Assembly (NCBI RefSeq): GCF_014236855.1 | Contig: NZ_CP051261.1 | Location: 2,790,001-2,854,000, forward strand | Reading direction: 5' to 3' | Length of the DNA: 64,000 nt | From: Xanthomonas sp. SI | GTDB taxonomy: Bacteria; Pseudomonadota; Gammaproteobacteria; Xanthomonadales; Xanthomonadaceae | In this document: in pieces, positions 1 through 64,000 of the stretch | How positions within the stretch are numbered: the first letter of the stretch is position 1 | Layout of the letters: the number at the start of each line of letters is the position of its first letter | Notes under the pieces: model-generated | What the model saw: only the letters and a program-made list of their open reading frames with translations | What the model was told of the DNA's origin: nothing | The model's database searches: none | Program-made: the position numbers and the translations under genes

Positions 1-1759
1 GCTGGGCCAGCGTCCGTACCTCGCTGGCGACCACCGCGAAGCCGCGACCCTGTTCGCCGGCGCGCGCCGCCTCCACCGCGGCATTCAACGCCAGGATGTT
101 GGTCTGGAACGCGATGCCGTCGATGACCGAGATGATGTCGGCGATCTTCTTGGACGAGGCTTCGATGCCGCTCATCGTGGTGACGACCTGGCCGACCACA
201 TCGCCGCCCTGGGTGGCGACGCCAGCCGCACCGACTGCGAGCTGGTTGGCCTGACGTGCATGCTCGGCGTTCTGCTTCACGGTGGAGGTCAGTTCCTCCA
301 TCGAGGCGGCAGTTTCTTCCAGGCTGGCGGCCTGTTGCTCGGTGCGGCGCGACAGGTCGTCGTTGCCGGCAGCGATCTCGGTGGCCGCGGCATTGATGCT
401 GACCGCCGCGGTCTGGATCCGGCCGACGATGCCGGTCAACTGGTCGGCGGTGGCATTGGCGTCGTCGCGCATGCGCGCGAACACGCCATGGAACTCGCCG
501 TGCATGCGCGCGGTCAGGTCGCCGGCGGCGATGGACTGCAGCAGCGCGGAGAGCTTGCCGAGGTTGCGGTCACTGACCTCCATCATCGCGTTGAGGCCTT
601 GCACCATCGCCTGGAAGTCGTGCTGGAAGTGCTCTGCATCGCCACGCGCATTGAAGTCGCCGGCCGCGGCCGCGGCGGCCAGGCGCTTGATCTCGGTGTT
701 GATCGCCAACAGGCTGGCCTTGGCCGCGTCCATCGATTCGTGCAGTACCGCGCGGCTGCCGGGCAGGCGCCGGGCGTCGCGGCGCAGGTCGCCGTTGGCG
801 TATTCGTTGAGCACCGCGATGGCATCGACGATGGCGTCCAGGTGCTCGAACATCATGGTGTTGATGCCCTTGCTGAGGTCGCCGTATACGCCGGGGAAGT
901 CCAGCGGCATGCGATGGGTCATGTCCTTGTCGGCATGCAGCTCGATCATCTGCGAAGTTTCGCTGGAAAAGCGCTGCAGCTGCGTCTGCATCCTGTCCAT
1001 CGCGTTGAGCAGGCGGCCGGGTTCGTCGCGCGCATCGGTGCCCACATCGTTGTCCAGGCGGCCATTGGCGATCGCCTCGGCGGCGCGGGTGGCGCGGTTC
1101 AGCGGCTGGGTCAGGCTGCGGGTGATGGCCCAGGCCAGCAGGCTGCTGACGATCAGCACGGCCACGCCGCCGGCGATCAGCATATTGCGGCCGTTGGCCA
1201 TCGCCTGCGTCGCCTGGACATAGGCCGCCTGCAGCTGCTGGTCCTGCAGGTCTACGTTCTCGCGGATTTTAGCGATCCAGGCGAGGGTGGCCGGGCGCGA
1301 GCGCTCGCTCAGCGCGGTTTGCGCGTCGGCGTTGCGACCGGCAGTGGCGAGCGCGATGACTTCATCGTTCATGGTGCGTGCGGTGGCGCGTGCGGCGTCG
1401 ATCTCGGCACGAAGCGCCTTGCCCTTCTCGCTTGGCGGAAACGCGTCCAGCTGCTTGCGTAGGTCCGTATAGCGCTGGCGCTGCTTCTTGATCTCGGCCA
1501 GCGCCTGCTGATTGAGTTCCTCGCTGGTGATCATGGACAGGGTGCCCAGCGCGACCAGGATATTGGTGTTGGCATCCAGCATGCCGTTGCCGATCCTGGC
1601 TTTCTCGACGTTGACCTTGACGATGTTGTCGAGTTCGTGATTGGCGCGCGACATGGACATCAGTCCGGCGGCCACCAGCAGGCAGGAGAGCAGGATGAGC
1701 AGGCCGAAGGCGCCACCCAGGCGGTGCCCGACGTTGTAGCGTTGCAGGAACGAATTCAT
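1..1759 (-). CDS. Methyl-accepting chemotaxis protein, 4HB type (3' end beyond window)
   Basis: Inner-membrane chemoreceptor that signals to CheA through CheW. The visible 586 residues begin [15 protein letters not shown], with a first membrane helix at about 12-32. A periplasmic four-helix-bundle sensor follows to about 190, then a second membrane helix, a HAMP domain, further HAMP-like helices, and the conserved signalling hairpin containing [21 protein letters not shown]. The reading frame is open at base 1, so the stop codon and C-terminus are not seen. Sensor and cytoplasmic parts closely resemble the MCP at 11131-13296, which suggests duplication. The start at 1759 is chosen because the membrane helix follows at once. 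Ligand unknown. Confidence 0.93.
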
Positions 1760-2100
1760 GGCTGACCTCTTTGAATTACCGAAGGTTGGCTGTCGCGGTT
1801 CGCTAGGCGACGCCCACGCGTGGACCATGCCGAAGACAAACCTGGAGCGGCGAGACGTGGCGGTAAGCAAGTGGAGCGAGAATTGAACTGTTTCGTTGTA
1901 CTGCTGTGCGGCTGCCGTGCCGTCGCCTCAAAGCTCTATCGGCACGGAAGCCGGTTTATCCATGAAACGATGGGCGTAGGGCGATTCCCGACCTTGGCCG
2001 GGTTACTCCCTACACGCGGAAAGTTCTCCATCGCGCATCGTTGTTCACGTCACATCGGTACCGAAGGCGCAGCCGGGCGAACCGTCCGGCTGGATCTGCA
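1760..2100. other. Intergenic region between two MCP genes
   Basis: No credible gene. On the minus strand there is a perfect sigma-28 -10-like octamer GCCGATAG at 1936-1943, but no good -35 at the right spacing, so promoter status is doubtful. A 7-bp hairpin (CAGCCGG/CCGGCTG, 2070-2092) lies just past the stop of the next MCP and could end its transcript, though it has no U-run. Two words, TGTAGGGA and GTCGGGAAT (minus strand, 2014-2007 and 1992-1984), recur with almost the same spacing upstream of rpoN. Confidence 0.5.
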
Positions 2101-4476
2101 TCAGAACTCCTGCCAATCCGTCTCGGCCGCGGTATTGGCGGCGGCCCGACTGCCGGGGATCGCGCGAATGGCTGGCTTGCGCGCGCCACTCGCCGGCTGG
2201 GGCCGCTTTGCCTGCGTCTGCGCCGCAGCCACGGGTCGGCTCGGTAGCGCCGCGCCCGTCGCGCTGCCGTCGAGCCTGAAGATCGCGACGACCTCGCTGA
2301 GCTGGCCGGCCTGTTCTTCCATCGCGCGCGCCGCGGCGGTGGCTTCCTCGACCAGCGCGGCGTTCTGCTGGGTGGCCTCGTCCATCTGGGTGATGGTCTG
2401 GTTGACCTGCTCGATCCCGGACGACTGTTCCTGCGAAGCGGCGGAGATCTCGCCCATGATGTCGGTGACGCGCTGCACCGAGGACACGATCTCCTGCATG
2501 GTGCGGCCGGCTTGGTCGACCAGCGCCGAGCCTTCGGCGACGCGGGTCACCGACTCGTCGATCAGGCCCTTGATCTCCTTCGCCGCACCGGCCGAGCGCT
2601 GGGCGAGGGTACGCACTTCGCTGGCGACCACAGCGAAGCCGCGGCCCTGTTCGCCGGCGCGCGCCGCTTCCACCGCCGCGTTGAGCGCCAGGATGTTGGT
2701 CTGGAAGGCGATGCCGTCGATGACGCTGATGATGTCGGCGATCTTCTTGGAGGAAGTCTCGATGCCGCTCATCGTGGTCACTACCTGGCTGACCACGGCG
2801 CCGCCCTGCGAGGCGACGGACGCGGCGCCGACCGCGAGCTGGTTGGCCTGGCGCGCGTGCTCTGCATTCTGCTTGACCGTGGAAGTCAGCTCTTCCATCG
2901 AAGCGGCGGTTTCTTCCAGGCTGGCGGCCTGCTGCTCGGTGCGCCGCGACAGATCGTCGTTGCCGGCGGCGATCTCGCTGGCGGCGGTATTGATGTTGCC
3001 GGCGGCCTGCTGGATGCGGCCGACGATGCCGGCCAGCCGTTCGGCGGTGGCGTTGGCATCGTCGCGCATGGTCGCGAACACGCCGTGGAACTCGCCGCGC
3101 ATGCGCGCACTCAGGTCGCCGTCGGCCAATGCGCTGAGCAGGCGCGACACTTCGGCGATGCTGACCGAATTAGCGTCGAGCAGGCCGTTGAGCTGCTGCG
3201 CCAGCAACAGGAAGAAGCCCTGCTTGCCGTCGCTGTCGATACGCTTGGACAGATCGCCGGCGGCGGCGCTGCGCACCACCTCGGCCACGTCCACTTCGAC
3301 CTTGGCCTCGGCGGTGCGATCACGCCATTCGCAGACGAAACCGACGTGGGCGCCGACCTCGTTGCGGATCGCGGAGATCTCCTGCGCGATGCAGGCATCG
3401 CGATAGCGCACCTCGCGCTGCGCGACGCCTTGGCGGTCGAGCTGCTGGTAGATCTCCGCGTCCTGCGAGTTGCCCACTTCCAGCAACGACACCGGCTGGC
3501 CGAGCAGGGGGCTGGAACGCTGGAAGGCCGGCGCGCAGGCGTGGATGTCGTCGGCGTAGGTGTGCAGCAGTTTCTGCAGCGCGCCGTTGGCATAGACGAT
3601 GGTCAGGTCGGGATCGGCGATGTACATGCCGGTCGAGGCGTTGTCCAGCGCGGTGCGGATGCGCAGGTTCTCGGCGGCGACGCTGCGCTCGCGTTCGATG
3701 CGCTCGCGCAGTTCGCGCTGCATCCGCGCCAGCGCGGCCATCAGGCTGTTCGCGTGCTTGGCGGCGACCGGGATCGGCTGGTCCAGGCGGCCCGCCGCGA
3801 TGTGCTGGGCGGCGGCCATCGCCACGCGCGGCTCGCCGCCGAGCAGGCGCGAGACCGAGCGCAGGATCCAGCCGGCGGCCAGTCCCAGGCACAGAATCGC
3901 CAGCACCACCGCAGCGGACTGTTGCCAGGTTACGCGGCGGCTGTACTGCTCGGCCGCGCTGCGATTGGCCTCGTTCAGTGCCGCGATGCGGTCGCTGATC
4001 GAACCCATGCGGGTTTCGAGCTGCTCGAACTTCTCGGTGAAGGCGGCGTAGGCGGCGGCGCTGTCCGCACCCTTTTCGACCAGGCTCACGACCTGGCTCG
4101 CGGCGTCGATGTAGCCCTGCAGCGCCGGCGCGACCGTATCCAGTTCGCGACGCAGGGCCGGATCCAGCGGCAGCTTGCGGTTGTCGGCCACGGCCTGGCG
4201 GAATTCCGCGGCGTGCTCGGCCAGCGAGGCGCGTGCGTCCTTGATCCCGGCATCGTCCTGGCGCGAGGCGGCCAGCAGCGCGGTGGTGACGTCGCCGCGC
4301 AAGGCGTCGTGCATCATGTCCGCCTGCATGTGGTTGCGCAGCGCATCGGACGAGGTGACCTGCGCGGCGACCGCGCCGAGCAATCCTTGCTGGGCGCTGT
4401 AGCCGACGCCGCCCAGCGCCAGCAGGGCGAGCACCGCCACCAGCACCAGGATCGCGAGCATGTGCATGATCTTCAT
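2101..4476 (-). CDS. Methyl-accepting chemotaxis protein with cytoplasmic PAS domain
   Basis: Predicted 791-residue chemoreceptor. An N-terminal membrane helix (about 4-25) is followed by a periplasmic helical bundle, a second membrane helix near 190-210, and a HAMP domain. A PAS-like domain follows at about 280-400 ([20 protein letters not shown] and after), then the signalling hairpin from about 500. The C-terminus is DWQEF, which matches the xWxxF pentapeptide that tethers CheR/CheB in other receptors. I start at MKIMHM (4476), since the residues upstream are not membrane-protein-like. The gene begins 19 bases after the stop of the outer-membrane protein gene, so the two are probably co-transcribed from the sigma-28 promoter at 5390-5416. 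The PAS cofactor cannot be told from sequence. Confidence 0.93.
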
Positions 4477-4495
4477 CGGTATCGCCTGGTTCGGT

Positions 4496-5263
4496 TCAGA
4501 AGCGGAAGGACAAACCGGCGCCGAGCGCGTGATCCGGCGAACGCTCGTTGAGGCCGTAGCTGTAGGCCACATCCAGTTGCACGTCGTTGCTCAGCAGCCA
4601 GGCCGAGCCGACGTCGAGCAGGGCGACGGTGCCGCCGTCGTCGCTTTTGGCGATCTGCGGCAGCGCCAGTTCGACGAACGAACGGCTGCGTTCGGTCCAC
4701 GACTTGCCGAGCACCACGCCGAAGATGCCGGCCGCGTAGCGGTGGCCGTCCTCGTTCTCGTCCCAGATCACGCCCGGCATCACCCCGGCGGAGAGGCTGT
4801 CGCTGAGCTCCCATTCGGCGACCAGACGGAACGAGGGCCGCGCGCCGTTGCCGCGCAGGCGGCGCGCGCCGCTGGGCAGGTCCACGTGCAGCAGCCACGC
4901 CAGCGAGGCGCCGCCGTCGTCGGAAGAGGCAAGATGATGCTTGACCCCGAGCGAGACGTCGGCGAAGCCGGAGATATCGCCATCGCCGCCGGGCACGTCG
5001 TTGTGCTGCCAGCCGTCGGTTTCCAGGCGCAGTTCCCAGGTCGGGCCGAGGCCGTAGCGGAACAGGGTGGGCGTGGCATAGCCGTCGACGCCGTCGTCGC
5101 GTTCCCAGGCGACGCTGGTTTCCACCTGCAGACGGTGGTCGCCGACGGTCAGGCTGGATTCGACGAAGTCGGGGCGATCGGTGGCGATCGGCTCCTCTTC
5201 GGCGTGCGCAAGGCTGGCGATGCCGAACAAGGTCAGGCAGCTGGCAAGAACGATAGGCTTCAT
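4496..5263 (-). CDS. Outer-membrane beta-barrel protein, phenol MetA-pathway transporter-like
   Basis: 255-residue exported protein. Residues 1-21 ([21 protein letters not shown]) are a clear signal peptide. The mature part opens with the [10 protein letters not shown] motif typical of the 'transporter' family linked to phenol-degradation MetA proteins (PF13557-like). It then shows alternating amphipathic strands and ends ...AGLSFRF, with the terminal Phe expected of outer-membrane barrels. Substrate unknown; many members of this family have no proven function. The gene is upstream of, and 19 bases from, the PAS-type MCP, and has its own sigma-28 promoter, so it is probably expressed with late flagellar genes. 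I chose the ATG at 5263 because it gives the signal peptide. Confidence 0.8.
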
Positions 5264-5665
5264 TGTGTTCCCCGTGAACGGTCGACCGTGAAACGCATGC
5301 GCCTGCGGTGGTGTCCCGGGCTGGCCGCATGGTCCGTTTGGACCGGCTGTCGCGTCCCCCAAGACGCGGTCAGCCAAATGTCATACAGGCTAACGGCCGG
5401 GCGCCAAGTATCTTTAAACATGTCCGACTGAAGGCTTGCGCAAGCCATCGAAAAGCCAGCGGAACGGCGGTCGGCCTGGCGTGCTTGTCGCGTCTTAACT
5501 TCAACCCTCTCTCCACAGGGACTTGCTTCGCTCGCCGGAGGGGGAGGGGCTCAACCGATGGCGACGCGATGGACGGTCGGCGACGGGCTATGCAGGCAAG
5601 CACAGCCGCCCAGACCGGTCCGGCGCATCCCCGGCCAGTGCAGGAATGCGCCGAACCGCAGCGGC
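5264..5665. other. Intergenic region with sigma-28 promoter and degenerate inverted repeat
   Basis: No credible gene. It holds the sigma-28 promoter listed separately and, at about 5508-5558, an imperfect inverted repeat (CCTCTCC ... GGGGAGGGG). The repeat resembles a worn copy of the CCTTCTCCC/GGGAGAAGG repeats common in Xanthomonas genomes and could terminate the upstream MCP transcript. Confidence 0.45.
5390..5416 (-). promoter_or_regulatory. Sigma-28 (FliA) promoter of the outer-membrane protein/PAS-MCP pair
   Basis: Minus strand: -35 TAAAGAT (5416-5410), 12-base spacer, -10 GCCGTTAG (5397-5390). The FliA consensus is TAAAGTTT-N11-GCCGATAA. The predicted transcript would start near 5383, about 120 bases before the ATG at 5263. 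It matches the other FliA-type promoters in this window in both boxes and spacing. Confidence 0.7.
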
Positions 5666-8323
5666 TCAGAACTCGTGCCACTGCGTGTCGTTGGCGCTCG
5701 CCGGCTTGCCTGGCAGCGCGCGGATCGGCACGTTGCTGCGCTTTGTCGGCTCGTTCTTGGCTTTCGCCCTTGGCGCAGCGACCGCGAGGCTGGGCCTGGC
5801 CACTACCGGCGTGGAGACGGCCGCGTTGTCGAGCTTGAACACGGCCACGGCCTGGGTGAGCTGGCCGGCCTGTTCTTCCATCGCGCGCGCCGCGGCGGTG
5901 GCCTCTTCCACTAGCGCAGCATTCTGTTGCGTGGCCTCGTCCATCTGGGTGACGGTCTGGTTGACCTGCTCGATGCCGGCGTACTGTTCCTGCGAGGCGG
6001 CGGAGATCTCGCCCATGATGTCGGTGACGCGCTGCACCGAAGACACGATCTCCTGCATCGTCTGCCCGGCGCGATCGACCAGCACCGAGCCGTCGGCGAC
6101 GCGGGTCACCGAGTCGTCGATCAGGCCCTTGATCTCCTTGGCCGCGCTCGCCGAGCGCTGGGCGAGGGTGCGCACCTCGCTGGCGACCACCGCGAAACCG
6201 CGGCCTTGCTCGCCGGCGCGCGCCGCTTCCACCGCCGCATTCAACGCGAGGATATTGGTCTGGAAGGCGATGCCGTCGATCACCGAAATGATATCGGCGA
6301 TCTTCTTCGACGAGGTCTCGATGCCGTTCATCGTGGTGACGACCTGGCTGACCACGTCGCCGCCCTGCGAGGCGACCGCGGCCGCGCCGACGGCGAGTTG
6401 ATTGGCCTGGCGTGCGTGTTCGGCATTCTGCTTGACCGTGGAGGTCAGCTCTTCCATCGAGGCGGCGGTTTCTTCCAGGCTGGCGGCTTGCTGCTCGGTG
6501 CGCCGCGACAGGTCGTCGTTGCCGGCGGCGATCTCGCTGGAGGCGCTGTTGATGCTCAATGCGGCGGTCTGGATGCGGCCGACGATGCCGGCCAGCTGTT
6601 CGGCGGTGGCGTTGGCGTCGTCGCGCATCCTGGCGAACACGCCATTGAACTCGCCGTGCATGCGCGCGCTCAGGTCGCCGGCGGCGATGGCCTGCAGCAG
6701 CGTGGACAGCGCTTCCAGGTTGCCGTCGGCGGTGGCCATCAGCTGGTTGAGGCTGTCGACCATGGCGCGGAAGTCGTACTGGAAACTGTCGGCGTTGCCA
6801 CGCACGCTGAAGTCGCCCGCGGCGGCGGCGGAGGCGAGCTGGTTGATCTCGCGGTTCATCGCGGTCAGGTTCTGCTTGACCGTGTCCATGGTCGCGGTCA
6901 GCACGGCTTTTTCGCCTGGCAGGCGGTCCATGTCCTCGCTGAGGTCGCCGATCGCGTAGCGGCCCATGATTTGTGTCAGGCGCAGCTTCACCGCGATGTG
7001 CGAAGCGGCCAGCGCGTTGCTGTCGCGGACCATGCGCCCGTAGTCGCCGGGGAAGGCGCTCTCGTCCATGCGGAAGCTGATCTGGCCGGCGTCGTGGCGC
7101 TGCGCCATTTCCTTCTGCGCATCGAGCACGGCGCGCAGTTGTTCCTGCATGCGCTGCAACGAACCGAACAAGCGGCCCAGTTCGTCGTTGCGCTGGTAGT
7201 GGATGCGGCTGTCCAGGCGCCCGGCGGCGACGGCGCCGGACGCGTCGACGGCATTTGCCAGCGGGGTGACCACCAGGCGCCGCAGCAGGATGTAGAGACC
7301 GGCGCTGAGCAGCAGCGCCGCGCACAGGCCGACCGCGACGATGGTCCACAGCAGCGAGCGCGCCTGAGCCATCAGCAGCGCGCGCGGCACCGCCACGCCC
7401 AGCGCGAAACGCTCCTGTGCCTGGCCGATCTGCAGCGGTACGTACACTTCGATGTCGGTGGCTCCGGTCTGCGCATCGGCGACTTCGCGGGTCACGCTCT
7501 CGCCCTTGGCGATGGCGGCCAGCAGGGCGCGCGTGGCCGGATCGTCCAGCTTCTTGCCGACCTTGGCCGCGTCGCGATCGGCGATGATCGCGCCGCCGGG
7601 CGACAGCAGGCGCACGCGGCCCGCGCCGAGCGGGCGCAGCTTGGACAGGCGTTCCTGCAGCTTGGCCAGGCCGAAGTCGGTGGTCACCACGCCCAGGAAC
7701 TTGCCGTCCTCGAGCACCGGCGTGGTCAGCGTGGTCATCAGCACCTTGTTGCCGCCGATCTCGTACACGTAGGGTTCCACCACGGTCGGGCGGCGCTGCT
7801 GGCGCGCTTTCAGGTACCAGTCGCCGGAGCCGGGCACCTCGTAGTCGCGCAGCGGCTCGCGCACCTGCTTGTCGCCCTGCCAGGCCCAATACACCATGTA
7901 GCGGCCGCTGGCGTCGTGGCCCTCGGCGTTGGCATAGGCGCTGTCCTTGCCGTCGAACGCCTGCGGCTCCCACAGCGTGCCCAGGCCGGTCCAGTCCGGA
8001 TGCTGGCGCAATTCGCGCAGCACGATATCGCTGAACGTCTCGCGCACCTTGCCGTCCTGGTTGCGCTGCGCCAGCAGGCTGTTGGCGAAGACCTGGTTGG
8101 ACACGAAGGCCGCGCCGATGTCGCTGGAAACACGTTGCGCTTCCAGGTGGGCGGCATCGGTCATGCCCGCTTTCGCCGAGGCGAGCAGCGCATCGCTGCT
8201 GCGCACGTAGATGATCGCGGCGGTCACGCCGAAACACAGCAGGGCGATCGCGGCCACGCCGAGCATCAGGCGGGTGGCGACGCTGGTGAAGCGGGGGGCT
8301 GGAGTCTGGCTCATGGGGTTCAT
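5666..8323 (-). CDS. Methyl-accepting chemotaxis protein with double-Cache sensor
   Basis: 885-residue chemoreceptor. It has a membrane helix at about 12-37 and a large periplasmic domain (about 45-310) of double-Cache (dCACHE_1) type. This region contains [30 protein letters not shown] and VVTTDFGL, features of extracellular small-molecule sensors. A second membrane helix lies near 318-342, followed by several HAMP units and the signalling hairpin from about 590. The C-terminus QWHEF fits the CheR/CheB-tethering pentapeptide. I see the WY pair of Cache amino-acid sensors but not the preceding Arg, so I do not assign a ligand. ATG codons at 8323 and 8314 are both possible; neither has a strong ribosome-binding site. 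Confidence 0.93.
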
Positions 8324-8430
8324 CGACTGGCAGGAATAGAGAAAGACACGGATGCCGATCCATTCACCACGCTGCGGTGCGACGTCGAGTACGCGGCGCG
8401 AGCGGCCCGGAACTATCCTGTGTCGAATGC

Positions 8431-8457
8431 TTATCGGCACTGCGTCCCGGAAATTGA
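8431..8457 (-). promoter_or_regulatory. Sigma-28 (FliA) promoter of the Cache-type MCP
   Basis: Minus strand: -35 TCAATTT (8457-8451), 12-base spacer, and a perfect -10 GCCGATAA (8438-8431). The start codon at 8323 lies about 100 bases downstream. Confidence 0.75.
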
Positions 8458-8484
8458 ATCGGCCGCAGGAACACTGCGGCCGAT
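8458..8484 (-). terminator. Hairpin ending the CHASE3-MCP transcript, abutting the next promoter
   Basis: A perfect 10-bp inverted repeat (ATCGGCCGCA/TGCGGCCGAT, 8458-8467 and 8475-8484, loop 7) lies 37 bases beyond the stop of the MCP at 8521. On the minus strand it is followed by TCAATTT, which also forms the -35 box of the next MCP promoter. The U-run is weak, so termination efficiency is uncertain. Confidence 0.5.
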
Positions 8485-8520
8485 CGGACCCTCATGCGGC
8501 GGCGCTCGCTGCCGCCGGAC

Positions 8521-10734
8521 TCAGAACTCCTGCCATTCGGTCGCCGTGCCCACCGCGGCCAGCGCACGCGGCCGCGGCGCCTGGCGCAGCGGCGGACGCG
8601 TGGCCGCTGCGCTGCGCAGGACCGGCCGGGCCGGAGCGACGGCGTCGTTGGCGGCCTCGATCTTGAACACCGCCACGGCGCCGCTGAGCTGGCCGGCCTG
8701 TTCTTCCATCGCCCGGGCGGCGGCGCTGGCTTCCTCGACCAGGGCGGCGTTCTGCTGGGTGGTTTCGTCCATCTGATTGACGGTCTGGTTGACCTGCTCG
8801 ATGCCGGCGTACTGTTCCTGCGAGGCGGCGGAGATCTCGCCCATGATGTCGGTGACGCGCTGCACCGAGGACACGATCTCGGTCATGGTCTGGCCGGCCT
8901 GGCGCACCAGTACCGAGCCGTTGGACACCTGGTTGACCGAGTCGTCGATCAGGCTCTTGATCTCCTTGGCGGCACCGGCCGAGCGTTGGGCGAGGGTGCG
9001 CACTTCGCTGGCGACCACGGCGAAGCCGCGGCCCTGTTCGCCGGCGCGCGCCGCTTCCACCGCCGCATTCAAGGCCAGGATATTGGTCTGGAAGGCAATG
9101 CCGTCGATGACGCTGATGATGTCGGCGATTTTCTTCGACGACGCCTCGATCCCGCTCATCGTGGTCACCACCTGACCGACCACGTCGCCGCCTTGCGCCG
9201 CGACCGCGGCCGCACCGACCGCGAGCTGATTGGCCTGGCGCGCATGCTCGGCATTCTGCTTGACCGTGGAGGTCAGCTCTTCCATCGAGGCGGCGGTCTC
9301 TTCCAGGCTGGCGGCCTGCTGCTCGGTGCGCCGCGACAGATCGTCGTTGCCGGCGGCGATCTCGCTGGCCGCGGCATTGATGCTGAGCGCGGCGGTCTGG
9401 ATGCCACCGACGATGCTGGCCAGCTGTTCGGAGGTGGCGTTGGCGTCGTCGCGCATCCTGGCGAATACACCGCTGAAGTCGCCGTGCATGCGTGCGGTGA
9501 GGTCGCCGGCGGCGATGGACTGCAGCATCGTGGACAGTGCGTCGAGGTTGCCGTCGGCGGTGGTCATCAGCTGGTTGAGGCTGTCGACCATGGCGCGGAA
9601 GTCGTGCTGGAAACGCTGCGCATCGCCGCGCACGCTGAAGTCGCCGGCCGCCGCGGCATCGGCGAGCTGGCCGATCTCTCGGTTCATCGCGCCCAGGTTC
9701 TGCTTGACCGTGTCCATCGTCGTGCTCAGCACGGCCTTCTCGCCGGGCAGGCGGTCCATGTCCTCGCTGAAGTCGCCGATCGCATAGCGGCCCATGATCT
9801 GGATCAGGCGCATCTTCACCGCGATATGCGCAGCGACCAGGCCGTTGCTGTCGCGGACCATGCGTCCGTAGTCGCCGGGGAAGGCGCTCTCGTCCATGCG
9901 ATAGCTGATCTGGCCGGCGTCGTGGCGCTGCGCCATCTCGGTCTGCGCGGCGAGCACTGCGCGCAACTGGGTCTGCATGATGCCCATGCTGGCCAGCAAG
10001 CGCCCGGTTTCGTCGCGCGATTGGGTATCGATGTGGTTGTCCAGCTTGCCCGAGGCGATGGCATCGGCGACCGAGATGGCCTGGCCCAGGCGCTTGACCA
10101 TCTGCTGGCGGATCAGCAGGCCCATGCCCACGGCGACCAGGATCGCGACCAGGCTGCCGAGCAGCACCGACCAAGTGCCCTGCGCGCGCACCGCGGCCAA
10201 CTGTTCGCTGCGCTTGACCAGCAAGCCGTTTTCCTCGTCGGCGAATGCGCCGAGCAGCGAGCGGATCTTGCCCATCGCGGCGCGGTCGCGGCCTTCGCCG
10301 AATGCGGAAAGCACCTGATCCTGGCTGTTGGGCGCCGCACGCAGGGCGATGATCTGCTGTTCGCTCTGCAGCAGTTCCTGATACTCGGCCTGCAGCTGCG
10401 CCAGGCGCGCCTGCTGCCGCGGATTGTCCGCGGTCAGGCGCTTGGCCTCGGCGAAGCTCTTGTCGAAGCCGGCCTGGCCGAGAGCGAAGGGCTGCAGATA
10501 ATCCTTGTTGTTCGAGAGCAGATAGCCGCGGGTGCTTGTCTGCACGTTCAGTACATTGGCCTGCATCAGTTCGCCCGTGGCCAGCACCTTGAAGGTGTGC
10601 TCGTTGATCGCGACAGCGTCGTTGAGCTTGAACTGGCTGCGCAGCCCGATCGCGCCAACGATGAGCAGCACCAGCACGACGGCGCCGAAGCCGATGGCGA
10701 GTTGGGCCGACAGGGGCAAATTCTTGGTCTTCAT
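8521..10734 (-). CDS. Methyl-accepting chemotaxis protein with CHASE3 sensor
   Basis: 737-residue chemoreceptor starting [17 protein letters not shown], with membrane helix 1 at about 12-33. The periplasmic helical domain (about 35-185) has the CHASE3 signature [18 protein letters not shown]. Membrane helix 2 (about 187-208) is followed by HAMP units and the signalling hairpin. It ends EWQEF, a CheR/CheB docking pentapeptide. From the first HAMP onward it is nearly the same protein as the Cache-type MCP downstream ([40 protein letters not shown]), so only the sensor has been exchanged. The start at 10734 is the ATG directly before the first hydrophobic helix. Confidence 0.94.
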
Positions 10735-11130
10735 CGATGGATCCCGAAATTGAGGATGAAACGGGCTGTGAAAGGAGGACGGCAGCGCGGCGGATGCCGA
10801 TCGCCGCATCCATGTCCTCTGTAACGGCCGGGCCATGGCCAAGTTCAATCGATTTCTCGACCGCAATAGATAGTCTCAGTCAATCGTTATTGGATGTTCT
10901 GCTATGCGGTGGCTTGGATTTGGCGGGTTCAGACCCGCCATGCGGTGCGTTTGTGGTCTGTGCCACAGAAAACGCGTGTGACGTATCACGGCAGGCCATG
11001 GTTGGCACTGCATCCCAGAACGCGACTCGGCCGCGGGGATTCCGCGGCCGACTGGTGTTGCGTTGCGCTCCGGTCAGGCGGCAGCCGGGTTTCGGTCGCC
11101 GCCATTACGGTGTGGCCCGCGCCCTTGCGG
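10735..11130. other. Intergenic region with hairpin and degenerate FliA-like promoter
   Basis: No credible gene. A perfect 9-bp hairpin (CGGCCGCGG/CCGCGGCCG, 11028-11050) follows the MCP at 11131-13296 but lacks a U-run. Just beyond it on the minus strand, GGGATGCAGTGCCAACCA (11016-10999) resembles the promoter at 8431-8457 (GGGACGCAGTGCCGATAA) with a damaged -10. The hairpin-promoter module thus seems to have been copied along with the MCP genes. Confidence 0.45.
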
Positions 11131-13296
11131 TTATGCCTGACGCAACTGCGCCGGCTGTGCCGGCTGGCTGCGCAGGGCGGCGCGGTTTGCAGACGCCGCG
11201 TTGGCCGCCTCGATCTTGAACACGGCCACGGCTGCGGTGAGCTGGCCGGCCTGGTCTTCCATCGAGCGCGCTGCCGCGGTGGCTTCTTCCACCAGCGCCG
11301 CATTCTGCTGCGTCGCTTCGTCCATCTGGGTGACGGTCTGGTTGACCTGTTCGATGCCGGCGTACTGCTCCTGCGAGGCAGCGGAGATCTCGCCCATGAT
11401 GTCGGTGACACGCTGCACCGAGGACACGATCTCGGTCATGGTCTGGCCCGCCTGGCGCACCAGCGTCGAGCCTTCGCTGACGCGGGTCACCGATTCGTCG
11501 ATCAGGCTCTTGATCTCCTTGGCCGCACCGGCCGAACGCTGGGCGAGGGTGCGCACTTCGCTGGCGACCACCGCGAAACCGCGGCCCTGTTCGCCGGCAC
11601 GCGCCGCTTCCACCGCCGCATTCAACGCCAGGATGTTGGTCTGGAACGCGATGCCATCGATGACGCTGATGATGTCGGCGATCCTCTTCGAGGAGGTCTC
11701 GATGCCGCTCATCGTGGTCACCACCTGGCCGACCACATCGCCACCTTGCGAGGCGACCGCGGCAGCACCGACCGCAAGCTGATTGGCTTGCCGCGCATGC
11801 TCTGCGTTTTGCTTGACGGTGGAGGTCAATTCTTCCATCGAGGCGGCGGTTTCTTCCAGGCTGGCGGCCTGCTGCTCGGTGCGCCGCGACAGGTCGTCGT
11901 TGCCGGCGGCGATCTCGGTGGCCGCAGCATTGATGCTGACCGCCGCGGTCTGGATGCGGCCGACGATGCCGGTCAACTGGTCGGCGGTGGCGTTGGCGTC
12001 GTCGCGCATCCTGGCGAACACGCCATGGAACTCGCCATCCATGCGTGCGGTCAGGTCGCCGGCGGCGATGGCCTGCAGCAGCTGCGACAGCTTGCCGAGG
12101 GTGTGGTCGCTGACCTCCATCATCGCGTTGAGGCCTTGCACCATCGCCTGGAAGTCGTGCTGGAAGTGCTCGGCATCGCCACGCGCAGTGAAGTCGCCGG
12201 CGGCTGCGGCGGCGGCCAGGCGCTTGATCTCGGTGTTGATCGCCAACAGGCTGGCCTTGGCTGCGTCCATCGATTGGTGCAGCACCGCGCGGCTGCCGGG
12301 CAGGCGTCGGGCGTCGCGGCGCAGGTCGCCGTTGGCGTATTCGTTGAGCACCGCGATCGCATCGACGATGGCGTCCAGGTGCTCGAACATCATGGTGTTG
12401 ATGCCCTTGCTCAGGTCGCCGTACACGCCGGGGAAATCCAGCGGCATGCGATGGGCCATGTCCTTGTCGGCATGCAGTTCGATCATCAGCGCGGTCTCGC
12501 TGGAGAAGCGCTGCAACTGCGTCTGCATCTTGTCCATCGCATTGAGCAGGCGACCTGGTTCGTCGCGCGCCTCGGTGCGCACGTTGTTGTCCAGGCGGCC
12601 GTCGGCGATCGCCTCGGCGGCGCGGGTGGCGCGGTTCAGCGGCTGGGTCAGGCTGCGGGTGATCAGCCAGGCCAGCAGGCTGCTGACCAGCCCCGCGGCG
12701 ATGCCGCCGCCGATCAGCATCGCGCGGCCGCGCTCGGTGTGGCCGATCGCGGTGGCATAGGCTTGCTGGCTGAGTTGGTTCTGCAAGATGACGTTTTGCC
12801 GGATCTTGGCCTGCCAGGCGAGCATGGCGGGACGCGATTTCTCGTGGAACACCTTTTGCGCCTGCGGATAGTCGCCTGCTCCGATCAGTGTCATCACCTC
12901 GTCGTTCAACGGTCGCGCGACCTGCAGCAGCGCATCGATTTCGGCACGCAGGATTTTGCCGGCGTCGTTGGTCGGCATGGCGTAGAGCTTTTCGCGCTCT
13001 TCGTTGTAGTGCTTGCGTTCGGCGAGAATGAGCGCAAGCGACTTTTCGGCTTCGCTTTCGCCGATCTGTGCTGCGTAAGTGCCCAGCGCGATCAGGATGG
13101 CGGAATTCGCATCGAGCATGCTGTTGGACAAGTTGATTTTCTGGATGTTCGAATTGACGATGCCATCCAGTTGCTTGCGCGCACCGGACATCGCGAACAG
13201 GCCGGCGGCAACCAGCATCCCGGAAATCAGGATCAGGATGCCGAACGCGGTGGAGAGTCGATTGCCGACGCTATAGCGCTGCAGGAATGCGGTCAT
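11131..13296 (-). CDS. Methyl-accepting chemotaxis protein, 4HB type
   Basis: 721-residue chemoreceptor starting [15 protein letters not shown]. It has a membrane helix at about 12-32, a periplasmic four-helix-bundle sensor to about 190, a second membrane helix, a HAMP domain, extra HAMP-like segments and the conserved signalling hairpin. It is a close paralogue of the truncated MCP at 1-1759 over its whole visible length. Unlike the three neighbours whose ends are visible, it ends ...AQLRQA and lacks the aromatic CheR/CheB-tethering pentapeptide. The start at 13296 has a good ribosome-binding site (AAGGAGT, 8 bases upstream). A sigma-28 promoter lies at 13388-13413. Confidence 0.94.
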
Positions 13297-13387
13297 GTAG
13301 CTGACTCCTTGAGGGGCAATCAAATTTCTTTCACTAAGCAATAATATTTTTATGAAATTGCGAAGTGAGTCGCATTTTGTCTACTTT

Positions 13388-13413
13388 ATAGCGGCGCTGC
13401 CCTCTGGACCTTT
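13388..13413 (-). promoter_or_regulatory. Sigma-28 (FliA) promoter of the 4HB-type MCP
   Basis: Minus strand: -35 TAAAGGT, spacer of about 12 bases, -10 GCCGCTAT (13395-13388). The MCP start is at 13296, so the leader is about 85 bases. Confidence 0.65.
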
Positions 13414-13575
13414 AGGCGGCTCGATCATCTGGTACACGTTGCCGATGTCGGGATCCGGCCGCGCTGTGCCGCCTGCCTGGCGACGCCGTCCGCCGCTTCC
13501 GCGATGTGCGGCACTCTCTGTTGCTGGCTGGATGGCTGTTGCAGGCGTGCACGCGCAGGCGTGGCCAAAACGCAA

Positions 13576-13601
13576 AAGCCCCGGCATCGCTGCCGGGGCT
13601 T
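13576..13601 (-). terminator. Rho-independent terminator after cheA
   Basis: A perfect 11-bp stem (AAGCCCCGGCA/TGCCGGGGCTT) with a 4-base loop lies 45 bases beyond the cheA stop. On the minus strand it is followed by TTGCGTTTTGG. This separates the STAS-cheY-cheA operon from the MCP array downstream. Confidence 0.8.
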
Positions 13602-13645
13602 GGGTCTTGCTGGCCGCGCAGCGCGCGGCGATCCGTCAGGAACAA

Positions 13646-15646
13646 TCAGGCCGCTTGCGGCACCTTCAGCGAACGCACCAGCCCGCCGATGTCCACGATC
13701 AGGGCGACGCGGCCGTCGCCGAGGATGGTGGCGCCGGAAATACCACCGATGCGCCGGTAGTTGTTCTCGATGTTCTTGACCACCACCTGCTGCTGGCCGA
13801 CCAGTTCGTCCACTTCCAGCGCGATCTTCTGGCCATCGGCCTCGACCACCACCACCAGCGGGTCGGCTTGCTCGGTGCGGCCGTAGCCGTACGAATCGCT
13901 GAGCGAGAGGATCGGCAGGTATTCGCCGCGGACCCGCAATACGCGCCCTTCGCCGGCCATGCTGCGGATGTCGTCGGGCTGCGGCTGCAGCGCTTCGAGC
14001 ACATAGGCCAGCGGCAGGATCAGGGTCTCGCCGGCGACCGACACGGTCATGCCGTCCAGGATCGCCAGGGTCAGCGGCAGCCGGATCAGCACGCGGGTGC
14101 CGCGGCCGGAGTTGCTTTCCAGCTGCACTTCGCCGCCCAGGCCCTGGATGTTGCGGCGGACCACGTCCATGCCCACGCCACGGCCGGACAGGTCGGTGAC
14201 CGCGTCGGCGGTGGAGAAGCCGGGGGCGAAGATCAGGTCCCACACCTGCGCGTCGGTCGGGTTGTCCGGGACCGCCAGGCCGCGTTCGGCGGCCTTGGCC
14301 AGGATGCGTTCGCGGTTGAGGCCGGCGCCGTCGTCGCTGACTTCGATGACGATATGCCCGCCCTGGTGCGAGGCGGCGAGGGTGATGGTGCCGGTCTCGT
14401 CCTTGCCGGCGGCGCGGCGCGCTTCCGGCATTTCCAGGCCGTGGTCGATCGAGTTGCGCACCAGGTGCACCAGCGGATCGGCGATCTTTTCGATCAGGCC
14501 CTTGTCCAGTTCGGTGCCTTCGCCGATGGTGCGCAGCCGCACCTGCTTGCCGAGGCGGGTGGACAGGTCGCGGACCAGGCGCGGGAAGCGGCGGAAGACC
14601 GCGTCCACCGGCAGCATGCGCACGCCGATCACCGCTTCCTGCAGGTCGCGGGTATTGCGTTCGAGCAGGTCCAGGCCGGCGAACAGGCGTTCGGCGTGGG
14701 CCGGGTCGAGGTCGCCGGAAACCTGCTTGAGCATGGCCTGGGTGATGACCAGTTCGCCGACCAGGTTGATCAGCGCATCGACCTTGTCGACGCTGACCCG
14801 GATCGAGCTTTCCGCTTCGTGCGCGGCGGCGGCGTTGCCGGCCGGCGCATTGGCGGCGACGGCGGCGGCCGGCGCGGCGGTGGCGCTGGCCGGCGGCTGC
14901 GCCAGGGTCGGGGCGGGCGCGTTGGCCAGGCTCGGCGGCGGCACGGCGCGGATGTCCAGTTCGCAATCGTCGATCACCCAGGCGAAGGTGTCTTCGATCG
15001 CGCTGCGCGGCACTTTGGCGACCAGGCCCAGGTCCCACGCCAGATAGGCCTCGAGCGGGTCGAGGTCGCTGAAGCCGGGCAGGCGCGCGGTGCGGCAGGC
15101 GACCTGCAGCGGGCCGAGGTGTTCGAGTTCGCGGATGATGCGCAGCGGGTCGTTGCCGCTCATAAACAGCGACGGCGCCGGGGTGAAACCGATCTGCCAG
15201 GCTTCCGGTTCGGCCGGCTGGTTGGCGGCCGGGGTCGCGACGGGCGCGGCGGCGGCATTGCCGTTGAGGGCCTGCTGCAGGCGGTCGTGCACCGCCTTGA
15301 CCGCGACCGGATCGGCCGGGGTGCCGTGCTCGGCTTCGCGCAGCAAGGCGCGAAGCACGTCCACCGACCCCAGGATCGCGTCGATCGCGTGCGCTTCCAC
15401 TTCGCGCTTGCCCGAGCGCAGCTCGTCGAGCAGCGTCTCCAGCACGTGGGTCAGGCCGGCCATCGCCTCGAAGCCGAAGGTGGCGGCGCCGCCCTTGATC
15501 GAGTGCGCGGCGCGGAACACCGAGTTGATCACTTCGGGATCGCGGTTGCCTTCTTCCAGCGACAGCAATCCGGCTTCCATCGCGTCCAGCCCTTCGCGGC
15601 TTTCCTCGAAGAAGGTGGCGTGGAAACGTTGCAGGTCCATGCTCAT
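13646..15646 (-). CDS. cheA: Chemotaxis histidine kinase CheA (first copy)
   Basis: 666-residue cytoplasmic kinase that phosphorylates CheY under receptor control. The Hpt domain (1-110) carries the phospho-acceptor His48 in AAHSIKGGAATFGF. A linker with a second small domain follows, then an Ala-rich linker, the dimerisation helices (about 290-350) and the ATPase domain with N-box LVHLVRNSIDHG and G boxes DDGAGL and GRGVGMDVV. A CheW-like domain (about 515-660) closes the protein. All catalytic motifs are present. The gene follows cheY and a STAS gene in one operon and directly precedes the MCP array, so it probably serves those receptors. A second, shorter cheA lies at 20941-22674. ATG codons at 15646 and 15640 are both possible. 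Confidence 0.95.
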   Translation of the reverse strand: MSMDLQRFHATFFEESREGLDAMEAGLLSLEEGNRDPEVINSVFRAAHSIKGGAATFGFEAMAGLTHVLETLLDELRSGKREVEAHAIDAILGSVDVLRALLREAEHGTPADPVAVKAVHDRLQQALNGNAAAAPVATPAANQPAEPEAWQIGFTPAPSLFMSGNDPLRIIRELEHLGPLQVACRTARLPGFSDLDPLEAYLAWDLGLVAKVPRSAIEDTFAWVIDDCELDIRAVPPPSLANAPAPTLAQPPASATAAPAAAVAANAPAGNAAAAHEAESSIRVSVDKVDALINLVGELVITQAMLKQVSGDLDPAHAERLFAGLDLLERNTRDLQEAVIGVRMLPVDAVFRRFPRLVRDLSTRLGKQVRLRTIGEGTELDKGLIEKIADPLVHLVRNSIDHGLEMPEARRAAGKDETGTITLAASHQGGHIVIEVSDDGAGLNRERILAKAAERGLAVPDNPTDAQVWDLIFAPGFSTADAVTDLSGRGVGMDVVRRNIQGLGGEVQLESNSGRGTRVLIRLPLTLAILDGMTVSVAGETLILPLAYVLEALQPQPDDIRSMAGEGRVLRVRGEYLPILSLSDSYGYGRTEQADPLVVVVEADGQKIALEVDELVGQQQVVVKNIENNYRRIGGISGATILGDGRVALIVDIGGLVRSLKVPQAA

Positions 15647-15680
15647 GGGCGGGGAATCCGGAAAAAGGGTGGAGAGGAAA

Positions 15681-16046
15681 TCAGCCCAGGACTTTCTGGA
15701 CGGTGGCGATCAGCTGTTCCGGGTTGAACGGCTTGACCAGCCAACCGGTGGCGCCGGCGGCCTTGCCTTCGGACTTCTTGTCCGCCGCCGACTCGGTGGT
15801 CAGCATCAGCATCGGCGTGAACTTGTAGTCCGGCAGCTGGCGCAGCGCGCGGATCAGCGAGATGCCGTCCATGTTCGGCATGTTGACGTCGGTGACCACC
15901 GCGTTGAAGCGCTGGCCCTGGGCGCGGCCGAGCGCGACCTGGCCGTCTTCGGCTTCCTCGACCGCGAAACCGGCCGAAGTGAGGGCAAAGGAGACCATCT
16001 GGCGCATCGACGCCGAATCGTCCACCACCAAGATACGTGCGCTCAT
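15681..16046 (-). CDS. cheY: CheY-like response regulator
   Basis: 121-residue single receiver domain. It shows the acidic pair (residues 9-10, ILVVDDS), the phospho-acceptor Asp53 (VVTDVNMP), the conserved Thr in MLMLTTES and the Lys in WLVKPF. No output domain, as expected for a motor-binding or phosphate-sink CheY. It overlaps the STAS gene by 4 bases (ATGA) and lies 34 bases before cheA, so it is the natural partner of this cheA. A second cheY at 23287-23679 sits with cheZ and is the better candidate for the main motor switch signal. Confidence 0.92.
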   Translation of the reverse strand: MSARILVVDDSASMRQMVSFALTSAGFAVEEAEDGQVALGRAQGQRFNAVVTDVNMPNMDGISLIRALRQLPDYKFTPMLMLTTESAADKKSEGKAAGATGWLVKPFNPEQLIATVQKVLG

Positions 16047-16351
16047 GCGGCGTTCTCCACAGATTTCAGGTTGTCAGGGGTTGCAGGAAGGCCCAGCGAT
16101 GCGCTGACCCCTAGCAGACGTGCCGCGTCGCGGAACGTGTCGTTGCAGGTTGCGAACACGGTGCTTTTGCCGTCCTTGCGACGTGCATCGACGAATGCGC
16201 ACAGCACCTGCACGGATGCGGTATGGATACGGCGGACCTCGCCGGCGTCCAGCTGCAGCTCGTCGTCCGACGCCAGGAACGGGGTCAGCCGTTGTTTCAG
16301 GTCGGCGCTGGTCTCGATGCCGAGATCTTCGCCAAGGGTCACTGTGCTCAT
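16043..16351 (-). CDS. STAS-domain protein (anti-sigma-antagonist-like) in chemotaxis operon
   Basis: 102-residue protein starting MSTVTLGEDLGIETSADLKQ, a lone STAS fold. The central LDAGEVRRIHTASVQVLCAF matches the conserved strand-loop-helix around the regulatory Ser/Thr of SpoIIAA-like proteins, with Thr at that place. STAS genes next to cheA-cheY occur in many proteobacteria, but their role is not settled. It may modulate an anti-sigma partner or a receptor complex. First gene of the operon, 4-base overlap with cheY. A GGAG box sits 5 bases before the ATG at 16351, which favours it over the ATG at 16354. Confidence 0.82.
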   Translation of the reverse strand: MSTVTLGEDLGIETSADLKQRLTPFLASDDELQLDAGEVRRIHTASVQVLCAFVDARRKDGKSTVFATCNDTFRDAARLLGVSASLGLPATPDNLKSVENAA

Positions 16352-16354
16352 CAT

Positions 16355-16638
16355 TGCTCCGCACGGAATGGTTCTAGGGCAGATAACGGCCAATGCGCGG
16401 GAAGCTTTAGCGGCGCATCGGGAAAGTGCGGCAGGGTTGGCAGTTGCCGGGCCGCCGCCGTGGCGCATCGCCGCTGGCGCGGGCCCCGGATTGGGCCGCG
16501 CCGCACGCGGCCACTGGCAGTGCGGCGCCTGGGCGCGTACGGCACTGCGTCGTTGCTAGGCGCTTGTTGGCACAAGCTCCCTTTCCTGCCCGACTTGCCG
16601 CGCACGTGCGCAAGCAAGGCGGGCCGGTCCTTACGCGT
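16355..16638. other. Intergenic region between parP and the STAS operon
   Basis: Carries the sigma-28 promoter at 16383-16409 near its downstream end. A GC-rich inverted repeat (about 16590-16612) lies after the parP stop but has no U-run. No gene seen. Confidence 0.5.
16383..16409 (-). promoter_or_regulatory. Sigma-28 (FliA) promoter of STAS-cheY-cheA
   Basis: Minus strand: -35 TAAAGCTT (16409-16402), 11-base spacer, -10 GCCGTTAT (16390-16383). Transcription would start near 16376, giving a short leader before the ATG at 16351. The -35 is one base from the FliA consensus. Confidence 0.75.
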
Positions 16639-18096
16639 TCAGTGCAGCAGTTGCTCGGCGTCGAGCAGGATCATCGGCTGCTGCCCCAGCCGCGCCACGC
16701 CGCGGAACAGGTGGTTGGAGATGCGGCAGATGCGGGCATTGTCCGGCGGCTCGATCTGCTGGTCGGTGAGGCTGGCCACGTCCTCGACCGCGGATACGCG
16801 CAGGCCCAGGGTCTCGCCGTTCTCTTCCAGCACCACCACCCGGGTCAGCATGTCCATCTCGATCGGCGCGGCGCCCAGGTGGATGCCCAGGTCGATCACC
16901 GGCACCACCTGGCCACGCAGGTTCATGATCCCCAGCATCGCCGTCGGGGTGCCGCGCAGCGCCAGCAGCGGCACCGGCAGCACCACTTCCTGCACCTTCA
17001 GCAGTTCCAGCGCATAGGCCTGTTCGCCGCAGCGCAGGCGCAGCCAGCGGGTGCTGCGGTCCGGCGCGCGGCGCTGGTGCGGGGAGGCTTCGTGCGGCGT
17101 GCTCGGGGCCATGAACGCCTGCAGGTTGGGCGGCAGCCGCGCGCCCGCAGCCTGCGCGCGCTCGGCCTCGACGCGGCGTTCCGGCGGCACTGCCATCGGC
17201 GGGCGCTTGGTCGCGCGCGCGGAGGCGGCATCGTCTTCGGCGGCCAGGTCGCGCGGCGGTGCGGCGGCGCGTTGCATCTCCATCGCCGCGACCACCTCCA
17301 GATCGGCGTCGCGCTCGGCGGCGGACGGCGCCTGCTGCGACATGATGCCGGCCAGGGCCGGGTCGGCGTCGGCTTCGGCCAATACCGCGGCGGCGAGTTC
17401 TTCCGGGGTGGGACCAGCCGACCTGGGCGCCAAGGCCTGCTGCGACATGATCCCGGCCAGGGCTGGGTCGGCGTCGGCTTCGGCCAATACCGCGGCGGCA
17501 AGTTCTTCCGGGGTGGGACCAGCCGGCCTGGGCGCCAGGGCCTGCTGCGACATGATGCCGGCCAGGGCCGGATCGGCGTCGGCTTCGGCCAGGACCGCGG
17601 CGGCGAGTTCTTCCGGGGTGGGGCCGGCCGGCTTGGGTGCCAGGGCCTGCTGCGACATGATGCCGGCCAGGGCCGGATCGGCGTCGGCTTCGGCCAGGAC
17701 TGCGGCGGCAAGTTCTTCCGGGGTGGGACCAGCCGGCTTGGGCGCCAGGGCCTGCTGCGACATGATGCCGGCCAGGGCCGGATCGGCGTCGGCTTCGGCC
17801 AGGACCGCGGCGGCGAGTTCTTCCGGGGTGGGGCCGGCCGGTTTGGGCGCCAGGACCTGCTGCGACATGATGCCGGCCAGGGCCGGATCGGAATCGGCTT
17901 CGGCCAGTACAGCGATAGCGATTTCCTCCGCGGAGGGGACCACCGGCGCGGGCGCCTCGACGGCGCGCGCCGGTTCCGGCGCCGGTGCGGTGCTGGCCGC
18001 GGCGAGCGTGGCCTGGCGTTCGGCGTCGCGCTCTTCGGCGATCACGTCGTGCAGCAGGCCTTCCAGATAGTCGTCGATGACTCCGGGCGTGTTCAT
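16639..18096 (-). CDS. parP: ParP-like CheW-domain protein with 35-residue repeats
   Basis: 485 residues. Residues 1-50 are a unique N-terminus (MNTPGVIDDYLEGLLHDVIAEE). Residues about 52-255 are six tandem 35-residue units with the core EELAAAVLAEADADPALAGI followed by MSQQ. An Ala/Pro/Arg-rich linker follows, and residues about 345-485 form a CheW-like domain (WLRLRCGEQAYALELLKVQEV, IMNLRGQVVPVIDL). The gene overlaps parC by 4 bases. In Vibrio and Pseudomonas the same parC-CheW-domain pair positions chemotaxis arrays at the flagellated pole, ParP binding CheA through its CheW-like domain. The role here is inferred from that synteny. The repeats are not typical of ParP and are described separately. 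A plain CheW-type adaptor is the alternative. Confidence 0.8.
   Translation of the reverse strand: MNTPGVIDDYLEGLLHDVIAEERDAERQATLAAASTAPAPEPARAVEAPAPVVPSAEEIAIAVLAEADSDPALAGIMSQQVLAPKPAGPTPEELAAAVLAEADADPALAGIMSQQALAPKPAGPTPEELAAAVLAEADADPALAGIMSQQALAPKPAGPTPEELAAAVLAEADADPALAGIMSQQALAPRPAGPTPEELAAAVLAEADADPALAGIMSQQALAPRSAGPTPEELAAAVLAEADADPALAGIMSQQAPSAAERDADLEVVAAMEMQRAAAPPRDLAAEDDAASARATKRPPMAVPPERRVEAERAQAAGARLPPNLQAFMAPSTPHEASPHQRRAPDRSTRWLRLRCGEQAYALELLKVQEVVLPVPLLALRGTPTAMLGIMNLRGQVVPVIDLGIHLGAAPIEMDMLTRVVVLEENGETLGLRVSAVEDVASLTDQQIEPPDNARICRISNHLFRGVARLGQQPMILLDAEQLLH
17332..17941 (-). repeat. In-frame 105-bp tandem repeat array inside parP
   Basis: Six units at exact 105-base intervals: the codon for the Met of MSQQ recurs at 17341, 17446, 17551, 17656, 17761 and 17866. 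Each unit encodes 35 residues. The unit nearest the N-terminus is the most diverged (IAIAVLAEADSDPALAGI); the others are almost identical in DNA, which points to recent expansion. The acidic/alanine pattern predicts amphipathic helices. Period and sequence keep the frame, so copy number can vary without breaking the gene. Confidence 0.93.
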
Positions 18097-18875
18097 GCGG
18101 CCTGCTCCATCGGCACGGCGTCGCTGGCGATCAACCATTCCAGCGCGCGGCGGTAGGCGGCCAGGCCGCGGCCGGGGTAGTCGCCGGGAACGCCGGCCAC
18201 CGTCAATGCCTTGACGTTGCAGATCTTGGTGTCGACCGGGATCGCGTCTTCCCAGACCCGCTCGCCGTAGCTGTCCTGCATCTGCTTGAGGGTGTCGTTG
18301 CCGGCGCGGGTGCGCTTGTCGAACAGGGTCGGCAGGATCGAGGCGGGCAGGGGACGGCGGCGCGAGCGCTCGACCATGTCCACGGTGCGGACCATGCTGG
18401 CCAGGCCGTGCAGCGCCAGCGGCTCGGCCTGGGTCGGGATGATCACCCGGTCGGCCGCGGCCAGCGCGTTGATCATCAGCAGGCCCAGGGTCGGCGGGCA
18501 ATCGAGCAGGATGTAGTCGTGCTGGCCGGCGTGCCGTGCCATCGCCTGCTGCAACGCCAGGCCCAGCCCGGGCTGGTTGGCGCTGCGCCGCTCCAGCGTG
18601 GCCAGCGCGGTCTGCCCGCAGACGTAGCTCAGGCGCTCGATGGCGCTGTCGCGGGCCAGTGCGGCCAGGTCGCTCGGCGGCGTGGCGAACAGGTCCAGCA
18701 CGCCGCTCGGCGGCGGATCCTGCGGCACGTCGAAGGCGCGGGTCAGCGAGGCGTGCGGATCGAGATCCAGCATCAGCACGCGGTGGCCGAGCATGGCCAG
18801 GCCACGGCCCAGCGCCAGCGTGCTGGTGGTCTTGCCCACGCCACCCTTCTGGTTGGCAATCGCCCAGATGCGCAT
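18093..18875 (-). CDS. parC: ParA-family ATPase, chemotaxis polar-localisation protein ParC
   Basis: 260-residue ParA/MinD-type ATPase with the deviant Walker A motif KGGVGKTT (residues 10-17), LDLDPHASLT (switch region) and YILLDCPPTLG (Walker B). In gamma-proteobacteria a ParA homologue between motB (motD) and a CheW-domain gene is ParC, which recruits chemotaxis arrays to the cell pole. The same neighbours occur here. The start overlaps the motB stop by one base (TGATG), with AAGGAGT inside the end of motB as ribosome-binding site, so translation is probably coupled. Chromosome partitioning is unlikely because no ParB or parS is nearby. Confidence 0.87.
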   Translation of the reverse strand: MRIWAIANQKGGVGKTTSTLALGRGLAMLGHRVLMLDLDPHASLTRAFDVPQDPPPSGVLDLFATPPSDLAALARDSAIERLSYVCGQTALATLERRSANQPGLGLALQQAMARHAGQHDYILLDCPPTLGLLMINALAAADRVIIPTQAEPLALHGLASMVRTVDMVERSRRRPLPASILPTLFDKRTRAGNDTLKQMQDSYGERVWEDAIPVDTKICNVKALTVAGVPGDYPGRGLAAYRRALEWLIASDAVPMEQAA

Positions 18876-19864
18876 CAGTTCACTCCTTCAATGGCGGCAG
18901 GTACCGCGCGGGGCTGGCCGGCATGGCCGGCAGCCACCGCGGCGGCATGTAGCGGGGTCGCCGGCGCGGCGCCGGCGGTATTGGTCAATCGGTCTTGCGG
19001 CGACGGCGTGCCGGTGGCGGCGATGGGCGCCGCGTCGCTGCCGCTGTCGGGACCGCCGGCGTCGGCCAGGATCACCAGCACCACGCGGCGGTTGGCGTTG
19101 CGGCCGGCCTGGCTGTCGTTGTCGGCACGCGGACGGAACTCGCCGTAGCCGATCATCGACAGCCGCGACGGTTGCAGGCCCTGGTCGGCGAACAGGTGCA
19201 CCACGCTGGCCGCGCGCGCCGCCGACAGTTCCCAGTTCGACGGGAACTGCAGGGTGGCGATCGGGCTGTTGTCGGTATAACCCTCCACGCGCACGCCGTT
19301 GGGCACCGGCACCAGCACCTGCGCCAGCTGCGCCAGGGTGGCGCGGGCGCTCTGGTCCAGCGACGCGGAGCCGGAGCCGAACAGGATGTCGCTGTTGATC
19401 TCCACTTCGATCCACAGCCCGGCGTGGCGCACGGTGATCAGCTTCTTCTGGATCAGCGGCGCCAGGGCGGCGCCAAGCCGGTCGGCGATGCCGTCGAGCT
19501 GGCGTTGCGCGCGCCGCAGCTGGTCCTCGTCGCGCAGCGCGCTGGGCGAGCGCAGTGGCGAGGCCGAGGGCAGCCGGTTCGGGTCGGGCAGGGACAGCGC
19601 CGGGCTGGACTTGATCGGGGTCGGGCGCGCGCCGCCCTGGCCCTGCATCAGGTGATCGCCGACCTGCACCGGGCTCATCGTCCGCGGCGCGCCGCCGAAG
19701 GCGGTGCTCATCGCGTCTGCCATGACCCGGTACTTGGCCTCGTTGACCGTGGACAGCGCGTACATCACCACGAAGAAGGCGAGCAGCAACGTCATCAGAT
19801 CGGCATAGGGGATGGCCCATGCCTCATGGTTGACGTGATCTTCGTGCTGACGCTTGCGGGCCAT
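18875..19864 (-). CDS. motB: Flagellar stator protein MotB (MotD type)
   Basis: 329 residues. The single membrane helix (about 18-38, YADLMTLLLAFFVVMYALS) contains Asp22, the ion-binding residue of the stator. A plug/linker follows with a Pro-rich stretch, and a peptidoglycan-binding OmpA-like domain (about 160-270) contains VEGYTDNSPI and LSAARAASVVHLF. The last 50 residues are low-complexity Ala/Pro. It forms the ion channel with MotA, encoded 9 bases upstream. Order and sequence match the MotC/MotD pair of pseudomonads, so it could equally be named motD. Confidence 0.93.
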   Translation of the reverse strand: MARKRQHEDHVNHEAWAIPYADLMTLLLAFFVVMYALSTVNEAKYRVMADAMSTAFGGAPRTMSPVQVGDHLMQGQGGARPTPIKSSPALSLPDPNRLPSASPLRSPSALRDEDQLRRAQRQLDGIADRLGAALAPLIQKKLITVRHAGLWIEVEINSDILFGSGSASLDQSARATLAQLAQVLVPVPNGVRVEGYTDNSPIATLQFPSNWELSAARAASVVHLFADQGLQPSRLSMIGYGEFRPRADNDSQAGRNANRRVVLVILADAGGPDSGSDAAPIAATGTPSPQDRLTNTAGAAPATPLHAAAVAAGHAGQPRAVPAAIEGVN

Positions 19865-19873
19865 AGTGGTGGG

Positions 19874-20614
19874 TCAATGCAAGAAGCCGGCCAGCTTCGA
19901 TTCGATGTTGCGCGGGTTCTCGCCCTGGGCGATGGCGATGAGCCCTTCGATGATCATTTCGCGCTCGCCGCTGCTGTGCTTGATTACGCTCTTGAGCTTG
20001 CTGGCCATCGGCAGGAACAGCAGGTTGGCCGAGGCGATGCCGTAGATGGTGGCGGTGAACGCGGCGGCGATGCCGTGGCCGAGCTTGCTCGGGTCGGCAA
20101 GGTTCTTCATCACCGCGATCAGGCCCAGCACCGCGCCGATGATGCCCAGCGTCGGCGCATAGATGCCCATGCCTTCGAACACCTTGGCCGCGGCCAGATC
20201 GCAGTGTTCCTGGCCGTCCAGGTCGATTTCCAGCATGTGCCGGATCGATTCCGGCTCCACCCCGTCGACCAGCATCTGCAAACCCTTGCGCACGAACGGG
20301 TCGGGCTGCTGCTGCACCTGGTTCTCCAGGCCGAGCAGGCCCTGGCGGCGGGCGATGTTGCTCCACTCCACGATCTGCTGCAGCAGCGCCTGGCGATCGC
20401 TGGCCGGCGGATGCAGGATCCACTTGGCGATCTGGAACGCGCGCCTGAACACCGCCGGCGGGGTATGCACCAGGATCGCGGCGACAGTGCCGACGATCAC
20501 GATCACGAACGCGGCCGGCGACCACAGCGCGGAAACGCCGGCGCCCTTGAGGATGCTGCCGCCGACCAGCGAGGCGATCGCCAACAGCAAGCCAATGAGA
20601 CTGAGTTTGTCCAT
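19874..20614 (-). CDS. motA: Flagellar stator protein MotA (MotC type)
   Basis: 246-residue inner-membrane protein starting MDKLSLIGLLLAIASLVGG. Four membrane helices fall near 3-22, 32-52, 145-170 and 180-200. The cytoplasmic loop carries conserved charged residues, and GIYAPTLGIIGAVLGLIAVM and IYGIASANLLFLPMASKLK are MotA/TolQ/ExbB family motifs. It drives rotation with MotB. The ATG at 20614 fits the family start. A sigma-28 promoter ends only 7 bases before this ATG, and there is no purine-rich ribosome-binding site, so the mRNA may be nearly leaderless. Confidence 0.93.
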   Translation of the reverse strand: MDKLSLIGLLLAIASLVGGSILKGAGVSALWSPAAFVIVIVGTVAAILVHTPPAVFRRAFQIAKWILHPPASDRQALLQQIVEWSNIARRQGLLGLENQVQQQPDPFVRKGLQMLVDGVEPESIRHMLEIDLDGQEHCDLAAAKVFEGMGIYAPTLGIIGAVLGLIAVMKNLADPSKLGHGIAAAFTATIYGIASANLLFLPMASKLKSVIKHSSGEREMIIEGLIAIAQGENPRNIESKLAGFLH

Positions 20615-20621
20615 GCAGGAG

Positions 20622-20648
20622 GTATCGGCCAGCGGGCTTGGGACTTGA
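20622..20648 (-). promoter_or_regulatory. Sigma-28 (FliA) promoter of motAB-parCP
   Basis: Minus strand: -35 TCAAGTCC (20648-20641), 11-base spacer, -10 GCCGATAC (20629-20622). The -10 box is only 7 bases before the motA ATG. Confidence 0.65.
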
Positions 20649-20660
20649 TGGGGGTGGGGC

Positions 20661-20936
20661 CGGGATTGGGGATTCGGGATTCGTAAAAGCGCGGGTGCCG
20701 ACATTTGGTCGGGTTGCTGTGGCAGCAGTTTCGGGCGCGGTGCAGCGTGGCGGTGGCCGCAGGACATGCAGAAAGCTGTCGGAAGGCAACAGGCGCCGCT
20801 TTTGCGAATCCCCAATCCCCAATCCCGGCATCACCGGGTCGCGGCTGAAGCCGCTCCTACAAGGAGCGATGCGATGACGGGCGGCCTGCGGGATCCCGCT
20901 TTTGCGAATCCCCAATCCCGACTCCCCAATCCCGGC
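20661..20936. repeat. Xanthomonadaceae intergenic repeats (three GAATCCC blocks plus a GTAG palindrome)
   Basis: The 326-base gap between cheA and motA holds no gene. It carries the block GGGATTGGGGATTCGGGATT at 20662-20681 and two copies in the opposite orientation at 20804-20826 and 20904-20936. Between them lies a palindrome read on the minus strand as GTAGGAGCGGCTTCAGCCGC (20860-20841), the form of the GTAG-type REP elements of Stenotrophomonas and Xanthomonas. Such elements can form RNA hairpins and may end the cheA transcript. Confidence 0.75.
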
Positions 20937-20940
20937 TCTA

Positions 20941-22674
20941 TCAGCTCTTTAACCCATCCACATCCAGGATCAACGCCAGCCGGCCATCGCCGATCAGGGT
21001 CGCGCCGGCGTAGCCGGGCAGGCCGCGCAGTGCGCGCGGCAGCGGCTTGATCACCACTTCCTCGCGGCCGCGGACCTGGTCCACGACCAGGCCCATGCGC
21101 GATTCGCCGGCCTGCAGCACCACCACGGTCAGCAGCGGCAGTTCCGGCGCTTCGATGTTCAACCAGTGGCGCAGGTCCACCAGCGGCAAGGTATGTGATT
21201 GCCGGTCGAGCACGGCGCGGCCGTCGAACCAGCCCAGCGCGCGGCGCGGCGCGTGCAGCACTTCCACCACGCGCGCCAGCGGCAGCGCATAGACGGTGTC
21301 GCCGGCCTGCACCAGCAGGGTCGGCAGGATCGCCAGGGTCAGCGGCACGCGGATCAGGAAGCGGCTGCCGCGGCCCAGTTCGGACTGGATCTGGATCTGC
21401 CCGCTGAGTTCGCGGATGCGCGACTGCACCACGTCCATGCCGACGCCGCGGCCGGAGATGTCGGTGACTTCGGACTTGGTCGAGAAACCGGGCAGGAACA
21501 CCAGGTGCAGGCATTCCTCGGTGGTCAGGCGCGCGGCGGCTTCCGGATCGATCAGGCCCTTTTCGCGCGCCTTCTGCCGCAGGCGTTCGGGGTCGATGCC
21601 GGCGCCGTCGTCCTGCACTTCGATGCTGACGTAGTCGCCTTCCTGCTGCGCCGACAGGCGCACGTGGCCGCCGCGCGGCTTGCCGGTGGCTTCGCGCAGC
21701 GCCGGCGTCTCGATGCCGTGGTCGATCGCGTTGCGCACCAGGTGCACCAGCGGATCGGCCAGCGCCTCGACCAGGTTGCGGTCCAGTTCGGTGTCGGCGC
21801 CGATCAGTTCCAGGTCCACTTCCTTGTTCAGGGAGCGGGCGACGTCGCGCGCCACCTTGGGGAAGCGCGAGAACACCTTGCCGACCGGCTGCATGCGGGT
21901 GCGCATCACCGCCGATTGCAGGCGCGAGGTGGCGATGTCCAGGCTGCTGACCGCGCGGTCCAGTTCTTCGTCGCGCAGGCGCACGCGCAGGGTCTTGAGC
22001 CGGTTGCGCGACAGCACCAGTTCGCCGATCAGGTTGACGATCGCGTCCAGGCGCTTGGTGTCCACGCGCACGGTGTGTTCGGGTTCGGCGGCTTTGGCGG
22101 GCGCACCTGCGGGCTTGGCGCTCGGCGCCGGCCGCGGCGCGGCTGCCGGTACCGGCAGCGCGGCCGGCGCGGCGCCGCCGTGCAACTGGTCGAGCAACGC
22201 TTCGAATTCGTCGTCGTCGATCATGTCGCTGTTGCCGCCTGCGGCGGGCAGCGGCGCGGCGACGGCGGCCTTGGCGCTGGGCGCGGCGGTTTCTTCGCCA
22301 CTGGTGGCGAACTGCGCGATCAGCTGCTGCGGCGCGCGCGGCGGTTCGCTGCCGCTGCCGAACGCGTCGAGCATCGACTGCAGGTAGTCCAGCGACTGCT
22401 GCGCGGCGTCGAAGTGCCGCGCCTGCAAGGTGGCCTGGCCGGCGCGGGCCTGGCCCAGGGTGTCCTCGGCGGCGTGGCACAGCTCGACCATGGCGTTGAT
22501 CGCCAGAAAGCCGGCGCCGCCCTTGAGCGTGTGGAAACCGCGGAATACCGCGTTGAGCTGGTCGCTGTCCTCGGGCGCCTGCTCCAGCGACACCAGCTGC
22601 TCGCCGAGCCGGTCCAGGATTTCCTGGGCCTCGATGATGAAGTCGGCAGCGATGTCGTCGGGGACGGCGCTCAT
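20941..22674 (-). CDS. cheA: Chemotaxis histidine kinase CheA (second copy, core chemotaxis operon)
   Basis: 577 residues, short for CheA. The Hpt domain (1-115) has phospho-acceptor His48 in FRGFHTLKGGAGF. The stretch 120-185 is only an Ala/Pro linker, so the CheY-binding P2 domain seems absent. The dimerisation and ATPase domains carry LVHLVRNAIDHG, DDGAGI and GRGVGMDVVQ. A CheW-like domain occupies about 430-577. It belongs to the fliA-cheY-cheZ-cheA operon and starts 4 bases after the cheZ stop. In pseudomonads cheB follows this cheA; here motA follows directly and no cheB is present. Confidence 0.95.
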   Translation of the reverse strand: MSAVPDDIAADFIIEAQEILDRLGEQLVSLEQAPEDSDQLNAVFRGFHTLKGGAGFLAINAMVELCHAAEDTLGQARAGQATLQARHFDAAQQSLDYLQSMLDAFGSGSEPPRAPQQLIAQFATSGEETAAPSAKAAVAAPLPAAGGNSDMIDDDEFEALLDQLHGGAAPAALPVPAAAPRPAPSAKPAGAPAKAAEPEHTVRVDTKRLDAIVNLIGELVLSRNRLKTLRVRLRDEELDRAVSSLDIATSRLQSAVMRTRMQPVGKVFSRFPKVARDVARSLNKEVDLELIGADTELDRNLVEALADPLVHLVRNAIDHGIETPALREATGKPRGGHVRLSAQQEGDYVSIEVQDDGAGIDPERLRQKAREKGLIDPEAAARLTTEECLHLVFLPGFSTKSEVTDISGRGVGMDVVQSRIRELSGQIQIQSELGRGSRFLIRVPLTLAILPTLLVQAGDTVYALPLARVVEVLHAPRRALGWFDGRAVLDRQSHTLPLVDLRHWLNIEAPELPLLTVVVLQAGESRMGLVVDQVRGREEVVIKPLPRALRGLPGYAGATLIGDGRLALILDVDGLKS

Positions 22675-22678
22675 GGCA

Positions 22679-23287
22679 TTACAGTCCCAGTCCGGACAGC
22701 AGGTCGTCGGCGTCGTTCTGCGACACGCCGTGGCGGTCCAGTCCGGCCAGCGCCGGGCCGGCCAGGCTGCCGTCGGGCTTCTTGTCTTCCTTCGGCGGCA
22801 GGCCGAGCGCGCCGAAGCCCTCGTGCACGCGGCGCACGATGGTCGCCACGCGGCGGATGATCTGCCCGGTCAGGTCCTGGAAGCTCTGCGCCAGGGCCAT
22901 CTCGGTGAGGTTGTGGCGGATCTTGTCGAGGATCTCGCCCTGGTCGCCGGTCAGTCCGCCGGCGCGCAGCTGTTCGGCCAGCGCGCGGCATTCCTCGGCC
23001 AGGTCCAGAGTGCGGTGGCTGGCCTTCTCGGTCATCTCCACCACGTGGTCCAGGCGCGAGCAGGCGTCGTCCAGTTCGCCGGCTTCGCTGGGAATGACCG
23101 GCAGCTCGCCGAGCGCTTGGCCCAGGTCGCGCGCCAGCCGGCTCAGGCCCTGCATCATCGGCCGCGTGCGCCAGGCGGCGAGCGTGTCGATTTCCTTGCG
23201 CCAGGCGGTTTCGTCGCCACGCTCCAGTGCGTCCAGCGCACCTTGCAGGCGTTCGATCAGGGCGCTGCGTTCGGCGGTGGCTTGCAT
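22679..23287 (-). CDS. cheZ: CheY-P phosphatase CheZ
   Basis: 202-residue, mostly helical protein that dephosphorylates CheY-P. The active-site helix has FQDLTGQIIRRV, which includes the Asp and catalytic Gln of the CheZ signature. The C-terminus NDADDLLSGLGL matches the CheY-docking peptide of known CheZ proteins. The start at 23287 overlaps the cheY stop by one base (TGATG). Placement between cheY and cheA is the standard order for polarly flagellated gamma-proteobacteria. Confidence 0.95.
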   Translation of the reverse strand: MQATAERSALIERLQGALDALERGDETAWRKEIDTLAAWRTRPMMQGLSRLARDLGQALGELPVIPSEAGELDDACSRLDHVVEMTEKASHRTLDLAEECRALAEQLRAGGLTGDQGEILDKIRHNLTEMALAQSFQDLTGQIIRRVATIVRRVHEGFGALGLPPKEDKKPDGSLAGPALAGLDRHGVSQNDADDLLSGLGL

Positions 23288-23679
23288 CAGGCGGTCGCTC
23301 CCAGGCGTTCGAAGATCTTGCCCAGCTTCTCCTGCAACGTCTGCGCGGTGAACGGCTTGATGATGTAGCCGTTCACGCCGCACTGCGCCGCCTCGATGAT
23401 CTGCTCGCGCTTGGCCTCGGCGGTCACCATCAGCACCGGCAGGTGCTTGAGCTTGTCGTCGGCACGAATGTTGCGCAGCAGGTCGATGCCGGTCATGCCG
23501 GGCATGTTCCAGTCGGTGACCACGAACTCGAACGGTGCCGAGCGCAGCGCAGCCAGCGCACTGTTGCCGTCTTCGGCCTCTGCAGTGTTGGTGAAGCCCA
23601 GATCGCCGAGCAGATTCTTGACGATGCGCCGCATCGTCGAGAAATCGTCCACGATCAAAATCCGCATGTTCTTGTTCAC
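23287..23679 (-). CDS. cheY: Chemotaxis response regulator CheY
   Basis: 130-residue receiver domain with the acidic pair 11-12, phospho-acceptor Asp56 ([12 protein letters not shown]), Thr85 in LMVTAEAK and Lys108 in GYIIKPF, the pattern of motor-binding CheY. Neighbours are fliA upstream (18 bases) and cheZ downstream (1-base overlap), so this is the principal switch signal of the flagellar motor. Its target, the N-terminal FliM peptide LLSQDEIDALL, is encoded at 39323-40330. Confidence 0.96.
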
Positions 23680-23697
23680 CGCTAACTCCCTTGGGTC

Positions 23698-24447
23698 TTA
23701 TTCTTCGTCTTCCAGGCCGGCGTCTGCCGCTTCGAACGCTTTCAAGCGTCCGCGCAAGCGTACCGTGGCCTGGCCGTGGATCTGGCAGACGCGCGACTCG
23801 CTGACACCGAGCACCGCGCCGATTTCCTTCAAGTTCAATTCTTGTTCGTAGTACAGCGACAGTACCAGCTGCTCGCGCTCGGGCAGCAGCGCGATCGCCT
23901 TGCCCAGTTCGCGCCCGAACTCGCTGCGCTCGAGCATCTGCTGCGGATTGGGCCCGCCCTTGGCGATGGTGTCCAGTTCGCCGTGGTCTTCGACCCGCGA
24001 TTCCAGGCTCAGCACCTGGCCGCGCGCGGCATCTTCCATCAATCGCAGGTATTCGGGAAGCGGCATGTCCATCGCGGCGGCCACTTCGTTGGCGGCGGCG
24101 GCGCGGCCGGTGCTCTGCTCGATCTTGCGGATCGCCGAGGCGGCGTCGCGGGCGCGGCGGTGCACCGAACGCGGCACCCAGTCGCCGCGGCGGATCTCAT
24201 CGATCATCGAGCCGCGGATGCGGATCGAGGCGTAGGTCTCGAACGAGGCGCCCTGGTCGGCGTCGTAGCTGCGCGAGGCCTCGATCAGGCCGATCATGCC
24301 GGCCTGGATCAGGTCGTCGATCTCGACGCTGGCCGGCAGTCGCGCCGCCAGGTGGTGGGCGATGCGCCGCACCAGGTCCGAATGCTGGGCGATGTAGTCG
24401 TTGGAGCTGTTGCGCTGCACGGCGCGGTATTGGGCGGCGGCGTTCAT
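23698..24447 (-). CDS. fliA: RNA polymerase sigma-28 factor FliA
   Basis: 249-residue sigma-70-family factor for late flagellar genes. Region 2 is DLIQAGMIGLIEASRSYDADQGASFETYASIRIRG in two adjoining segments. Region 3 follows, and region 4 ends in LNLKEIGAVLGVSESRVCQIH, the helix-turn-helix that reads -35 boxes. The ATG at 24447 overlaps the flhG stop by 4 bases. Several promoters matching its target site lie in this window (before MCP genes, STAS-cheY-cheA, motA and the GGDEF genes), so its regulon is partly visible here. Confidence 0.97.
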   Translation of the reverse strand: MNAAAQYRAVQRNSSNDYIAQHSDLVRRIAHHLAARLPASVEIDDLIQAGMIGLIEASRSYDADQGASFETYASIRIRGSMIDEIRRGDWVPRSVHRRARDAASAIRKIEQSTGRAAAANEVAAAMDMPLPEYLRLMEDAARGQVLSLESRVEDHGELDTIAKGGPNPQQMLERSEFGRELGKAIALLPEREQLVLSLYYEQELNLKEIGAVLGVSESRVCQIHGQATVRLRGRLKAFEAADAGLEDEE

Positions 24448-25328
24448 GCGGCGACCCCCCGCTGGATGATCCGTTCGACGAAGAACTCGACGTTGCCGCG
24501 CGGCACGGTCGGCGCCTGCCAGCGCGAGGTGCGGCGGGCGATCTCGGCGATCGCCTGCGCCGACGGGCTGGACGGGTAGGCCTTGACCACCGGCTGCTGG
24601 CGCTGCACGGCAAGGCGCAGCCAGTCGTCCTGCGGCACGCAGCCCAGGTAGTTCAGCGACACGTCGCCGAGGAACTTTTCGCACACCCGGCTCAGCTTGT
24701 CGTACAGCAGGCGGCCTTCGTTGAGGTCGCGGACCATGTTGGCCACGATCTGCACCCGGTCCACGCCGCGTTCGCGCGACAGCACCTTGATCAGCGCGTA
24801 GGCGTCGGTGATCGAGGCCGGTTCGTCGCAGACCACCACCACCGCGTCCTGCGCGGCCTGGCAGAAGGTCAGCACGCTGTCGGTGATGCCGGCGGCGGTG
24901 TCGATGATCATCACGTCCAGCTCGCGCTTGAGCTCGGAGAACACGTTGACCAGGCCGACGTGCTGGGCCGGCGGCAGCTCGGCCATGTGCCGGCGACCGG
25001 AGGCGGCGGGCACCACCATCAGCCCGTTGGGCATGTCGATCAGCACCTCTTCCAGGGTGCAGCGCCCGGCGACCAGGTCGGCCAGGGTGAATTTGGGGGT
25101 CAGCCCGAGCAGCACGTCGACGTTGGCCAGGCCAAGGTCGGCGTCCAGCAGCAGGGTGCGCTTGCCCATGTCGGCCAGCGCCATCGACAGGTTGACCGAG
25201 ATGTTGGTCTTGCCGACGCCGCCCTTGCCGCCGGTCACGGCGATCGTGCGCACCGGGCCCAGCGGCTCGCTGCGCGTTGCCGACAGGGGGAAGGCATTGG
25301 TCAGATTGGCGTAATCACGCGACGGCAT
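24444..25328 (-). CDS. flhG: Flagellar number regulator FlhG (FleN), MinD-like ATPase
   Basis: 294-residue ParA/MinD-family ATPase with the deviant Walker A motif GGKGGVGKT (33-41), LLLDADLGLANVD and MIIDTAAGI. FlhG limits the number of polar flagella by stimulating FlhF GTPase activity and, in pseudomonads as FleN, by restraining FleQ. The start at 25328 lies inside the end of flhF (14-base overlap), and fliA overlaps its stop. The order flhF-flhG-fliA is conserved. FleN is the Pseudomonas name for the same protein. Confidence 0.95.
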   Translation of the reverse strand: MPSRDYANLTNAFPLSATRSEPLGPVRTIAVTGGKGGVGKTNISVNLSMALADMGKRTLLLDADLGLANVDVLLGLTPKFTLADLVAGRCTLEEVLIDMPNGLMVVPAASGRRHMAELPPAQHVGLVNVFSELKRELDVMIIDTAAGITDSVLTFCQAAQDAVVVVCDEPASITDAYALIKVLSRERGVDRVQIVANMVRDLNEGRLLYDKLSRVCEKFLGDVSLNYLGCVPQDDWLRLAVQRQQPVVKAYPSSPSAQAIAEIARRTSRWQAPTVPRGNVEFFVERIIQRGVAA

Positions 25329-26972
25329 GGTTCTGCTCCGGAGTACAGGGCTTATCGGCAGCGCGCCGCAAATCTTCAAGGCGCAATACCAGGCTGGCGG
25401 CGTTGGCGCGGTGCAGGTCGTCCGGCACGCGCTGACCATCGGTCACCCAGGTGATGGGAAGCCGGTGGTCCGCGACCACCGACAGGGCACTGCCAAACCG
25501 CCCGGTTTCATCCAGCTTGGTCAAGATCACCCCCTGCGGATCGGCGCCGGCAAACCGGCGCACCACCTCGTCCAGGTCGGAGAAATGAGCGTTGGCAGGG
25601 AGTACTAGCAAGGACCGGACCACTCGCGAGGCGCGCAGCCAGTGCAGCTGTGCGGCCAGGGCGCGGTCGCGCTGGCCCATGCCGGCGGTGTCGATCAGCA
25701 CCAGCTTGTAGTCGCGCAGGCGCTCCAGCAGCTGCTGCAGGGCGGCGTCGCTGTCGGCCTCGTGCACGGCGATGCCGAGCTGGCGGCCGTAGCTGTGCAG
25801 CTGTTCGCGGCCGCCGACGCGGATGGTGTCGGTGGTGACCAGGGCCACGTCGCGGGCGGCGTGGCGCTCCAGGAAGCGCGAGGCCAGCTTGGCGATGGTG
25901 GTGGTCTTGCCGGCGCCGGTGGGGCCGATCAGGGCGATCACGCCGCCTTCCTCGATCGGGTCCAGCGGGGCGATCGGCAGGCGCTTGGACAGCAGTCCCA
26001 GCATCAGCCCGCGGCCGCGGTGCAGTTCCAGGTCGGCGGGGATCTGCATCACCACGTCGCGGGTCAGGCCGCTGTCGAAGCCGTAGTCGTCCATCAGCTC
26101 CAGCGCCTGGGCGCGTACCGGCGAGCCGCGCAGGCGTTCGTCGGTGAGCCGGTTCATCTCGCGCTCGATCATCTGCCGCATCAGCGCCAGTTCGTCGCGC
26201 AGCTGAGTCAATTGTTCGTCGTTCTGCGCGACGGGGAAGTTGGCCACCGGCGCCAGCGGCGGCGGCGCCGGGATCCCGGCGCTGGCCGCAGGCGCGGTGG
26301 CCGGCAGCGGCACGACGTTCGCGGCGCTAGTCGCGGCGGCCGGGGTCAGCGACACGGCGGCGATGTCTTCGAGCCAGGCCGGCACCTCGGCGGCGGTCGC
26401 GGCGGCGCTGGCGGCGGCGGCCGGGGCGGCGAACGGGCTGGGCATCGGCACGCTGATCGGTGCGTTGCGGAACACGTCCTCGGGAATGCGGAATTCGGCG
26501 AAGGGGCGTCGGCGGGGACCGGGGCAGGGGCCCGCGGCGCGGCGGCGGGACGGCTCGGCGCCGGCGCGGTGCCGGCTGGCATCGCCGAGGCGGCGATCGC
26601 GGCGGGCTGGGTCAGCGGCCGTGCCGGCGCGGCCTGCGCCACGCTCGCGCTGCCGGCGCTGGCCATGGCGGCGGCCGGGGCACGGCGCTCGCTGATCGCG
26701 GCCATCATCGCCATTGCCGGGTTGGCGGCGGCCTTGGCCGCACGCGGCGCCGGATTGGCCGCCGACACCTGCAGCCGCGGCGCCGCCTCTTCCGGACGCG
26801 CCGCGTCCAGCGCCTGCTGCACCAGGGCTTCGTCGTAGTTGCTGGCGGCGACGATCTCGATGCCTTCGTCGGTGCGCCGGTTGGACAGGATCACCGCATC
26901 CGGACCGTGCTCGTCGCGGACCATGCGGAACGCGGTGCGCATGTCGGGGGCTACGAAGCGTTTGATCTTCAT
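25315..26972 (-). pseudogene. flhF: Flagellar SRP-like GTPase FlhF, apparent -1 frameshift
   Basis: FlhF marks the pole where the flagellum is built. The N-terminal B domain reads MKIKRFVAPDMRTAFRMVRDEHG from 26972. The N and G domains (ALIGPTGAGKTTTIAKLAS, VALVTTDTIRVGG, LIDTAGMGQRD) are in another frame that ends at 25315. The frames join cleanly at a run of four G on the plus strand (26503-26506). One more base there would restore ...PADAP-FAEFRIPEDVF... and a protein of about 552 residues. As written, the B-domain frame runs into Pro/Arg-rich sequence and stops at 26346. It may be a true mutation, a sequencing error, or a case where the G domain restarts at the GTG at 26475. flhG and fliA downstream are intact. 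Confidence 0.8.
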
Positions 26973-26982
26973 GGGTGGAAAC

Positions 26983-27142
26983 CGGGATTCGGGAGTGGGG
27001 ATTGGGGATTGGTCGCGGATGCCGCCGTTACGTGGCTGGTATCCGGTCGCCTTGCTCTGGTTGTCTTCGATCGTTTCACTGCTGTCTCTCTCCGCTCGCG
27101 GGGTCCGCTGTTGCGAATCCCGTATCCCAAATCACCAATCCC
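26983..27142. repeat. Inverted pair of GAATCCC-type intergenic repeats between flhF and flhA
   Basis: The flhF-flhA gap carries GGGATTC...GGGGATTGGGGATT at 26983-27012 and the inverse form (GCGAATCCC...CCAATCCC) at 27113-27142. They are the same family as the blocks at 20661-20936. I find no sigma-54 or sigma-28 promoter here, so flhF may depend on readthrough from flhBA. Confidence 0.65.
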
Positions 27143-27148
27143 TGCCTG

Positions 27149-29233
27149 TCAGCTGATCGTTCCCACCAGCTTCAGCCGCTTGTCTTCCGGTACCTCGCTG
27201 TAGGACAGCACCGACAGCGAGGGGACGCTGTGGCGGACCAGCCTGGCCAGCGCGGCGCGGACTTGCGCCGGTACCAGCACCACCGCCGGTTCGTTGCGCG
27301 CTTCCTGCTTGCTGACGCACTCGGCCAGGCTCTGGTGCAGTCGCTCGGCCAGGCCGGGTTCCAGCGCGGCACCGTTGCCTTGGGTAGAGTCTTGCAAGAC
27401 ACGTTCCAATTGCGGGGCCAGGGTGTACACCGGCAGTTCGGCGGACATTCCCGAGATTTCCTGGACGATGAACCGGCCCAGCGCGTTGCGCACCGCCGCG
27501 GTGAGCACGCCGGGTTCTTGACTCTGCGGGGCCTGTTCGACCAGCGCCTCGACGATCTTGCGCAGCTGCCGCACCGGGATCTTCTCGATCAGCAGGTTCT
27601 GCAGCACGCGCACCACCACCGACAGCGGCAACGCCTTCGGGGTGAGGTCCTCGACCAGCTTCGGCGCGCTCTTGGCCAGCGTGGCCAGCAGCTGCTGCAC
27701 CTCTTCGTGGCCGAGCAGTTCCGGGGCGTGCTCGCGGATCAGGTGCGACAGGTGGGTGGCGATCACCGTGGCCGGGTCGACCACGGTGTAGCCCATGGTC
27801 TCGGCCTGGGCGCGTTGGTGCGGCTGGATCCAGATCGCGTCCAGGCCGAACGCGGGGTCCTTGCCGGCGATGCCGTCGATCTTGCCGAGCGCGCCGCCCG
27901 GGTCCAGCGCCAGTTCGCGATCGGGGTGGATGTCGGCGGTGGCCACCGGCACGCCGTGCACCAGCAGGCGGTAGGCGTTGGCCGGCAGCTCCAGGTTGTC
28001 GCGGATGTGTACTGGCGGGATCAGGAAGCCGATGTCCTGGGTCAGCTTGCGGCGCACGCCCTTGATCCGCGCCATCAGTTCGCCGCCCTGGGTCTTGTCC
28101 ACCAGCGGGATCAGCCGGTAGCCGACCTCCAGCCCCAGCGGATCGATCGGGCGCAGTTCGTCCCAGCCCAGTTCGGCGTTGGCCTGCGCGCCGGCGCTGG
28201 CCGCCTGCTGCGCCGGATCCGGCTTGGCTTCTTCCGGCAGCAGGCTGCGCTTCCACATTTTCCAGGCCAGCAGGCCCAGGATCAGCGCCAGCGTCAAGAA
28301 AGCGACGTTGGGCATGCCCGGGACCAGGCCGACCAGGCCCAGGATCGCCGCGGCCACCGCCAGCGCTTTGTGCTGGCCGAATACCTGGCCCATCATCGAG
28401 GCGCCCATGTCCTGCGAGCGCGAGGCGCGGGTGACCAGCATCGCCACCGCCGAGGACACCAGCAGCGCCGGCAACTGCGCCACCAGGCCGTCGCCGATCG
28501 ACAGCAGGGTATAGGTGGACGCGGCCTGGCCCACCGGCATGCCGTGCTGCAGGACGCCGACCGCCATGCCGCCGATCAAGTTGATGAACAGGATCAGGAT
28601 GCCGGCGATGGCGTCGCCGCGGATGAACTTGCTGGCGCCGTCCATCGAGCCGTAGAAGTCGGCTTCCTCGCGGACCTCCTCGCGCCGGGCCTTGGCCTCT
28701 TCGCGGGTCAGCAGGCCGGCGTTGAGGTCGGCGTCGATCGCCATCTGCTTGCCGGGCATGGCGTCGAGGATGAAGCGCGCGGTCACTTCCGACACGCGCC
28801 CGGCGCCCTTGGTGATGACCACGAAGTTGATGATGGTCAGGATCGCGAACACCACGATGCCGACCGCGTAGTTGCCGCCGATCACGAACTGGCCGAACGC
28901 CTCGATCACCTTGCCGGCGGCGCCGTGGCCGTCCTGGCCGTTGATCAGGATCACGCGGGTGGAGGCCACGTTCAGCGCCAGGCGCAGCATCGTGGTCATC
29001 AGCAGCACGATCGGGAAGATGCTGAACTCCAGCGGCCGCTTCACATAGACCACCGCCAGCAGCACCATCAGCGAGATCGCGATGTTGAAGGTGAACAGGG
29101 CGTCCAGCACCGGCGCGGCCAGCGGCACCACCACCATCGCCAGCATCGCCATCACGATCACCGGCGCGCCGAGGCCGTGCTTGATCATGTCCATCATCTT
29201 GCGCGTGTTCATTTGCGCGGCGGGCTGGCTCAC
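27149..29233 (-). CDS. flhA: Flagellar export apparatus protein FlhA
   Basis: 694-residue inner-membrane protein forming the gated ring of the flagellar export system. The N-terminal half has about eight membrane helices and the conserved cytoplasmic FHIPEP region (RFILDAMPGKQMAIDADLNAG). The C-terminal half (about 360-694) is the cytosolic domain that docks chaperone-substrate complexes. The likely start is GTG at 29233, which overlaps the flhB stop as GTGA. An ATG at 29212 is a weaker alternative. Transcribed with flhB from the sigma-54 promoter at 30402-30416. Confidence 0.96.
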   Translation of the reverse strand: MSQPAAQMNTRKMMDMIKHGLGAPVIVMAMLAMVVVPLAAPVLDALFTFNIAISLMVLLAVVYVKRPLEFSIFPIVLLMTTMLRLALNVASTRVILINGQDGHGAAGKVIEAFGQFVIGGNYAVGIVVFAILTIINFVVITKGAGRVSEVTARFILDAMPGKQMAIDADLNAGLLTREEAKARREEVREEADFYGSMDGASKFIRGDAIAGILILFINLIGGMAVGVLQHGMPVGQAASTYTLLSIGDGLVAQLPALLVSSAVAMLVTRASRSQDMGASMMGQVFGQHKALAVAAAILGLVGLVPGMPNVAFLTLALILGLLAWKMWKRSLLPEEAKPDPAQQAASAGAQANAELGWDELRPIDPLGLEVGYRLIPLVDKTQGGELMARIKGVRRKLTQDIGFLIPPVHIRDNLELPANAYRLLVHGVPVATADIHPDRELALDPGGALGKIDGIAGKDPAFGLDAIWIQPHQRAQAETMGYTVVDPATVIATHLSHLIREHAPELLGHEEVQQLLATLAKSAPKLVEDLTPKALPLSVVVRVLQNLLIEKIPVRQLRKIVEALVEQAPQSQEPGVLTAAVRNALGRFIVQEISGMSAELPVYTLAPQLERVLQDSTQGNGAALEPGLAERLHQSLAECVSKQEARNEPAVVLVPAQVRAALARLVRHSVPSLSVLSYSEVPEDKRLKLVGTIS

Positions 29234-30360
29234 GGCTTGCTCCCCGGGGCGAATTCATCGACCTCCAGCGGCGGCAACGGCGGCATCGGCCCGCTGCGCC
29301 AGGCGCGCAGCTGGTACACGTAGGAGAGGATCTGCGCCACCGCCGAATACAGTCTCACGGGAATTTCCTTGCCGAGTTGCCCTTCCCTATACAAGGCGCG
29401 TGCCAAAGGTGGCGCAGACACCACTGCGACGCGGTGCTGTTCGCCGATCTCGCGGATGCGGAAGGCCAGTTCGTCCACGCCCTTGGCGACCACGGTCGGG
29501 GCGCGCATGCGGCCGCTTTCGTATTTCAGCGCCACCGCGTAGTGGGTGGGGTTGACCACCACCACGTCGGCGCTGGGCACCGCCTCCATCATCCGCCGCT
29601 GCGACAGCTGCATCTGCATCTGCCGGATGCGGCCCTTGACCTCCGGGCTGCCCTCGCTTTCCTTCATTTCCCGGCGCACTTCGTCGCGGGTCATCATCAG
29701 TTTGCGGGTGTAGTTCCACTTCTGGTACGGCGCGTCGATCGCGGCCAGCAGCGCCAGCGCGCCGGCGGTGTACAGCAGCAGGTGCAGGGTGAAGCCCAGG
29801 CCGTCGCCGATGGCCGTTTCCAGCGGCTGCCGCATCAGGCTGCGCAGGCCGTCCACGTTGTTGGAGATGCACAGGGCGGCGGCGCCGCCGACGAAGCCCA
29901 TGCGCAGCATCGACTTGAACAGTTCGGCCAGGCTTTCCGGGCCGTACAGCCGGGACAGCCCGGCCATCGGGTTGAGCCGTTCGAACTTGGGGATCAGCGC
30001 CGCGCCGGAGAAGCGCAGGCTGCCCATCAGGATCGGCGCCACGAAGCCGGCCGCCACGCAGATGCCGACCAGCGGCAGGGTCACCCACAGCAGCCCCAGC
30101 AGCAGTTCGCCGAAGTGGCCGAACAGCGCGTCCGGGTTGTCGTGCAGGCGCGGATCCGGGCGCAGCGCGGCCTTCATCCAGTTCGCCGCGCCGGCCGCCA
30201 GCGAGCCGGACATGCCCATCAGGGCGAAGATGCCGGCGCTGAACACCGCCGCCGTCGCCAGTTCGCGCGACTGCGGGATGTTGCCCTGCTCGCGCGCCTC
30301 GCGCAGGCGTTTTTCGGTCGGTTGTTCGGTTTTTTCGGTGCCTTCTTCGTTTTCGGACAT
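29230..30360 (-). CDS. flhB: Flagellar export switch protein FlhB
   Basis: 376 residues. Four membrane helices lie in residues 30-215, followed by a cytosolic domain with the self-cleavage site NPTH at 270-273 (cleavage between Asn and Pro). Cleavage switches export from rod/hook to filament substrates after contact with FliK, encoded at 41099-42406. The N-terminus TEKTEQPTEKRLREAREQGN is a family hallmark. First gene of the flhB-flhA unit. Confidence 0.97.
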   Translation of the reverse strand: MSENEEGTEKTEQPTEKRLREAREQGNIPQSRELATAAVFSAGIFALMGMSGSLAAGAANWMKAALRPDPRLHDNPDALFGHFGELLLGLLWVTLPLVGICVAAGFVAPILMGSLRFSGAALIPKFERLNPMAGLSRLYGPESLAELFKSMLRMGFVGGAAALCISNNVDGLRSLMRQPLETAIGDGLGFTLHLLLYTAGALALLAAIDAPYQKWNYTRKLMMTRDEVRREMKESEGSPEVKGRIRQMQMQLSQRRMMEAVPSADVVVVNPTHYAVALKYESGRMRAPTVVAKGVDELAFRIREIGEQHRVAVVSAPPLARALYREGQLGKEIPVRLYSAVAQILSYVYQLRAWRSGPMPPLPPLEVDEFAPGSKP

Positions 30361-30401
30361 GACGGTGAGGCGCGCCGGGCAGGGGATTCAACCCAGCCTC
30401 C

Positions 30402-30416
30402 TGCAAGGACCGTACC
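30402..30416 (-). promoter_or_regulatory. Sigma-54 promoter of flhBA
   Basis: Minus strand: -24 GGTAC (30416-30412), 5 bases, -12 TTGCA (30406-30402), with exact GG-N10-GC spacing. It departs from TGGCAC-N5-TTGCA by one base in the GGCAC box. The flhB ATG is 42 bases downstream. Expected to need RpoN and FleQ. Confidence 0.7.
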
Positions 30417-30464
30417 GTTCGCCGGACGGCCGGCCCGCGGCGCGCTCCGCCGCGTCGACGCAGC

Positions 30465-33362
30465 CTAGTCCTGCTGCAGTTCCACGCGGTTGCGGCCCAG
30501 GTGCTTGGCCCGGTATAGGGCCTCGTCGGCGCGGGCCAGCAATTGCTGCAGGCTCTCGCCGTGCCGGTACCAGGCCACGCCGATCGAGGCGGTGACCGCC
30601 AGGTGCTGCGTGCCGACCCGCAGCGGATGCCCGCAGACCGCCACGCGCAGGTTCTGCAAGCGCTCGTGGGAGGGGGGCGGCAGTCCGGGCAGCACGCCCA
30701 GCAGTTCTTCGCCGCCGTAGCGGCCGATCTGGTCCGATTCGCGCAGATTGGCGTTCAGGCGCTGCGCGACCTTGGTCAGGACCGCGTCGCCGATCAGGTG
30801 GCCGTGCGTGTCGTTGATGCGCTTGAAGTGGTCCAGGTCGATCATCGCCACCGCCAGCGGCTGCTGCTCGGCCAGGCTGTGGCGCATTTGCGCGGCCAAC
30901 GCATCGAGGATGCCGGCGCGGTTGAGCAGGCCGGTCAGGGAGTCGTGCGAGGCCTTCACCGCCAGTGCGGCGCGGGCGATCTCCAGTTCGCGCTTGTCGT
31001 GCTCCAGTTCCTGGGTGCGCAGCGCGACCAGCTCGGCCAGGTGGCGCTCGCGCTGGCGCAGGCGGCGCTCGCGCCAGTGCAGCGCGGCGATCGCCAGCCC
31101 GCCGCCGAGCAGCGCGTACAGCGCCAGCATGGTCTGGCTGCGCCACCACACCGGCGCCACCGAGAACGCCACCCGCACCGGCGCCGAGGCGCTGTTCCGG
31201 TAGGCGTCGAGCAGCTGCAGTTCGAACCTGTAGTCGCCCGGCGCCAGCGGCGGATGCTCGATCTCGAAGTTGGGCGTGTAGATCCACTGCGTATGCGCGC
31301 CTTCGAAGCGGTAGCGCAGCGAGACCCGGTTGCGGTCGTCGTACAGGTCCGGCGATCCGGCCTCGATGTGCAGCGGCTCCTCATTCCAGGGCAGGCGCGC
31401 GCCGGCCGCGATCGGATGGCCGCCGCGGCTGAATTCGCTCAGCGTCACCCCTGGCGCGTTGGCCTGGAACAGGCGTTGCGGGGCCAGGATGTGGCTGACG
31501 CCCTTGCTGGTGCCGATCCACACCGAGCCGTCGTGGTCCTCGAAGAACGCCGATTCGGAGATGTCGTCCCACAGCAGTCCCTGCGACTGGGTCAGGCGCG
31601 ACCAGCGGCGGCCGTCGTAGACGTCCACGCCCTGGTTGTGGCCGATCCAGATCCAGCCGTTGCGGGTGCGCCGGATCAGGTAGATCTGCAGCTCGCGCTG
31701 TTCGGACTGCGCGCTCGGCCGCAACTGCAGGGTGTCGCCGTCGAGCCGGCCCTGCCACACGCCCGGGTTGTACAGCGCGGCCCAGACCTGGCCGTCTTCC
31801 TGGATCAGCAGCTTGCTGACCCATGGCTGCGCCGGCTTGCCGTCCAGCTGCAGCCGGATCGGGGTCCAGGTGTTGCCGCGCAGCCGGAACACGCCGGCCG
31901 CGCCGCTCAGCCACAGGCTGCCGTCGCGGCGCTGCTGGATGTCCGAGTACTCGCCGCCAGGCAGCGCCTGCACCCGCTGCGGCAGGTCGTCCGACTGCGG
32001 CCGCTGCAGCAGGTACAGGCCATCCGCGGAGAGGATCCAGATCCGGCCGCCGGCATCCAGAAACAGCCGTCTGATCGTGGCGCCCAGGCGCGGATAGCTG
32101 CGCAGCAGGCGGCCCTGGCGGTCGTGGTGGCGCAGCTCGCCCAGCGAGCCCAGGCTCCACAGCGATCCGTCCGCCGCGCTCTGCAGGCTGATGACCTGCA
32201 ACCCGGCGTCCGCCAGCCAGGGCTGGAAGCGCTGGTCGGGACGGCGTTGGCGGTTGATGCCGGCTTCGTTGCCGAGCAGCAGCGCGCCGTCGCCGTTGCG
32301 CAGGATGCTCCAGGTCGGCGCGGTGCTCATGCCTTGCGAGACGTCCCAGTTCTCGATCCAGCCGTAGCCGTTCCAACGCACCACGCCTTCGCCGTCCACC
32401 GTCATCCACAGGTCGCCGGCGCGGTCGAACAGCAGCACCAGGATGCCGGCGTCGGGCAGGCCGTTGCCGCGGTCGAACTGGCGCCAGCGGTCGTGTTCCC
32501 AGCGCGCCAGGCCCTGACCGGTGCGGATCAGCACGCGCCCCTGCGGATCGAGCAGGATCTGCATCTGGCCGCCCACCTGGCGCAGGCCGACCCCGGGCGG
32601 GGGCCGCGCGACGAAACGCTCGGCCGCGGCCGGCAACTGCATCACGTGCTGGTCGCCGCGCAGCCACAGCGCGCCGCCGCGGTCGCGCACGACATGCCGC
32701 CAGCGATCGGGCGGCAGGCCCTGCGCCTGGCCGTAGACCGTCACCGAGCCATCGGCGGCGACCCGGCACAGCTCTTGGTCGCAGCCCAGCCAAAGATCGT
32801 CGCCTTCGCTCTGCGCCGCGGCGAGCTTGCCGAGCTGCGGCAGCCGCGCCAGGGTCGCCGCGTCGAACAGCGGCCGCAGCTGCCAGCGTCCGTCGTGGCC
32901 AGCCACCGCGCGCAGCGCCTGCTGGCCGCTGAGCAGCACCATGCCCCAGGGCGTGCTGGCCAGGCGCAGCTTGTTCTTGTGCAGCGGCCCGGTCTCCTGC
33001 GCGCTCAGCCGACGCAGCTGGGTGCCGTCGTCGACGTAGAGCGCGTCGAAGGTGGCCACCCACAACCGGTGCTCGGCGTCCTCGCTCGCGGCGCTGATGG
33101 AATGGCCGCGCTGGCCCTGCAGCGGCACCTGTTCGAAGCGATGGCCATTGAAGCGGTACAGCCCGCTCTCGGTACACACCCACAGGCTGCCGTCGCCGCT
33201 CTGCAGCAGGCAGGTGTCGGCCAGGCCGAGCAGGCCCTGGTCGTGGGCGTAGCGGCGCAAGGGAATCGACTGCGCGCGGGCGACCCCGGCCGCCAGCAGC
33301 TCCACGGCCAGCCACAGCAGCAGGGCCTGCAGCGACTGCAGGCCGCGCCGGCGCGCGCGCAT
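30465..33362 (-). CDS. Periplasmic propeller-GGDEF diguanylate cyclase (copy 1)
   Basis: 965 residues. Signal peptide at about 1-31, then a large periplasmic domain (about 32-670) with repeated DGSLWVCTESGLYRF-like blades (two-component regulator propeller). A Y_Y_Y-type beta-sandwich follows (about 675-735), one membrane helix (about 741-762), a coiled coil (ELVALRTQELEHDKREL) and a C-terminal GGDEF domain. The active-site motif is GGEEL near residue 883, preceded five residues earlier by the product-inhibition RxxD (RESD). It should therefore make cyclic di-GMP in response to a periplasmic signal. I chose the ATG at 33362 for its GAGGGG box and signal peptide; 33401 is possible. Paralogue of the next gene. 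Confidence 0.9.
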   Translation of the reverse strand: MRARRRGLQSLQALLLWLAVELLAAGVARAQSIPLRRYAHDQGLLGLADTCLLQSGDGSLWVCTESGLYRFNGHRFEQVPLQGQRGHSISAASEDAEHRLWVATFDALYVDDGTQLRRLSAQETGPLHKNKLRLASTPWGMVLLSGQQALRAVAGHDGRWQLRPLFDAATLARLPQLGKLAAAQSEGDDLWLGCDQELCRVAADGSVTVYGQAQGLPPDRWRHVVRDRGGALWLRGDQHVMQLPAAAERFVARPPPGVGLRQVGGQMQILLDPQGRVLIRTGQGLARWEHDRWRQFDRGNGLPDAGILVLLFDRAGDLWMTVDGEGVVRWNGYGWIENWDVSQGMSTAPTWSILRNGDGALLLGNEAGINRQRRPDQRFQPWLADAGLQVISLQSAADGSLWSLGSLGELRHHDRQGRLLRSYPRLGATIRRLFLDAGGRIWILSADGLYLLQRPQSDDLPQRVQALPGGEYSDIQQRRDGSLWLSGAAGVFRLRGNTWTPIRLQLDGKPAQPWVSKLLIQEDGQVWAALYNPGVWQGRLDGDTLQLRPSAQSEQRELQIYLIRRTRNGWIWIGHNQGVDVYDGRRWSRLTQSQGLLWDDISESAFFEDHDGSVWIGTSKGVSHILAPQRLFQANAPGVTLSEFSRGGHPIAAGARLPWNEEPLHIEAGSPDLYDDRNRVSLRYRFEGAHTQWIYTPNFEIEHPPLAPGDYRFELQLLDAYRNSASAPVRVAFSVAPVWWRSQTMLALYALLGGGLAIAALHWRERRLRQRERHLAELVALRTQELEHDKRELEIARAALAVKASHDSLTGLLNRAGILDALAAQMRHSLAEQQPLAVAMIDLDHFKRINDTHGHLIGDAVLTKVAQRLNANLRESDQIGRYGGEELLGVLPGLPPPSHERLQNLRVAVCGHPLRVGTQHLAVTASIGVAWYRHGESLQQLLARADEALYRAKHLGRNRVELQQD

Positions 33363-33538
33363 GCCGGCCCCCTCAGCCGCCGCGTGCGCCGCGGCAGTCA
33401 TCGGCGGGGACTGGCAAGAAATCCGACATCGCGTGCGGCACCGGGCAAGAAGTGGAGAAGGAGAGCGACGGTTGCATGCCGTGTTCGCGGCGGCCGGCGG
33501 CCATGGCGCTACACGCGGGACGCGTAGCTCACTGTCTG

Positions 33539-33566
33539 TTATCGGCAGCGCGGCGGCCGGGCTTGA
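33539..33566 (-). promoter_or_regulatory. Possible sigma-28 promoter of GGDEF copy 1
   Basis: Minus strand: perfect -10 GCCGATAA (33546-33539). A TCAAGCC -35 (33566-33560) lies one base further away than in the other FliA-type sites. The leader would be about 170 bases. Confidence 0.45.
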
Positions 33567-33577
33567 GCCGGCGCCGC

Positions 33578-36529
33578 TCAGCGCGGCATGCTGGCGCCCA
33601 GGGCCGGGTCCAGGTGCAGTTCGATCCGGTTGCGGCCGCCATGCTTGGCCCGGTACAGGGCGTCGTCGGCGCGGCTGAGCAACTGTTGCACCGACTCGCC
33701 CTCGCGGTACCAGGCCACGCCGATCGAGGCGGTGACCTCGAGCAGGCCGGCGTCGGTGAGGAACGGGGTGGCGCCGATCACCTGGTGCAGGGCGCGCAGC
33801 CGGTTCTGCGCCGGCGGCAGCAGGCCCGGCAGCACCGCCAGCAGTTCCTCGCCGCCGTAGCGGCCGATCAGGTCGGCACCGCGCAGGTTCGCGTTCATGC
33901 GTCGCCCGACCCGTGCCAGCACCGCATCGCCGATCAGATGGCCGTGCTGGTCGTTGATCTGCTTGAAGTGGTCCAGGTCGATCATCGCCACCGCCAACGG
34001 GCTGCCGTCGTTGCGGCAGCGCTGGATCTGCACCGCCAGCGCGTCGAGGATGCCGACCCGGTTGAGCAGGCCGGTGAGGTCGTCGCGCACCGACTTCAGC
34101 GCCAGCGCGGCGCGCGCCTGCTCCAGTTCGCGCTTGTCGTGCTCCAGTTCCTGGGTCCGCTCGGCGACCAGCCGCGCCAGGGTGCGCTCGCGCACCAGCA
34201 ACTGTTTCACCCGCCAGCGCCAGACCACGGTCAGCAGCAATGCCGCCGCCAGCAGATACGCCATCCACGCCAGCGGGCTGCGCCACCAGGGCGGCAGGAT
34301 GGTGAACTCCAGGCGCACCACATTGCTGCGCGCGCGCTGGCGTTCGTCCAGCGCCTGTACCTCCAGCGCGTAGCGGCCGGGCGAGAGCAGGGTGTAGGTC
34401 AGATGCGCCTGCTGGGTGCTGGCCCATTGCTCCTGCAGGCCCTCGAGGCGGTAGCGGAAGCCGATGGTGTCGCTGCCGCCGACCGCGCCGGGGGCGGAGA
34501 AGGCGAATTCGATCGGCTGCTGCGACCACGGCAACTGTGCGCCGGCGACGACCGCTTTGCCGGCACGGGTGGCGCGCAGCAACTGCAGGCGCAGCGGCCG
34601 CGCGGCGAACAGCCGCGCCGGCTCCAGGATCTGGCTGACGCCCTTGCTGTTGCCGATCCACACCGAGCCGTCGCTGTCCTCGAAGAACGCCGATTCGGAG
34701 GTGTCGTCCCACAGCAGGCCATCGGCCTGGGTGACCCGGATCCAGCGCCCGCCCGACCACAGGTCCAGGCCCTGGCTGCTGCCGACCCACAGCCGTTGCT
34801 GCCGGTCCTGGCGCAACACGTAGGGCACGATCCGCGCCAGCAGCGGGTCGTCGACCTTGCGCAGCGACACGCTGGCGCTGCGCGGCTCGAAACGCCCGCG
34901 CCAGACCCCGACATCGCCGAACGACAGCCACAGGTCGTCGCTGGCGCCGATGCTGAACTTGTCCAGCTCCGCATCCGGCAGGGCGGGGCCGCGCAGGCGG
35001 ATCGACTGCCAGCCCTGCGCCTGGCGCAGGTACAGCCCGTTCTTGCCGACCAGCCACAAGCGGCCGCGCGCATCGTAGCCGCCGCCGACGAACTGGTCGC
35101 GCGGCAGGTCGCGCGCCGGCTGCGCGCTGCGTTCGCCCGCCGGCAGCAGGAACAGGCCGCGGGTGGTCAGGATCCACAGGGTGCCGGCATCGTCGAAGAA
35201 CATGCATTTCATCGCCGACAGCACCTTGGTCTGCTCGAGCATGCGGCCGCTGCCGCGGTCCAGCCGCAACACCCGCCCGGACGACTGGCCCAGCCACAGC
35301 GTGCCGTCGGCGGCATCGATCAGTTGCACCGTCTGCCGCAGCGCCTGACCGTCGCCGTCGGTCAGCGGGCGCATGCGGCCGCTGTCGGGGTCGAGCACGT
35401 TGGCGCCCATTTCGCTGCCGACGTACAGGCGGCCGTCGCCGCGGCTGCGCAGGATCGACCATGTCGGCCCGGTCGCCAGTCCCTGCGGTTCTTCCCAATG
35501 CTGGATCAGCCCATAGCCCAGCCAGCGCTGCACGCCGCGGCCGCGGGTGCCCATCCACAGGCGGCCTTGGCGATCGCTGAGCATCGGCGAAATGTTGGCC
35601 GCCAGCGCGCCCAGCCCCTGCGCGCGCTCGAACGCGCGCCAGTGCCCGGCTTCCCAGCGCAGCACGCCGGTATCGCTGCGGGTCAGTACCCGGCCGGCGG
35701 CGTCCTCGACCAGGTTGATGCCCACCGCCATGGTCGACAGGCTGCTGCCCGGCGGCGGCGGGCGTTCGGCGAAACCCGCCGCGCCGGCCGGCCAGGCCAG
35801 CACGTGATGGATGCCGCGCGCCCACAGCGTGCCGTCGCGGTCGCGCAGCAGCGCCAGCCAGTTGTCGTCGGGAACGCCGTCGGCACGGCCGAGCCGCTGC
35901 AGGCCGCCTTGCGCGTCCAGCCGGCACAGCTGGTGGCCGCAGCCCAGCCACAGCGCCTCGCCGATTGCGGTGACGCTGGAGACATCGGCCAGCGGCGCGC
36001 CGTCGGCCGCGCGCAGCGGTGCGACCTGCCAGCCGCCATCGGCGCCTGCGGAGATCCGCAGCGGCTGCTTGTCGTTGAGCGCGACGATGGCGTCGCCGAA
36101 CGCCGCCAGCGATTGCCCCTGGTCGATCCGCAGGCGTCGCCCGTCGGCGCCGGGCACGGCGGTGAAGCGGCGTCCGTCGCCGACGTACAGCGCATTGGAC
36201 GCGCCGACCCACATGCGCTGCCGGCGATCCTCGGCGATCGCATAGACCAGCGGACTGCCGACGCCGGCATCGCTGCCGACCTGTTCGAAGCGTTCGCGCT
36301 CGTAGCGGTGCAGGCCCAACTCGGTGCAGGCCCAGATCACGCCGTGCCGATCGGCGTACAGGCAATTGATGCTCAGGCCCTGCAGGCCGTCGGCCTGCGC
36401 GTAGTCGCGGAAACTGTATTCCTGCGCCACGGCGGCGCCGACCCAGGCGCACAGCGCGAGCAGCGCGGCGAGCCGCCATGCGAAGCCGCGCGACGGGGAG
36501 GGCGACAGCGGCGGGTGGCTGTTCGGCAC
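33578..36529 (-). CDS. Periplasmic propeller-GGDEF diguanylate cyclase (copy 2)
   Basis: 983 residues with the same layout as the gene downstream: signal peptide (about 1-36, ending AVAQ), periplasmic propeller with blades such as DRQGRLWMGTRGRGVQRW, a Y_Y_Y-type domain, one membrane helix (about 750-775), a coiled coil and a GGDEF domain. The motif is GGEEL near 890, with the I-site RGAD before it. All catalytic features are present. The likely start is GTG at 36529; no ATG in frame gives the signal peptide. It lies between fliR and its paralogue and has a FliA-type promoter of its own, so its product may feed cyclic di-GMP to FleQ or motor regulators. Confidence 0.9.
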   Translation of the reverse strand: MPNSHPPLSPSPSRGFAWRLAALLALCAWVGAAVAQEYSFRDYAQADGLQGLSINCLYADRHGVIWACTELGLHRYERERFEQVGSDAGVGSPLVYAIAEDRRQRMWVGASNALYVGDGRRFTAVPGADGRRLRIDQGQSLAAFGDAIVALNDKQPLRISAGADGGWQVAPLRAADGAPLADVSSVTAIGEALWLGCGHQLCRLDAQGGLQRLGRADGVPDDNWLALLRDRDGTLWARGIHHVLAWPAGAAGFAERPPPPGSSLSTMAVGINLVEDAAGRVLTRSDTGVLRWEAGHWRAFERAQGLGALAANISPMLSDRQGRLWMGTRGRGVQRWLGYGLIQHWEEPQGLATGPTWSILRSRGDGRLYVGSEMGANVLDPDSGRMRPLTDGDGQALRQTVQLIDAADGTLWLGQSSGRVLRLDRGSGRMLEQTKVLSAMKCMFFDDAGTLWILTTRGLFLLPAGERSAQPARDLPRDQFVGGGYDARGRLWLVGKNGLYLRQAQGWQSIRLRGPALPDAELDKFSIGASDDLWLSFGDVGVWRGRFEPRSASVSLRKVDDPLLARIVPYVLRQDRQQRLWVGSSQGLDLWSGGRWIRVTQADGLLWDDTSESAFFEDSDGSVWIGNSKGVSQILEPARLFAARPLRLQLLRATRAGKAVVAGAQLPWSQQPIEFAFSAPGAVGGSDTIGFRYRLEGLQEQWASTQQAHLTYTLLSPGRYALEVQALDERQRARSNVVRLEFTILPPWWRSPLAWMAYLLAAALLLTVVWRWRVKQLLVRERTLARLVAERTQELEHDKRELEQARAALALKSVRDDLTGLLNRVGILDALAVQIQRCRNDGSPLAVAMIDLDHFKQINDQHGHLIGDAVLARVGRRMNANLRGADLIGRYGGEELLAVLPGLLPPAQNRLRALHQVIGATPFLTDAGLLEVTASIGVAWYREGESVQQLLSRADDALYRAKHGGRNRIELHLDPALGASMPR

Positions 36530-36599
36530 GGCGATGACTGGCGTCCCCGGAAGGCGCTGCGCGATGGTGGGTGCTGCACGTGCAACACCATTGAAGAGA

Positions 36600-36626
36600 C
36601 TATCGGCGCCGTCGCCCGAGGCTTGA
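36600..36626 (-). promoter_or_regulatory. Sigma-28 (FliA) promoter of GGDEF copy 2
   Basis: Minus strand: -35 TCAAGCCT (36626-36619), 11-base spacer, -10 GCCGATAG (36607-36600). The GTG start at 36529 lies about 65 bases past the expected transcript start. Confidence 0.65.
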
Positions 36627-36660
36627 ATGGTTCAAGGCCCGGGGCTTGCGCCAGCGGATT

Positions 36661-37452
36661 CTAGGCGGTGACCTGGCGCGCGGCGTCGAAGGCGGCATCG
36701 AACAGGCGCTGTACCGGCGGCCCCATCTCGCCGACCAGCACCGCCAGCAGCGCCAGACCGATCACCACCGCCACCGGCAGGCCGAGCTGGATCGGATTCA
36801 GCGCCGGCGCGGCCTTGGCCAGCGCGCCGAACGCCAGGTTCACCGCCAGCATCGCCACCATCACCGGCAGCGCCAGGGTCACCGCGCCGCGCATCATGCT
36901 CATGAAGAAATTCGGCGCCACCGAGGCCATCGCCTGCGCGTCCGGCAGCGCGTTGCCGATCGGCAGCGCCTTGTAGCTGTCCACCAGCAGCTGCACCACG
37001 GCCAGGTGGCCGTTGGCGGTGAAGAACAGCAGGCCGAAGGCCAGGTAGAACCATTGCCCGATCACCCCGGAGGTGACCCCGCGCAGCGGATCGGCCATCT
37101 GCGCGAAACCCAGGCCGGTGCTCTGCGAGACCAGTTCGCCGGCCAGCGCGCCGGCTTCGAAGATCAGCCGCAGCATGAAGCCCATGCTCGCGCCGACCGC
37201 CAGTTCGCGCGCCACGCTCAGCACCACCGCGGCATCGAAGCCGTTCCAGTCCGGCACCGGCGGCAGCAGCGGCGCCAGCGCCATCGCCAGCGTCGCCGCC
37301 AGCATCACCCGCACCCGCGCCGGCACCGCGCGGGTGCCGACCAGCGGCATCGCCATCAGCATCGCGCCGATGCGCAGCATGGTCCACAGGATCGCGCCGA
37401 CCATCGCGAAGGCCTGCTGGCCATCGATGACCATTTGCGTTGCCGAATCCAT
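36661..37452 (-). CDS. fliR: Flagellar export apparatus protein FliR
   Basis: 263-residue membrane protein of the export gate, forming the FliPQR core. Six hydrophobic helices are visible, with the family motifs FEAGALAGELVSQSTGLGFAQM and GLPVAVVIGLALL. Last gene of the fliLMNOPQR operon, 21 bases after fliQ, with an AGGAG box in the gap. Confidence 0.96.
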   Translation of the reverse strand: MDSATQMVIDGQQAFAMVGAILWTMLRIGAMLMAMPLVGTRAVPARVRVMLAATLAMALAPLLPPVPDWNGFDAAVVLSVARELAVGASMGFMLRLIFEAGALAGELVSQSTGLGFAQMADPLRGVTSGVIGQWFYLAFGLLFFTANGHLAVVQLLVDSYKALPIGNALPDAQAMASVAPNFFMSMMRGAVTLALPVMVAMLAVNLAFGALAKAAPALNPIQLGLPVAVVIGLALLAVLVGEMGPPVQRLFDAAFDAARQVTA

Positions 37453-37473
37453 TGCCGTCGGGCTCCTGTCCCG

Positions 37474-37743
37474 CTAGCCGATCAGATGCGGAATGCGCTG
37501 GAACAGCATGGTGGTGTACTCGACCAGGTGCGCCAGCAGCATGCTGCCGGTGGCGAACAGCATCGCGGTCAGGGTGATGACCTTGGCGATGAAGCCGATG
37601 GTCGGTTCGTTGAGCTGGGTGGCGGCCTGGAACACGCCGATCACCACGCCCACCACCAGCATCGACAGCAGCAACGGACCGGCCACCCACAGCACGGTGA
37701 TCAGGCCGCCGCGCAGTTCGGTCAGGGCCAGTTCGGGACTCAT
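37474..37743 (-). CDS. fliQ: Flagellar export apparatus protein FliQ
   Basis: 89 residues with two membrane helices (about 16-38 and 55-75). It carries the FliQ/SctS signature VVGVVIGVFQAATQLNE. Small component of the FliPQR export gate. It begins 4 bases after the fliP stop. Confidence 0.97.
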   Translation of the reverse strand: MSPELALTELRGGLITVLWVAGPLLLSMLVVGVVIGVFQAATQLNEPTIGFIAKVITLTAMLFATGSMLLAHLVEYTTMLFQRIPHLIG

Positions 37744-37747
37744 CGGC

Positions 37748-38575
37748 TCAGACTCCGTTGAAGCTGGCGGCGAGGGTGCCGACCGTCAGCACCCAGCCGT
37801 CGACCAGCACGAACAGCAGGATCTTGAACGGTGCCGAGATCAGCATCGGCGACATCATCATCATGCCCATCGACATCAGCACGCTGGCCACCACCAGATC
37901 GATGATCACGAACGGGATGAAGATCAGGAAGCCGATTTCGAACGCGGTCTTCAGCTCCGAGGTCACGAACGAGGCCACCAGCACCGGGAACGGGATCGCG
38001 TCGGGGCCGCTGTAGGTGCCGTTGCCGGCCATGCCGGCGAAGGTCATCAGGTCGGCCTCGCGCACCTGCGCCAGCATGAACGCGCGCAGCGGCTGGGTGG
38101 TCAGGGTCCACGCGGTCTGGAAGTCGATCTGGCCGTTGAGATAGGGACTCATGCCCTGACCCCAGGCCTTTTCCCACACCGGCATCATCACCAGCGCGGT
38201 CAGGAACAGGGCCAGGCCCATCAGCACCTGGTTGGACGGGGTCTGCCCGGTGCCCATCGCCTGGCGCAGCAGGCCGAGCACGATGGTGATGCGGGTGAAC
38301 GCGGTCAGCACCAGCAGCATCGACGGCAGCAGGGTGATCGCGGTCATCAGCAGCAGGGTCTGCAGCGGCAGGCTCACCGGCTGCGCGCCGACCTTGCCGA
38401 CGTTCACTTCCGGCAGCGAGGGCAGGGTCGGGGCGGCGTTCTGCGCGGCCGGCGCGGCGGGCGCGCTCGGTGCGGCCTGGGCCCAGCCCAGCGCCGGCAG
38501 CAGGCTCAGCGTCAGCAGGATCAGCAGCAGGCGCAGGCCGCGCGCATAACGGTTCCAACGAGGCAGCATGATCAT
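37748..38575 (-). CDS. fliP: Flagellar export apparatus protein FliP
   Basis: 275 residues with an N-terminal signal peptide (about 1-33), as in other FliP proteins. A Pro/Ala linker and four membrane helices follow. Hallmarks are LTAFTRITIVLGLLRQAMGT, TFEIGFLIFIPF-like FEIGFLIFIPFVIIDLVVAS and MMMMSPMLISAPFKILLFV. Core of the export gate. The ATG at 38575 overlaps the fliO stop by 4 bases; a second ATG two codons on is also possible. Confidence 0.97.
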   Translation of the reverse strand: MIMLPRWNRYARGLRLLLILLTLSLLPALGWAQAAPSAPAAPAAQNAAPTLPSLPEVNVGKVGAQPVSLPLQTLLLMTAITLLPSMLLVLTAFTRITIVLGLLRQAMGTGQTPSNQVLMGLALFLTALVMMPVWEKAWGQGMSPYLNGQIDFQTAWTLTTQPLRAFMLAQVREADLMTFAGMAGNGTYSGPDAIPFPVLVASFVTSELKTAFEIGFLIFIPFVIIDLVVASVLMSMGMMMMSPMLISAPFKILLFVLVDGWVLTVGTLAASFNGV

Positions 38576-38991
38576 TTGTCCTTGCGCAGCTTCTGCGCCA
38601 GCAACTGGGCGAAATCGGGGAGGTTCTTCAGCTGCTTGAGGTTCGGCAGCGACGGCGCCGGCGCTTGCGGCAGCGGCTCGGGCAGGCGATGCAAGGTGCG
38701 TACCCCACCGCCCGGCGACACTCCGAGCAGCAACTGCTCGCCGTTGACCTCGAGCACCACCACGCGCTCCTTGGCGCCGACCGCCAGGCTGGCCACCACG
38801 CGCAGGCCTTCGGCCGGGCGGAAGCCGCTGCCGGGCAGGCGCTTGAGCACCCAGGCCATGCCCAGGATCAGTCCCAGCACCAGCAGCAGCGCGAACACCG
38901 CGCCGATCAGGCTGGGCGGCGAGGGCGCGGCGCTGCCGACGCCCGAGGCGGACTTGGCCGCCTGGGTGGCGGCCGCGAGCAATAGGCTCAC
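38572..38991 (-). CDS. fliO: Flagellar assembly protein FliO
   Basis: 139 residues. One membrane helix (about 27-48), then the FliO domain with GLRVVASLAVGAKERVVVLEV and LLLGVSPGGV-like residues. It helps assemble FliP in the export gate. The start is GTG at 38991, overlapping the fliN stop as GTGA. Confidence 0.93.
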   Translation of the reverse strand: MSLLLAAATQAAKSASGVGSAAPSPPSLIGAVFALLLVLGLILGMAWVLKRLPGSGFRPAEGLRVVASLAVGAKERVVVLEVNGEQLLLGVSPGGGVRTLHRLPEPLPQAPAPSLPNLKQLKNLPDFAQLLAQKLRKDK

Positions 38992-39326
38992 CGCAGTCTC
39001 CGGATGCGCTCGCTGGGGCTGACCACGTCGGTCAGGCGCACGCCGAAGCGGTCGTTGATCGTCACCACTTCGCCATGCGCGATCAGGGTGCCGTTGACGT
39101 ACACGTCCAGCGGTTCGCCGGCGCCACGCTCCAGTTCCACCACCGAGCCCTGGTTGAGCTGCAGCAGGTTGCGGATCGGAATGCGGTTGCGCCCGACTTC
39201 CAGCGACAGCGTCACCGGCACGTCCAGGATCATGTCCAGGTTCAGCTCGTTGCTGTCGCTGCCCGATTCCGGCTGCAGGCTGTCGAACTGGGCCGGGACC
39301 GGCTCGGGGATTTCGTTCTGGCTCAT
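38988..39326 (-). CDS. fliN: Flagellar motor switch protein FliN
   Basis: 112-residue C-ring protein. The SpoA-type domain (about 33-105) has LDVPVTLSLEVGRNRIPIRNLL and GTLIAHGEVVTINDRFGVRL. It binds FliM, and FliH during export. I start at ATG 39326, which overlaps the fliM stop by 4 bases; upstream in-frame sequence is not FliN-like. Confidence 0.96.
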   Translation of the reverse strand: MSQNEIPEPVPAQFDSLQPESGSDSNELNLDMILDVPVTLSLEVGRNRIPIRNLLQLNQGSVVELERGAGEPLDVYVNGTLIAHGEVVTINDRFGVRLTDVVSPSERIRRLR

Positions 39327-40330
39327 GACGCGTCTTCCTGAAGGGCGGGGCGGCGGCGCAGCGCGCCCGGGGGTTGGGTCGAAGTGATCTTCACGGCGTT
39401 CTGGCCGCGGGAAATGCCGAACTCGCCGGTGAACACCGGGATGTTCTCCACGCACAGCGGCACTTGCTTGGGCAGTTCGATCGGCAGCACGTCGCCGATC
39501 TTCAGCCGGGTCAGCTCGCGCAGGGTCATCTGCTTCTGCGCCAGCACGCTGGAGATGGTGACCTCGGCGGTGTTGAGCTGCTCGCGCAGCATGATGTTCC
39601 AGCTCTCGTCGCGGTCCACGCGGTCGCTCTGGATGCCGGCGTCGAGCAGCTCGCGGATCGGCTCCAGCATCGAGTACGGCAGGGTGATGTGGATCTCGCC
39701 GCCGCCGCCTTCCAGCTCCACGTGGAAGCGGCTGACCACCACGTACTCGCGCGGGGTGACGATGTTGGCGAAGTGCGGGTTGACCTCGGAATTGATGTAC
39801 TCGAAGTCCACTTCCATCACCGGCGCCCAGGCCTCATGCAGGTCGGCGAAGGTCTGCTTGAGCATCAGCTGGATCACCCGCATCTCGGTCGGGGTGAATT
39901 CGCGGCCTTCGATGCGGGTGGGGTAACGGCCGTCGCCGCCGAAGAAATTGTCGACCACGGTGAACACCAGGGTCGGTTCGAACACGATCAGTCCGGTGCC
40001 GCGCAGCGGCTTGAACTTGATCAGGTTCAGGTTGCTCGGCACGTACAGCGAGTGCATGTAGTCGTTGAACTTGATCAGGTCGATGCCGCGCACCGACAGG
40101 TCGGCCGAGCGCCGGATCAGGTTGAACAGGCCGATCCGCCACAGCCGCGCGAAGCGCTCGTTGACCATCTCCAGGGTCGGCATGCGCCCACGGATGATCC
40201 GGTCCTGGCTGGAGAAATCGTACTGGCGCGCTTCGCCGGGAGCCGGCGGCGCCGGTCCAGTGTCCACCGCACCGGCATCGACGCCATGCAATAGCGCATC
40301 GATCTCGTCTTGGGAAAGCAGGTCGGTCAT
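39323..40330 (-). CDS. fliM: Flagellar motor switch protein FliM
   Basis: 335 residues. The N-terminal CheY-P-binding peptide LLSQDEIDALL (4-14) is intact. It is followed by the CheC-like middle domain (about 45-230) and a C-terminal SpoA domain (about 250-330). It passes the CheY signal to the C ring. Twelve bases separate it from fliL. Confidence 0.97.
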   Translation of the reverse strand: MTDLLSQDEIDALLHGVDAGAVDTGPAPPAPGEARQYDFSSQDRIIRGRMPTLEMVNERFARLWRIGLFNLIRRSADLSVRGIDLIKFNDYMHSLYVPSNLNLIKFKPLRGTGLIVFEPTLVFTVVDNFFGGDGRYPTRIEGREFTPTEMRVIQLMLKQTFADLHEAWAPVMEVDFEYINSEVNPHFANIVTPREYVVVSRFHVELEGGGGEIHITLPYSMLEPIRELLDAGIQSDRVDRDESWNIMLREQLNTAEVTISSVLAQKQMTLRELTRLKIGDVLPIELPKQVPLCVENIPVFTGEFGISRGQNAVKITSTQPPGALRRRPALQEDAS

Positions 40331-40342
40331 CGCGGCGGCGCC

Positions 40343-40870
40343 TTACTGGGTCACGAAACTGGTGAACAGCAGGTCTTCCACGCACTTCTTGCCGGTCTCG
40401 GCGGTCATCAGCTTCTGCGCGTCGGCCAGCGCCGCGGCCTGCAGCTTCTTGCGCCCGGCGATGTCGGCGATGTCCTGCGCCTGCACCTGCGAGAACAGCA
40501 TCAGCAGGTGCGCGCGGATCGCCGGCGCGTTCTCGGTGATCAGCTTCAGTTCTTCCGGGTCGCGGGTCATCAGCTGCACTTCCATCTGCAGGTAGTGCGG
40601 GCCCTCGTCGGGGCTGCCGTTGAGATTGACCACGAACGCCGGGTCCATCGCGAAATACTGGGCCGGCTTGGGCAGCTCGGCGGTCTTGGCCGCGGCCTTG
40701 CCGTGCGCGGCATCGGGCTTCTTCAGGAAGAACCAGGCGCCGGCGCCGCCGCCGCCCAGCACCAGCACCGCGGCGATGACGATGATCAGCAGCTTCTTCT
40801 TCGACTTGCCGCCCTCGGGGGCCTCTTTGGCGTCGGCGGATTTCTTCGATTTGTCGGCTGCTGCTGCCAC
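40343..40870 (-). CDS. fliL: Flagellar basal-body-associated protein FliL
   Basis: 175 residues. A Lys-rich cytosolic start is followed by one membrane helix (about 27-49) and a periplasmic stomatin-like domain with YLQMEVQLMTRDPEELKLI. It supports stator function. The start is GTG at 40870, with AAGGAG 7 bases upstream. First gene of fliLMNOPQR, about 38 bases after a sigma-54 promoter. Confidence 0.94.
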   Translation of the reverse strand: MAAAADKSKKSADAKEAPEGGKSKKKLLIIVIAAVLVLGGGGAGAWFFLKKPDAAHGKAAAKTAELPKPAQYFAMDPAFVVNLNGSPDEGPHYLQMEVQLMTRDPEELKLITENAPAIRAHLLMLFSQVQAQDIADIAGRKKLQAAALADAQKLMTAETGKKCVEDLLFTSFVTQ

Positions 40871-40907
40871 GGATTGGCTCCTTGAAGGGGGTCTCTGCCC
40901 CTAAGGA

Positions 40908-40922
40908 TGCAATCGGTGTGCC
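40908..40922 (-). promoter_or_regulatory. Sigma-54 promoter of fliLMNOPQR
   Basis: Minus strand: -24 GGCAC (40922-40918), 5 bases, -12 TTGCA (40912-40908), with GG-N10-GC spacing exact and both boxes perfect. The 16 bases from CGGCACACCG onward are nearly the same as before fliE, so the two operons have matched promoters. Confidence 0.85.
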
Positions 40923-41066
40923 GAAACGGCGGGTTGGGCTCGCCGGATATTTGACGGTGGCCGCGGCGGCTCGCCATGCGGCCTTGTGCGGACCGGATCT
41001 TTCAGGCCCGGCGGGCGTTTTCGTTGCCGCCCATCGGGGCTGAAGCTCCTCTCACAGGGAGCGGTT

Positions 41067-41092
41067 GGCGCCGCCGCAGACGCGGCGGTGCC
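41067..41092 (-). terminator. Hairpin after fliK
   Basis: An 11-bp GC stem (one G-T pair) with a 4-base loop begins 7 bases beyond the fliK stop. It has no U-run, so it may act as a pause or stabiliser. Next to it (about 41030-41059) is a worn palindrome containing GAGGAGCTTCAGCCCCGA on the minus strand, a common Xanthomonas intergenic repeat form. Confidence 0.45.
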
Positions 41093-41098
41093 GTTGGG

Positions 41099-42406
41099 TT
41101 ACGCGTAGGCGTCGAGCAGGCCGCGCTGGCGCAGCACCACCGACGGAATCCCGACGCTGCCCAGCAATTCGTCGCCGGCGCCGCCGGCATTGCTGCCATT
41201 GCCGCCGTTCGGCCCGCCGCCTTGGCGGGCGTTCTGCGAGGCCTGCTGTTGCTGCTGGCCGACGTCGGCCTGGCCGAGCTGGAAGCCGTGCTGGCCGAGC
41301 ATGTCGCGCAGCCGCGGCAGGCTGTTCTCCAGCGCCTGGCGCACTTCCGGCTGGGCGCTGCTGAAGCTGGCGTTGACCTGGTCGCCGTTCAGATGCAGGC
41401 GCACCTCGACCGGGCCCAGCTCGGCCGGGCTGAGCTTGATGTGCGCGTGGCCGATCTTCTGGTCCGCCAGCCAGCTCATGCGCGTGCCCAGTTCGTCGTC
41501 GAAGTTGTCGCCGTGCAGGTTCGGAGTCGGGGTCGGCGAGCCGGTGAACGGCGCGGCGCTGTCGGCGCTGCGTGCCGGCGAGTGGATCCCGGCCGTGGCC
41601 AAAAGGTTGATCGGATCGGTGCCGGTGCTGGCGACATCGCTGCCGCTGTCGGCGCTCTTGTCGCTGGCGGTGGCCAGCGCGGCCAGCGCGGCGACCGGGG
41701 CGCTGGCGTCGCCGCCGCTGGCGGCCTGCGCCGCGGCCCCGGCGACCTGCGCCAGCATGCCGCCGAAGCCGCCGGCGGCGCTGGCGCCGGTGGTGGCCGC
41801 GGCGGTCGCCGGCGCGGCGGCGGTCGCGGCCGCACCGGCGGCTGCGGTGTCGGCGCCCGCCGCCGCGGCCAGGGTGTCGCCGCCGAGCAATGCGGCCACG
41901 CCCTGGGCGGCGGCACCGGCGACGCCGATCGCCAGCCCGGCCGCGCCCAGCGGGCCGGCGCTCGCCGCCGGCAGCGCGGCAGCGAGGGTCGGCAACAGGC
42001 TCATGCCGATGCCGGCCAGACCGGCCGGCGGCCAGCCGGCGTCTTCCTCGCTGTCCTCGCCTTTCTTGGCGTCGGCCTTGCTGCCCTTGCTCGGGGCCTT
42101 GGTGTCTTCGCTGCTCTTTTCGGTGTCGCGCGCGGCCTGGCTGCCGGCCTGCGCGCTACGCGCCGGCTCGCTGGCGGTGTCTTCCGAACCTTCCGGACGC
42201 TTCGTCGCCGGGTCCTTGTCGGCGGATGCCTGCTGCGGCTTGGCGCTGGGCCGCGGCGCCGGCTTGGGCGCGGCGCGCGCGCTGTCGTTGCCGAGCAGCT
42301 TGTCGAAGTCCTGGCCGCCGCTGCGGTCCTGGCCCTGCATGTCGGCGCTGCCGCCGGAGGCGCTGGCGCGGGCGTTGCCGCCCAGCGCGGAAAGTAGGTT
42401 GCTCAT
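41099..42406 (-). CDS. fliK: Flagellar hook-length control protein FliK
   Basis: 435 residues. The N-terminal and middle parts are low-complexity (Ala, Gly, Ser, Lys/Asp patches), as usual for the molecular ruler. The conserved C-terminal domain (about 330-415) has IKLSPAELGPVEVRLHLNGDQV and AQPEVRQALENSLPRLRDML, which contacts FlhB to stop hook growth. Ends ...LLDAYA. I start at 42406, overlapping fliJ by 4 bases. Last gene of the fliE operon. Confidence 0.92.
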   Translation of the reverse strand: MSNLLSALGGNARASASGGSADMQGQDRSGGQDFDKLLGNDSARAAPKPAPRPSAKPQQASADKDPATKRPEGSEDTASEPARSAQAGSQAARDTEKSSEDTKAPSKGSKADAKKGEDSEEDAGWPPAGLAGIGMSLLPTLAAALPAASAGPLGAAGLAIGVAGAAAQGVAALLGGDTLAAAAGADTAAAGAAATAAAPATAAATTGASAAGGFGGMLAQVAGAAAQAASGGDASAPVAALAALATASDKSADSGSDVASTGTDPINLLATAGIHSPARSADSAAPFTGSPTPTPNLHGDNFDDELGTRMSWLADQKIGHAHIKLSPAELGPVEVRLHLNGDQVNASFSSAQPEVRQALENSLPRLRDMLGQHGFQLGQADVGQQQQQASQNARQGGGPNGGNGSNAGGAGDELLGSVGIPSVVLRQRGLLDAYA

Positions 42407-42870
42407 CGGCTGTCTCCGTTGTCGTTGTCGCTGTCGGCTGCGGCCACCGCCAGGCGCACCCGGCGCGCGCCGAGGTCGTCCATCTCGCGCTGGCTGCGGC
42501 GGTCGTCGACCTTGCGTTCCTGGGCGCGGTAGCTGGCCGCCAGCTGTTCCAGCACCTGCTTGTCGCGGCTGGCCAGCAACAGCCGGCTGCGCTCCATCTC
42601 CACTTTCTCGCGATTGCGGTCCACGGTCTGGCACTGCTGCTGCACCGCGCTTTCCAGGCGATCCAGGAATGCGCGGCGGTTGGCCAGTTGCGCCAGGCTG
42701 GTCGCGGCCATCTGGCTGTTGGCGTATTCCTCGGCGTAGCGGCGCAGTTCTTCCAGCCGCGACTCGTGGGTCTCCAGCGCGCGCTGCCGCTCGGCCAGAT
42801 CGCGGGCGACCTCGTCCTCGTGCTGCTGGGCGCGGCGGAGCAGGGGATCGATACGCTGTGATTGCATCAT
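42403..42870 (-). CDS. fliJ: Flagellar export protein FliJ
   Basis: 155 residues, predicted as a long alpha-helical coiled coil with heptads of charged residues throughout. FliJ is the central stalk of the FliI ATPase and links it to FlhA. It starts 3 bases after fliI and overlaps fliK. Confidence 0.92.
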   Translation of the reverse strand: MMQSQRIDPLLRRAQQHEDEVARDLAERQRALETHESRLEELRRYAEEYANSQMAATSLAQLANRRAFLDRLESAVQQQCQTVDRNREKVEMERSRLLLASRDKQVLEQLAASYRAQERKVDDRRSQREMDDLGARRVRLAVAAADSDNDNGDSR

Positions 42871-42873
42871 GGC

Positions 42874-44250
42874 TTAGTTCTCACGTTCGACCAGGCGCTT
42901 CAACGCGGCCTGGCTGTGGGGCAGATCTGCGGCCTTGGCGACATCCTGTCCGAGGAATTCCATGATTTCCGGCCAGCGCTCCAGCGCCTCGTCCACGGCC
43001 GCATCGTTGCCGCGCTGATAGGCGCCGATGGTGATCAGGTCGCGGTTGGACGAATACGCCGAGACCAGCCGCTTCAGCGCACGGATGCGCAGCCGCCACG
43101 GCTCGTCGGCGATGTCCTGGACCACGCGGCTGACCGAGGATTCGACGTCGATGGCCGGATACAGGCCGCTGTCGGCGACGCGCCGCGACAGCAGGATGTG
43201 GCCGTCGAGGATGGCGCGGGCGGCGTCGGCGATCGGATCCTGCGGATCGTCGCCTTCGGTCAGCACGGTGTAGAAGGCGGTGATCGAGCCGCGGCCCTTG
43301 GCGCCGTTGCCGGCGCGCTCGACCAGCGCCGGCAGCTTGGCGAACACCGACGGCGGGTAGCCGCGGGTGGTCGGCGGTTCGCCGACCGACAGGCCGATCT
43401 CGCGCTGCGCCTGGGCGAAGCGGGTCAGCGAATCCATCAGCAGCAGCACGTTCAGGCCCTGGTCGCGGAACCATTCGGCGATGGCGGTGGCGCGGTAGGC
43501 GCCGTGCAGGCGCGCCAGCGGCGGGCGGTCGGCCGGCGCGGCCACGACCACGGCGCGGCGCAGGCCTTCCTCGCCCAGCGTGGTCTCGACGAAATCGCGC
43601 ACTTCGCGGCCGCGTTCGCCGATCAGCCCGACCACGATCACGTCGGCGGCGGTGTAGCGGGTCATCATCCCGAGCAGGGTGGACTTGCCGACGCCGGAGC
43701 CGGCGAACAGGCCCACGCGCTGGCCGCGGCCGATCGGCAGCAGCGCGTTGATCGCGCGCACGCCCACGTCCAGCGGCATGGTGATCGGCTCGCGCGCCAG
43801 CGGGTTGATCGAAATGCCGGCCATGCCGACCGAGCCTTCGGCGCGGATCGGGCCCTTGCCGTCCAGCGGCACGCCGTCCGAATCGATGACCCGGCCGAGC
43901 AGGCCTTCGCCCACTTCCACGCCGCCGCGGCGGCGCACCGGCACCACCCGCGCGTTGGGCAGCAGGCCATGGGTTTCAGCGCTGGGCATCAGCGAGGTGC
44001 GTTCGCCGGAGAAGCCGACCACTTCGGCATCGACCCAGCCGCCGTCGACCTCGACCTTGCAGGTGGCGCCCATCGGCGCCTCGCAGCCGACCGCTTCCAG
44101 GGTCAGCCCGACCGCGCGGCGCAGGATGCCTTCACGGATCAGGCCGCGGCCGGCGGCGGCGTCGAGATCGAGCTTGCCCAGGCGCGAGGCCAGGCGCAGG
44201 TTGCGCGCGTCCAGCCAGTCGGCCGGATGGGTGCCGGACAGCGCGCTCAC
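42874..44250 (-). CDS. fliI: Flagellum-specific ATPase FliI
   Basis: 458-residue F1-beta-like ATPase of the export machine. Walker A is GLFAGSGVGKST, Walker B lies in LNVLLLMDSLTRFAQAQREIG, and GEPPTTRGYPPSVFAKLP is the family signature. The start is GTG at 44250, overlapping the fliH stop as GTGA, with a GGAG box 8 bases upstream. Confidence 0.97.
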   Translation of the reverse strand: MSALSGTHPADWLDARNLRLASRLGKLDLDAAAGRGLIREGILRRAVGLTLEAVGCEAPMGATCKVEVDGGWVDAEVVGFSGERTSLMPSAETHGLLPNARVVPVRRRGGVEVGEGLLGRVIDSDGVPLDGKGPIRAEGSVGMAGISINPLAREPITMPLDVGVRAINALLPIGRGQRVGLFAGSGVGKSTLLGMMTRYTAADVIVVGLIGERGREVRDFVETTLGEEGLRRAVVVAAPADRPPLARLHGAYRATAIAEWFRDQGLNVLLLMDSLTRFAQAQREIGLSVGEPPTTRGYPPSVFAKLPALVERAGNGAKGRGSITAFYTVLTEGDDPQDPIADAARAILDGHILLSRRVADSGLYPAIDVESSVSRVVQDIADEPWRLRIRALKRLVSAYSSNRDLITIGAYQRGNDAAVDEALERWPEIMEFLGQDVAKAADLPHSQAALKRLVEREN

Positions 44251-44867
44251 AGGCCCGCTCCGGACTTGCGCATCACCGTCTCCAGCGCCGCGCGCAGGCG
44301 CGCTTCCAGGGTGCCGTCGATGCGCACCGCTTCGGCATGCACGCGCAGGTCGCCGCGGCTCAGGGTCAGGTCCGGCACCAGCCGGGTGCCGTCGGCCATC
44401 GAGGCCAGCAGCGGGGTCAGCGCGGCGATGTCGTCCGGGTGCAGGCGCACCTCGACCTCGCGGCGCGCGCCGCCGACCGCGTCCAGCGCTTCGCCGACCA
44501 GGTCCGCCAGCAGCGCCGGGTCCGCCTCGTAGGCGCGGCCGACCAGGCTGCCGGCGATGCGCACGGCCAGTTCGCCGAGCGCGCCGACCACTTCGTTTTC
44601 CAGCCGCGCCAGCGGCCGCGAGAAGTTGTCCAGGATGCCTTCGATCTGAGCGGTCAGGCGGCGGATCTCGGCCTGGCCCTGGGCCAGGCCCTCGCTGTGG
44701 CCGCGCTCGAAGCCTTCGAGCTGCGCGGCCGCCTCGATCGCCTGGATGTCTTCCAGGCTCGGCGGGCGCAACACCGGCTCTTCGGGCAAGGCCTCCTCGA
44801 ACTGCGGCTCGGGCAGCGGCGCGGCATTGAGCTCCGGCGCGAACCAGCGCACCACGTTGCCGCTCAT
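44247..44867 (-). CDS. fliH: Flagellar assembly protein FliH
   Basis: 206 residues. The N-terminus has the conserved VRWFAPEL, whose Trp mediates docking to FliN and FlhA. A helical stalk with GxxxG-like repeats (EGFERGHSEGLAQGQ) follows, then a C-terminal domain that binds the FliI N-terminus. It regulates FliI. Four-base overlaps on both sides. Confidence 0.94.
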   Translation of the reverse strand: MSGNVVRWFAPELNAAPLPEPQFEEALPEEPVLRPPSLEDIQAIEAAAQLEGFERGHSEGLAQGQAEIRRLTAQIEGILDNFSRPLARLENEVVGALGELAVRIAGSLVGRAYEADPALLADLVGEALDAVGGARREVEVRLHPDDIAALTPLLASMADGTRLVPDLTLSRGDLRVHAEAVRIDGTLEARLRAALETVMRKSGAGL

Positions 44868-45874
44868 ACCATCGCCTCCGCACCGGCGCCGCCGAGGCTG
44901 ATCACGCCTTCATCGGCCAGCCGGCGCACGATGCCGAGGATTTCCTTCTGCGCGCCTTCAACGTCGGCCAGGCGCACCGGGCCGCGCGCTTCCATGTCCT
45001 CGAGCAGGATTTCGGCGGCGCGCTGCGACATGTTCTTGGTGATCTTCTCGCGCACCTTGATGTCGGCGCCGCGCAGGGCCAGGCCGAGGCGGTCGCCGCT
45101 GACTTCGCGCAGCAGGGTCTGCAGCGCACGGTCTTCCAGTTCGACCAGGTTGTCGAACACGAACATCAGGTCCTGGATGCGGGTGCTGAGCTCGGCGTCG
45201 ATCTTGCCGATCGCCGCCAGCACGCCCTGGTCCTGGCCGCTGTCCATGAAGTTGAGGATGTTGGCGGCGACCTTGACCCCGCCGACGTTGGACGACTTCA
45301 GGCCCTGGTTGCCGGAGAACTGCCGCTCCATGATCTCGTTGAGTTCGTTCAGCGCGTTCGGCGGGATGCCGTCGAGGGTGGCGATGCGCATCAGCACATC
45401 GGCGCGCACGCGCTCGGGCAGCAGCTTCAGCGCCTCGGCGGCCTGGTCGCTGTCCAGGTGCGCCATGACGATGGCGATGATCTGCGGGTGCTCGTTGCGC
45501 ACCAGGTCGGCGACCGCGCGCGGGTCCATCCACTTCAGCGTGTCCAGGCCGGTGGTGTTGCGGCCGAGCAGGATGCGGTCGATCAGGCCGCCGGCCTTGT
45601 CCGCGCCCAGCGCCTGCACCAGCACGTTGCGGATGTAGTCGTCGGCGCCCACGCCCAGCGAGGTCTTGCTGCCGAGTTCGCTGTTGAACTCGTCCATGAC
45701 CTTCTCGACCTGGTCGCGGGAGATGCCGCTCATGGTCGCCATGGCGATGCCGATCTTCTGCACCTCCTTGGGGTCCATGTGCTTGAGCACCTCGGCCGCG
45801 TCGCTCTCGCCGAGCGACAGCAACAGCACCGCGGCGCGCTGGGTTCCGTTCATTGCGGACGTATCAGGCTTCAC
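44864..45874 (-). CDS. fliG: Flagellar motor switch protein FliG
   Basis: 336 residues, three ARM-like domains. The middle domain has EHPQIIAIVMAHLDSDQAAEAL. The C-terminal torque domain has the charged helix DRALQTLLREVSGDRLGLAL, whose Arg/Glu/Asp residues meet MotA. GTG at 45874 overlaps the fliF end by 11 bases; an ATG seven codons later (45853) could also serve as start. Confidence 0.96.
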   Translation of the reverse strand: MKPDTSAMNGTQRAAVLLLSLGESDAAEVLKHMDPKEVQKIGIAMATMSGISRDQVEKVMDEFNSELGSKTSLGVGADDYIRNVLVQALGADKAGGLIDRILLGRNTTGLDTLKWMDPRAVADLVRNEHPQIIAIVMAHLDSDQAAEALKLLPERVRADVLMRIATLDGIPPNALNELNEIMERQFSGNQGLKSSNVGGVKVAANILNFMDSGQDQGVLAAIGKIDAELSTRIQDLMFVFDNLVELEDRALQTLLREVSGDRLGLALRGADIKVREKITKNMSQRAAEILLEDMEARGPVRLADVEGAQKEILGIVRRLADEGVISLGGAGAEAMV

Positions 45875-47579
45875 TGGCGACCCATCCCTTCACGACTTGC
45901 GCGACACGCTTGGAATCCTGCTTGACCGCCTCGCGCGCCAGGCGCAGACGCTCTTCGTAGGCGTCGGGCAGGGCGATCGCGGGGCGGCTGCCGCCAGCGA
46001 TGCTGGCGGTATCGTCGGCCATCGACGGCAGCAGCGGGTCCTCGTCGTCCAGCATCGACACATTGGCATTGTGCGGCTCGGACTTGTCCTTGCCGGCATT
46101 CTTGGCCGGCGCCGGGCCGGCGATCTGGCGCAGCGCCGGGCGCAGCACGCCGAACAGCAGGGCCAGCACCACCGCCGCGCCGAGCAGCAGGCGCAGGCCG
46201 TTCATCACCCGCGGATCTTCCCACCAACCGGGCTTGTCCGCCGCTTCCGGCGCTTCGCGCACGAACGGGGCGTTCATCACCGACACGGTGTCGCCGCGCT
46301 CGGCGTTGAAGCCGACCGCCTGCTTGACCAGGCCTTCGATGCGGGTCAGCTCGGCGGCGCTGAGCGCCTGCTCGACCATCTTGCCCTTGGCGCCCGGCCG
46401 CGGCACGTGGTCGACCAGCACCGCCACCGACACGCGCTTGATCCGGCCCGGCGGCTGCCGGGTGTGCTGCAGGGTGCGGTCCAGCTCGTAGTTGCGGGTG
46501 GCGCTCTTGGAGCTTTCGGTCGGGGTTGCGGCGGCTGCCTGCTGGGTGTTGGCCGGGGTAGCGCCCGGGGTGCCGGCGGCGCCAGGCTGTCCAGGCGCGG
46601 CGGCGCCGGGCGGCGAATTGCTGGTCGCGCCGGGCACGCCCTGCGGGCCGGCCGCGGCGGTGCTGCTGTCGCTGACCTGCTCGCTGCGCAGCTTCGGCGG
46701 CTCGCCGTTGTACAGCTCGCGCGCTTCCTCGGTGACCGAGAAATCCATGTCCACGCTGACTTCCGGATTGACCCGGCCGGGGCCGGTCATCGGCTCCAGC
46801 AGTTCGCGGATGCGCTGGTTGTAGGAGCTTTCCTGGCGCCGCACCTGCTCGAACTGGGCCGCGTTCAGGGCCGCGTCGCTGTTCGGGTCGGCGATGGTCA
46901 GCATGCGCCCGCTCTGGTCGACCACGGTGACCCGCTCCGGGGTCAGGTCGGGGATGCTGGAGGCGACCATGTTGACGATCGCATCGACCTGGTTGCGTTC
47001 CAGGGTGGTGCCGCCGCGCAGTTCCAGCACCACCGAGGCGCTGGCCACGTCGCGCTGGCGGGTAAACGCGCTGGGCTTGGGAATGGCCAGGTGCACCCGC
47101 GCCTCGCGCACCGGGCGCAGGCTGGCGATGGTGCGCGCCAGTTCGGTCTCCAGCGCGTGCTGGTAGCGCGCGTTCTCGACGAACTGGCTGACGCCGAAGC
47201 CCGGGTCCTTCTCCATGACCTCGAAGCCCATGTTGCCGCCGTTCTCGGTCAGGCCGGAGCCGGCCAGCTTCAGCCGCGCGTCGTAGAGCTTGTCCTCCGG
47301 CACGGTGATCGCGCCGGTGGTCTGGTCGAGCTTGAACGGGATCTGCGCGGTGCGCAGCAGGTCGGTGGCCTCGGCCGTGCCCTTTTCGTCCAGGCCGGTG
47401 TAGAGCGGGGTGTACGCGGGCTTCTGCGACCAGAAGAACACGAACAGGCCCGCCGCCACGGCCACGGCGATCATCGCCATCAGACCGATGCGGCGGGTGA
47501 TCTGCAGGCTCTGCAGGCGATCGAACCAGGCGCCTGCCTTTTCGCCGCTGAGAGTGTCTTTGCTGAGCGCAAGAGCCAT
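45864..47579 (-). CDS. fliF: Flagellar MS-ring protein FliF
   Basis: 571 residues. Two membrane helices (about 30-50 and 450-470) flank a periplasmic region with YscJ-like ring-building motifs (DLLRTAQIPFKLD, ALETELARTIASLRPVREARVHLAIPK). A Gly/Pro/Ala-rich loop lies near 305-345, and the C-terminal tail binds FliG. Start ATG at 47579, 11 bases from fliE. Confidence 0.97.
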   Translation of the reverse strand: MALALSKDTLSGEKAGAWFDRLQSLQITRRIGLMAMIAVAVAAGLFVFFWSQKPAYTPLYTGLDEKGTAEATDLLRTAQIPFKLDQTTGAITVPEDKLYDARLKLAGSGLTENGGNMGFEVMEKDPGFGVSQFVENARYQHALETELARTIASLRPVREARVHLAIPKPSAFTRQRDVASASVVLELRGGTTLERNQVDAIVNMVASSIPDLTPERVTVVDQSGRMLTIADPNSDAALNAAQFEQVRRQESSYNQRIRELLEPMTGPGRVNPEVSVDMDFSVTEEARELYNGEPPKLRSEQVSDSSTAAAGPQGVPGATSNSPPGAAAPGQPGAAGTPGATPANTQQAAAATPTESSKSATRNYELDRTLQHTRQPPGRIKRVSVAVLVDHVPRPGAKGKMVEQALSAAELTRIEGLVKQAVGFNAERGDTVSVMNAPFVREAPEAADKPGWWEDPRVMNGLRLLLGAAVVLALLFGVLRPALRQIAGPAPAKNAGKDKSEPHNANVSMLDDEDPLLPSMADDTASIAGGSRPAIALPDAYEERLRLAREAVKQDSKRVAQVVKGWVASEA

Positions 47580-47590
47580 CGTTGTCTACC

Positions 47591-47953
47591 TTACAGCGGC
47601 ATGTTCATCACGTCCTGGTACGCCTGGACGAGTCGGTTGCGGACTTCCACGGTGGCGCGGAACGCCACCTGGGACTGTTGCGCGGCCATCATCACCTTGG
47701 CCAGGCCGGCGTTGGGGTCGCCCATTTCGAAGGCCTTGGCCAGATCGCCGGCCTTCTGCTGGGTTTCGTTGACGCCGCTGATCGCGCTGCGCAGGGTTTC
47801 GCTGAAGCTCGGGGCCTGCGTGCCCTGGGTCCCGGTCAGGCCCTCGATCGCATTGCTGCGCCCGGCATCGGCCACCTGCGCAGGCGCGGCCTGGCCGACC
47901 TGGCTCTGGTAGCTGCGGATCTGCGAGAGGATGGAACTGATGGAGTCGCTCAT
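47591..47953 (-). CDS. fliE: Flagellar hook-basal-body protein FliE
   Basis: 120 residues. The conserved C-terminal half (SFSETLRSAISGVNETQQKA, VMMAAQQSQVAFRATVEVRNRLVQAYQDVMNM) joins the MS ring to the rod and export gate. First gene of fliEFGHIJK, about 40 bases past a sigma-54 promoter. Confidence 0.97.
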   Translation of the reverse strand: MSDSISSILSQIRSYQSQVGQAAPAQVADAGRSNAIEGLTGTQGTQAPSFSETLRSAISGVNETQQKAGDLAKAFEMGDPNAGLAKVMMAAQQSQVAFRATVEVRNRLVQAYQDVMNMPL

Positions 47954-47991
47954 ACGGGGATGTCCATGCCGGGGCGGCTACCCGGGATGGA

Positions 47992-48006
47992 TGCAAGCGG
48001 TGTGCC
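47992..48006 (-). promoter_or_regulatory. Sigma-54 promoter of fliEFGHIJK
   Basis: Minus strand: -24 GGCAC (48006-48002), 5 bases, -12 TTGCA (47996-47992), with GG-N10-GC spacing exact. Confidence 0.85.
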
Positions 48007-48088
48007 GAAATCCGGCGGGTGCCGATCTGCTACGCGGCAGGACGGCGGAATGCGCGGCGCATCGCAACGACACGGAGCTTCGCCCGTA

Positions 48089-48136
48089 CCCTCATCCGCC
48101 CCTTCGGGGCACCTTCTCCCGCAGGGAGAAGGGGGG
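48089..48136. repeat. Xanthomonas-type double palindrome between fliE and the glycosyltransferase
   Basis: Two adjacent hairpins, GCCCC-TTC-GGGGC and CCTTCTCCC-GCA-GGGAGAAGG, preceded by CCCTCATCC. This is a widespread intergenic repeat form in Xanthomonas. It lies past the stop of the glycosyltransferase gene and before the fliE promoter, so it may end the former transcript. The rest of the 47954-48295 gap shows no gene. Confidence 0.75.
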
Positions 48137-48295
48137 CGCGTACGTGCGACGGTCGGCGCCGGATGCGTCGGCTTCCCGGCGCGGCTCGGCGGAGGGTCTC
48201 GGCCGTCGGTGTCGGCCGATTGACGCGTCGCGCCGGCGTGGGTCCTGGCCCGGATCAGGATGCAATCCTGGTGCCGGTTCCGGCGGCCGCTGCGC

Positions 48296-51200
48296 TCAGT
48301 CCGGCAGCCAGGCCGCGCGCCAGGCCTGCAGGTTGGCGCCTTCCAGCATCCAGTCGCGGCGCACCGCCGCGTGCAGCGCGTCGCCGGCTGCGGCACGGGC
48401 GGGGGCATCGGCCAGGTGCATGCGGATGGCGTTGACCCAGTCGCGGAAGCGGTTCTTGACCAGGGTGGCCGGCAACCCGCTTTGGTAGGGCGGCAGGTCG
48501 CTGGCCACCACCGGGTAGCCGCAGGCGCCGTATTCGAGCAGGCGCAGATTGCTCTTGCAGCGGTTGAACAGGTTGTCTTCCAGCGGCGCCAGTGCCAGGT
48601 CCAGGCGCAGCGCGGCCAGGGCCTGCGGATAGCGTTCGAAATCCACGCCCGGGTGCACCTCGGCCACATGCGGGCGCAGCCGCTCCGGGCACATGCCCAT
48701 GAACACCCAGTGCACCTCGCCGGCTAGCGCCTGCACCACGTCGGCGATCAGTTCCAGGTCGCCGGTGTGGCTGGCGCCGCCGGCCCAGCCGACCCGCGGC
48801 TTGGCGCCGGCGCCGGCGCTGGTCCTGGCCGGCGCGGGCAGATCGCCCCACATGCGCGGATCCAGCCGGTTGTGGACCACGCGGATGTCCGCATGCAGGC
48901 CGGCCAGGGCCTCGGCCAGGGCAGGGGTGGACACCACCACCCGGTCCACCAGCGTCGCGGCGCGGCGCAGCGAGCGCAGCACGTCCTTGGGCATCTGCTC
49001 GCGATGCACGCTCTTCAGCGGCAGGTTGGGCAGGTAGTCGTCCAGCTCGTAGACCTTGAACGCGGTGGAGAAGCGGCGCATGCGCTCCATCTTCGCCAGT
49101 TCGACGTCGCCGACCCGGCGCTGCACCACCACCGCGTCGGGGGCGATGCGCTGCATCTCCACCGGATCGAGCAGGCGCGCGTAGTAGACGCCGTCGATCT
49201 GCCCGGCCTCGGCCAGCGCCTGGAACGGCTGGATCACTCGGTAGTGGCCGCTGCCGAACGCGTCGCCGGGATGCGCCAGGATCCGCGGCAGCGGCTTCCA
49301 CGCCAGCGGCTGCCAGGAGAACTCGGATTCGCCCAGCTTGAAGCCGCCCGGCTGCTCCAGGCCCAGGCTCGGCGAGTAGGCCGGATCGTGCGCCATGACC
49401 GGCAGCCAGCGTTGCAGCAGCGCGTCGTCCGCAGTTTCCGGCCGTGACGGCGCGGGCGGTTGCAGCAGCAGCGCGTCCGGCGTCCAGACCGTCCATTCGC
49501 CCAGCGCCGCGGCGCGCAGGCACAGGTCCACGTCGGCGCCGCCGTCGGCGAAGCCGCCCGCGTCGAACCCGGACAACCGCTCGAACAGTTCGCGCCGCAC
49601 CAGCATGCAGCGCTCGGACACGGCGCTGTAGCGGTGCGCCACCTGCAGCCGGCCCATGTAGCCAGCCTGCGCCATCGGCTCGCCGGCGAAGGCGTGGCCG
49701 GCGCCGGGCAACAGCCCGGGCAGCAGACCCGCATGGGTGATGGTGGCATCCGCGGACACGCCCTTGGGACCGACGATACCGACCTCCGGGCGCTGCGCAT
49801 GGTTCATCAGTTCGTGCAGCCAGCGGCCCTGGACCACGGCGCTGTCGGCGTCCAGGAACAGCAGGTAGTCGCCATGCGCCTGGGTCGCGGCTAGGTTGCG
49901 CGCCTCGGCCTGGGCCACGCGCTGCTCCAGCGCGAACACGCGGATGCGGCCGTTGCCCAGTTCGGCCACCGCCTGCAGCCATTCGCCGACCGCTGGCGCG
50001 TCGCTGGCGTTGTCGACCAGCAGCAATTCGTAGGCCGGGTAGGCGGTGTGTTCGAGCAGGCCGACCACCAGGCGCTGCAGGGCCGGCAGATTGTCCTGGG
50101 CGATGGTCACGATCGAGACCGGCGCCTGCTGCGCATGGCCATAGTCGATGCGATGCAGTCCGCCGGGCAGCGTGTCGATCCTGGCGTCGGCATAGCCGCG
50201 TGCGCGCAGGTGGCTGGCGACGGCGCGCTGACGCGCCTCGGCGCCCGCGGCGGCGTCAGCCGGTGGCGCGATCAGCAGCGGCTCGGGCAGATGCGCCAGG
50301 CTGGCGCCGGCGTCGCGCTGGAACAGGCGCAGGATCAGTTCCAGTTCCAGCGCGCCATCGTGGTCGGGATCGAACCCGCCCAGCTCCTGTACCAGGGCGC
50401 GGCGGAACACCCAATGCCCGGCGGTCGCCAGCGGATTGCCCAGCAACAGGTCCAGATCCGGATCCGGGCGCAGCACCGGGGCCAAGGTCTGGCTGTCCAG
50501 CGCCAGCCATTCGTCGGCATACAGCGCGCTGCAGTGCGGCTGCTGCGCCAGTTCCAACACCAGCCGCAGCAGGCCGCCCTGGCAGAAACGGGTACCGGCG
50601 ACGACGCGCAGAAACCAGTCGGCATCGCCGAGTTCGGCCAGCGCGGCGTTGAGGTCGGCGGCCTCGTCGGCGGACGCCAGCGGCAGATGCCGGACCCGCG
50701 GATCCGGCCACGGCGTGGCCGTCGCGGCGCCGAGCACGGCCACGCTCAGCGTGGCGAAGGCGGCGCCGTCCAGCAGCAGGCTGTGCAGGCTGGCTTGCAG
50801 CGCGGCCGCGTCGGCGTTGCGCGCATCCAGCAGCACCGCGATCCGCGCGCCGCCGCCCAGTTCCGCCAGGCGCGCGTCGAACAGGGCGCGCTTGGCCGGC
50901 GGCAGCTGCCGCTGCGCCTGCCAGTCGCGCAGCGCCAGCTGGGCGCGGCCGCGCGCATACGCGGCCTGGATCGCCTGCAGCAGATCGACCGGTTCGGCGT
51001 TGCCTCCGTCCAGTGGCGTCACATGGACCAGGCGCACGTCGCCGTCGCCGCGGTACCAGCCCATGGCACGCACGCCTCGGCGGAAATCGTCGTGGCCCTG
51101 GTCGCCGATCCCCGGCTGGTCGCGGCCGGCTTGGCTGAATTGGTCCTGCGTCACCCGGAAGCGGGTCAGCGGCCTGGCCAGCAGCGCCAGGTTGCCGCGG

Positions 51201-51823
51201 TGCAGCAGCTTGGCGTACAGGGCCAGGTCGCCGACCCAATGGATCACCTTGCCGTCGAGCATCATCAGCTGGTCGCCGATCTCCAGCAGATCCTGGCGCC
51301 GGCACAGCACGCAGCTGGGCTCGCCGATGAAGTTGATGGTGTGGTCGGCGAGGAAAGACAGCAGTTCGGGGCCGTCGAGCAGCACGTCGCCTGCGAACGG
51401 GAAGCTGGTGGCGTGAATGTCCGGCAGCGGCGCATCGTCGCCATCGATGCGCTGCCGGCGCGAGGAGGCCAGCACCACGTTGGGGCTGGCCTGCATGGCC
51501 CGCACCAGCGCGGCGATGCAATCCGGTTCCAGCACGTCGTCGTCGTGCAGGAATTTGACGTATTCGCCCTGCGCCAGGCCGATGCCCTTGATGGTGCTGC
51601 CGAGTTCGCCGTGACGGAACGGGTTGCGCTCGTAGCGGATCGGGAAGCTCGCGCTTGCGCGCTTGCGCTCCACCGCCGCGGCGATCGCGCCATCGGGATT
51701 GTCGTCGCAGATCACCAGTTCCAGCGCCGGATAGGTCTGGCCCAGCACGCTGTCGAGCGTCCGCTCGAAGTACCGGAACTTGTAGGTCGGCATGACGATG
51801 CTGACCAGCGCGTGGGAACTCAT
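48296..51823 (-). CDS. Large multidomain glycosyltransferase, probable flagellin glycosyltransferase
   Basis: 1,175 residues. The N-terminal GT2 domain (1-about 260) begins VSIVMPTYKFRYFERTLDSVLGQTYPALELVICDDNPDG and holds the DxD-like HDDDVLEPD. The middle region (about 320-850) contains a degenerate GT2-like unit and a second clear GT2 unit (PVSIVTIAQDNLPALQRLV, LLFLDADSAV, SGFDAGGFADGGADVDLCLR). The C-terminal part (about 880-1175) resembles a GT4/GT1 fold (PRVGWAGGASHTGDLEL, LRLLEYGACGYPVVASDLPPY). No signal peptide or membrane helix, so cytosolic. Its place between fliE and a sugar-biosynthesis operon, with a sigma-54 promoter, suggests it adds glycans to flagellin before export. Acceptor and donor are inferred, not shown. 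Start ATG 51823. Confidence 0.85.
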   Translation of the reverse strand: MSSHALVSIVMPTYKFRYFERTLDSVLGQTYPALELVICDDNPDGAIAAAVERKRASASFPIRYERNPFRHGELGSTIKGIGLAQGEYVKFLHDDDVLEPDCIAALVRAMQASPNVVLASSRRQRIDGDDAPLPDIHATSFPFAGDVLLDGPELLSFLADHTINFIGEPSCVLCRRQDLLEIGDQLMMLDGKVIHWVGDLALYAKLLHRGNLALLARPLTRFRVTQDQFSQAGRDQPGIGDQGHDDFRRGVRAMGWYRGDGDVRLVHVTPLDGGNAEPVDLLQAIQAAYARGRAQLALRDWQAQRQLPPAKRALFDARLAELGGGARIAVLLDARNADAAALQASLHSLLLDGAAFATLSVAVLGAATATPWPDPRVRHLPLASADEAADLNAALAELGDADWFLRVVAGTRFCQGGLLRLVLELAQQPHCSALYADEWLALDSQTLAPVLRPDPDLDLLLGNPLATAGHWVFRRALVQELGGFDPDHDGALELELILRLFQRDAGASLAHLPEPLLIAPPADAAAGAEARQRAVASHLRARGYADARIDTLPGGLHRIDYGHAQQAPVSIVTIAQDNLPALQRLVVGLLEHTAYPAYELLLVDNASDAPAVGEWLQAVAELGNGRIRVFALEQRVAQAEARNLAATQAHGDYLLFLDADSAVVQGRWLHELMNHAQRPEVGIVGPKGVSADATITHAGLLPGLLPGAGHAFAGEPMAQAGYMGRLQVAHRYSAVSERCMLVRRELFERLSGFDAGGFADGGADVDLCLRAAALGEWTVWTPDALLLQPPAPSRPETADDALLQRWLPVMAHDPAYSPSLGLEQPGGFKLGESEFSWQPLAWKPLPRILAHPGDAFGSGHYRVIQPFQALAEAGQIDGVYYARLLDPVEMQRIAPDAVVVQRRVGDVELAKMERMRRFSTAFKVYELDDYLPNLPLKSVHREQMPKDVLRSLRRAATLVDRVVVSTPALAEALAGLHADIRVVHNRLDPRMWGDLPAPARTSAGAGAKPRVGWAGGASHTGDLELIADVVQALAGEVHWVFMGMCPERLRPHVAEVHPGVDFERYPQALAALRLDLALAPLEDNLFNRCKSNLRLLEYGACGYPVVASDLPPYQSGLPATLVKNRFRDWVNAIRMHLADAPARAAAGDALHAAVRRDWMLEGANLQAWRAAWLPD

Positions 51824-51914
51824 GCAGGATTGACCGTCTCGAAGAAGAAAAGCCGCAGCGGCGGTGGTATCTGGCGCCAGCGTCTGGCGGATGCCGCATC
51901 CGATCCGATGCCTA

Positions 51915-51929
51915 TGCAACATGCGTGCC
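51915..51929 (-). promoter_or_regulatory. Sigma-54 promoter of the glycosyltransferase gene
   Basis: Minus strand: -24 GGCAC (51929-51925), 5 bases, -12 TTGCA (51919-51915), with exact GG-N10-GC spacing. The ATG lies about 90 bases downstream. Both boxes are perfect, the same quality as those before fliE and fliL. Confidence 0.8.
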
Positions 51930-52307
51930 GGGGCGCGAGCGACCGGCTCCATCTCGCTAGCGCGTGGCCTGCCCAGGGTTGCCCGGTGTCGGTGCGCTGT
52001 CCCGACGGTACACGACCTCGATCCAGTCGGTGCGCAGGCTCTCCAGTGCTCTACACGTGTAAATTGATCCGATTCGGCATGCTATAGCCGTGGCGGCAGC
52101 GGTGAGCGCAGCGTCCAGGAAGCAGAAAAGAGCGTGCTTAAGCGCAGGTTTACTGTCGGCGTTGCTCGAGCCGGGCGGCGGCCGGTGCTGAGCGGTGCGG
52201 CAACCGGAGACACCGCGCCAAGCCCAACCGCTGGCCGTGGCCGGAGGCGATGCCCGCGGCAGAGCGTTGGGCGAGCGAAAGCCTTGGTGCTTGGCTACTG
52301 GAGCGGC

Positions 52308-52327
52308 CGCGGCCAATGGTGGCCGCG
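52308..52327 (-). terminator. Hairpin after the last glycan-operon gene
   Basis: Perfect 8-bp stem (CGCGGCCA/TGGCCGCG), 4-base loop, 12 bases past the FkbM gene stop. There is no U-run, so it is only a candidate. Confidence 0.35.
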
Positions 52328-52339
52328 TGTCCTGTGGCC

Positions 52340-53461
52340 TCACTCCACGTAGAGAATGGTGTCGAAGAAATACATCGAGTAGTGGCGCAGCCGGAATTGG
52401 GCGTCCGGATAGATCTCATCGAGCACGGCCACGATGTCCAGCAGATCCAGCGCATGGTGATAACAGGTGATCGCCATCCGCGGGCGGCAGCGGCCGATCA
52501 GCTTGGCCGCACCGCGCAGGACGTGCGGCTCGAAGCCCTCCACATCCATCTTGAGCAGCGTGATCTGCTCCAGCACGTCGTCCAGGCGCACGCTGGGCAC
52601 CTGGATATCGCCGTCGGCCTCGACCCGGCTGCCCATGGTGCCGCTGGCCAGGAACGACAAGGGCTGGTTGGAATCGGACACGGCCTCGTTGTGAAGAAAG
52701 ATCGGGCCGGATGTTGACTGCAGGCGGCGTTGCAGGGCGGCGAAGTTGCGCGGGTCCGGTTCGTAGGCGTGGATCGATGCGTAGCGGTGGCGTGCCGCGG
52801 TCATGAACTTGCCGACCGTATCGCCATCGTAGGCGCCGATGTCGACGTAGTGCTCGTGGTCGTGCAGCACGATCGGCGTGTCGCTGGAGGAATACATGGA
52901 AAAGTATTCCTGTTCTATCGGGCAGATCACATCCAGCAATTCCGCTCTGTTGCCGGTCATGCGCAGGCGCAGTACCGCGTCCAGCGTGGCGCGACTGAGC
53001 TCGTCTTGCAGACGCAATCTCAATGCGGCGAAATCGGCTGCGTGCTCTTGCGTCTGCGCGCGCATGAGCTTTCCCGTCTGATAGATCCACTGCCGGTCCA
53101 GGGCATAGAGCAGTTCTGGCAGATCGACTACTCTGCCTGGCAGCGTACGCGCCAGGTGATCGAAATACAGCCACGTCGACAGCAAGAAGGCGCAGTTCAC
53201 CGCAATGGAATTCGGCTGCTGCGGGCTTGAGAAGTGGGCGGCGACGGTGCGGATCTCGTCGAAGTCAGGGGCCTTGTCGCGATTGGCATGGAGGTAGTCG
53301 TCCGCCGCGATCAGGCGGAGCTTTGCGGATCGTTTCCGCAGTTCCCCCACGAGGAGACTGACGAAATCTCCCAGGGTGGAACTCGGCGCCAGAAACACGA
53401 TCGTTTCCGCGCGCATGCAGGCTTCCAGCAAGTCTGTATCGTGTTGGCTGGTATATGTCAT
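52340..53461 (-). CDS. FkbM-family methyltransferase
   Basis: 373 residues. The C-terminal half is a Rossmann methyltransferase: the S-adenosylmethionine loop is YVDIGAYDGDTVG (205-217), an acidic residue follows strand 2 (AYEPDPRNF), and the FkbM hallmark is LLKMDVEGFEPHVLRGA (302-318). The first 200 residues form a separate domain that I do not recognise. FkbM enzymes usually O-methylate sugar or polyketide hydroxyls. In this operon a sugar O-methylation is likely; flagellin amino sugars of Pseudomonas syringae carry a 2-O-methyl group. Last gene of the operon, ATGA overlap with the upstream acyltransferase. Confidence 0.85.
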   Translation of the reverse strand: MTYTSQHDTDLLEACMRAETIVFLAPSSTLGDFVSLLVGELRKRSAKLRLIAADDYLHANRDKAPDFDEIRTVAAHFSSPQQPNSIAVNCAFLLSTWLYFDHLARTLPGRVVDLPELLYALDRQWIYQTGKLMRAQTQEHAADFAALRLRLQDELSRATLDAVLRLRMTGNRAELLDVICPIEQEYFSMYSSSDTPIVLHDHEHYVDIGAYDGDTVGKFMTAARHRYASIHAYEPDPRNFAALQRRLQSTSGPIFLHNEAVSDSNQPLSFLASGTMGSRVEADGDIQVPSVRLDDVLEQITLLKMDVEGFEPHVLRGAAKLIGRCRPRMAITCYHHALDLLDIVAVLDEIYPDAQFRLRHYSMYFFDTILYVE

Positions 53462-54087
53462 GGTCGTCCGCCGTTGAGAATATGTGCGCCTTGAGGCATC
53501 AAGGCATCATGAAAGCAGCGATCCGGCAGGGCAGCCGGCAGCATGCTAGGCAACAGCCACTCGCAATGGCGGCCGATCTTGGCCTTGGCTGGGGCAATGC
53601 AGCCCCGGCCCAGGGTGCTGCATTGCCCGATCTCCACGTCGTGGCCCAGCAGGACGCCTGCCTGCAAGGTGACGCAAGCACCCAGGCGCACGTTCTGCTC
53701 GACGATCACTTGCCGCTCCAGCCAGCTACCGGGACCGATGCTGCTGCCGAAAGCCAGGTTGCAGCCGGGGCCGACATAGACATTGCCCATCAAGCGCACG
53801 TCGGTATCGACGTGGGCATGCGGCGAGACAAGATTGATCGTGCGATAGCCGGCCAGGCGCACGTCGGCCAGCAACTTATGCCGCGCATGGTTGACCGCGC
53901 GTTCGTCGAGCGCGATGAACACCTCGGTGGTGCTGGCAACGTAGCGCGCCAGCAGTTGGCCAAGATCGAAGTTGTAGTGGTCGGCCGACGTCAGCGCTAG
54001 ACGCGTATGGACAAGCCCGCAGTCCTGCGCGGTACGCTGCGCCTGTTCCAGCGCAGCGCCTTCGCCCAGCAATACGAGCGACTTCAT
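53458..54087 (-). CDS. Left-handed beta-helix (hexapeptide) acyltransferase
   Basis: 209 residues starting MKSLVLLGEGAALEQAQ. The N-terminal part (1-95) is a small alpha/beta domain without a clear nucleotide-binding GxGxxG. From about 95 to 185, hexapeptide repeats ([V/I]x-G-pattern: AHVDTDVRLMGNVYVGPGCNLAFGS in two segments) predict a left-handed beta helix of the NeuD/PglD kind. It may transfer an acyl group from CoA or ACP to the sugar amine. It overlaps both neighbours by 4 bases (ATGA). It is the second such enzyme in this operon; the two may act on different positions. Confidence 0.75.
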   Translation of the reverse strand: MKSLVLLGEGAALEQAQRTAQDCGLVHTRLALTSADHYNFDLGQLLARYVASTTEVFIALDERAVNHARHKLLADVRLAGYRTINLVSPHAHVDTDVRLMGNVYVGPGCNLAFGSSIGPGSWLERQVIVEQNVRLGACVTLQAGVLLGHDVEIGQCSTLGRGCIAPAKAKIGRHCEWLLPSMLPAALPDRCFHDALMPQGAHILNGGRP

Positions 54088-55223
54088 GTCGGCTCTCCCA
54101 GCACGTTGGCGCGATACCACAGATGCTGCAGCACCAGTTGGGTTTCGTAATCGCCGTGCATGAACTTCCGGGAATGGGGGCCGAGAACTGCTTGCATGCG
54201 CTCCAGTACCGCGGTGTCTTCGGCGATGACCTCGTGTTCGATGCGAATCAGCGCGCTCAGCAAGGCGGTGAAGTCCGTGCGTTCGCTTTTTCGGCGAGCG
54301 GTCATCACCCACAGGTGGTAGTCGGTTTCGTGCGCGGACACTGGATCGTATTGTTGCAGCACGAAACTGTCGCCACGCACGCTGTAAAAGTTCACATTAG
54401 GGTAAATGAACCAGTTATAGAAGGCCGATTCCTCGCCGTAGCCATCGCAAAGCGCGCTATACCAATTCGCATGTGGCGTGATCGACGCTTTTGCGGGGAA
54501 GCTCAGTTCGCTCAGGGCAGGGCGCATACGCGATTGTAGAAGCTCCTGTATGTGAGACGGAACGTTAGCCGGGCGCTCCACATTAGCGGAAGGCTTACGT
54601 GCGTCCGCCATCAGCGGGCTGAACGTCTTGGGATGGACGAACGGAACATGGTTGTAGTCCTTGACGTTCTCCATGTTCAACTTCCAGTTGTAGCGCACGC
54701 GGTGGCAGCTGTAGATGATCTGCGAATCCAGGTGCATCGACGCTGCGCGGATATCCTCCAGAAACTCGGGCGAGAACTGCTCCTGCAGCGGCAGCGGATC
54801 GTCCGAGAAGTTCACGAACAGTAACTGGCCGATCTGTTCCAGACGGAACTGGGTCAAGCAAATGCCGGCTTTTTCTTCGGCACTGAACTGGTACAGCCCG
54901 GAATTGGGCAGTCCGCGCAGCTCGCCTTCCGCGCCGAACGACCAGGCGTGGTAGGGGCAGACCAGCGGACGCTTGCCCTGGCGTTCGATCTGGATCGCCG
55001 ACTGACGGTGCGGGCACTGGTTGAGGAAAGCACGGATACCGGCGTCGGTGCGCTGGATCAATACCGGTATGCCTGCCACCTGGCGCGAGAAGAACTGGTT
55101 GCGTTCCCGCACCATCGAGGAAAAGCCGACGAAATTCCACAGCTTGCCGAACAGCCGCTGCTGTTCCAGGCGCAGGGTGTGCTCGCTGATGTAGTGCTCG
55201 GCATCGAGTGCGTGGCGGGTCAT
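54084..55223 (-). CDS. Rieske-type aromatic-ring-hydroxylating oxygenase, alpha-subunit-like
   Basis: 379 residues. The N-terminal Rieske domain has the [2Fe-2S] ligands Cys70, His72, Cys89 and His92 (NQCPHRQS, LVCPYHAWSF). The catalytic domain has the mononuclear-iron motif ENVKDYNHVPFVHP, with His192 and His197 and the electron-bridging Asp189. All metal ligands are present. Such enzymes hydroxylate or desaturate a substrate with electrons from a reductase, sometimes through a ferredoxin; neither partner is encoded nearby. In a glycan operon the substrate may be the acyl group or the sugar. Start ATG 55223, with a 13-base gap to the NeuD-like gene, the widest in the operon. Confidence 0.88.
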   Translation of the reverse strand: MTRHALDAEHYISEHTLRLEQQRLFGKLWNFVGFSSMVRERNQFFSRQVAGIPVLIQRTDAGIRAFLNQCPHRQSAIQIERQGKRPLVCPYHAWSFGAEGELRGLPNSGLYQFSAEEKAGICLTQFRLEQIGQLLFVNFSDDPLPLQEQFSPEFLEDIRAASMHLDSQIIYSCHRVRYNWKLNMENVKDYNHVPFVHPKTFSPLMADARKPSANVERPANVPSHIQELLQSRMRPALSELSFPAKASITPHANWYSALCDGYGEESAFYNWFIYPNVNFYSVRGDSFVLQQYDPVSAHETDYHLWVMTARRKSERTDFTALLSALIRIEHEVIAEDTAVLERMQAVLGPHSRKFMHGDYETQLVLQHLWYRANVLGEPT

Positions 55224-55236
55224 GGTGCGGGTCCTG

Positions 55237-55893
55237 CTACCTGCTGAAGATGGTGCGTGCGGGATTGCCGGCCACGGTGACGTTGGGCGGAACGTCCTTG
55301 ACCACCACGCTGCCGGCGCCGATCACCGCGCCATCGCCGACGCTGATCCCCGGGATCAGCGTGGAATGCGGGTGGATGACCACATCGCTGCCGATGCTGA
55401 CGCCGCCGCCGATGAACACGAAATTGCCGATCTGCACGTAGTCGCCGATCGTCACGTCGTGACCGACGATCGTGGTGGACAAGATGGTGACGAATTCGCC
55501 GATGCGGCTATCGGCGCCGATCGAGACGCCGACTTCGAACACACTGCCGCGCCCGATCGGGGTGGCCGAGGCTTCGCGCAGGCGCGGGCGCAGCACCATG
55601 AAGTCCGCCCCGCGCGCGATCAGAGGCTGGCTGTAGCGGCGGCGCGCGGCAGGATCGCCCAGCGCGCACACGAAGATGTCGCCCTCAACGGGCTGGTAGC
55701 TGTCAGGATCCCCAACGATGGGCCAGCGCGTGGTCCGGCCAAGCTCGCTGCGGCTATCCAGGAAACCCTTGATGTCCCAGAGCAGCCCATGTTCGGGATC
55801 GTCGTGACAGGCCATGGCCGCGATGCCGCGGCCGAAACCGCCTGCGCCGACGATCACGACGTGCGAGGGTGTTGTGTGGACGCCGCTGCTCAC
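55237..55893 (-). CDS. NeuD/PglD-like sugar O- or N-acyltransferase
   Basis: 218 residues. The N-terminal domain has a dinucleotide-fold-like GAGGFGRG (16-23), typical of the sugar-binding domain of NeuD/PglD proteins. From about 95 onward there are left-handed beta-helix repeats (IGADSRIGEFVTILSTTIVG, VTIGDYVQIGNFVFIGGGVSIG), and it ends with the family motif VVVKDVPPNVTVAGNPAR. It probably acylates the 4-amino group of a UDP- or dTDP-sugar. The start is GTG at 55893, overlapping the SDR stop as GTGA. Confidence 0.85.
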   Translation of the reverse strand: MSSGVHTTPSHVVIVGAGGFGRGIAAMACHDDPEHGLLWDIKGFLDSRSELGRTTRWPIVGDPDSYQPVEGDIFVCALGDPAARRRYSQPLIARGADFMVLRPRLREASATPIGRGSVFEVGVSIGADSRIGEFVTILSTTIVGHDVTIGDYVQIGNFVFIGGGVSIGSDVVIHPHSTLIPGISVGDGAVIGAGSVVVKDVPPNVTVAGNPARTIFSR

Positions 55894-56669
55894 ACGAATT
55901 CGATGCCTCCATCCATGCTGACGGCCTGCCCGGTGATCTTGCTGCTGGCATCGGAAAGAAAATACAGGCATGCCAGGGCGATGTCCTGCGGCTTGCCCAC
56001 GCCCAGCGGATAGCGCTTCTGGTTCTCCTCGAACCAGGCCTTGTCCTCGGTGATCAGCGTGGTCTCGACCAGTCCGGGACACAATGCGTTGGCGCGGATC
56101 TTGCGGCGCGCCAGTTCCAGCGCCAGCGGACGCAGCGTACCCAGCAGTGCGGCCTTCGAACCGGCATAAGGACCGACGCCGACAGTGCCGGTCAACGCCG
56201 CGATGGACGAGAGAAAGACGATGGAGCCGCTTGGGCGAATGGACTGACGCGCGAGCAGGTGCCGGGTCAGCATCACCGGCGCGATGTAGTTGATGTCCAT
56301 TACTTCTTTGAGGAAGGACTCGGAGACAAGCTTCATCGGCGCCAGGCCGCGGATGCCGGCGCTGTGCACCAGCCCATCGATCGCACCGCACTGCGCTGCC
56401 AACTGCTGCAGGGTGGCTGCCTCGCTCAAATCGCCGACGAACAGGCGATGGCCTTCTCCCTCCAGCGAATCCAGCGTGGCGGTCAGCCGTGTGGCGTCGC
56501 GTCCGCTGACGATCACGCTGGCTCCCGCCGCTGCGCAGGTCTGCGCGACGGCGACGCCGATTCCTTTCGAAGCGCCGGTGACCAGTACCGTCTTGCCCTG
56601 CAACCCGAACATCTCGCGCAGCAGCGTGCCGGTGGCGTGGCTAGCTGTCATGTCGGTCTCCGCAGTCAT
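55890..56669 (-). CDS. Short-chain dehydrogenase/reductase, FabG-like (second SDR)
   Basis: 259 residues, classical SDR. Cofactor loop TGASKGIG (31-38), HSAG, catalytic Ser155, Tyr168 and Lys172 (PYAGSK). C-terminal YFLSDASSKITGQAVSMDGG as in FabG. Likely an NAD(P)H-dependent 3-oxoacyl reductase acting on the ACP-bound chain made by the KAS III of this operon; a sugar oxidoreductase role is possible. The ATG at 56669 overlaps the previous SDR by 4 bases. Confidence 0.88.
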   Translation of the reverse strand: MTAETDMTASHATGTLLREMFGLQGKTVLVTGASKGIGVAVAQTCAAAGASVIVSGRDATRLTATLDSLEGEGHRLFVGDLSEAATLQQLAAQCGAIDGLVHSAGIRGLAPMKLVSESFLKEVMDINYIAPVMLTRHLLARQSIRPSGSIVFLSSIAALTGTVGVGPYAGSKAALLGTLRPLALELARRKIRANALCPGLVETTLITEDKAWFEENQKRYPLGVGKPQDIALACLYFLSDASSKITGQAVSMDGGIEFV

Positions 56670-57433
56670 AGGCGCATCATCAGTGAGAGTCCGCCGTCGA
56701 TGGTCATGGTGCTGCGCGTGACCCAACGGCTCGCGGCGGACAGCAGGTAGACGGCAGCCTGCGCGACGTCTTCCGCTGCGATGAGTCCAAGCGGGGTCAG
56801 GCCGATATTGGTGTCCATGTTGGCGGCCTGCCGCAACCCATCGAGCATCGGCGTGTCGACATAACCTGGGGCGATGCAGTTGGCGCGGATGCCTTGCCTG
56901 CCGTGCTCCAGTGCCAGTGTGCGCACGGCCGCCTCCAGGGCGGCCTTGGCGGCGGCGTAGCCGGTGGCCGCCTGCGGCGCCGCACGGGCCGCCAGCGCCG
57001 AAACGAACACCAGCGAGGCGCCCTGGCGCAGCCGTCGCTTGTACAGCAGTTGCTGGGTCAGCGTGATCGGTGCCAGGTAATTGATCGCCAGCATCTGCTG
57101 CAGGTGTTTCTCGGCAGCCATTCGGAACGGCACCAGCGCTGCCACGCCGGCACAGGAGACCAGGCCATCGTAGCCGTCGGCGGCATCGAGCAATCGCTGG
57201 CGGGTCGGCGCCTCGCTCAGATCGCCTGCCACCACGCTGTGACCGCTGCCGTCCAGCGCGGCGGACACCGTTTGCAGTCGCTCCGGGTCGCGTCCATTGA
57301 GCACCAGCCTGGCGCCCAGTCGGGCGCAAAGCGTGGCGGTGGCGGCGCCGATGCCCGAGGACGCTCCGGTCACCAGCACGACCTTGCCGGTCAGGTCGAA
57401 GGCCTCGGTGGAGATGGTGGCGGTCACGGTCAC
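56666..57433 (-). CDS. Short-chain dehydrogenase/reductase (first SDR)
   Basis: 255 residues, classical SDR. Cofactor loop TGASSGIG (22-29), Ser145, Tyr159 and Lys163 (YAAAK), and C-terminal YLLSAASRWVTRSTMTIDGG. Related to but clearly distinct from the next SDR, so the pair is not a recent duplication. One may reduce a 3-oxoacyl-ACP while the other works on another carbonyl. The start is GTG at 57433, overlapping the KAS III stop as GTGA. Confidence 0.88.
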   Translation of the reverse strand: MTVTATISTEAFDLTGKVVLVTGASSGIGAATATLCARLGARLVLNGRDPERLQTVSAALDGSGHSVVAGDLSEAPTRQRLLDAADGYDGLVSCAGVAALVPFRMAAEKHLQQMLAINYLAPITLTQQLLYKRRLRQGASLVFVSALAARAAPQAATGYAAAKAALEAAVRTLALEHGRQGIRANCIAPGYVDTPMLDGLRQAANMDTNIGLTPLGLIAAEDVAQAAVYLLSAASRWVTRSTMTIDGGLSLMMRL

Positions 57434-58470
57434 GACTCGATCAGATCAGGAAACACCGCGCCTTCGATATCAATCAGGCAGGTACCCCACGACAAGCCGA
57501 TGCCGAAACCGCACAGCAGCACGCGCTTGCGGCCCGATTCCAGTTCCTTGTTGATGCGTGCGGTCATGGTCACCGGCAGCGAGGCGCCGCTGGTGTTGCC
57601 GAAGTCGCGCAGGGTCGAAGGCACTTTTTCCACCGGCAGGCCGAGCTTCTTGCGGATGGTTTCGTTGATCATCCGGTTGGCCTGGTGGAACACGAAATAG
57701 TCGATCTCGTCCTTGGACACGCCTGTGTAGTCGAGCAGTTTCTGCACCGCTGGCGGCACGCGCTGGGTGGAGAAGCTCAGCACTGCCACGCCGTCCAACT
57801 GCAGGTCTATGCCGCGGTGCCAGGCATCGTTCTCGTCGGCGCGGAACGGCATCAGGTGCTGGATGCCGACCGGCTCGCGCTGGCCGCCCACCGGCAGGAT
57901 GATCGCCTTGTAGCCGCTGCCGTCGCTGTTGAGGTCGAAATACATCGGCGCGGCGTCGGCGCTGAATTCCAGCGCGGTGGCGGTGCCGGAATCGGAGAAG
58001 ATCGGGTCCTCCAGGTTGGCGCTGCGGTCGCCCACCAGCAGCAGGCCTTTCTTGACTCCGCCGGCGGCGATCATCGAGCCCAGCAGGTTGATGCCGAACG
58101 GATAGGCCGAGCAGCCCAGGTTGACGTCGAAGGCGACGGTGGCATGCGACAGGCCCAGCCGGTCCTGCAGGATGATCGCGGTCGCGGGGATCGGATAGTC
58201 CGGCGACTGGGTGACCACGATCAGCGCATCGATTTCCTCGCGCTGCCATTGCAGCCGTTCGATCAATACCTGCGCCGCATCGAACGCCAGGTCGGAAAAA
58301 CACTGCCACTCCTGCGCCATGCGCCGGGTCTCGATGCCGATGTTGCGCACCAGCCGCTCGCGCTCGGAACGGATCTGCGGCCGGCAATCGGTCAGGTTGG
58401 AGACGATGCGCTTGGGCACGCAGGTCGCCATGCCGGCAAAGCGCACGTTGTGCAGCGTGGAAGTCGGCAT
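57430..58470 (-). CDS. 3-oxoacyl-ACP synthase III (KAS III/FabH-like)
   Basis: 346 residues, thiolase fold. The catalytic triad is complete: Cys120 (VNLGCSAYPFG), His262 (FHQANRMI) and Asn292 (FGNTSGAS). It condenses an acyl-CoA starter with malonyl-ACP; with acetyl-CoA the product would be acetoacetyl-ACP. It is next to a private ACP gene (1-base gap) and two SDR genes, so it is probably not the housekeeping fabH. In Pseudomonas syringae a KAS III gene in the flagellin glycosylation island is needed for the 3-hydroxybutyryl amino sugar. By analogy this enzyme may supply the N-acyl group. Confidence 0.9.
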   Translation of the reverse strand: MPTSTLHNVRFAGMATCVPKRIVSNLTDCRPQIRSERERLVRNIGIETRRMAQEWQCFSDLAFDAAQVLIERLQWQREEIDALIVVTQSPDYPIPATAIILQDRLGLSHATVAFDVNLGCSAYPFGINLLGSMIAAGGVKKGLLLVGDRSANLEDPIFSDSGTATALEFSADAAPMYFDLNSDGSGYKAIILPVGGQREPVGIQHLMPFRADENDAWHRGIDLQLDGVAVLSFSTQRVPPAVQKLLDYTGVSKDEIDYFVFHQANRMINETIRKKLGLPVEKVPSTLRDFGNTSGASLPVTMTARINKELESGRKRVLLCGFGIGLSWGTCLIDIEGAVFPDLIES

Positions 58471-58471
58471 G

Positions 58472-58696
58472 CTACGCCTCGGTCAGCTGGTAGAGGTCGC
58501 CCACGGTGACAGCGGCGGCCAGGTGCTCGCCGGTGATGGTCTTGCCGTATTCCATGTCGAACATCACGATCACGCCGAGCGCGGCGAGCGAATCCCATTC
58601 GGGAAGCTCGCGCAGCACGGTGTCCGTTGTCACCTCGACCGGCGTCTGGAAATCGGTCGCCGACAGGAAATTCTCGATAAACGTTGCTTGGCTCAT
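58472..58696 (-). CDS. Acyl carrier protein
   Basis: 74 residues, acidic, helical. The phosphopantetheine site is Ser36 in PEWDSLAALGVIVMFD, the DSL motif of carrier proteins. It carries the acyl chain made by the adjacent KAS III. The sequence differs from housekeeping AcpP (no GADSLDTVEL), so it is a dedicated carrier. The ATG overlaps the aminotransferase stop by 4 bases. Confidence 0.92.
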   Translation of the reverse strand: MSQATFIENFLSATDFQTPVEVTTDTVLRELPEWDSLAALGVIVMFDMEYGKTITGEHLAAAVTVGDLYQLTEA

Positions 58697-59868
58697 TCTT
58701 GTTCCACAGGGTGGGCGGAGGAGGGAACAGTCGCCGGAGGGCGACCGCTTTTTGCAGCGGCTGGCACAGTAGCGCCGGCGATCAGGTTGGCGATGGTTTC
58801 CACGTCGCCGGCGCTCAGGCCGGGATAGATCGGCAGGCACAGCACCCGCTCGGATGCCTGCCGCGCCACCGGAAGCCCGGCCGGCGCGGCCGAGGGCAGG
58901 CCGCGGTACATCGGGAAATCGCTGATCAGCGGATAGAAGTAGCGGCGCACCAGGATCTCGTGCTCGCGCATCAGCTGATGCAGGCCGTCGCGGCTCAGCG
59001 GGAAGTCGTCCTCGATCAGGATCGGGAACGAGGCGTAGTTGGCCAGTTCCGGCGAGCGCGGCGCCAGGCAACGCACGCCGGGGACCTGCGCCAGGCGCCG
59101 CCGGTAGTCGGCGTCGATCTCGCGGCGTTGCGCCAGCGCACGATCGATGTGCTGCAGTTGCAGCAGGCCGAAGGCGGCGTTCACCTCGCTCATCTTGCCG
59201 TTGATGCCGGTGGCCACCACCGTGGTCTCGTCGACGAAGCCGAAGTTCTTCAGCCGGCTGATGCGCTGGTAGGTCTTTGCGTCGGGGCAGACGATGGCGC
59301 CGCCTTCGAAGGTGTTGAACACCTTGGTGGCGTGGAAGCTGAGCACGCTGAGGTCGCCGTGGCGCAGGATCGAGCCGCCGTCGTCCTTGACCCCGAAGGC
59401 GTGCGCGGCGTCGTAGATGACCTTGAGGTTGTAGGTGTCGGCGATGCGCTCGATCGCGGCGGTGTCGCACGGCGTGCCGTAGCAGTGGACCGGCATGATC
59501 GCGGTGGTCTGCGGGGTGATCGCGGCCTCGATCTTCTGCGGATCCAGGTTCAGCGTGACCGGGTCGATGTCCACGAACACCGGCTTGATCCCTTTCCAAA
59601 GCAGCGAATGCGCGGTGGCCACGAACGAGTAGGGCGTGGTGATCACCTCGCCGGTGACGCGCAGCGCCTGCAGCGCGGTGAGCAGGGCCAGCGTGCCGTT
59701 GGTCAGCAAGGCCAGGTGTCCCACGCCCAGGTACTCCGCCAGCGCCTTTTCCAGCGCCCGGTGCATGTCGCCGCCGTTGGTCAGGATGCGGCTGCTCCAG
59801 ATCTTCTCCAGGTACGGCACGAACTCGTCCAGGGGAGGCAGCAGCGGACTGGTGACGGGAATGGGCAT
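58693..59868 (-). CDS. DegT/DnrJ/EryC1/StrS sugar aminotransferase (VioA-like)
   Basis: 391 residues, fold-type I PLP enzyme. PLP-binding Asp153 (VIYDAAHAFGV) and Schiff-base Lys182 (LSFHATKVFNTFEGG) are present. It transfers an amino group from Glu or Gln to a 4-keto (or 3-keto) deoxy-nucleotide sugar. The closest functional match by context is VioA, which makes dTDP-4-amino-4,6-dideoxyglucose (viosamine); regiochemistry cannot be read from sequence. First gene of a nine-gene operon. Start ATG 59868, about 70 bases past a sigma-54 promoter. Confidence 0.9.
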   Translation of the reverse strand: MPIPVTSPLLPPLDEFVPYLEKIWSSRILTNGGDMHRALEKALAEYLGVGHLALLTNGTLALLTALQALRVTGEVITTPYSFVATAHSLLWKGIKPVFVDIDPVTLNLDPQKIEAAITPQTTAIMPVHCYGTPCDTAAIERIADTYNLKVIYDAAHAFGVKDDGGSILRHGDLSVLSFHATKVFNTFEGGAIVCPDAKTYQRISRLKNFGFVDETTVVATGINGKMSEVNAAFGLLQLQHIDRALAQRREIDADYRRRLAQVPGVRCLAPRSPELANYASFPILIEDDFPLSRDGLHQLMREHEILVRRYFYPLISDFPMYRGLPSAAPAGLPVARQASERVLCLPIYPGLSAGDVETIANLIAGATVPAAAKSGRPPATVPSSAHPVEQE

Positions 59869-59934
59869 GGTGGCCTGCGTGGGTGCGTGTGAGAATCCGC
59901 GGCGCGGATCGTTGCGACGGGGTTCTGTTCTGAA

Positions 59935-59951
59935 AGCAAGCCATATGCCAA
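59935..59951 (-). promoter_or_regulatory. Sigma-54 promoter of the glycan-biosynthesis operon
   Basis: Minus strand: -24 TTGGCAT (59951-59945), 4 bases, -12 CTTGCT core (59940-59935), with exact GG-N10-GC spacing. One mismatch to TGGCAC. It would drive the aminotransferase-to-FkbM operon, and fleQ ends about 200 bases upstream. Confidence 0.75.
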
Positions 59952-60148
59952 CAGACGTGTCCACTGCTTCCGCGTTCGCCTGCGGGAAGCGCGCGACGAT
60001 CCCCATCGTTCGCGACACAGCCGCATCGGGCCGGCCGGACGCGCGTCCGGAAAGCATGCGATGCGTAGAGGGGAGGGTACTTCAGTTTCTAGCCGCGGTC
60101 GTTCCGTAGCGCAGCAAGCGCGCGACGACGCGGATCGCGAACGCGCGC

Positions 60149-61635
<1,487 letters not shown>

Positions 61636-61639
<4 letters not shown>

Positions 61640-62019
61640 GCCGGTACTCCCTCTGTGCGTAAGCCCTCCAGGATCGGCATCACTTCCTGGATATAGGACA
61701 GCTTGCTGACGAAGTTGTCGGCACCGGCGCGCATGGCGTGCTCGCGGTGCTCGGCATCGTCGAAATGGCTGGCGATCACGATGTACGGGGCCTGGTCCTG
61801 GGTCTTGATCAGGCGCGTGGCCTGCAGGCCGCCCATTTCGGGCATGGCCAGATCCATCAGCACCACCTGCGGGCGCAGCGACTCGGAGCGTTCGATCGCC
61901 TCCAGGCCGTTGGCGGCGCTGCCGATCACTTCCATCCAGTCCAGCTTGCGGAAGTGGCGCATCGCGGCGTTGATGAAACCTTCGTGGTCGTCGACCAGAA
62001 GCACGGACAATTTGTTCAT
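61636..62019 (-). CDS. vemR: Orphan single-domain response regulator VemR
   Basis: 127-residue receiver domain without an output domain. Acidic pair in LLVDDHEG (10-11), phospho-acceptor Asp56 (VVLMDLAMP), and Lys in FVSKLSY. In Xanthomonas campestris VemR is encoded between rpoN2 and fleQ and affects motility, exopolysaccharide and virulence; position and length match here. No histidine kinase is adjacent. Starting at ATG 62019 puts the phospho-acceptor at residue 56. An ATG two codons earlier (62025) is possible. Confidence 0.92.
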
Positions 62020-62032
62020 GTGCATTGTTTCC

Positions 62033-63430
62033 TTAGCCCGCGCGGGCCAGCAGCGGTTTGGCGCGACGGCGTTCGCGGGCGGGGGCGATATCCAGTTGTT
62101 CACGGTACTTGGCCACGGTGCGCCTGGCCACGTTCACGCCCTGGCGCGACAGCAGGCCGGCGATCGCCTCGTCGGCCAGCGGCCGCCCGGACGGCTCGGA
62201 TTCGATCAGGCGCCGCACCATCGCGCGCACCGCCTGTCCCGAAACCGCGGCGCCTTCCAGGCGTACGGCGAAGAAATGCTTCAGTTCGAAGGTACCACGC
62301 GGCGTCTGCAGGTACTTGCCGGTGGTGATGCGCGACACGGTGGATTCGTGCATGCCGATCGCGTCGGCCACTTCCTTCAGGGTCAGCGGCGCCATCGCTT
62401 CCTCGCCCCTGACCAGGAACGCGGCCTGGCGTTCGACGATGGTGCGGGTGGTGCGCAGCAGGGTCTCGTAGCGCATCGACAGGCCGCGGGTCAGCCAACG
62501 CGCCTCCTGCAGCATCTCGCGCAACGGCGCCGCCGCCTCGCCGGCCTCGGCCAGGGCGCGCTCGTGCATCGGATTGACGGTGACGCGGTGGGTGGTGGCC
62601 GGGTTCAGTGCCACCCGCCAGGTGCCGTCGCTGTGCCAGGCGACCACGTCCGGGATCACGTGGCCCAGGTTCTCCGGCAGCAGGCTGTCGCCGGGGCGCG
62701 GCTGCAGCGACAGGATCAGCCGCACCGCTTCGCGCACGTCGTCGGCTTCGGCGTCCAGAAGGCGCGCCAGCAGCGGGTAATCGTGGCTGGCGAGCAGGTT
62801 CAGATCGCCGGCAAGGACGCGTGCGGCCAGATGGCGGCCGGCGACGCGGCCGGGCAGGGCGGCCAGCTGCACGCTCAGGCATTCGCGCAGGTCGCAGGCG
62901 GCCAAGCCGGCGGGGTCGCCGTGCAGCAGCCGCTGGCGGATCGCTTCCACCTGCGCGGCGGAGCGGTCGAAGCGCGCGCAGGCGAGCAGGGTCAGCGTGT
63001 CCAGCGCGCCGTCGAGGTAGCCGGCATCGTCGCTGTGCTCCAGCCAGAACGCGGCCACTTCCAGGTCGCGCTCGTCCAGTTCCAGCGCCAGGCGCTGCAG
63101 CACGCGCAGCTGCGGATCGGTGGACTCGCCGGCGGCGATGCGTTGCATGCGGTCGTCTTCGCCCTCGCTCCAGCCGGCGGCGGAGATGTCCCACATCGAG
63201 GATTCGGGCAACTCGTCGAACGCGGCGGTTTCCAGTGTGTCGTCGTGGTTTACCACCGGCTCGAGCACGCCTTCCGGCTCTTCCAGTTCCAGCAACGGAT
63301 TGGTTTCCAGCGCGCGCCGGATTTCCATTTCCAATTGCATCCCGTCCAGTTGCAGCAGCCGGATCGACTGCAGCAATTGCGGGGTCAGGTGGAGTTGCTG
63401 GCCAAGCTGGGCGGAGACGGTCGGCTTCAT
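62033..63430 (-). CDS. rpoN: RNA polymerase sigma-54 factor RpoN
   Basis: 465 residues. N-terminal activator region QHLTPQLLQSIRLLQL-like (residues 10-27, LHLTPQLLQSIRLLQLDGMQ), core-binding domain, and a C-terminal DNA-binding domain ending in the RpoN box ARRTVAKYREQL. Directs FleQ-dependent flagellar promoters. In Xanthomonas this flagellar-locus copy is called rpoN2; another copy may exist elsewhere. Fourteen bases separate it from vemR, so rpoN-vemR-fleQ form one unit. Start ATG 63430; the upstream in-frame extension is not RpoN-like. Confidence 0.95.
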   Translation of the reverse strand: MKPTVSAQLGQQLHLTPQLLQSIRLLQLDGMQLEMEIRRALETNPLLELEEPEGVLEPVVNHDDTLETAAFDELPESSMWDISAAGWSEGEDDRMQRIAAGESTDPQLRVLQRLALELDERDLEVAAFWLEHSDDAGYLDGALDTLTLLACARFDRSAAQVEAIRQRLLHGDPAGLAACDLRECLSVQLAALPGRVAGRHLAARVLAGDLNLLASHDYPLLARLLDAEADDVREAVRLILSLQPRPGDSLLPENLGHVIPDVVAWHSDGTWRVALNPATTHRVTVNPMHERALAEAGEAAAPLREMLQEARWLTRGLSMRYETLLRTTRTIVERQAAFLVRGEEAMAPLTLKEVADAIGMHESTVSRITTGKYLQTPRGTFELKHFFAVRLEGAAVSGQAVRAMVRRLIESEPSGRPLADEAIAGLLSRQGVNVARRTVAKYREQLDIAPARERRRAKPLLARAG

Positions 63431-63474
63431 GCGAACTTCCTCGGTTTGGCGCCAACCCTCTGGCGCCCGTGGAA

Positions 63475-63490
63475 TGCATAGTGCTTGCCA
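63475..63490 (-). promoter_or_regulatory. Possible sigma-54 promoter upstream of rpoN
   Basis: Minus strand: TGGCA (63490-63486), 6 bases, ATGCA (63479-63475), with GG-N10-GC spacing exact but two mismatches in total. The rpoN ATG is 45 bases downstream. It would mean self-regulation of rpoN. Confidence 0.35.
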
Positions 63491-63534
63491 CCTGACGGTA
63501 ACAGAATCAGGGCGTTCCTGAGCGGGGTAGTCAA

Positions 63535-63577
63535 ATTCCCGACAGCATGTGGGGAAAATCCCTACATCGGCGTAGGG
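63535..63577. promoter_or_regulatory. Palindromic and paired motifs upstream of rpoN
   Basis: The 272-base gap before rpoN has an interrupted palindrome CCCTAC-ATCGGC-GTAGGG (63560-63577). On the minus strand it also has TGTAGGGA (63566-63559), 15 bases, GTCGGGAAT (63543-63535). The same two words occur 14 bases apart upstream of the MCP at 1759. Candidate regulator site; the regulator is unknown. Confidence 0.4.
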
Positions 63578-63702
63578 GGCGCCGGTCGATCGGCGCTGCA
63601 GAGTCAACGCTGGCGGGCTTCGACGGTTTCACGGCGGCAGCTGAGCGGTTAAGGCAAGCCGCATGCCAGTGCGGTGCGTCGGGAACCCGTTCCCGGCTGC
63701 GC

Positions 63703-64000
63703 TCAGATCAGTTCGTTCTGGTGGCGCGCGGCCAGCAGGACCAGATCGTTGGCGCGACGGCAGCCCAGCGATTCCATCATTCGTGCGCGGTGGGTCTCCA
63801 CCGTCTTGACGCTGATCCCCAGGTCCGAGGCGATTTCCTTGTTGCTCTGGCCGCGGCCGATCTGGCGCAGGATCTCGCGCTGCCGCGGCGACAGCGCGGC
63901 GACGCCGACCGGGCGTTCGCGGCCCAGCATCGGCGCGATCATCTTCGACGAGATCTGCGGGCTCAGGAACACCTGGTTGAGGCTGGCTGCGCGCAGCGCC
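63703..64000 (-). CDS. LuxR/FixJ-type response regulator, C-terminal part
   Basis: The last 98 or so residues of a protein whose start lies outside the window. The visible part holds a GerE-type helix-turn-helix: LSPRQREILRQIGRGQSNKE followed by IASDLGISVKTVETHRARMM, and ends ...HQNELI. The preceding residues (AASLNQVFLSPQISSKMI) match the hinge of NarL/FixJ regulators, so a receiver domain is probably upstream. No link to flagella can be shown from this fragment. Confidence 0.88.
   Translation of the reverse strand, partial: ALRAASLNQVFLSPQISSKMIAPMLGRERPVGVAALSPRQREILRQIGRGQSNKEIASDLGISVKTVETHRARMMESLGCRRANDLVLLAARHQNELI

What the first reader, a model, noticed from the sequence alone, without database searches (positions are those of the whole stretch)
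52340..59868. Nine-gene operon that looks like a complete pathway for an unusual N-acyl amino sugar
Seen: nine minus-strand genes (aminotransferase, ACP, KAS III, SDR, SDR, NeuD-like acyltransferase, Rieske oxygenase, hexapeptide acyltransferase, FkbM methyltransferase). Most junctions are ATGA or GTGA overlaps. Known: Pseudomonas syringae flagellin carries viosamine with a 3-hydroxybutyryl amide and a 2-O-methyl group, made with an aminotransferase, KAS III, ACP, acyltransferase and methyltransferase; Xanthomonas has a flagellin glycosylation island at this place. Inferred: the operon makes a related sugar with an extra oxidation by the Rieske enzyme. That gene combination could yield a sugar not yet described.
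Basis: partly seen in the sequence, partly recalled or inferred. Interest (0 to 1): 0.85.

Follow-up and report, generated by a model that had tools for sequence, protein, structure and literature searches.

The report
Flagellin-sugar operon with swappable oxygenase pair
This is a known kind of Xanthomonas operon that makes a sugar for the flagellum protein; comparing relatives suggests that its unusual oxygen-using enzyme works as a pair with a small partner protein, and that strains have repeatedly swapped this pair.

Summary
The nine genes are real and in the order given; a tenth, a 1175-aa glycosyltransferase, follows. The operon lies inside the flagellar cluster (RpoN and a sigma-54 activator upstream, FliE and FliF downstream) behind a conserved sigma-54 site. 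It corresponds to the published ten-gene gigX flagellin-glycosylation island of X. oryzae, so the system is not new. The aminotransferase and NeuD-like enzyme are nearest to DesI- and VioB-type enzymes, so an N-acylated dTDP-viosamine is the best guess; the sugar itself is unproven. The Rieske gene is standard: of 55 genomes in two Xanthomonas genera, 49 have KAS III (one partial) with a Rieske gene nearby, 6 have neither. New here: the Rieske gene overlaps a following 'Hex' gene in 49 of 49 readable pairs. The pair has two alleles that never mix and is exchanged separately from a second block (SDRs plus NeuD). One genome carries both pairs in tandem; the window's own genome has another pair elsewhere. 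Hex has a PglD/VioB-like fold, but 50 of 55 lack the catalytic His and 55 of 55 the GNPA motif, so 'acyltransferase' is doubtful. Likely role: the pair oxidises the N-acyl sugar before transfer to flagellin.

The parts
59936..59950 (-). sigma-54 (-24/-12) promoter-like site TGGCATATGGCTTGC, 82 bases upstream of the AT start
   Evidence: exact match (exact matches of this pattern occur 10 times in the window); same site 83-91 bases upstream of AT in 17 of 17 fetched same-genus islands that have KAS
58693..59868 (-). AT: DegT-family sugar aminotransferase, DesI/VioA-like (inferred: makes dTDP-viosamine)
   Evidence: NCBIfam best PLP_DesI 293 bits, below its 650-bit cut-off; best PDB chain 2po3 '4-dehydrase'
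58472..58708 (-). ACP, 78 aa
   Evidence: no family hit; DSL motif in 54 of 54 homologues
57430..58470 (-). KAS III (beta-ketoacyl-ACP synthase III)
   Evidence: 90-98% identical in most Xanthomonas islands
56666..57433 (-). SDR1, block N, allele N2
   Evidence: YxxxK kept in 104 of 104 SDRs
55890..56669 (-). SDR2, block N, allele N2
55237..55893 (-). NeuD/VioB-like sugar N-acyltransferase, block N, allele N2
   Evidence: NeuD_NnaD 169 bits, over its cut-off; best PDB chain VioB 7txp; catalytic His and GNPA in 55 of 55
54084..55223 (-). Rieske non-haem iron oxygenase, alpha-type, allele A
53458..54087 (-). 'Hex': PglD/PerB/VioB-fold partner of the Rieske gene, allele A, probably not a standard acyltransferase
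52340..53461 (-). FkbM-family methyltransferase
48296..51823 (-). tenth gene: multi-domain glycosyltransferase, 1175 aa, VioT-sized
   Evidence: present in 47 of the 51 Xanthomonas islands read, also where KAS-to-Hex is absent

Best explanation
A gigX-type flagellin-glycosylation operon. Inferred path: RmlA/RmlB (elsewhere) give dTDP-4-keto-6-deoxyglucose; AT makes dTDP-viosamine; ACP, KAS III and the SDRs make a short 3-hydroxyacyl (probably 3-hydroxybutyryl) ACP; the NeuD/VioB-like enzyme puts it on the 4-amino group; the Rieske oxygenase, working as a unit with Hex (possibly as a nucleotide-sugar-binding partner), oxidises the N-acyl sugar; FkbM methylates; the large glycosyltransferase delivers the sugar to the flagellin glycan. 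Shown by computation: gene content, location, conserved sigma-54 site, intact active-site motifs, co-occurrence, pairing and allele exchange. Inferred: every chemical step, the substrate of the Rieske enzyme and the role of Hex.
For: Families; position between the sigma-54 activator/rpoN and fliE/fliF, FliC about 8.7 kb upstream of AT, FliD-like ORF between; sigma-54 site conserved in 17 of 17 same-genus KAS islands; published gigX1-10, RpoN2/FleQ-controlled and shown by MALDI-TOF to determine flagellin glycosylation in X. oryzae (passages of reviews); same enzyme set minus Rieske and Hex in the P. syringae viosamine island; VioB as best structure for NeuD, DesI-type for AT; RmlB 510 bits elsewhere; KAS and Rieske in the same 30 of 297 family genomes and the same 31 of 35 in the second genus; Rieske/Hex overlap in 49 of 49 readable pairs, A with A 21, B with B 28.
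Against: The AT score is far below the DesI cut-off (293 vs 650 bits). No mass or NMR data for this strain. The original gigX paper was not held; that X. oryzae has a ring-hydroxylating dioxygenase in gigX is recalled. The Rieske-Hex alleles switch independently of the N-acyl block, and a second pair in the own genome has no KAS, AT or NeuD full-length neighbour within the 11 kb read, which weakens the idea that the KAS-derived acyl chain itself is oxidised. A 38% Rieske relative (L022) and a 25% one beside KAS (L025) have no Hex hit.
Confidence: 0.7

Rival explanations
1. The Rieske enzyme acts before sugar assembly, on the acyl-ACP or free acyl chain, and the NeuD-like enzyme then loads an already oxidised acyl group.
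For: KAS and Rieske occur in the same 30 of 297 family genomes; 6 of 55 genomes lack both; where KAS-to-Hex is missing, AT and GT can remain (2 of 2 inspected). KAS-SDR-SDR-Rieske also sits together in Bordetella hinzii L023.
Against: Rieske-Hex alleles are shuffled against the SDR/NeuD alleles; Hex has a sugar-nucleotide-acyltransferase fold; a second Rieske-Hex pair stands without KAS.
Confidence: 0.2
2. The Rieske enzyme removes a methyl group or oxidises the sugar ring or the amine (for example to a nitro or keto group), like quaternary-ammonium or N-oxygenating Rieske enzymes.
Against: Ring dioxygenases and hydroxylases score within about 1-2 Z units, so the fold does not discriminate. 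The NeuD enzyme has all catalytic features, so the 4-amine is probably acylated.
Confidence: 0.15
3. The operon makes an LPS or other surface sugar rather than a flagellin sugar.
For: Related KAS-SDR-Rieske-Hex sets lie beside ABC-2 permease and ATPase genes in B. hinzii, a setting that suggests polysaccharide export.
Against: Flagellar neighbourhood and sigma-54 site; gigX mutants change flagellin (passage).
Confidence: 0.05

Closest known systems
gigX1-gigX10 flagellin-glycosylation island of Xanthomonas oryzae pv. oryzae (Yu et al. 2018, Mol Plant Pathol 19:579; paper not held, seen through passages of PMC8657755 and PMC6859632)
   Same: Xanthomonas flagellar regulon, ten genes, RpoN2/FleQ control; by recall of its abstract the same ten functions in the same order, including a ring-hydroxylating dioxygenase.
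   Different: Different species group; which Rieske-Hex and SDR/NeuD alleles X. oryzae carries was not determined here.
Viosamine island of Pseudomonas syringae pv. tabaci 6605 (vioA, vioM, vioT, vioS, vioB, vioR, acp; PMC3927599, passages)
   Same: Aminotransferase, KAS III, ACP, one reductase, VioB acyltransferase, methyltransferase, 1173-aa transferase.
   Different: Its seven ORFs include no Rieske gene, no Hex and one SDR; lies between glutamine synthetase and histidine kinase genes.
CntA and stachydrine demethylase (Rieske oxygenases)
   Different: No reductase gene in the operon; substrate unknown.
PglD / PerB / VioB sugar N-acyltransferases (for Hex)
   Different: Catalytic His column is His in 5 of 55 Hex proteins, GNPA motif in none; conserved Cys-Glu instead.
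CMP-Neu5Ac hydroxylase and UDP-MurNAc hydroxylase NamH (recalled)
   Same: Rieske enzymes that hydroxylate the N-acyl group of a nucleotide sugar: a functional precedent.
   Different: By recall they have another catalytic domain; here the standard RO catalytic domain is present.

Membership tests
gigX-type Xanthomonas flagellin-glycosylation island | Ten-gene set with aminotransferase first and glycosyltransferase last | tested here: met
   the gene list of gigX itself is recalled
gigX-type Xanthomonas flagellin-glycosylation island | Embedded in the flagellar regulon with a sigma-54 promoter | tested here: met
gigX-type Xanthomonas flagellin-glycosylation island | Flagellin mass depends on the genes | not testable with these tools
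   reported for X. oryzae only (passage)
P. syringae viosamine island | vioA, vioS, vioR, vioB, acp, vioM, vioT functions | tested here: met
   by family and best structure; VioM and VioT not compared by sequence
P. syringae viosamine island | Product is dTDP-N-(3-hydroxybutyryl)-2-O-methylviosamine | not testable with these tools
   extra Rieske, Hex and second SDR suggest another product
Rieske non-haem iron oxygenase, alpha subunit | CxH..CxxH cluster ligands and 2-His-1-carboxylate iron site | tested here: met
   58 of 58 for both His/Cys motifs; ED motif in 57 of 58, the exception is L023_2
PglD/VioB-type sugar N-acyltransferase (Hex) | Rossmann-like domain plus left-handed beta-helix | tested here: met
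PglD/VioB-type sugar N-acyltransferase (Hex) | Catalytic His and C-terminal GNPA region | tested here: not met
   His in 5 of 55; NPA in 0 of 55; NeuD controls 55 of 55 for both

The most novel reading that the evidence does not exclude
Rieske plus Hex is a self-contained two-protein oxidation unit for nucleotide-activated N-acyl sugars, in which a degenerate PglD-fold protein that has lost acyl transfer binds or presents the sugar nucleotide to the oxygenase; bacteria swap this unit as a cassette to vary the sugar on flagellin and, in other genera, other surface glycans.
Probability: 0.3. Interest if true: 0.7.

Novelty: new member of a known kind. Interest (0 to 1): 0.5.

Why it matters
Flagellin sugars can shape how hosts sense flagellin (recalled). 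The comparison turns a list of odd genes into a testable two-block scheme and gives a partner to an orphan Rieske oxygenase. If the pair hydroxylates a nucleotide sugar it would be a second route to what CMAH and NamH do (recalled), built on a different enzyme class.

Tried and rejected
Considered and rejected: an unusual extra Rieske gene peculiar to this genome (present in 49 of 55 genomes); Hex as an ordinary second acetyltransferase (catalytic His and GNPA missing); Hex's own GHDV in the window as catalytic (it is one coil later and not conserved).

Literature on gigX was seen only as passages. No tool gave the name of the window's species; the genus codes g1 and g17 are unnamed, though four of the g1 contigs have the same length as named records (X. 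albilineans CFBP2523, X. sp. GPE 39, NCPPB 1128, F10).

Limits: allele classes are single linkage at 60% identity; the AT tree is a quick one, AT itself may recombine, and 23 of 47 inner branches are open. G108 runs off its contig after Rieske. G299 has only a partial KAS match (residues 131-346) and no AT in the stretch read. G311 and G239 have shorter GT reading frames (883, 1079 aa).

Full report
What is there. Ten minus-strand genes at 59868-48296 encode, in order, a DegT aminotransferase (AT), ACP, KAS III, two SDRs, a NeuD/VioB-like acyltransferase, a Rieske oxygenase, a hexapeptide-repeat protein (Hex), an FkbM methyltransferase and a 1175-aa glycosyltransferase (GT). Five of the eight junctions between the first nine genes are 4-base overlaps. 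Upstream lie a sigma-54 activator, a response regulator and an RpoN-like gene, downstream ORFs that read as FliE and FliF (these names are by eye from the translations). FliC is at G000:C1:2858184-2858597 (Flagellin_N), about 8.7 kb upstream of AT. A sigma-54-like site TGGCATATGGCTTGC lies 82 bases upstream of AT, and a like site is found 83-91 bases upstream of AT in 17 of 17 fetched same-genus islands that contain KAS; it is not found upstream of AT in the 2 islands without KAS, nor in the non-Xanthomonas loci L015 and L018.

What it is. Reviews state that ten gigX genes of X. oryzae pv. oryzae are controlled by RpoN2/FleQ and, by MALDI-TOF, determine flagellin glycosylation (passages). The original paper is not held; I recall that its abstract lists the same ten functions. 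I therefore treat the operon as gigX-type. The P. syringae viosamine island has the same core but seven ORFs with no Rieske, Hex or second SDR.

Sugar. AT scores best against DesI (293 bits, under the 650-bit cut-off) and against PDB 2po3; NeuD is nearest to VioB, an enzyme solved with TDP-4-amino-4,6-dideoxyglucose; RmlB is present elsewhere (510 bits). This makes dTDP-viosamine N-acylated with a KAS-derived 3-hydroxyacyl group the best guess; none of it is measured.

Distribution. In a draw of 297 genomes of the family (54 genera), a close KAS (E at most 1e-90) and a Rieske relative (E at most 1e-40) were found in the same 30 genomes, all from two genera. For all held genomes of these genera: 18 of 20 (with the window) and 31 of 35 have both, close together; 6 have neither. 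One of the 49, G299, has only a partial KAS match. In 2 of the 6, the ones inspected (G015, G017), AT and GT remain with other genes between the regulator and AT.

Alleles. In the 49 islands Rieske falls in type A (21 proteins, 62-98% among themselves) and type B (29 proteins, 67-99%), 29-35% between types. Hex follows in 49 of 49 readable cases, with a 4-base overlap in 21 of 21 A pairs and an 11-base overlap in 28 of 28 B pairs; A is always with A and B with B. In one case (G108) the contig ends. The block SDR-SDR-NeuD has three alleles: N1 in 24, N2 (window) in 22 and N3 (one SDR) in 3, never mixed. Combinations: N1-B 24, N2-A 17, N2-B 4, N2-A+B 1 (G133, the two pairs in tandem), N3-A 3. 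So two blocks are exchanged separately, but not at random: N1-A and N3-B were not seen.

Breakpoints. Window against G002: 95.3% DNA identity at 57348-62096 and 92.4% at 48000-51935, with only short 70-74% patches, plus one 203-base 81% repeat match, between. Against G154 and G308, long homology (78-79%) stops at 55245-55248, the NeuD/Rieske border. On a quick AT tree, Rieske type needs at least 9 changes and NeuD type 15. AT itself could recombine.

The pair. Outside Xanthomonas, Hex directly follows Rieske in L011, L015, L018, L019, L020 and L024, and follows the first and third of three Rieske genes in B. hinzii L023 (26-30% Hex identity; Hexapep domains). Against: L022 (38% Rieske) and L025 (25%, beside KAS) have no Hex hit. 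The window's genome has a second pair at C1:3649939-3651700, 47-49% (Rieske) and 35-38% (Hex) to type B, with no AT, ACP, KAS, SDR or full-length NeuD match in the 11 kb read; neighbours include a phosphonate-binding-like and a Band 7 protein. A second full-length Rieske relative is listed in 13 of 20 same-genus genomes; only this one was inspected.

Reading. The tight pairing, matched alleles, tandem and stand-alone copies suggest that Rieske and Hex act as one unit on one substrate. The PglD-like fold of Hex points to a sugar nucleotide as that substrate, most likely the N-acyl sugar; recalled precedents for such oxidation are CMP-Neu5Ac hydroxylase and NamH. The independence from the SDR/NeuD alleles and the KAS-free copy argue against the acyl-ACP as substrate. 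Confidence is about 0.7 for the overall flagellin-glycan operon; the chemistry of the oxidation stays open.

Noticed in passing
G000:C1:3649939-3651700 (L138:4939-6700): A second Rieske-Hex pair outside the window, type-B-like, without the sugar or acyl genes of the island in the 11 kb read.
   Followed up: partly
L023 (Bordetella hinzii), 1567-13968: KAS-SDR-SDR-Rieske-Hex followed by ABC-2 permease and ATPase genes and a second ACP-KAS-SDR-NeuD-Rieske-Rieske-Hex set: two related modules in one locus.
   Followed up: partly
L016:9001-12559 (G133): Tandem RieskeA-HexA-RieskeB-HexB in one Xanthomonas island.
   Followed up: partly
L092 and L093 (G015, G017): Islands that keep AT and GT but have other genes in place of KAS to Hex; one ORF of L092 reads like a cytidylyltransferase by eye.
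   Followed up: no
L020:2686-4392 (Pseudogulbenkiania MAG): The related cluster lies next to a TPR plus family-41 glycosyltransferase gene (Pfam).
   Followed up: no
L011 (contig binned as Massilia): An island 78-93% identical to Xanthomonas ones over ACP to Rieske except the SDRs (71-74%) and Hex; either transfer or a mis-binned contig.
   Followed up: no
window 63654-63668, minus: A second exact sigma-54-like site, just upstream of the RpoN-like gene (62033-63607).
   Followed up: no
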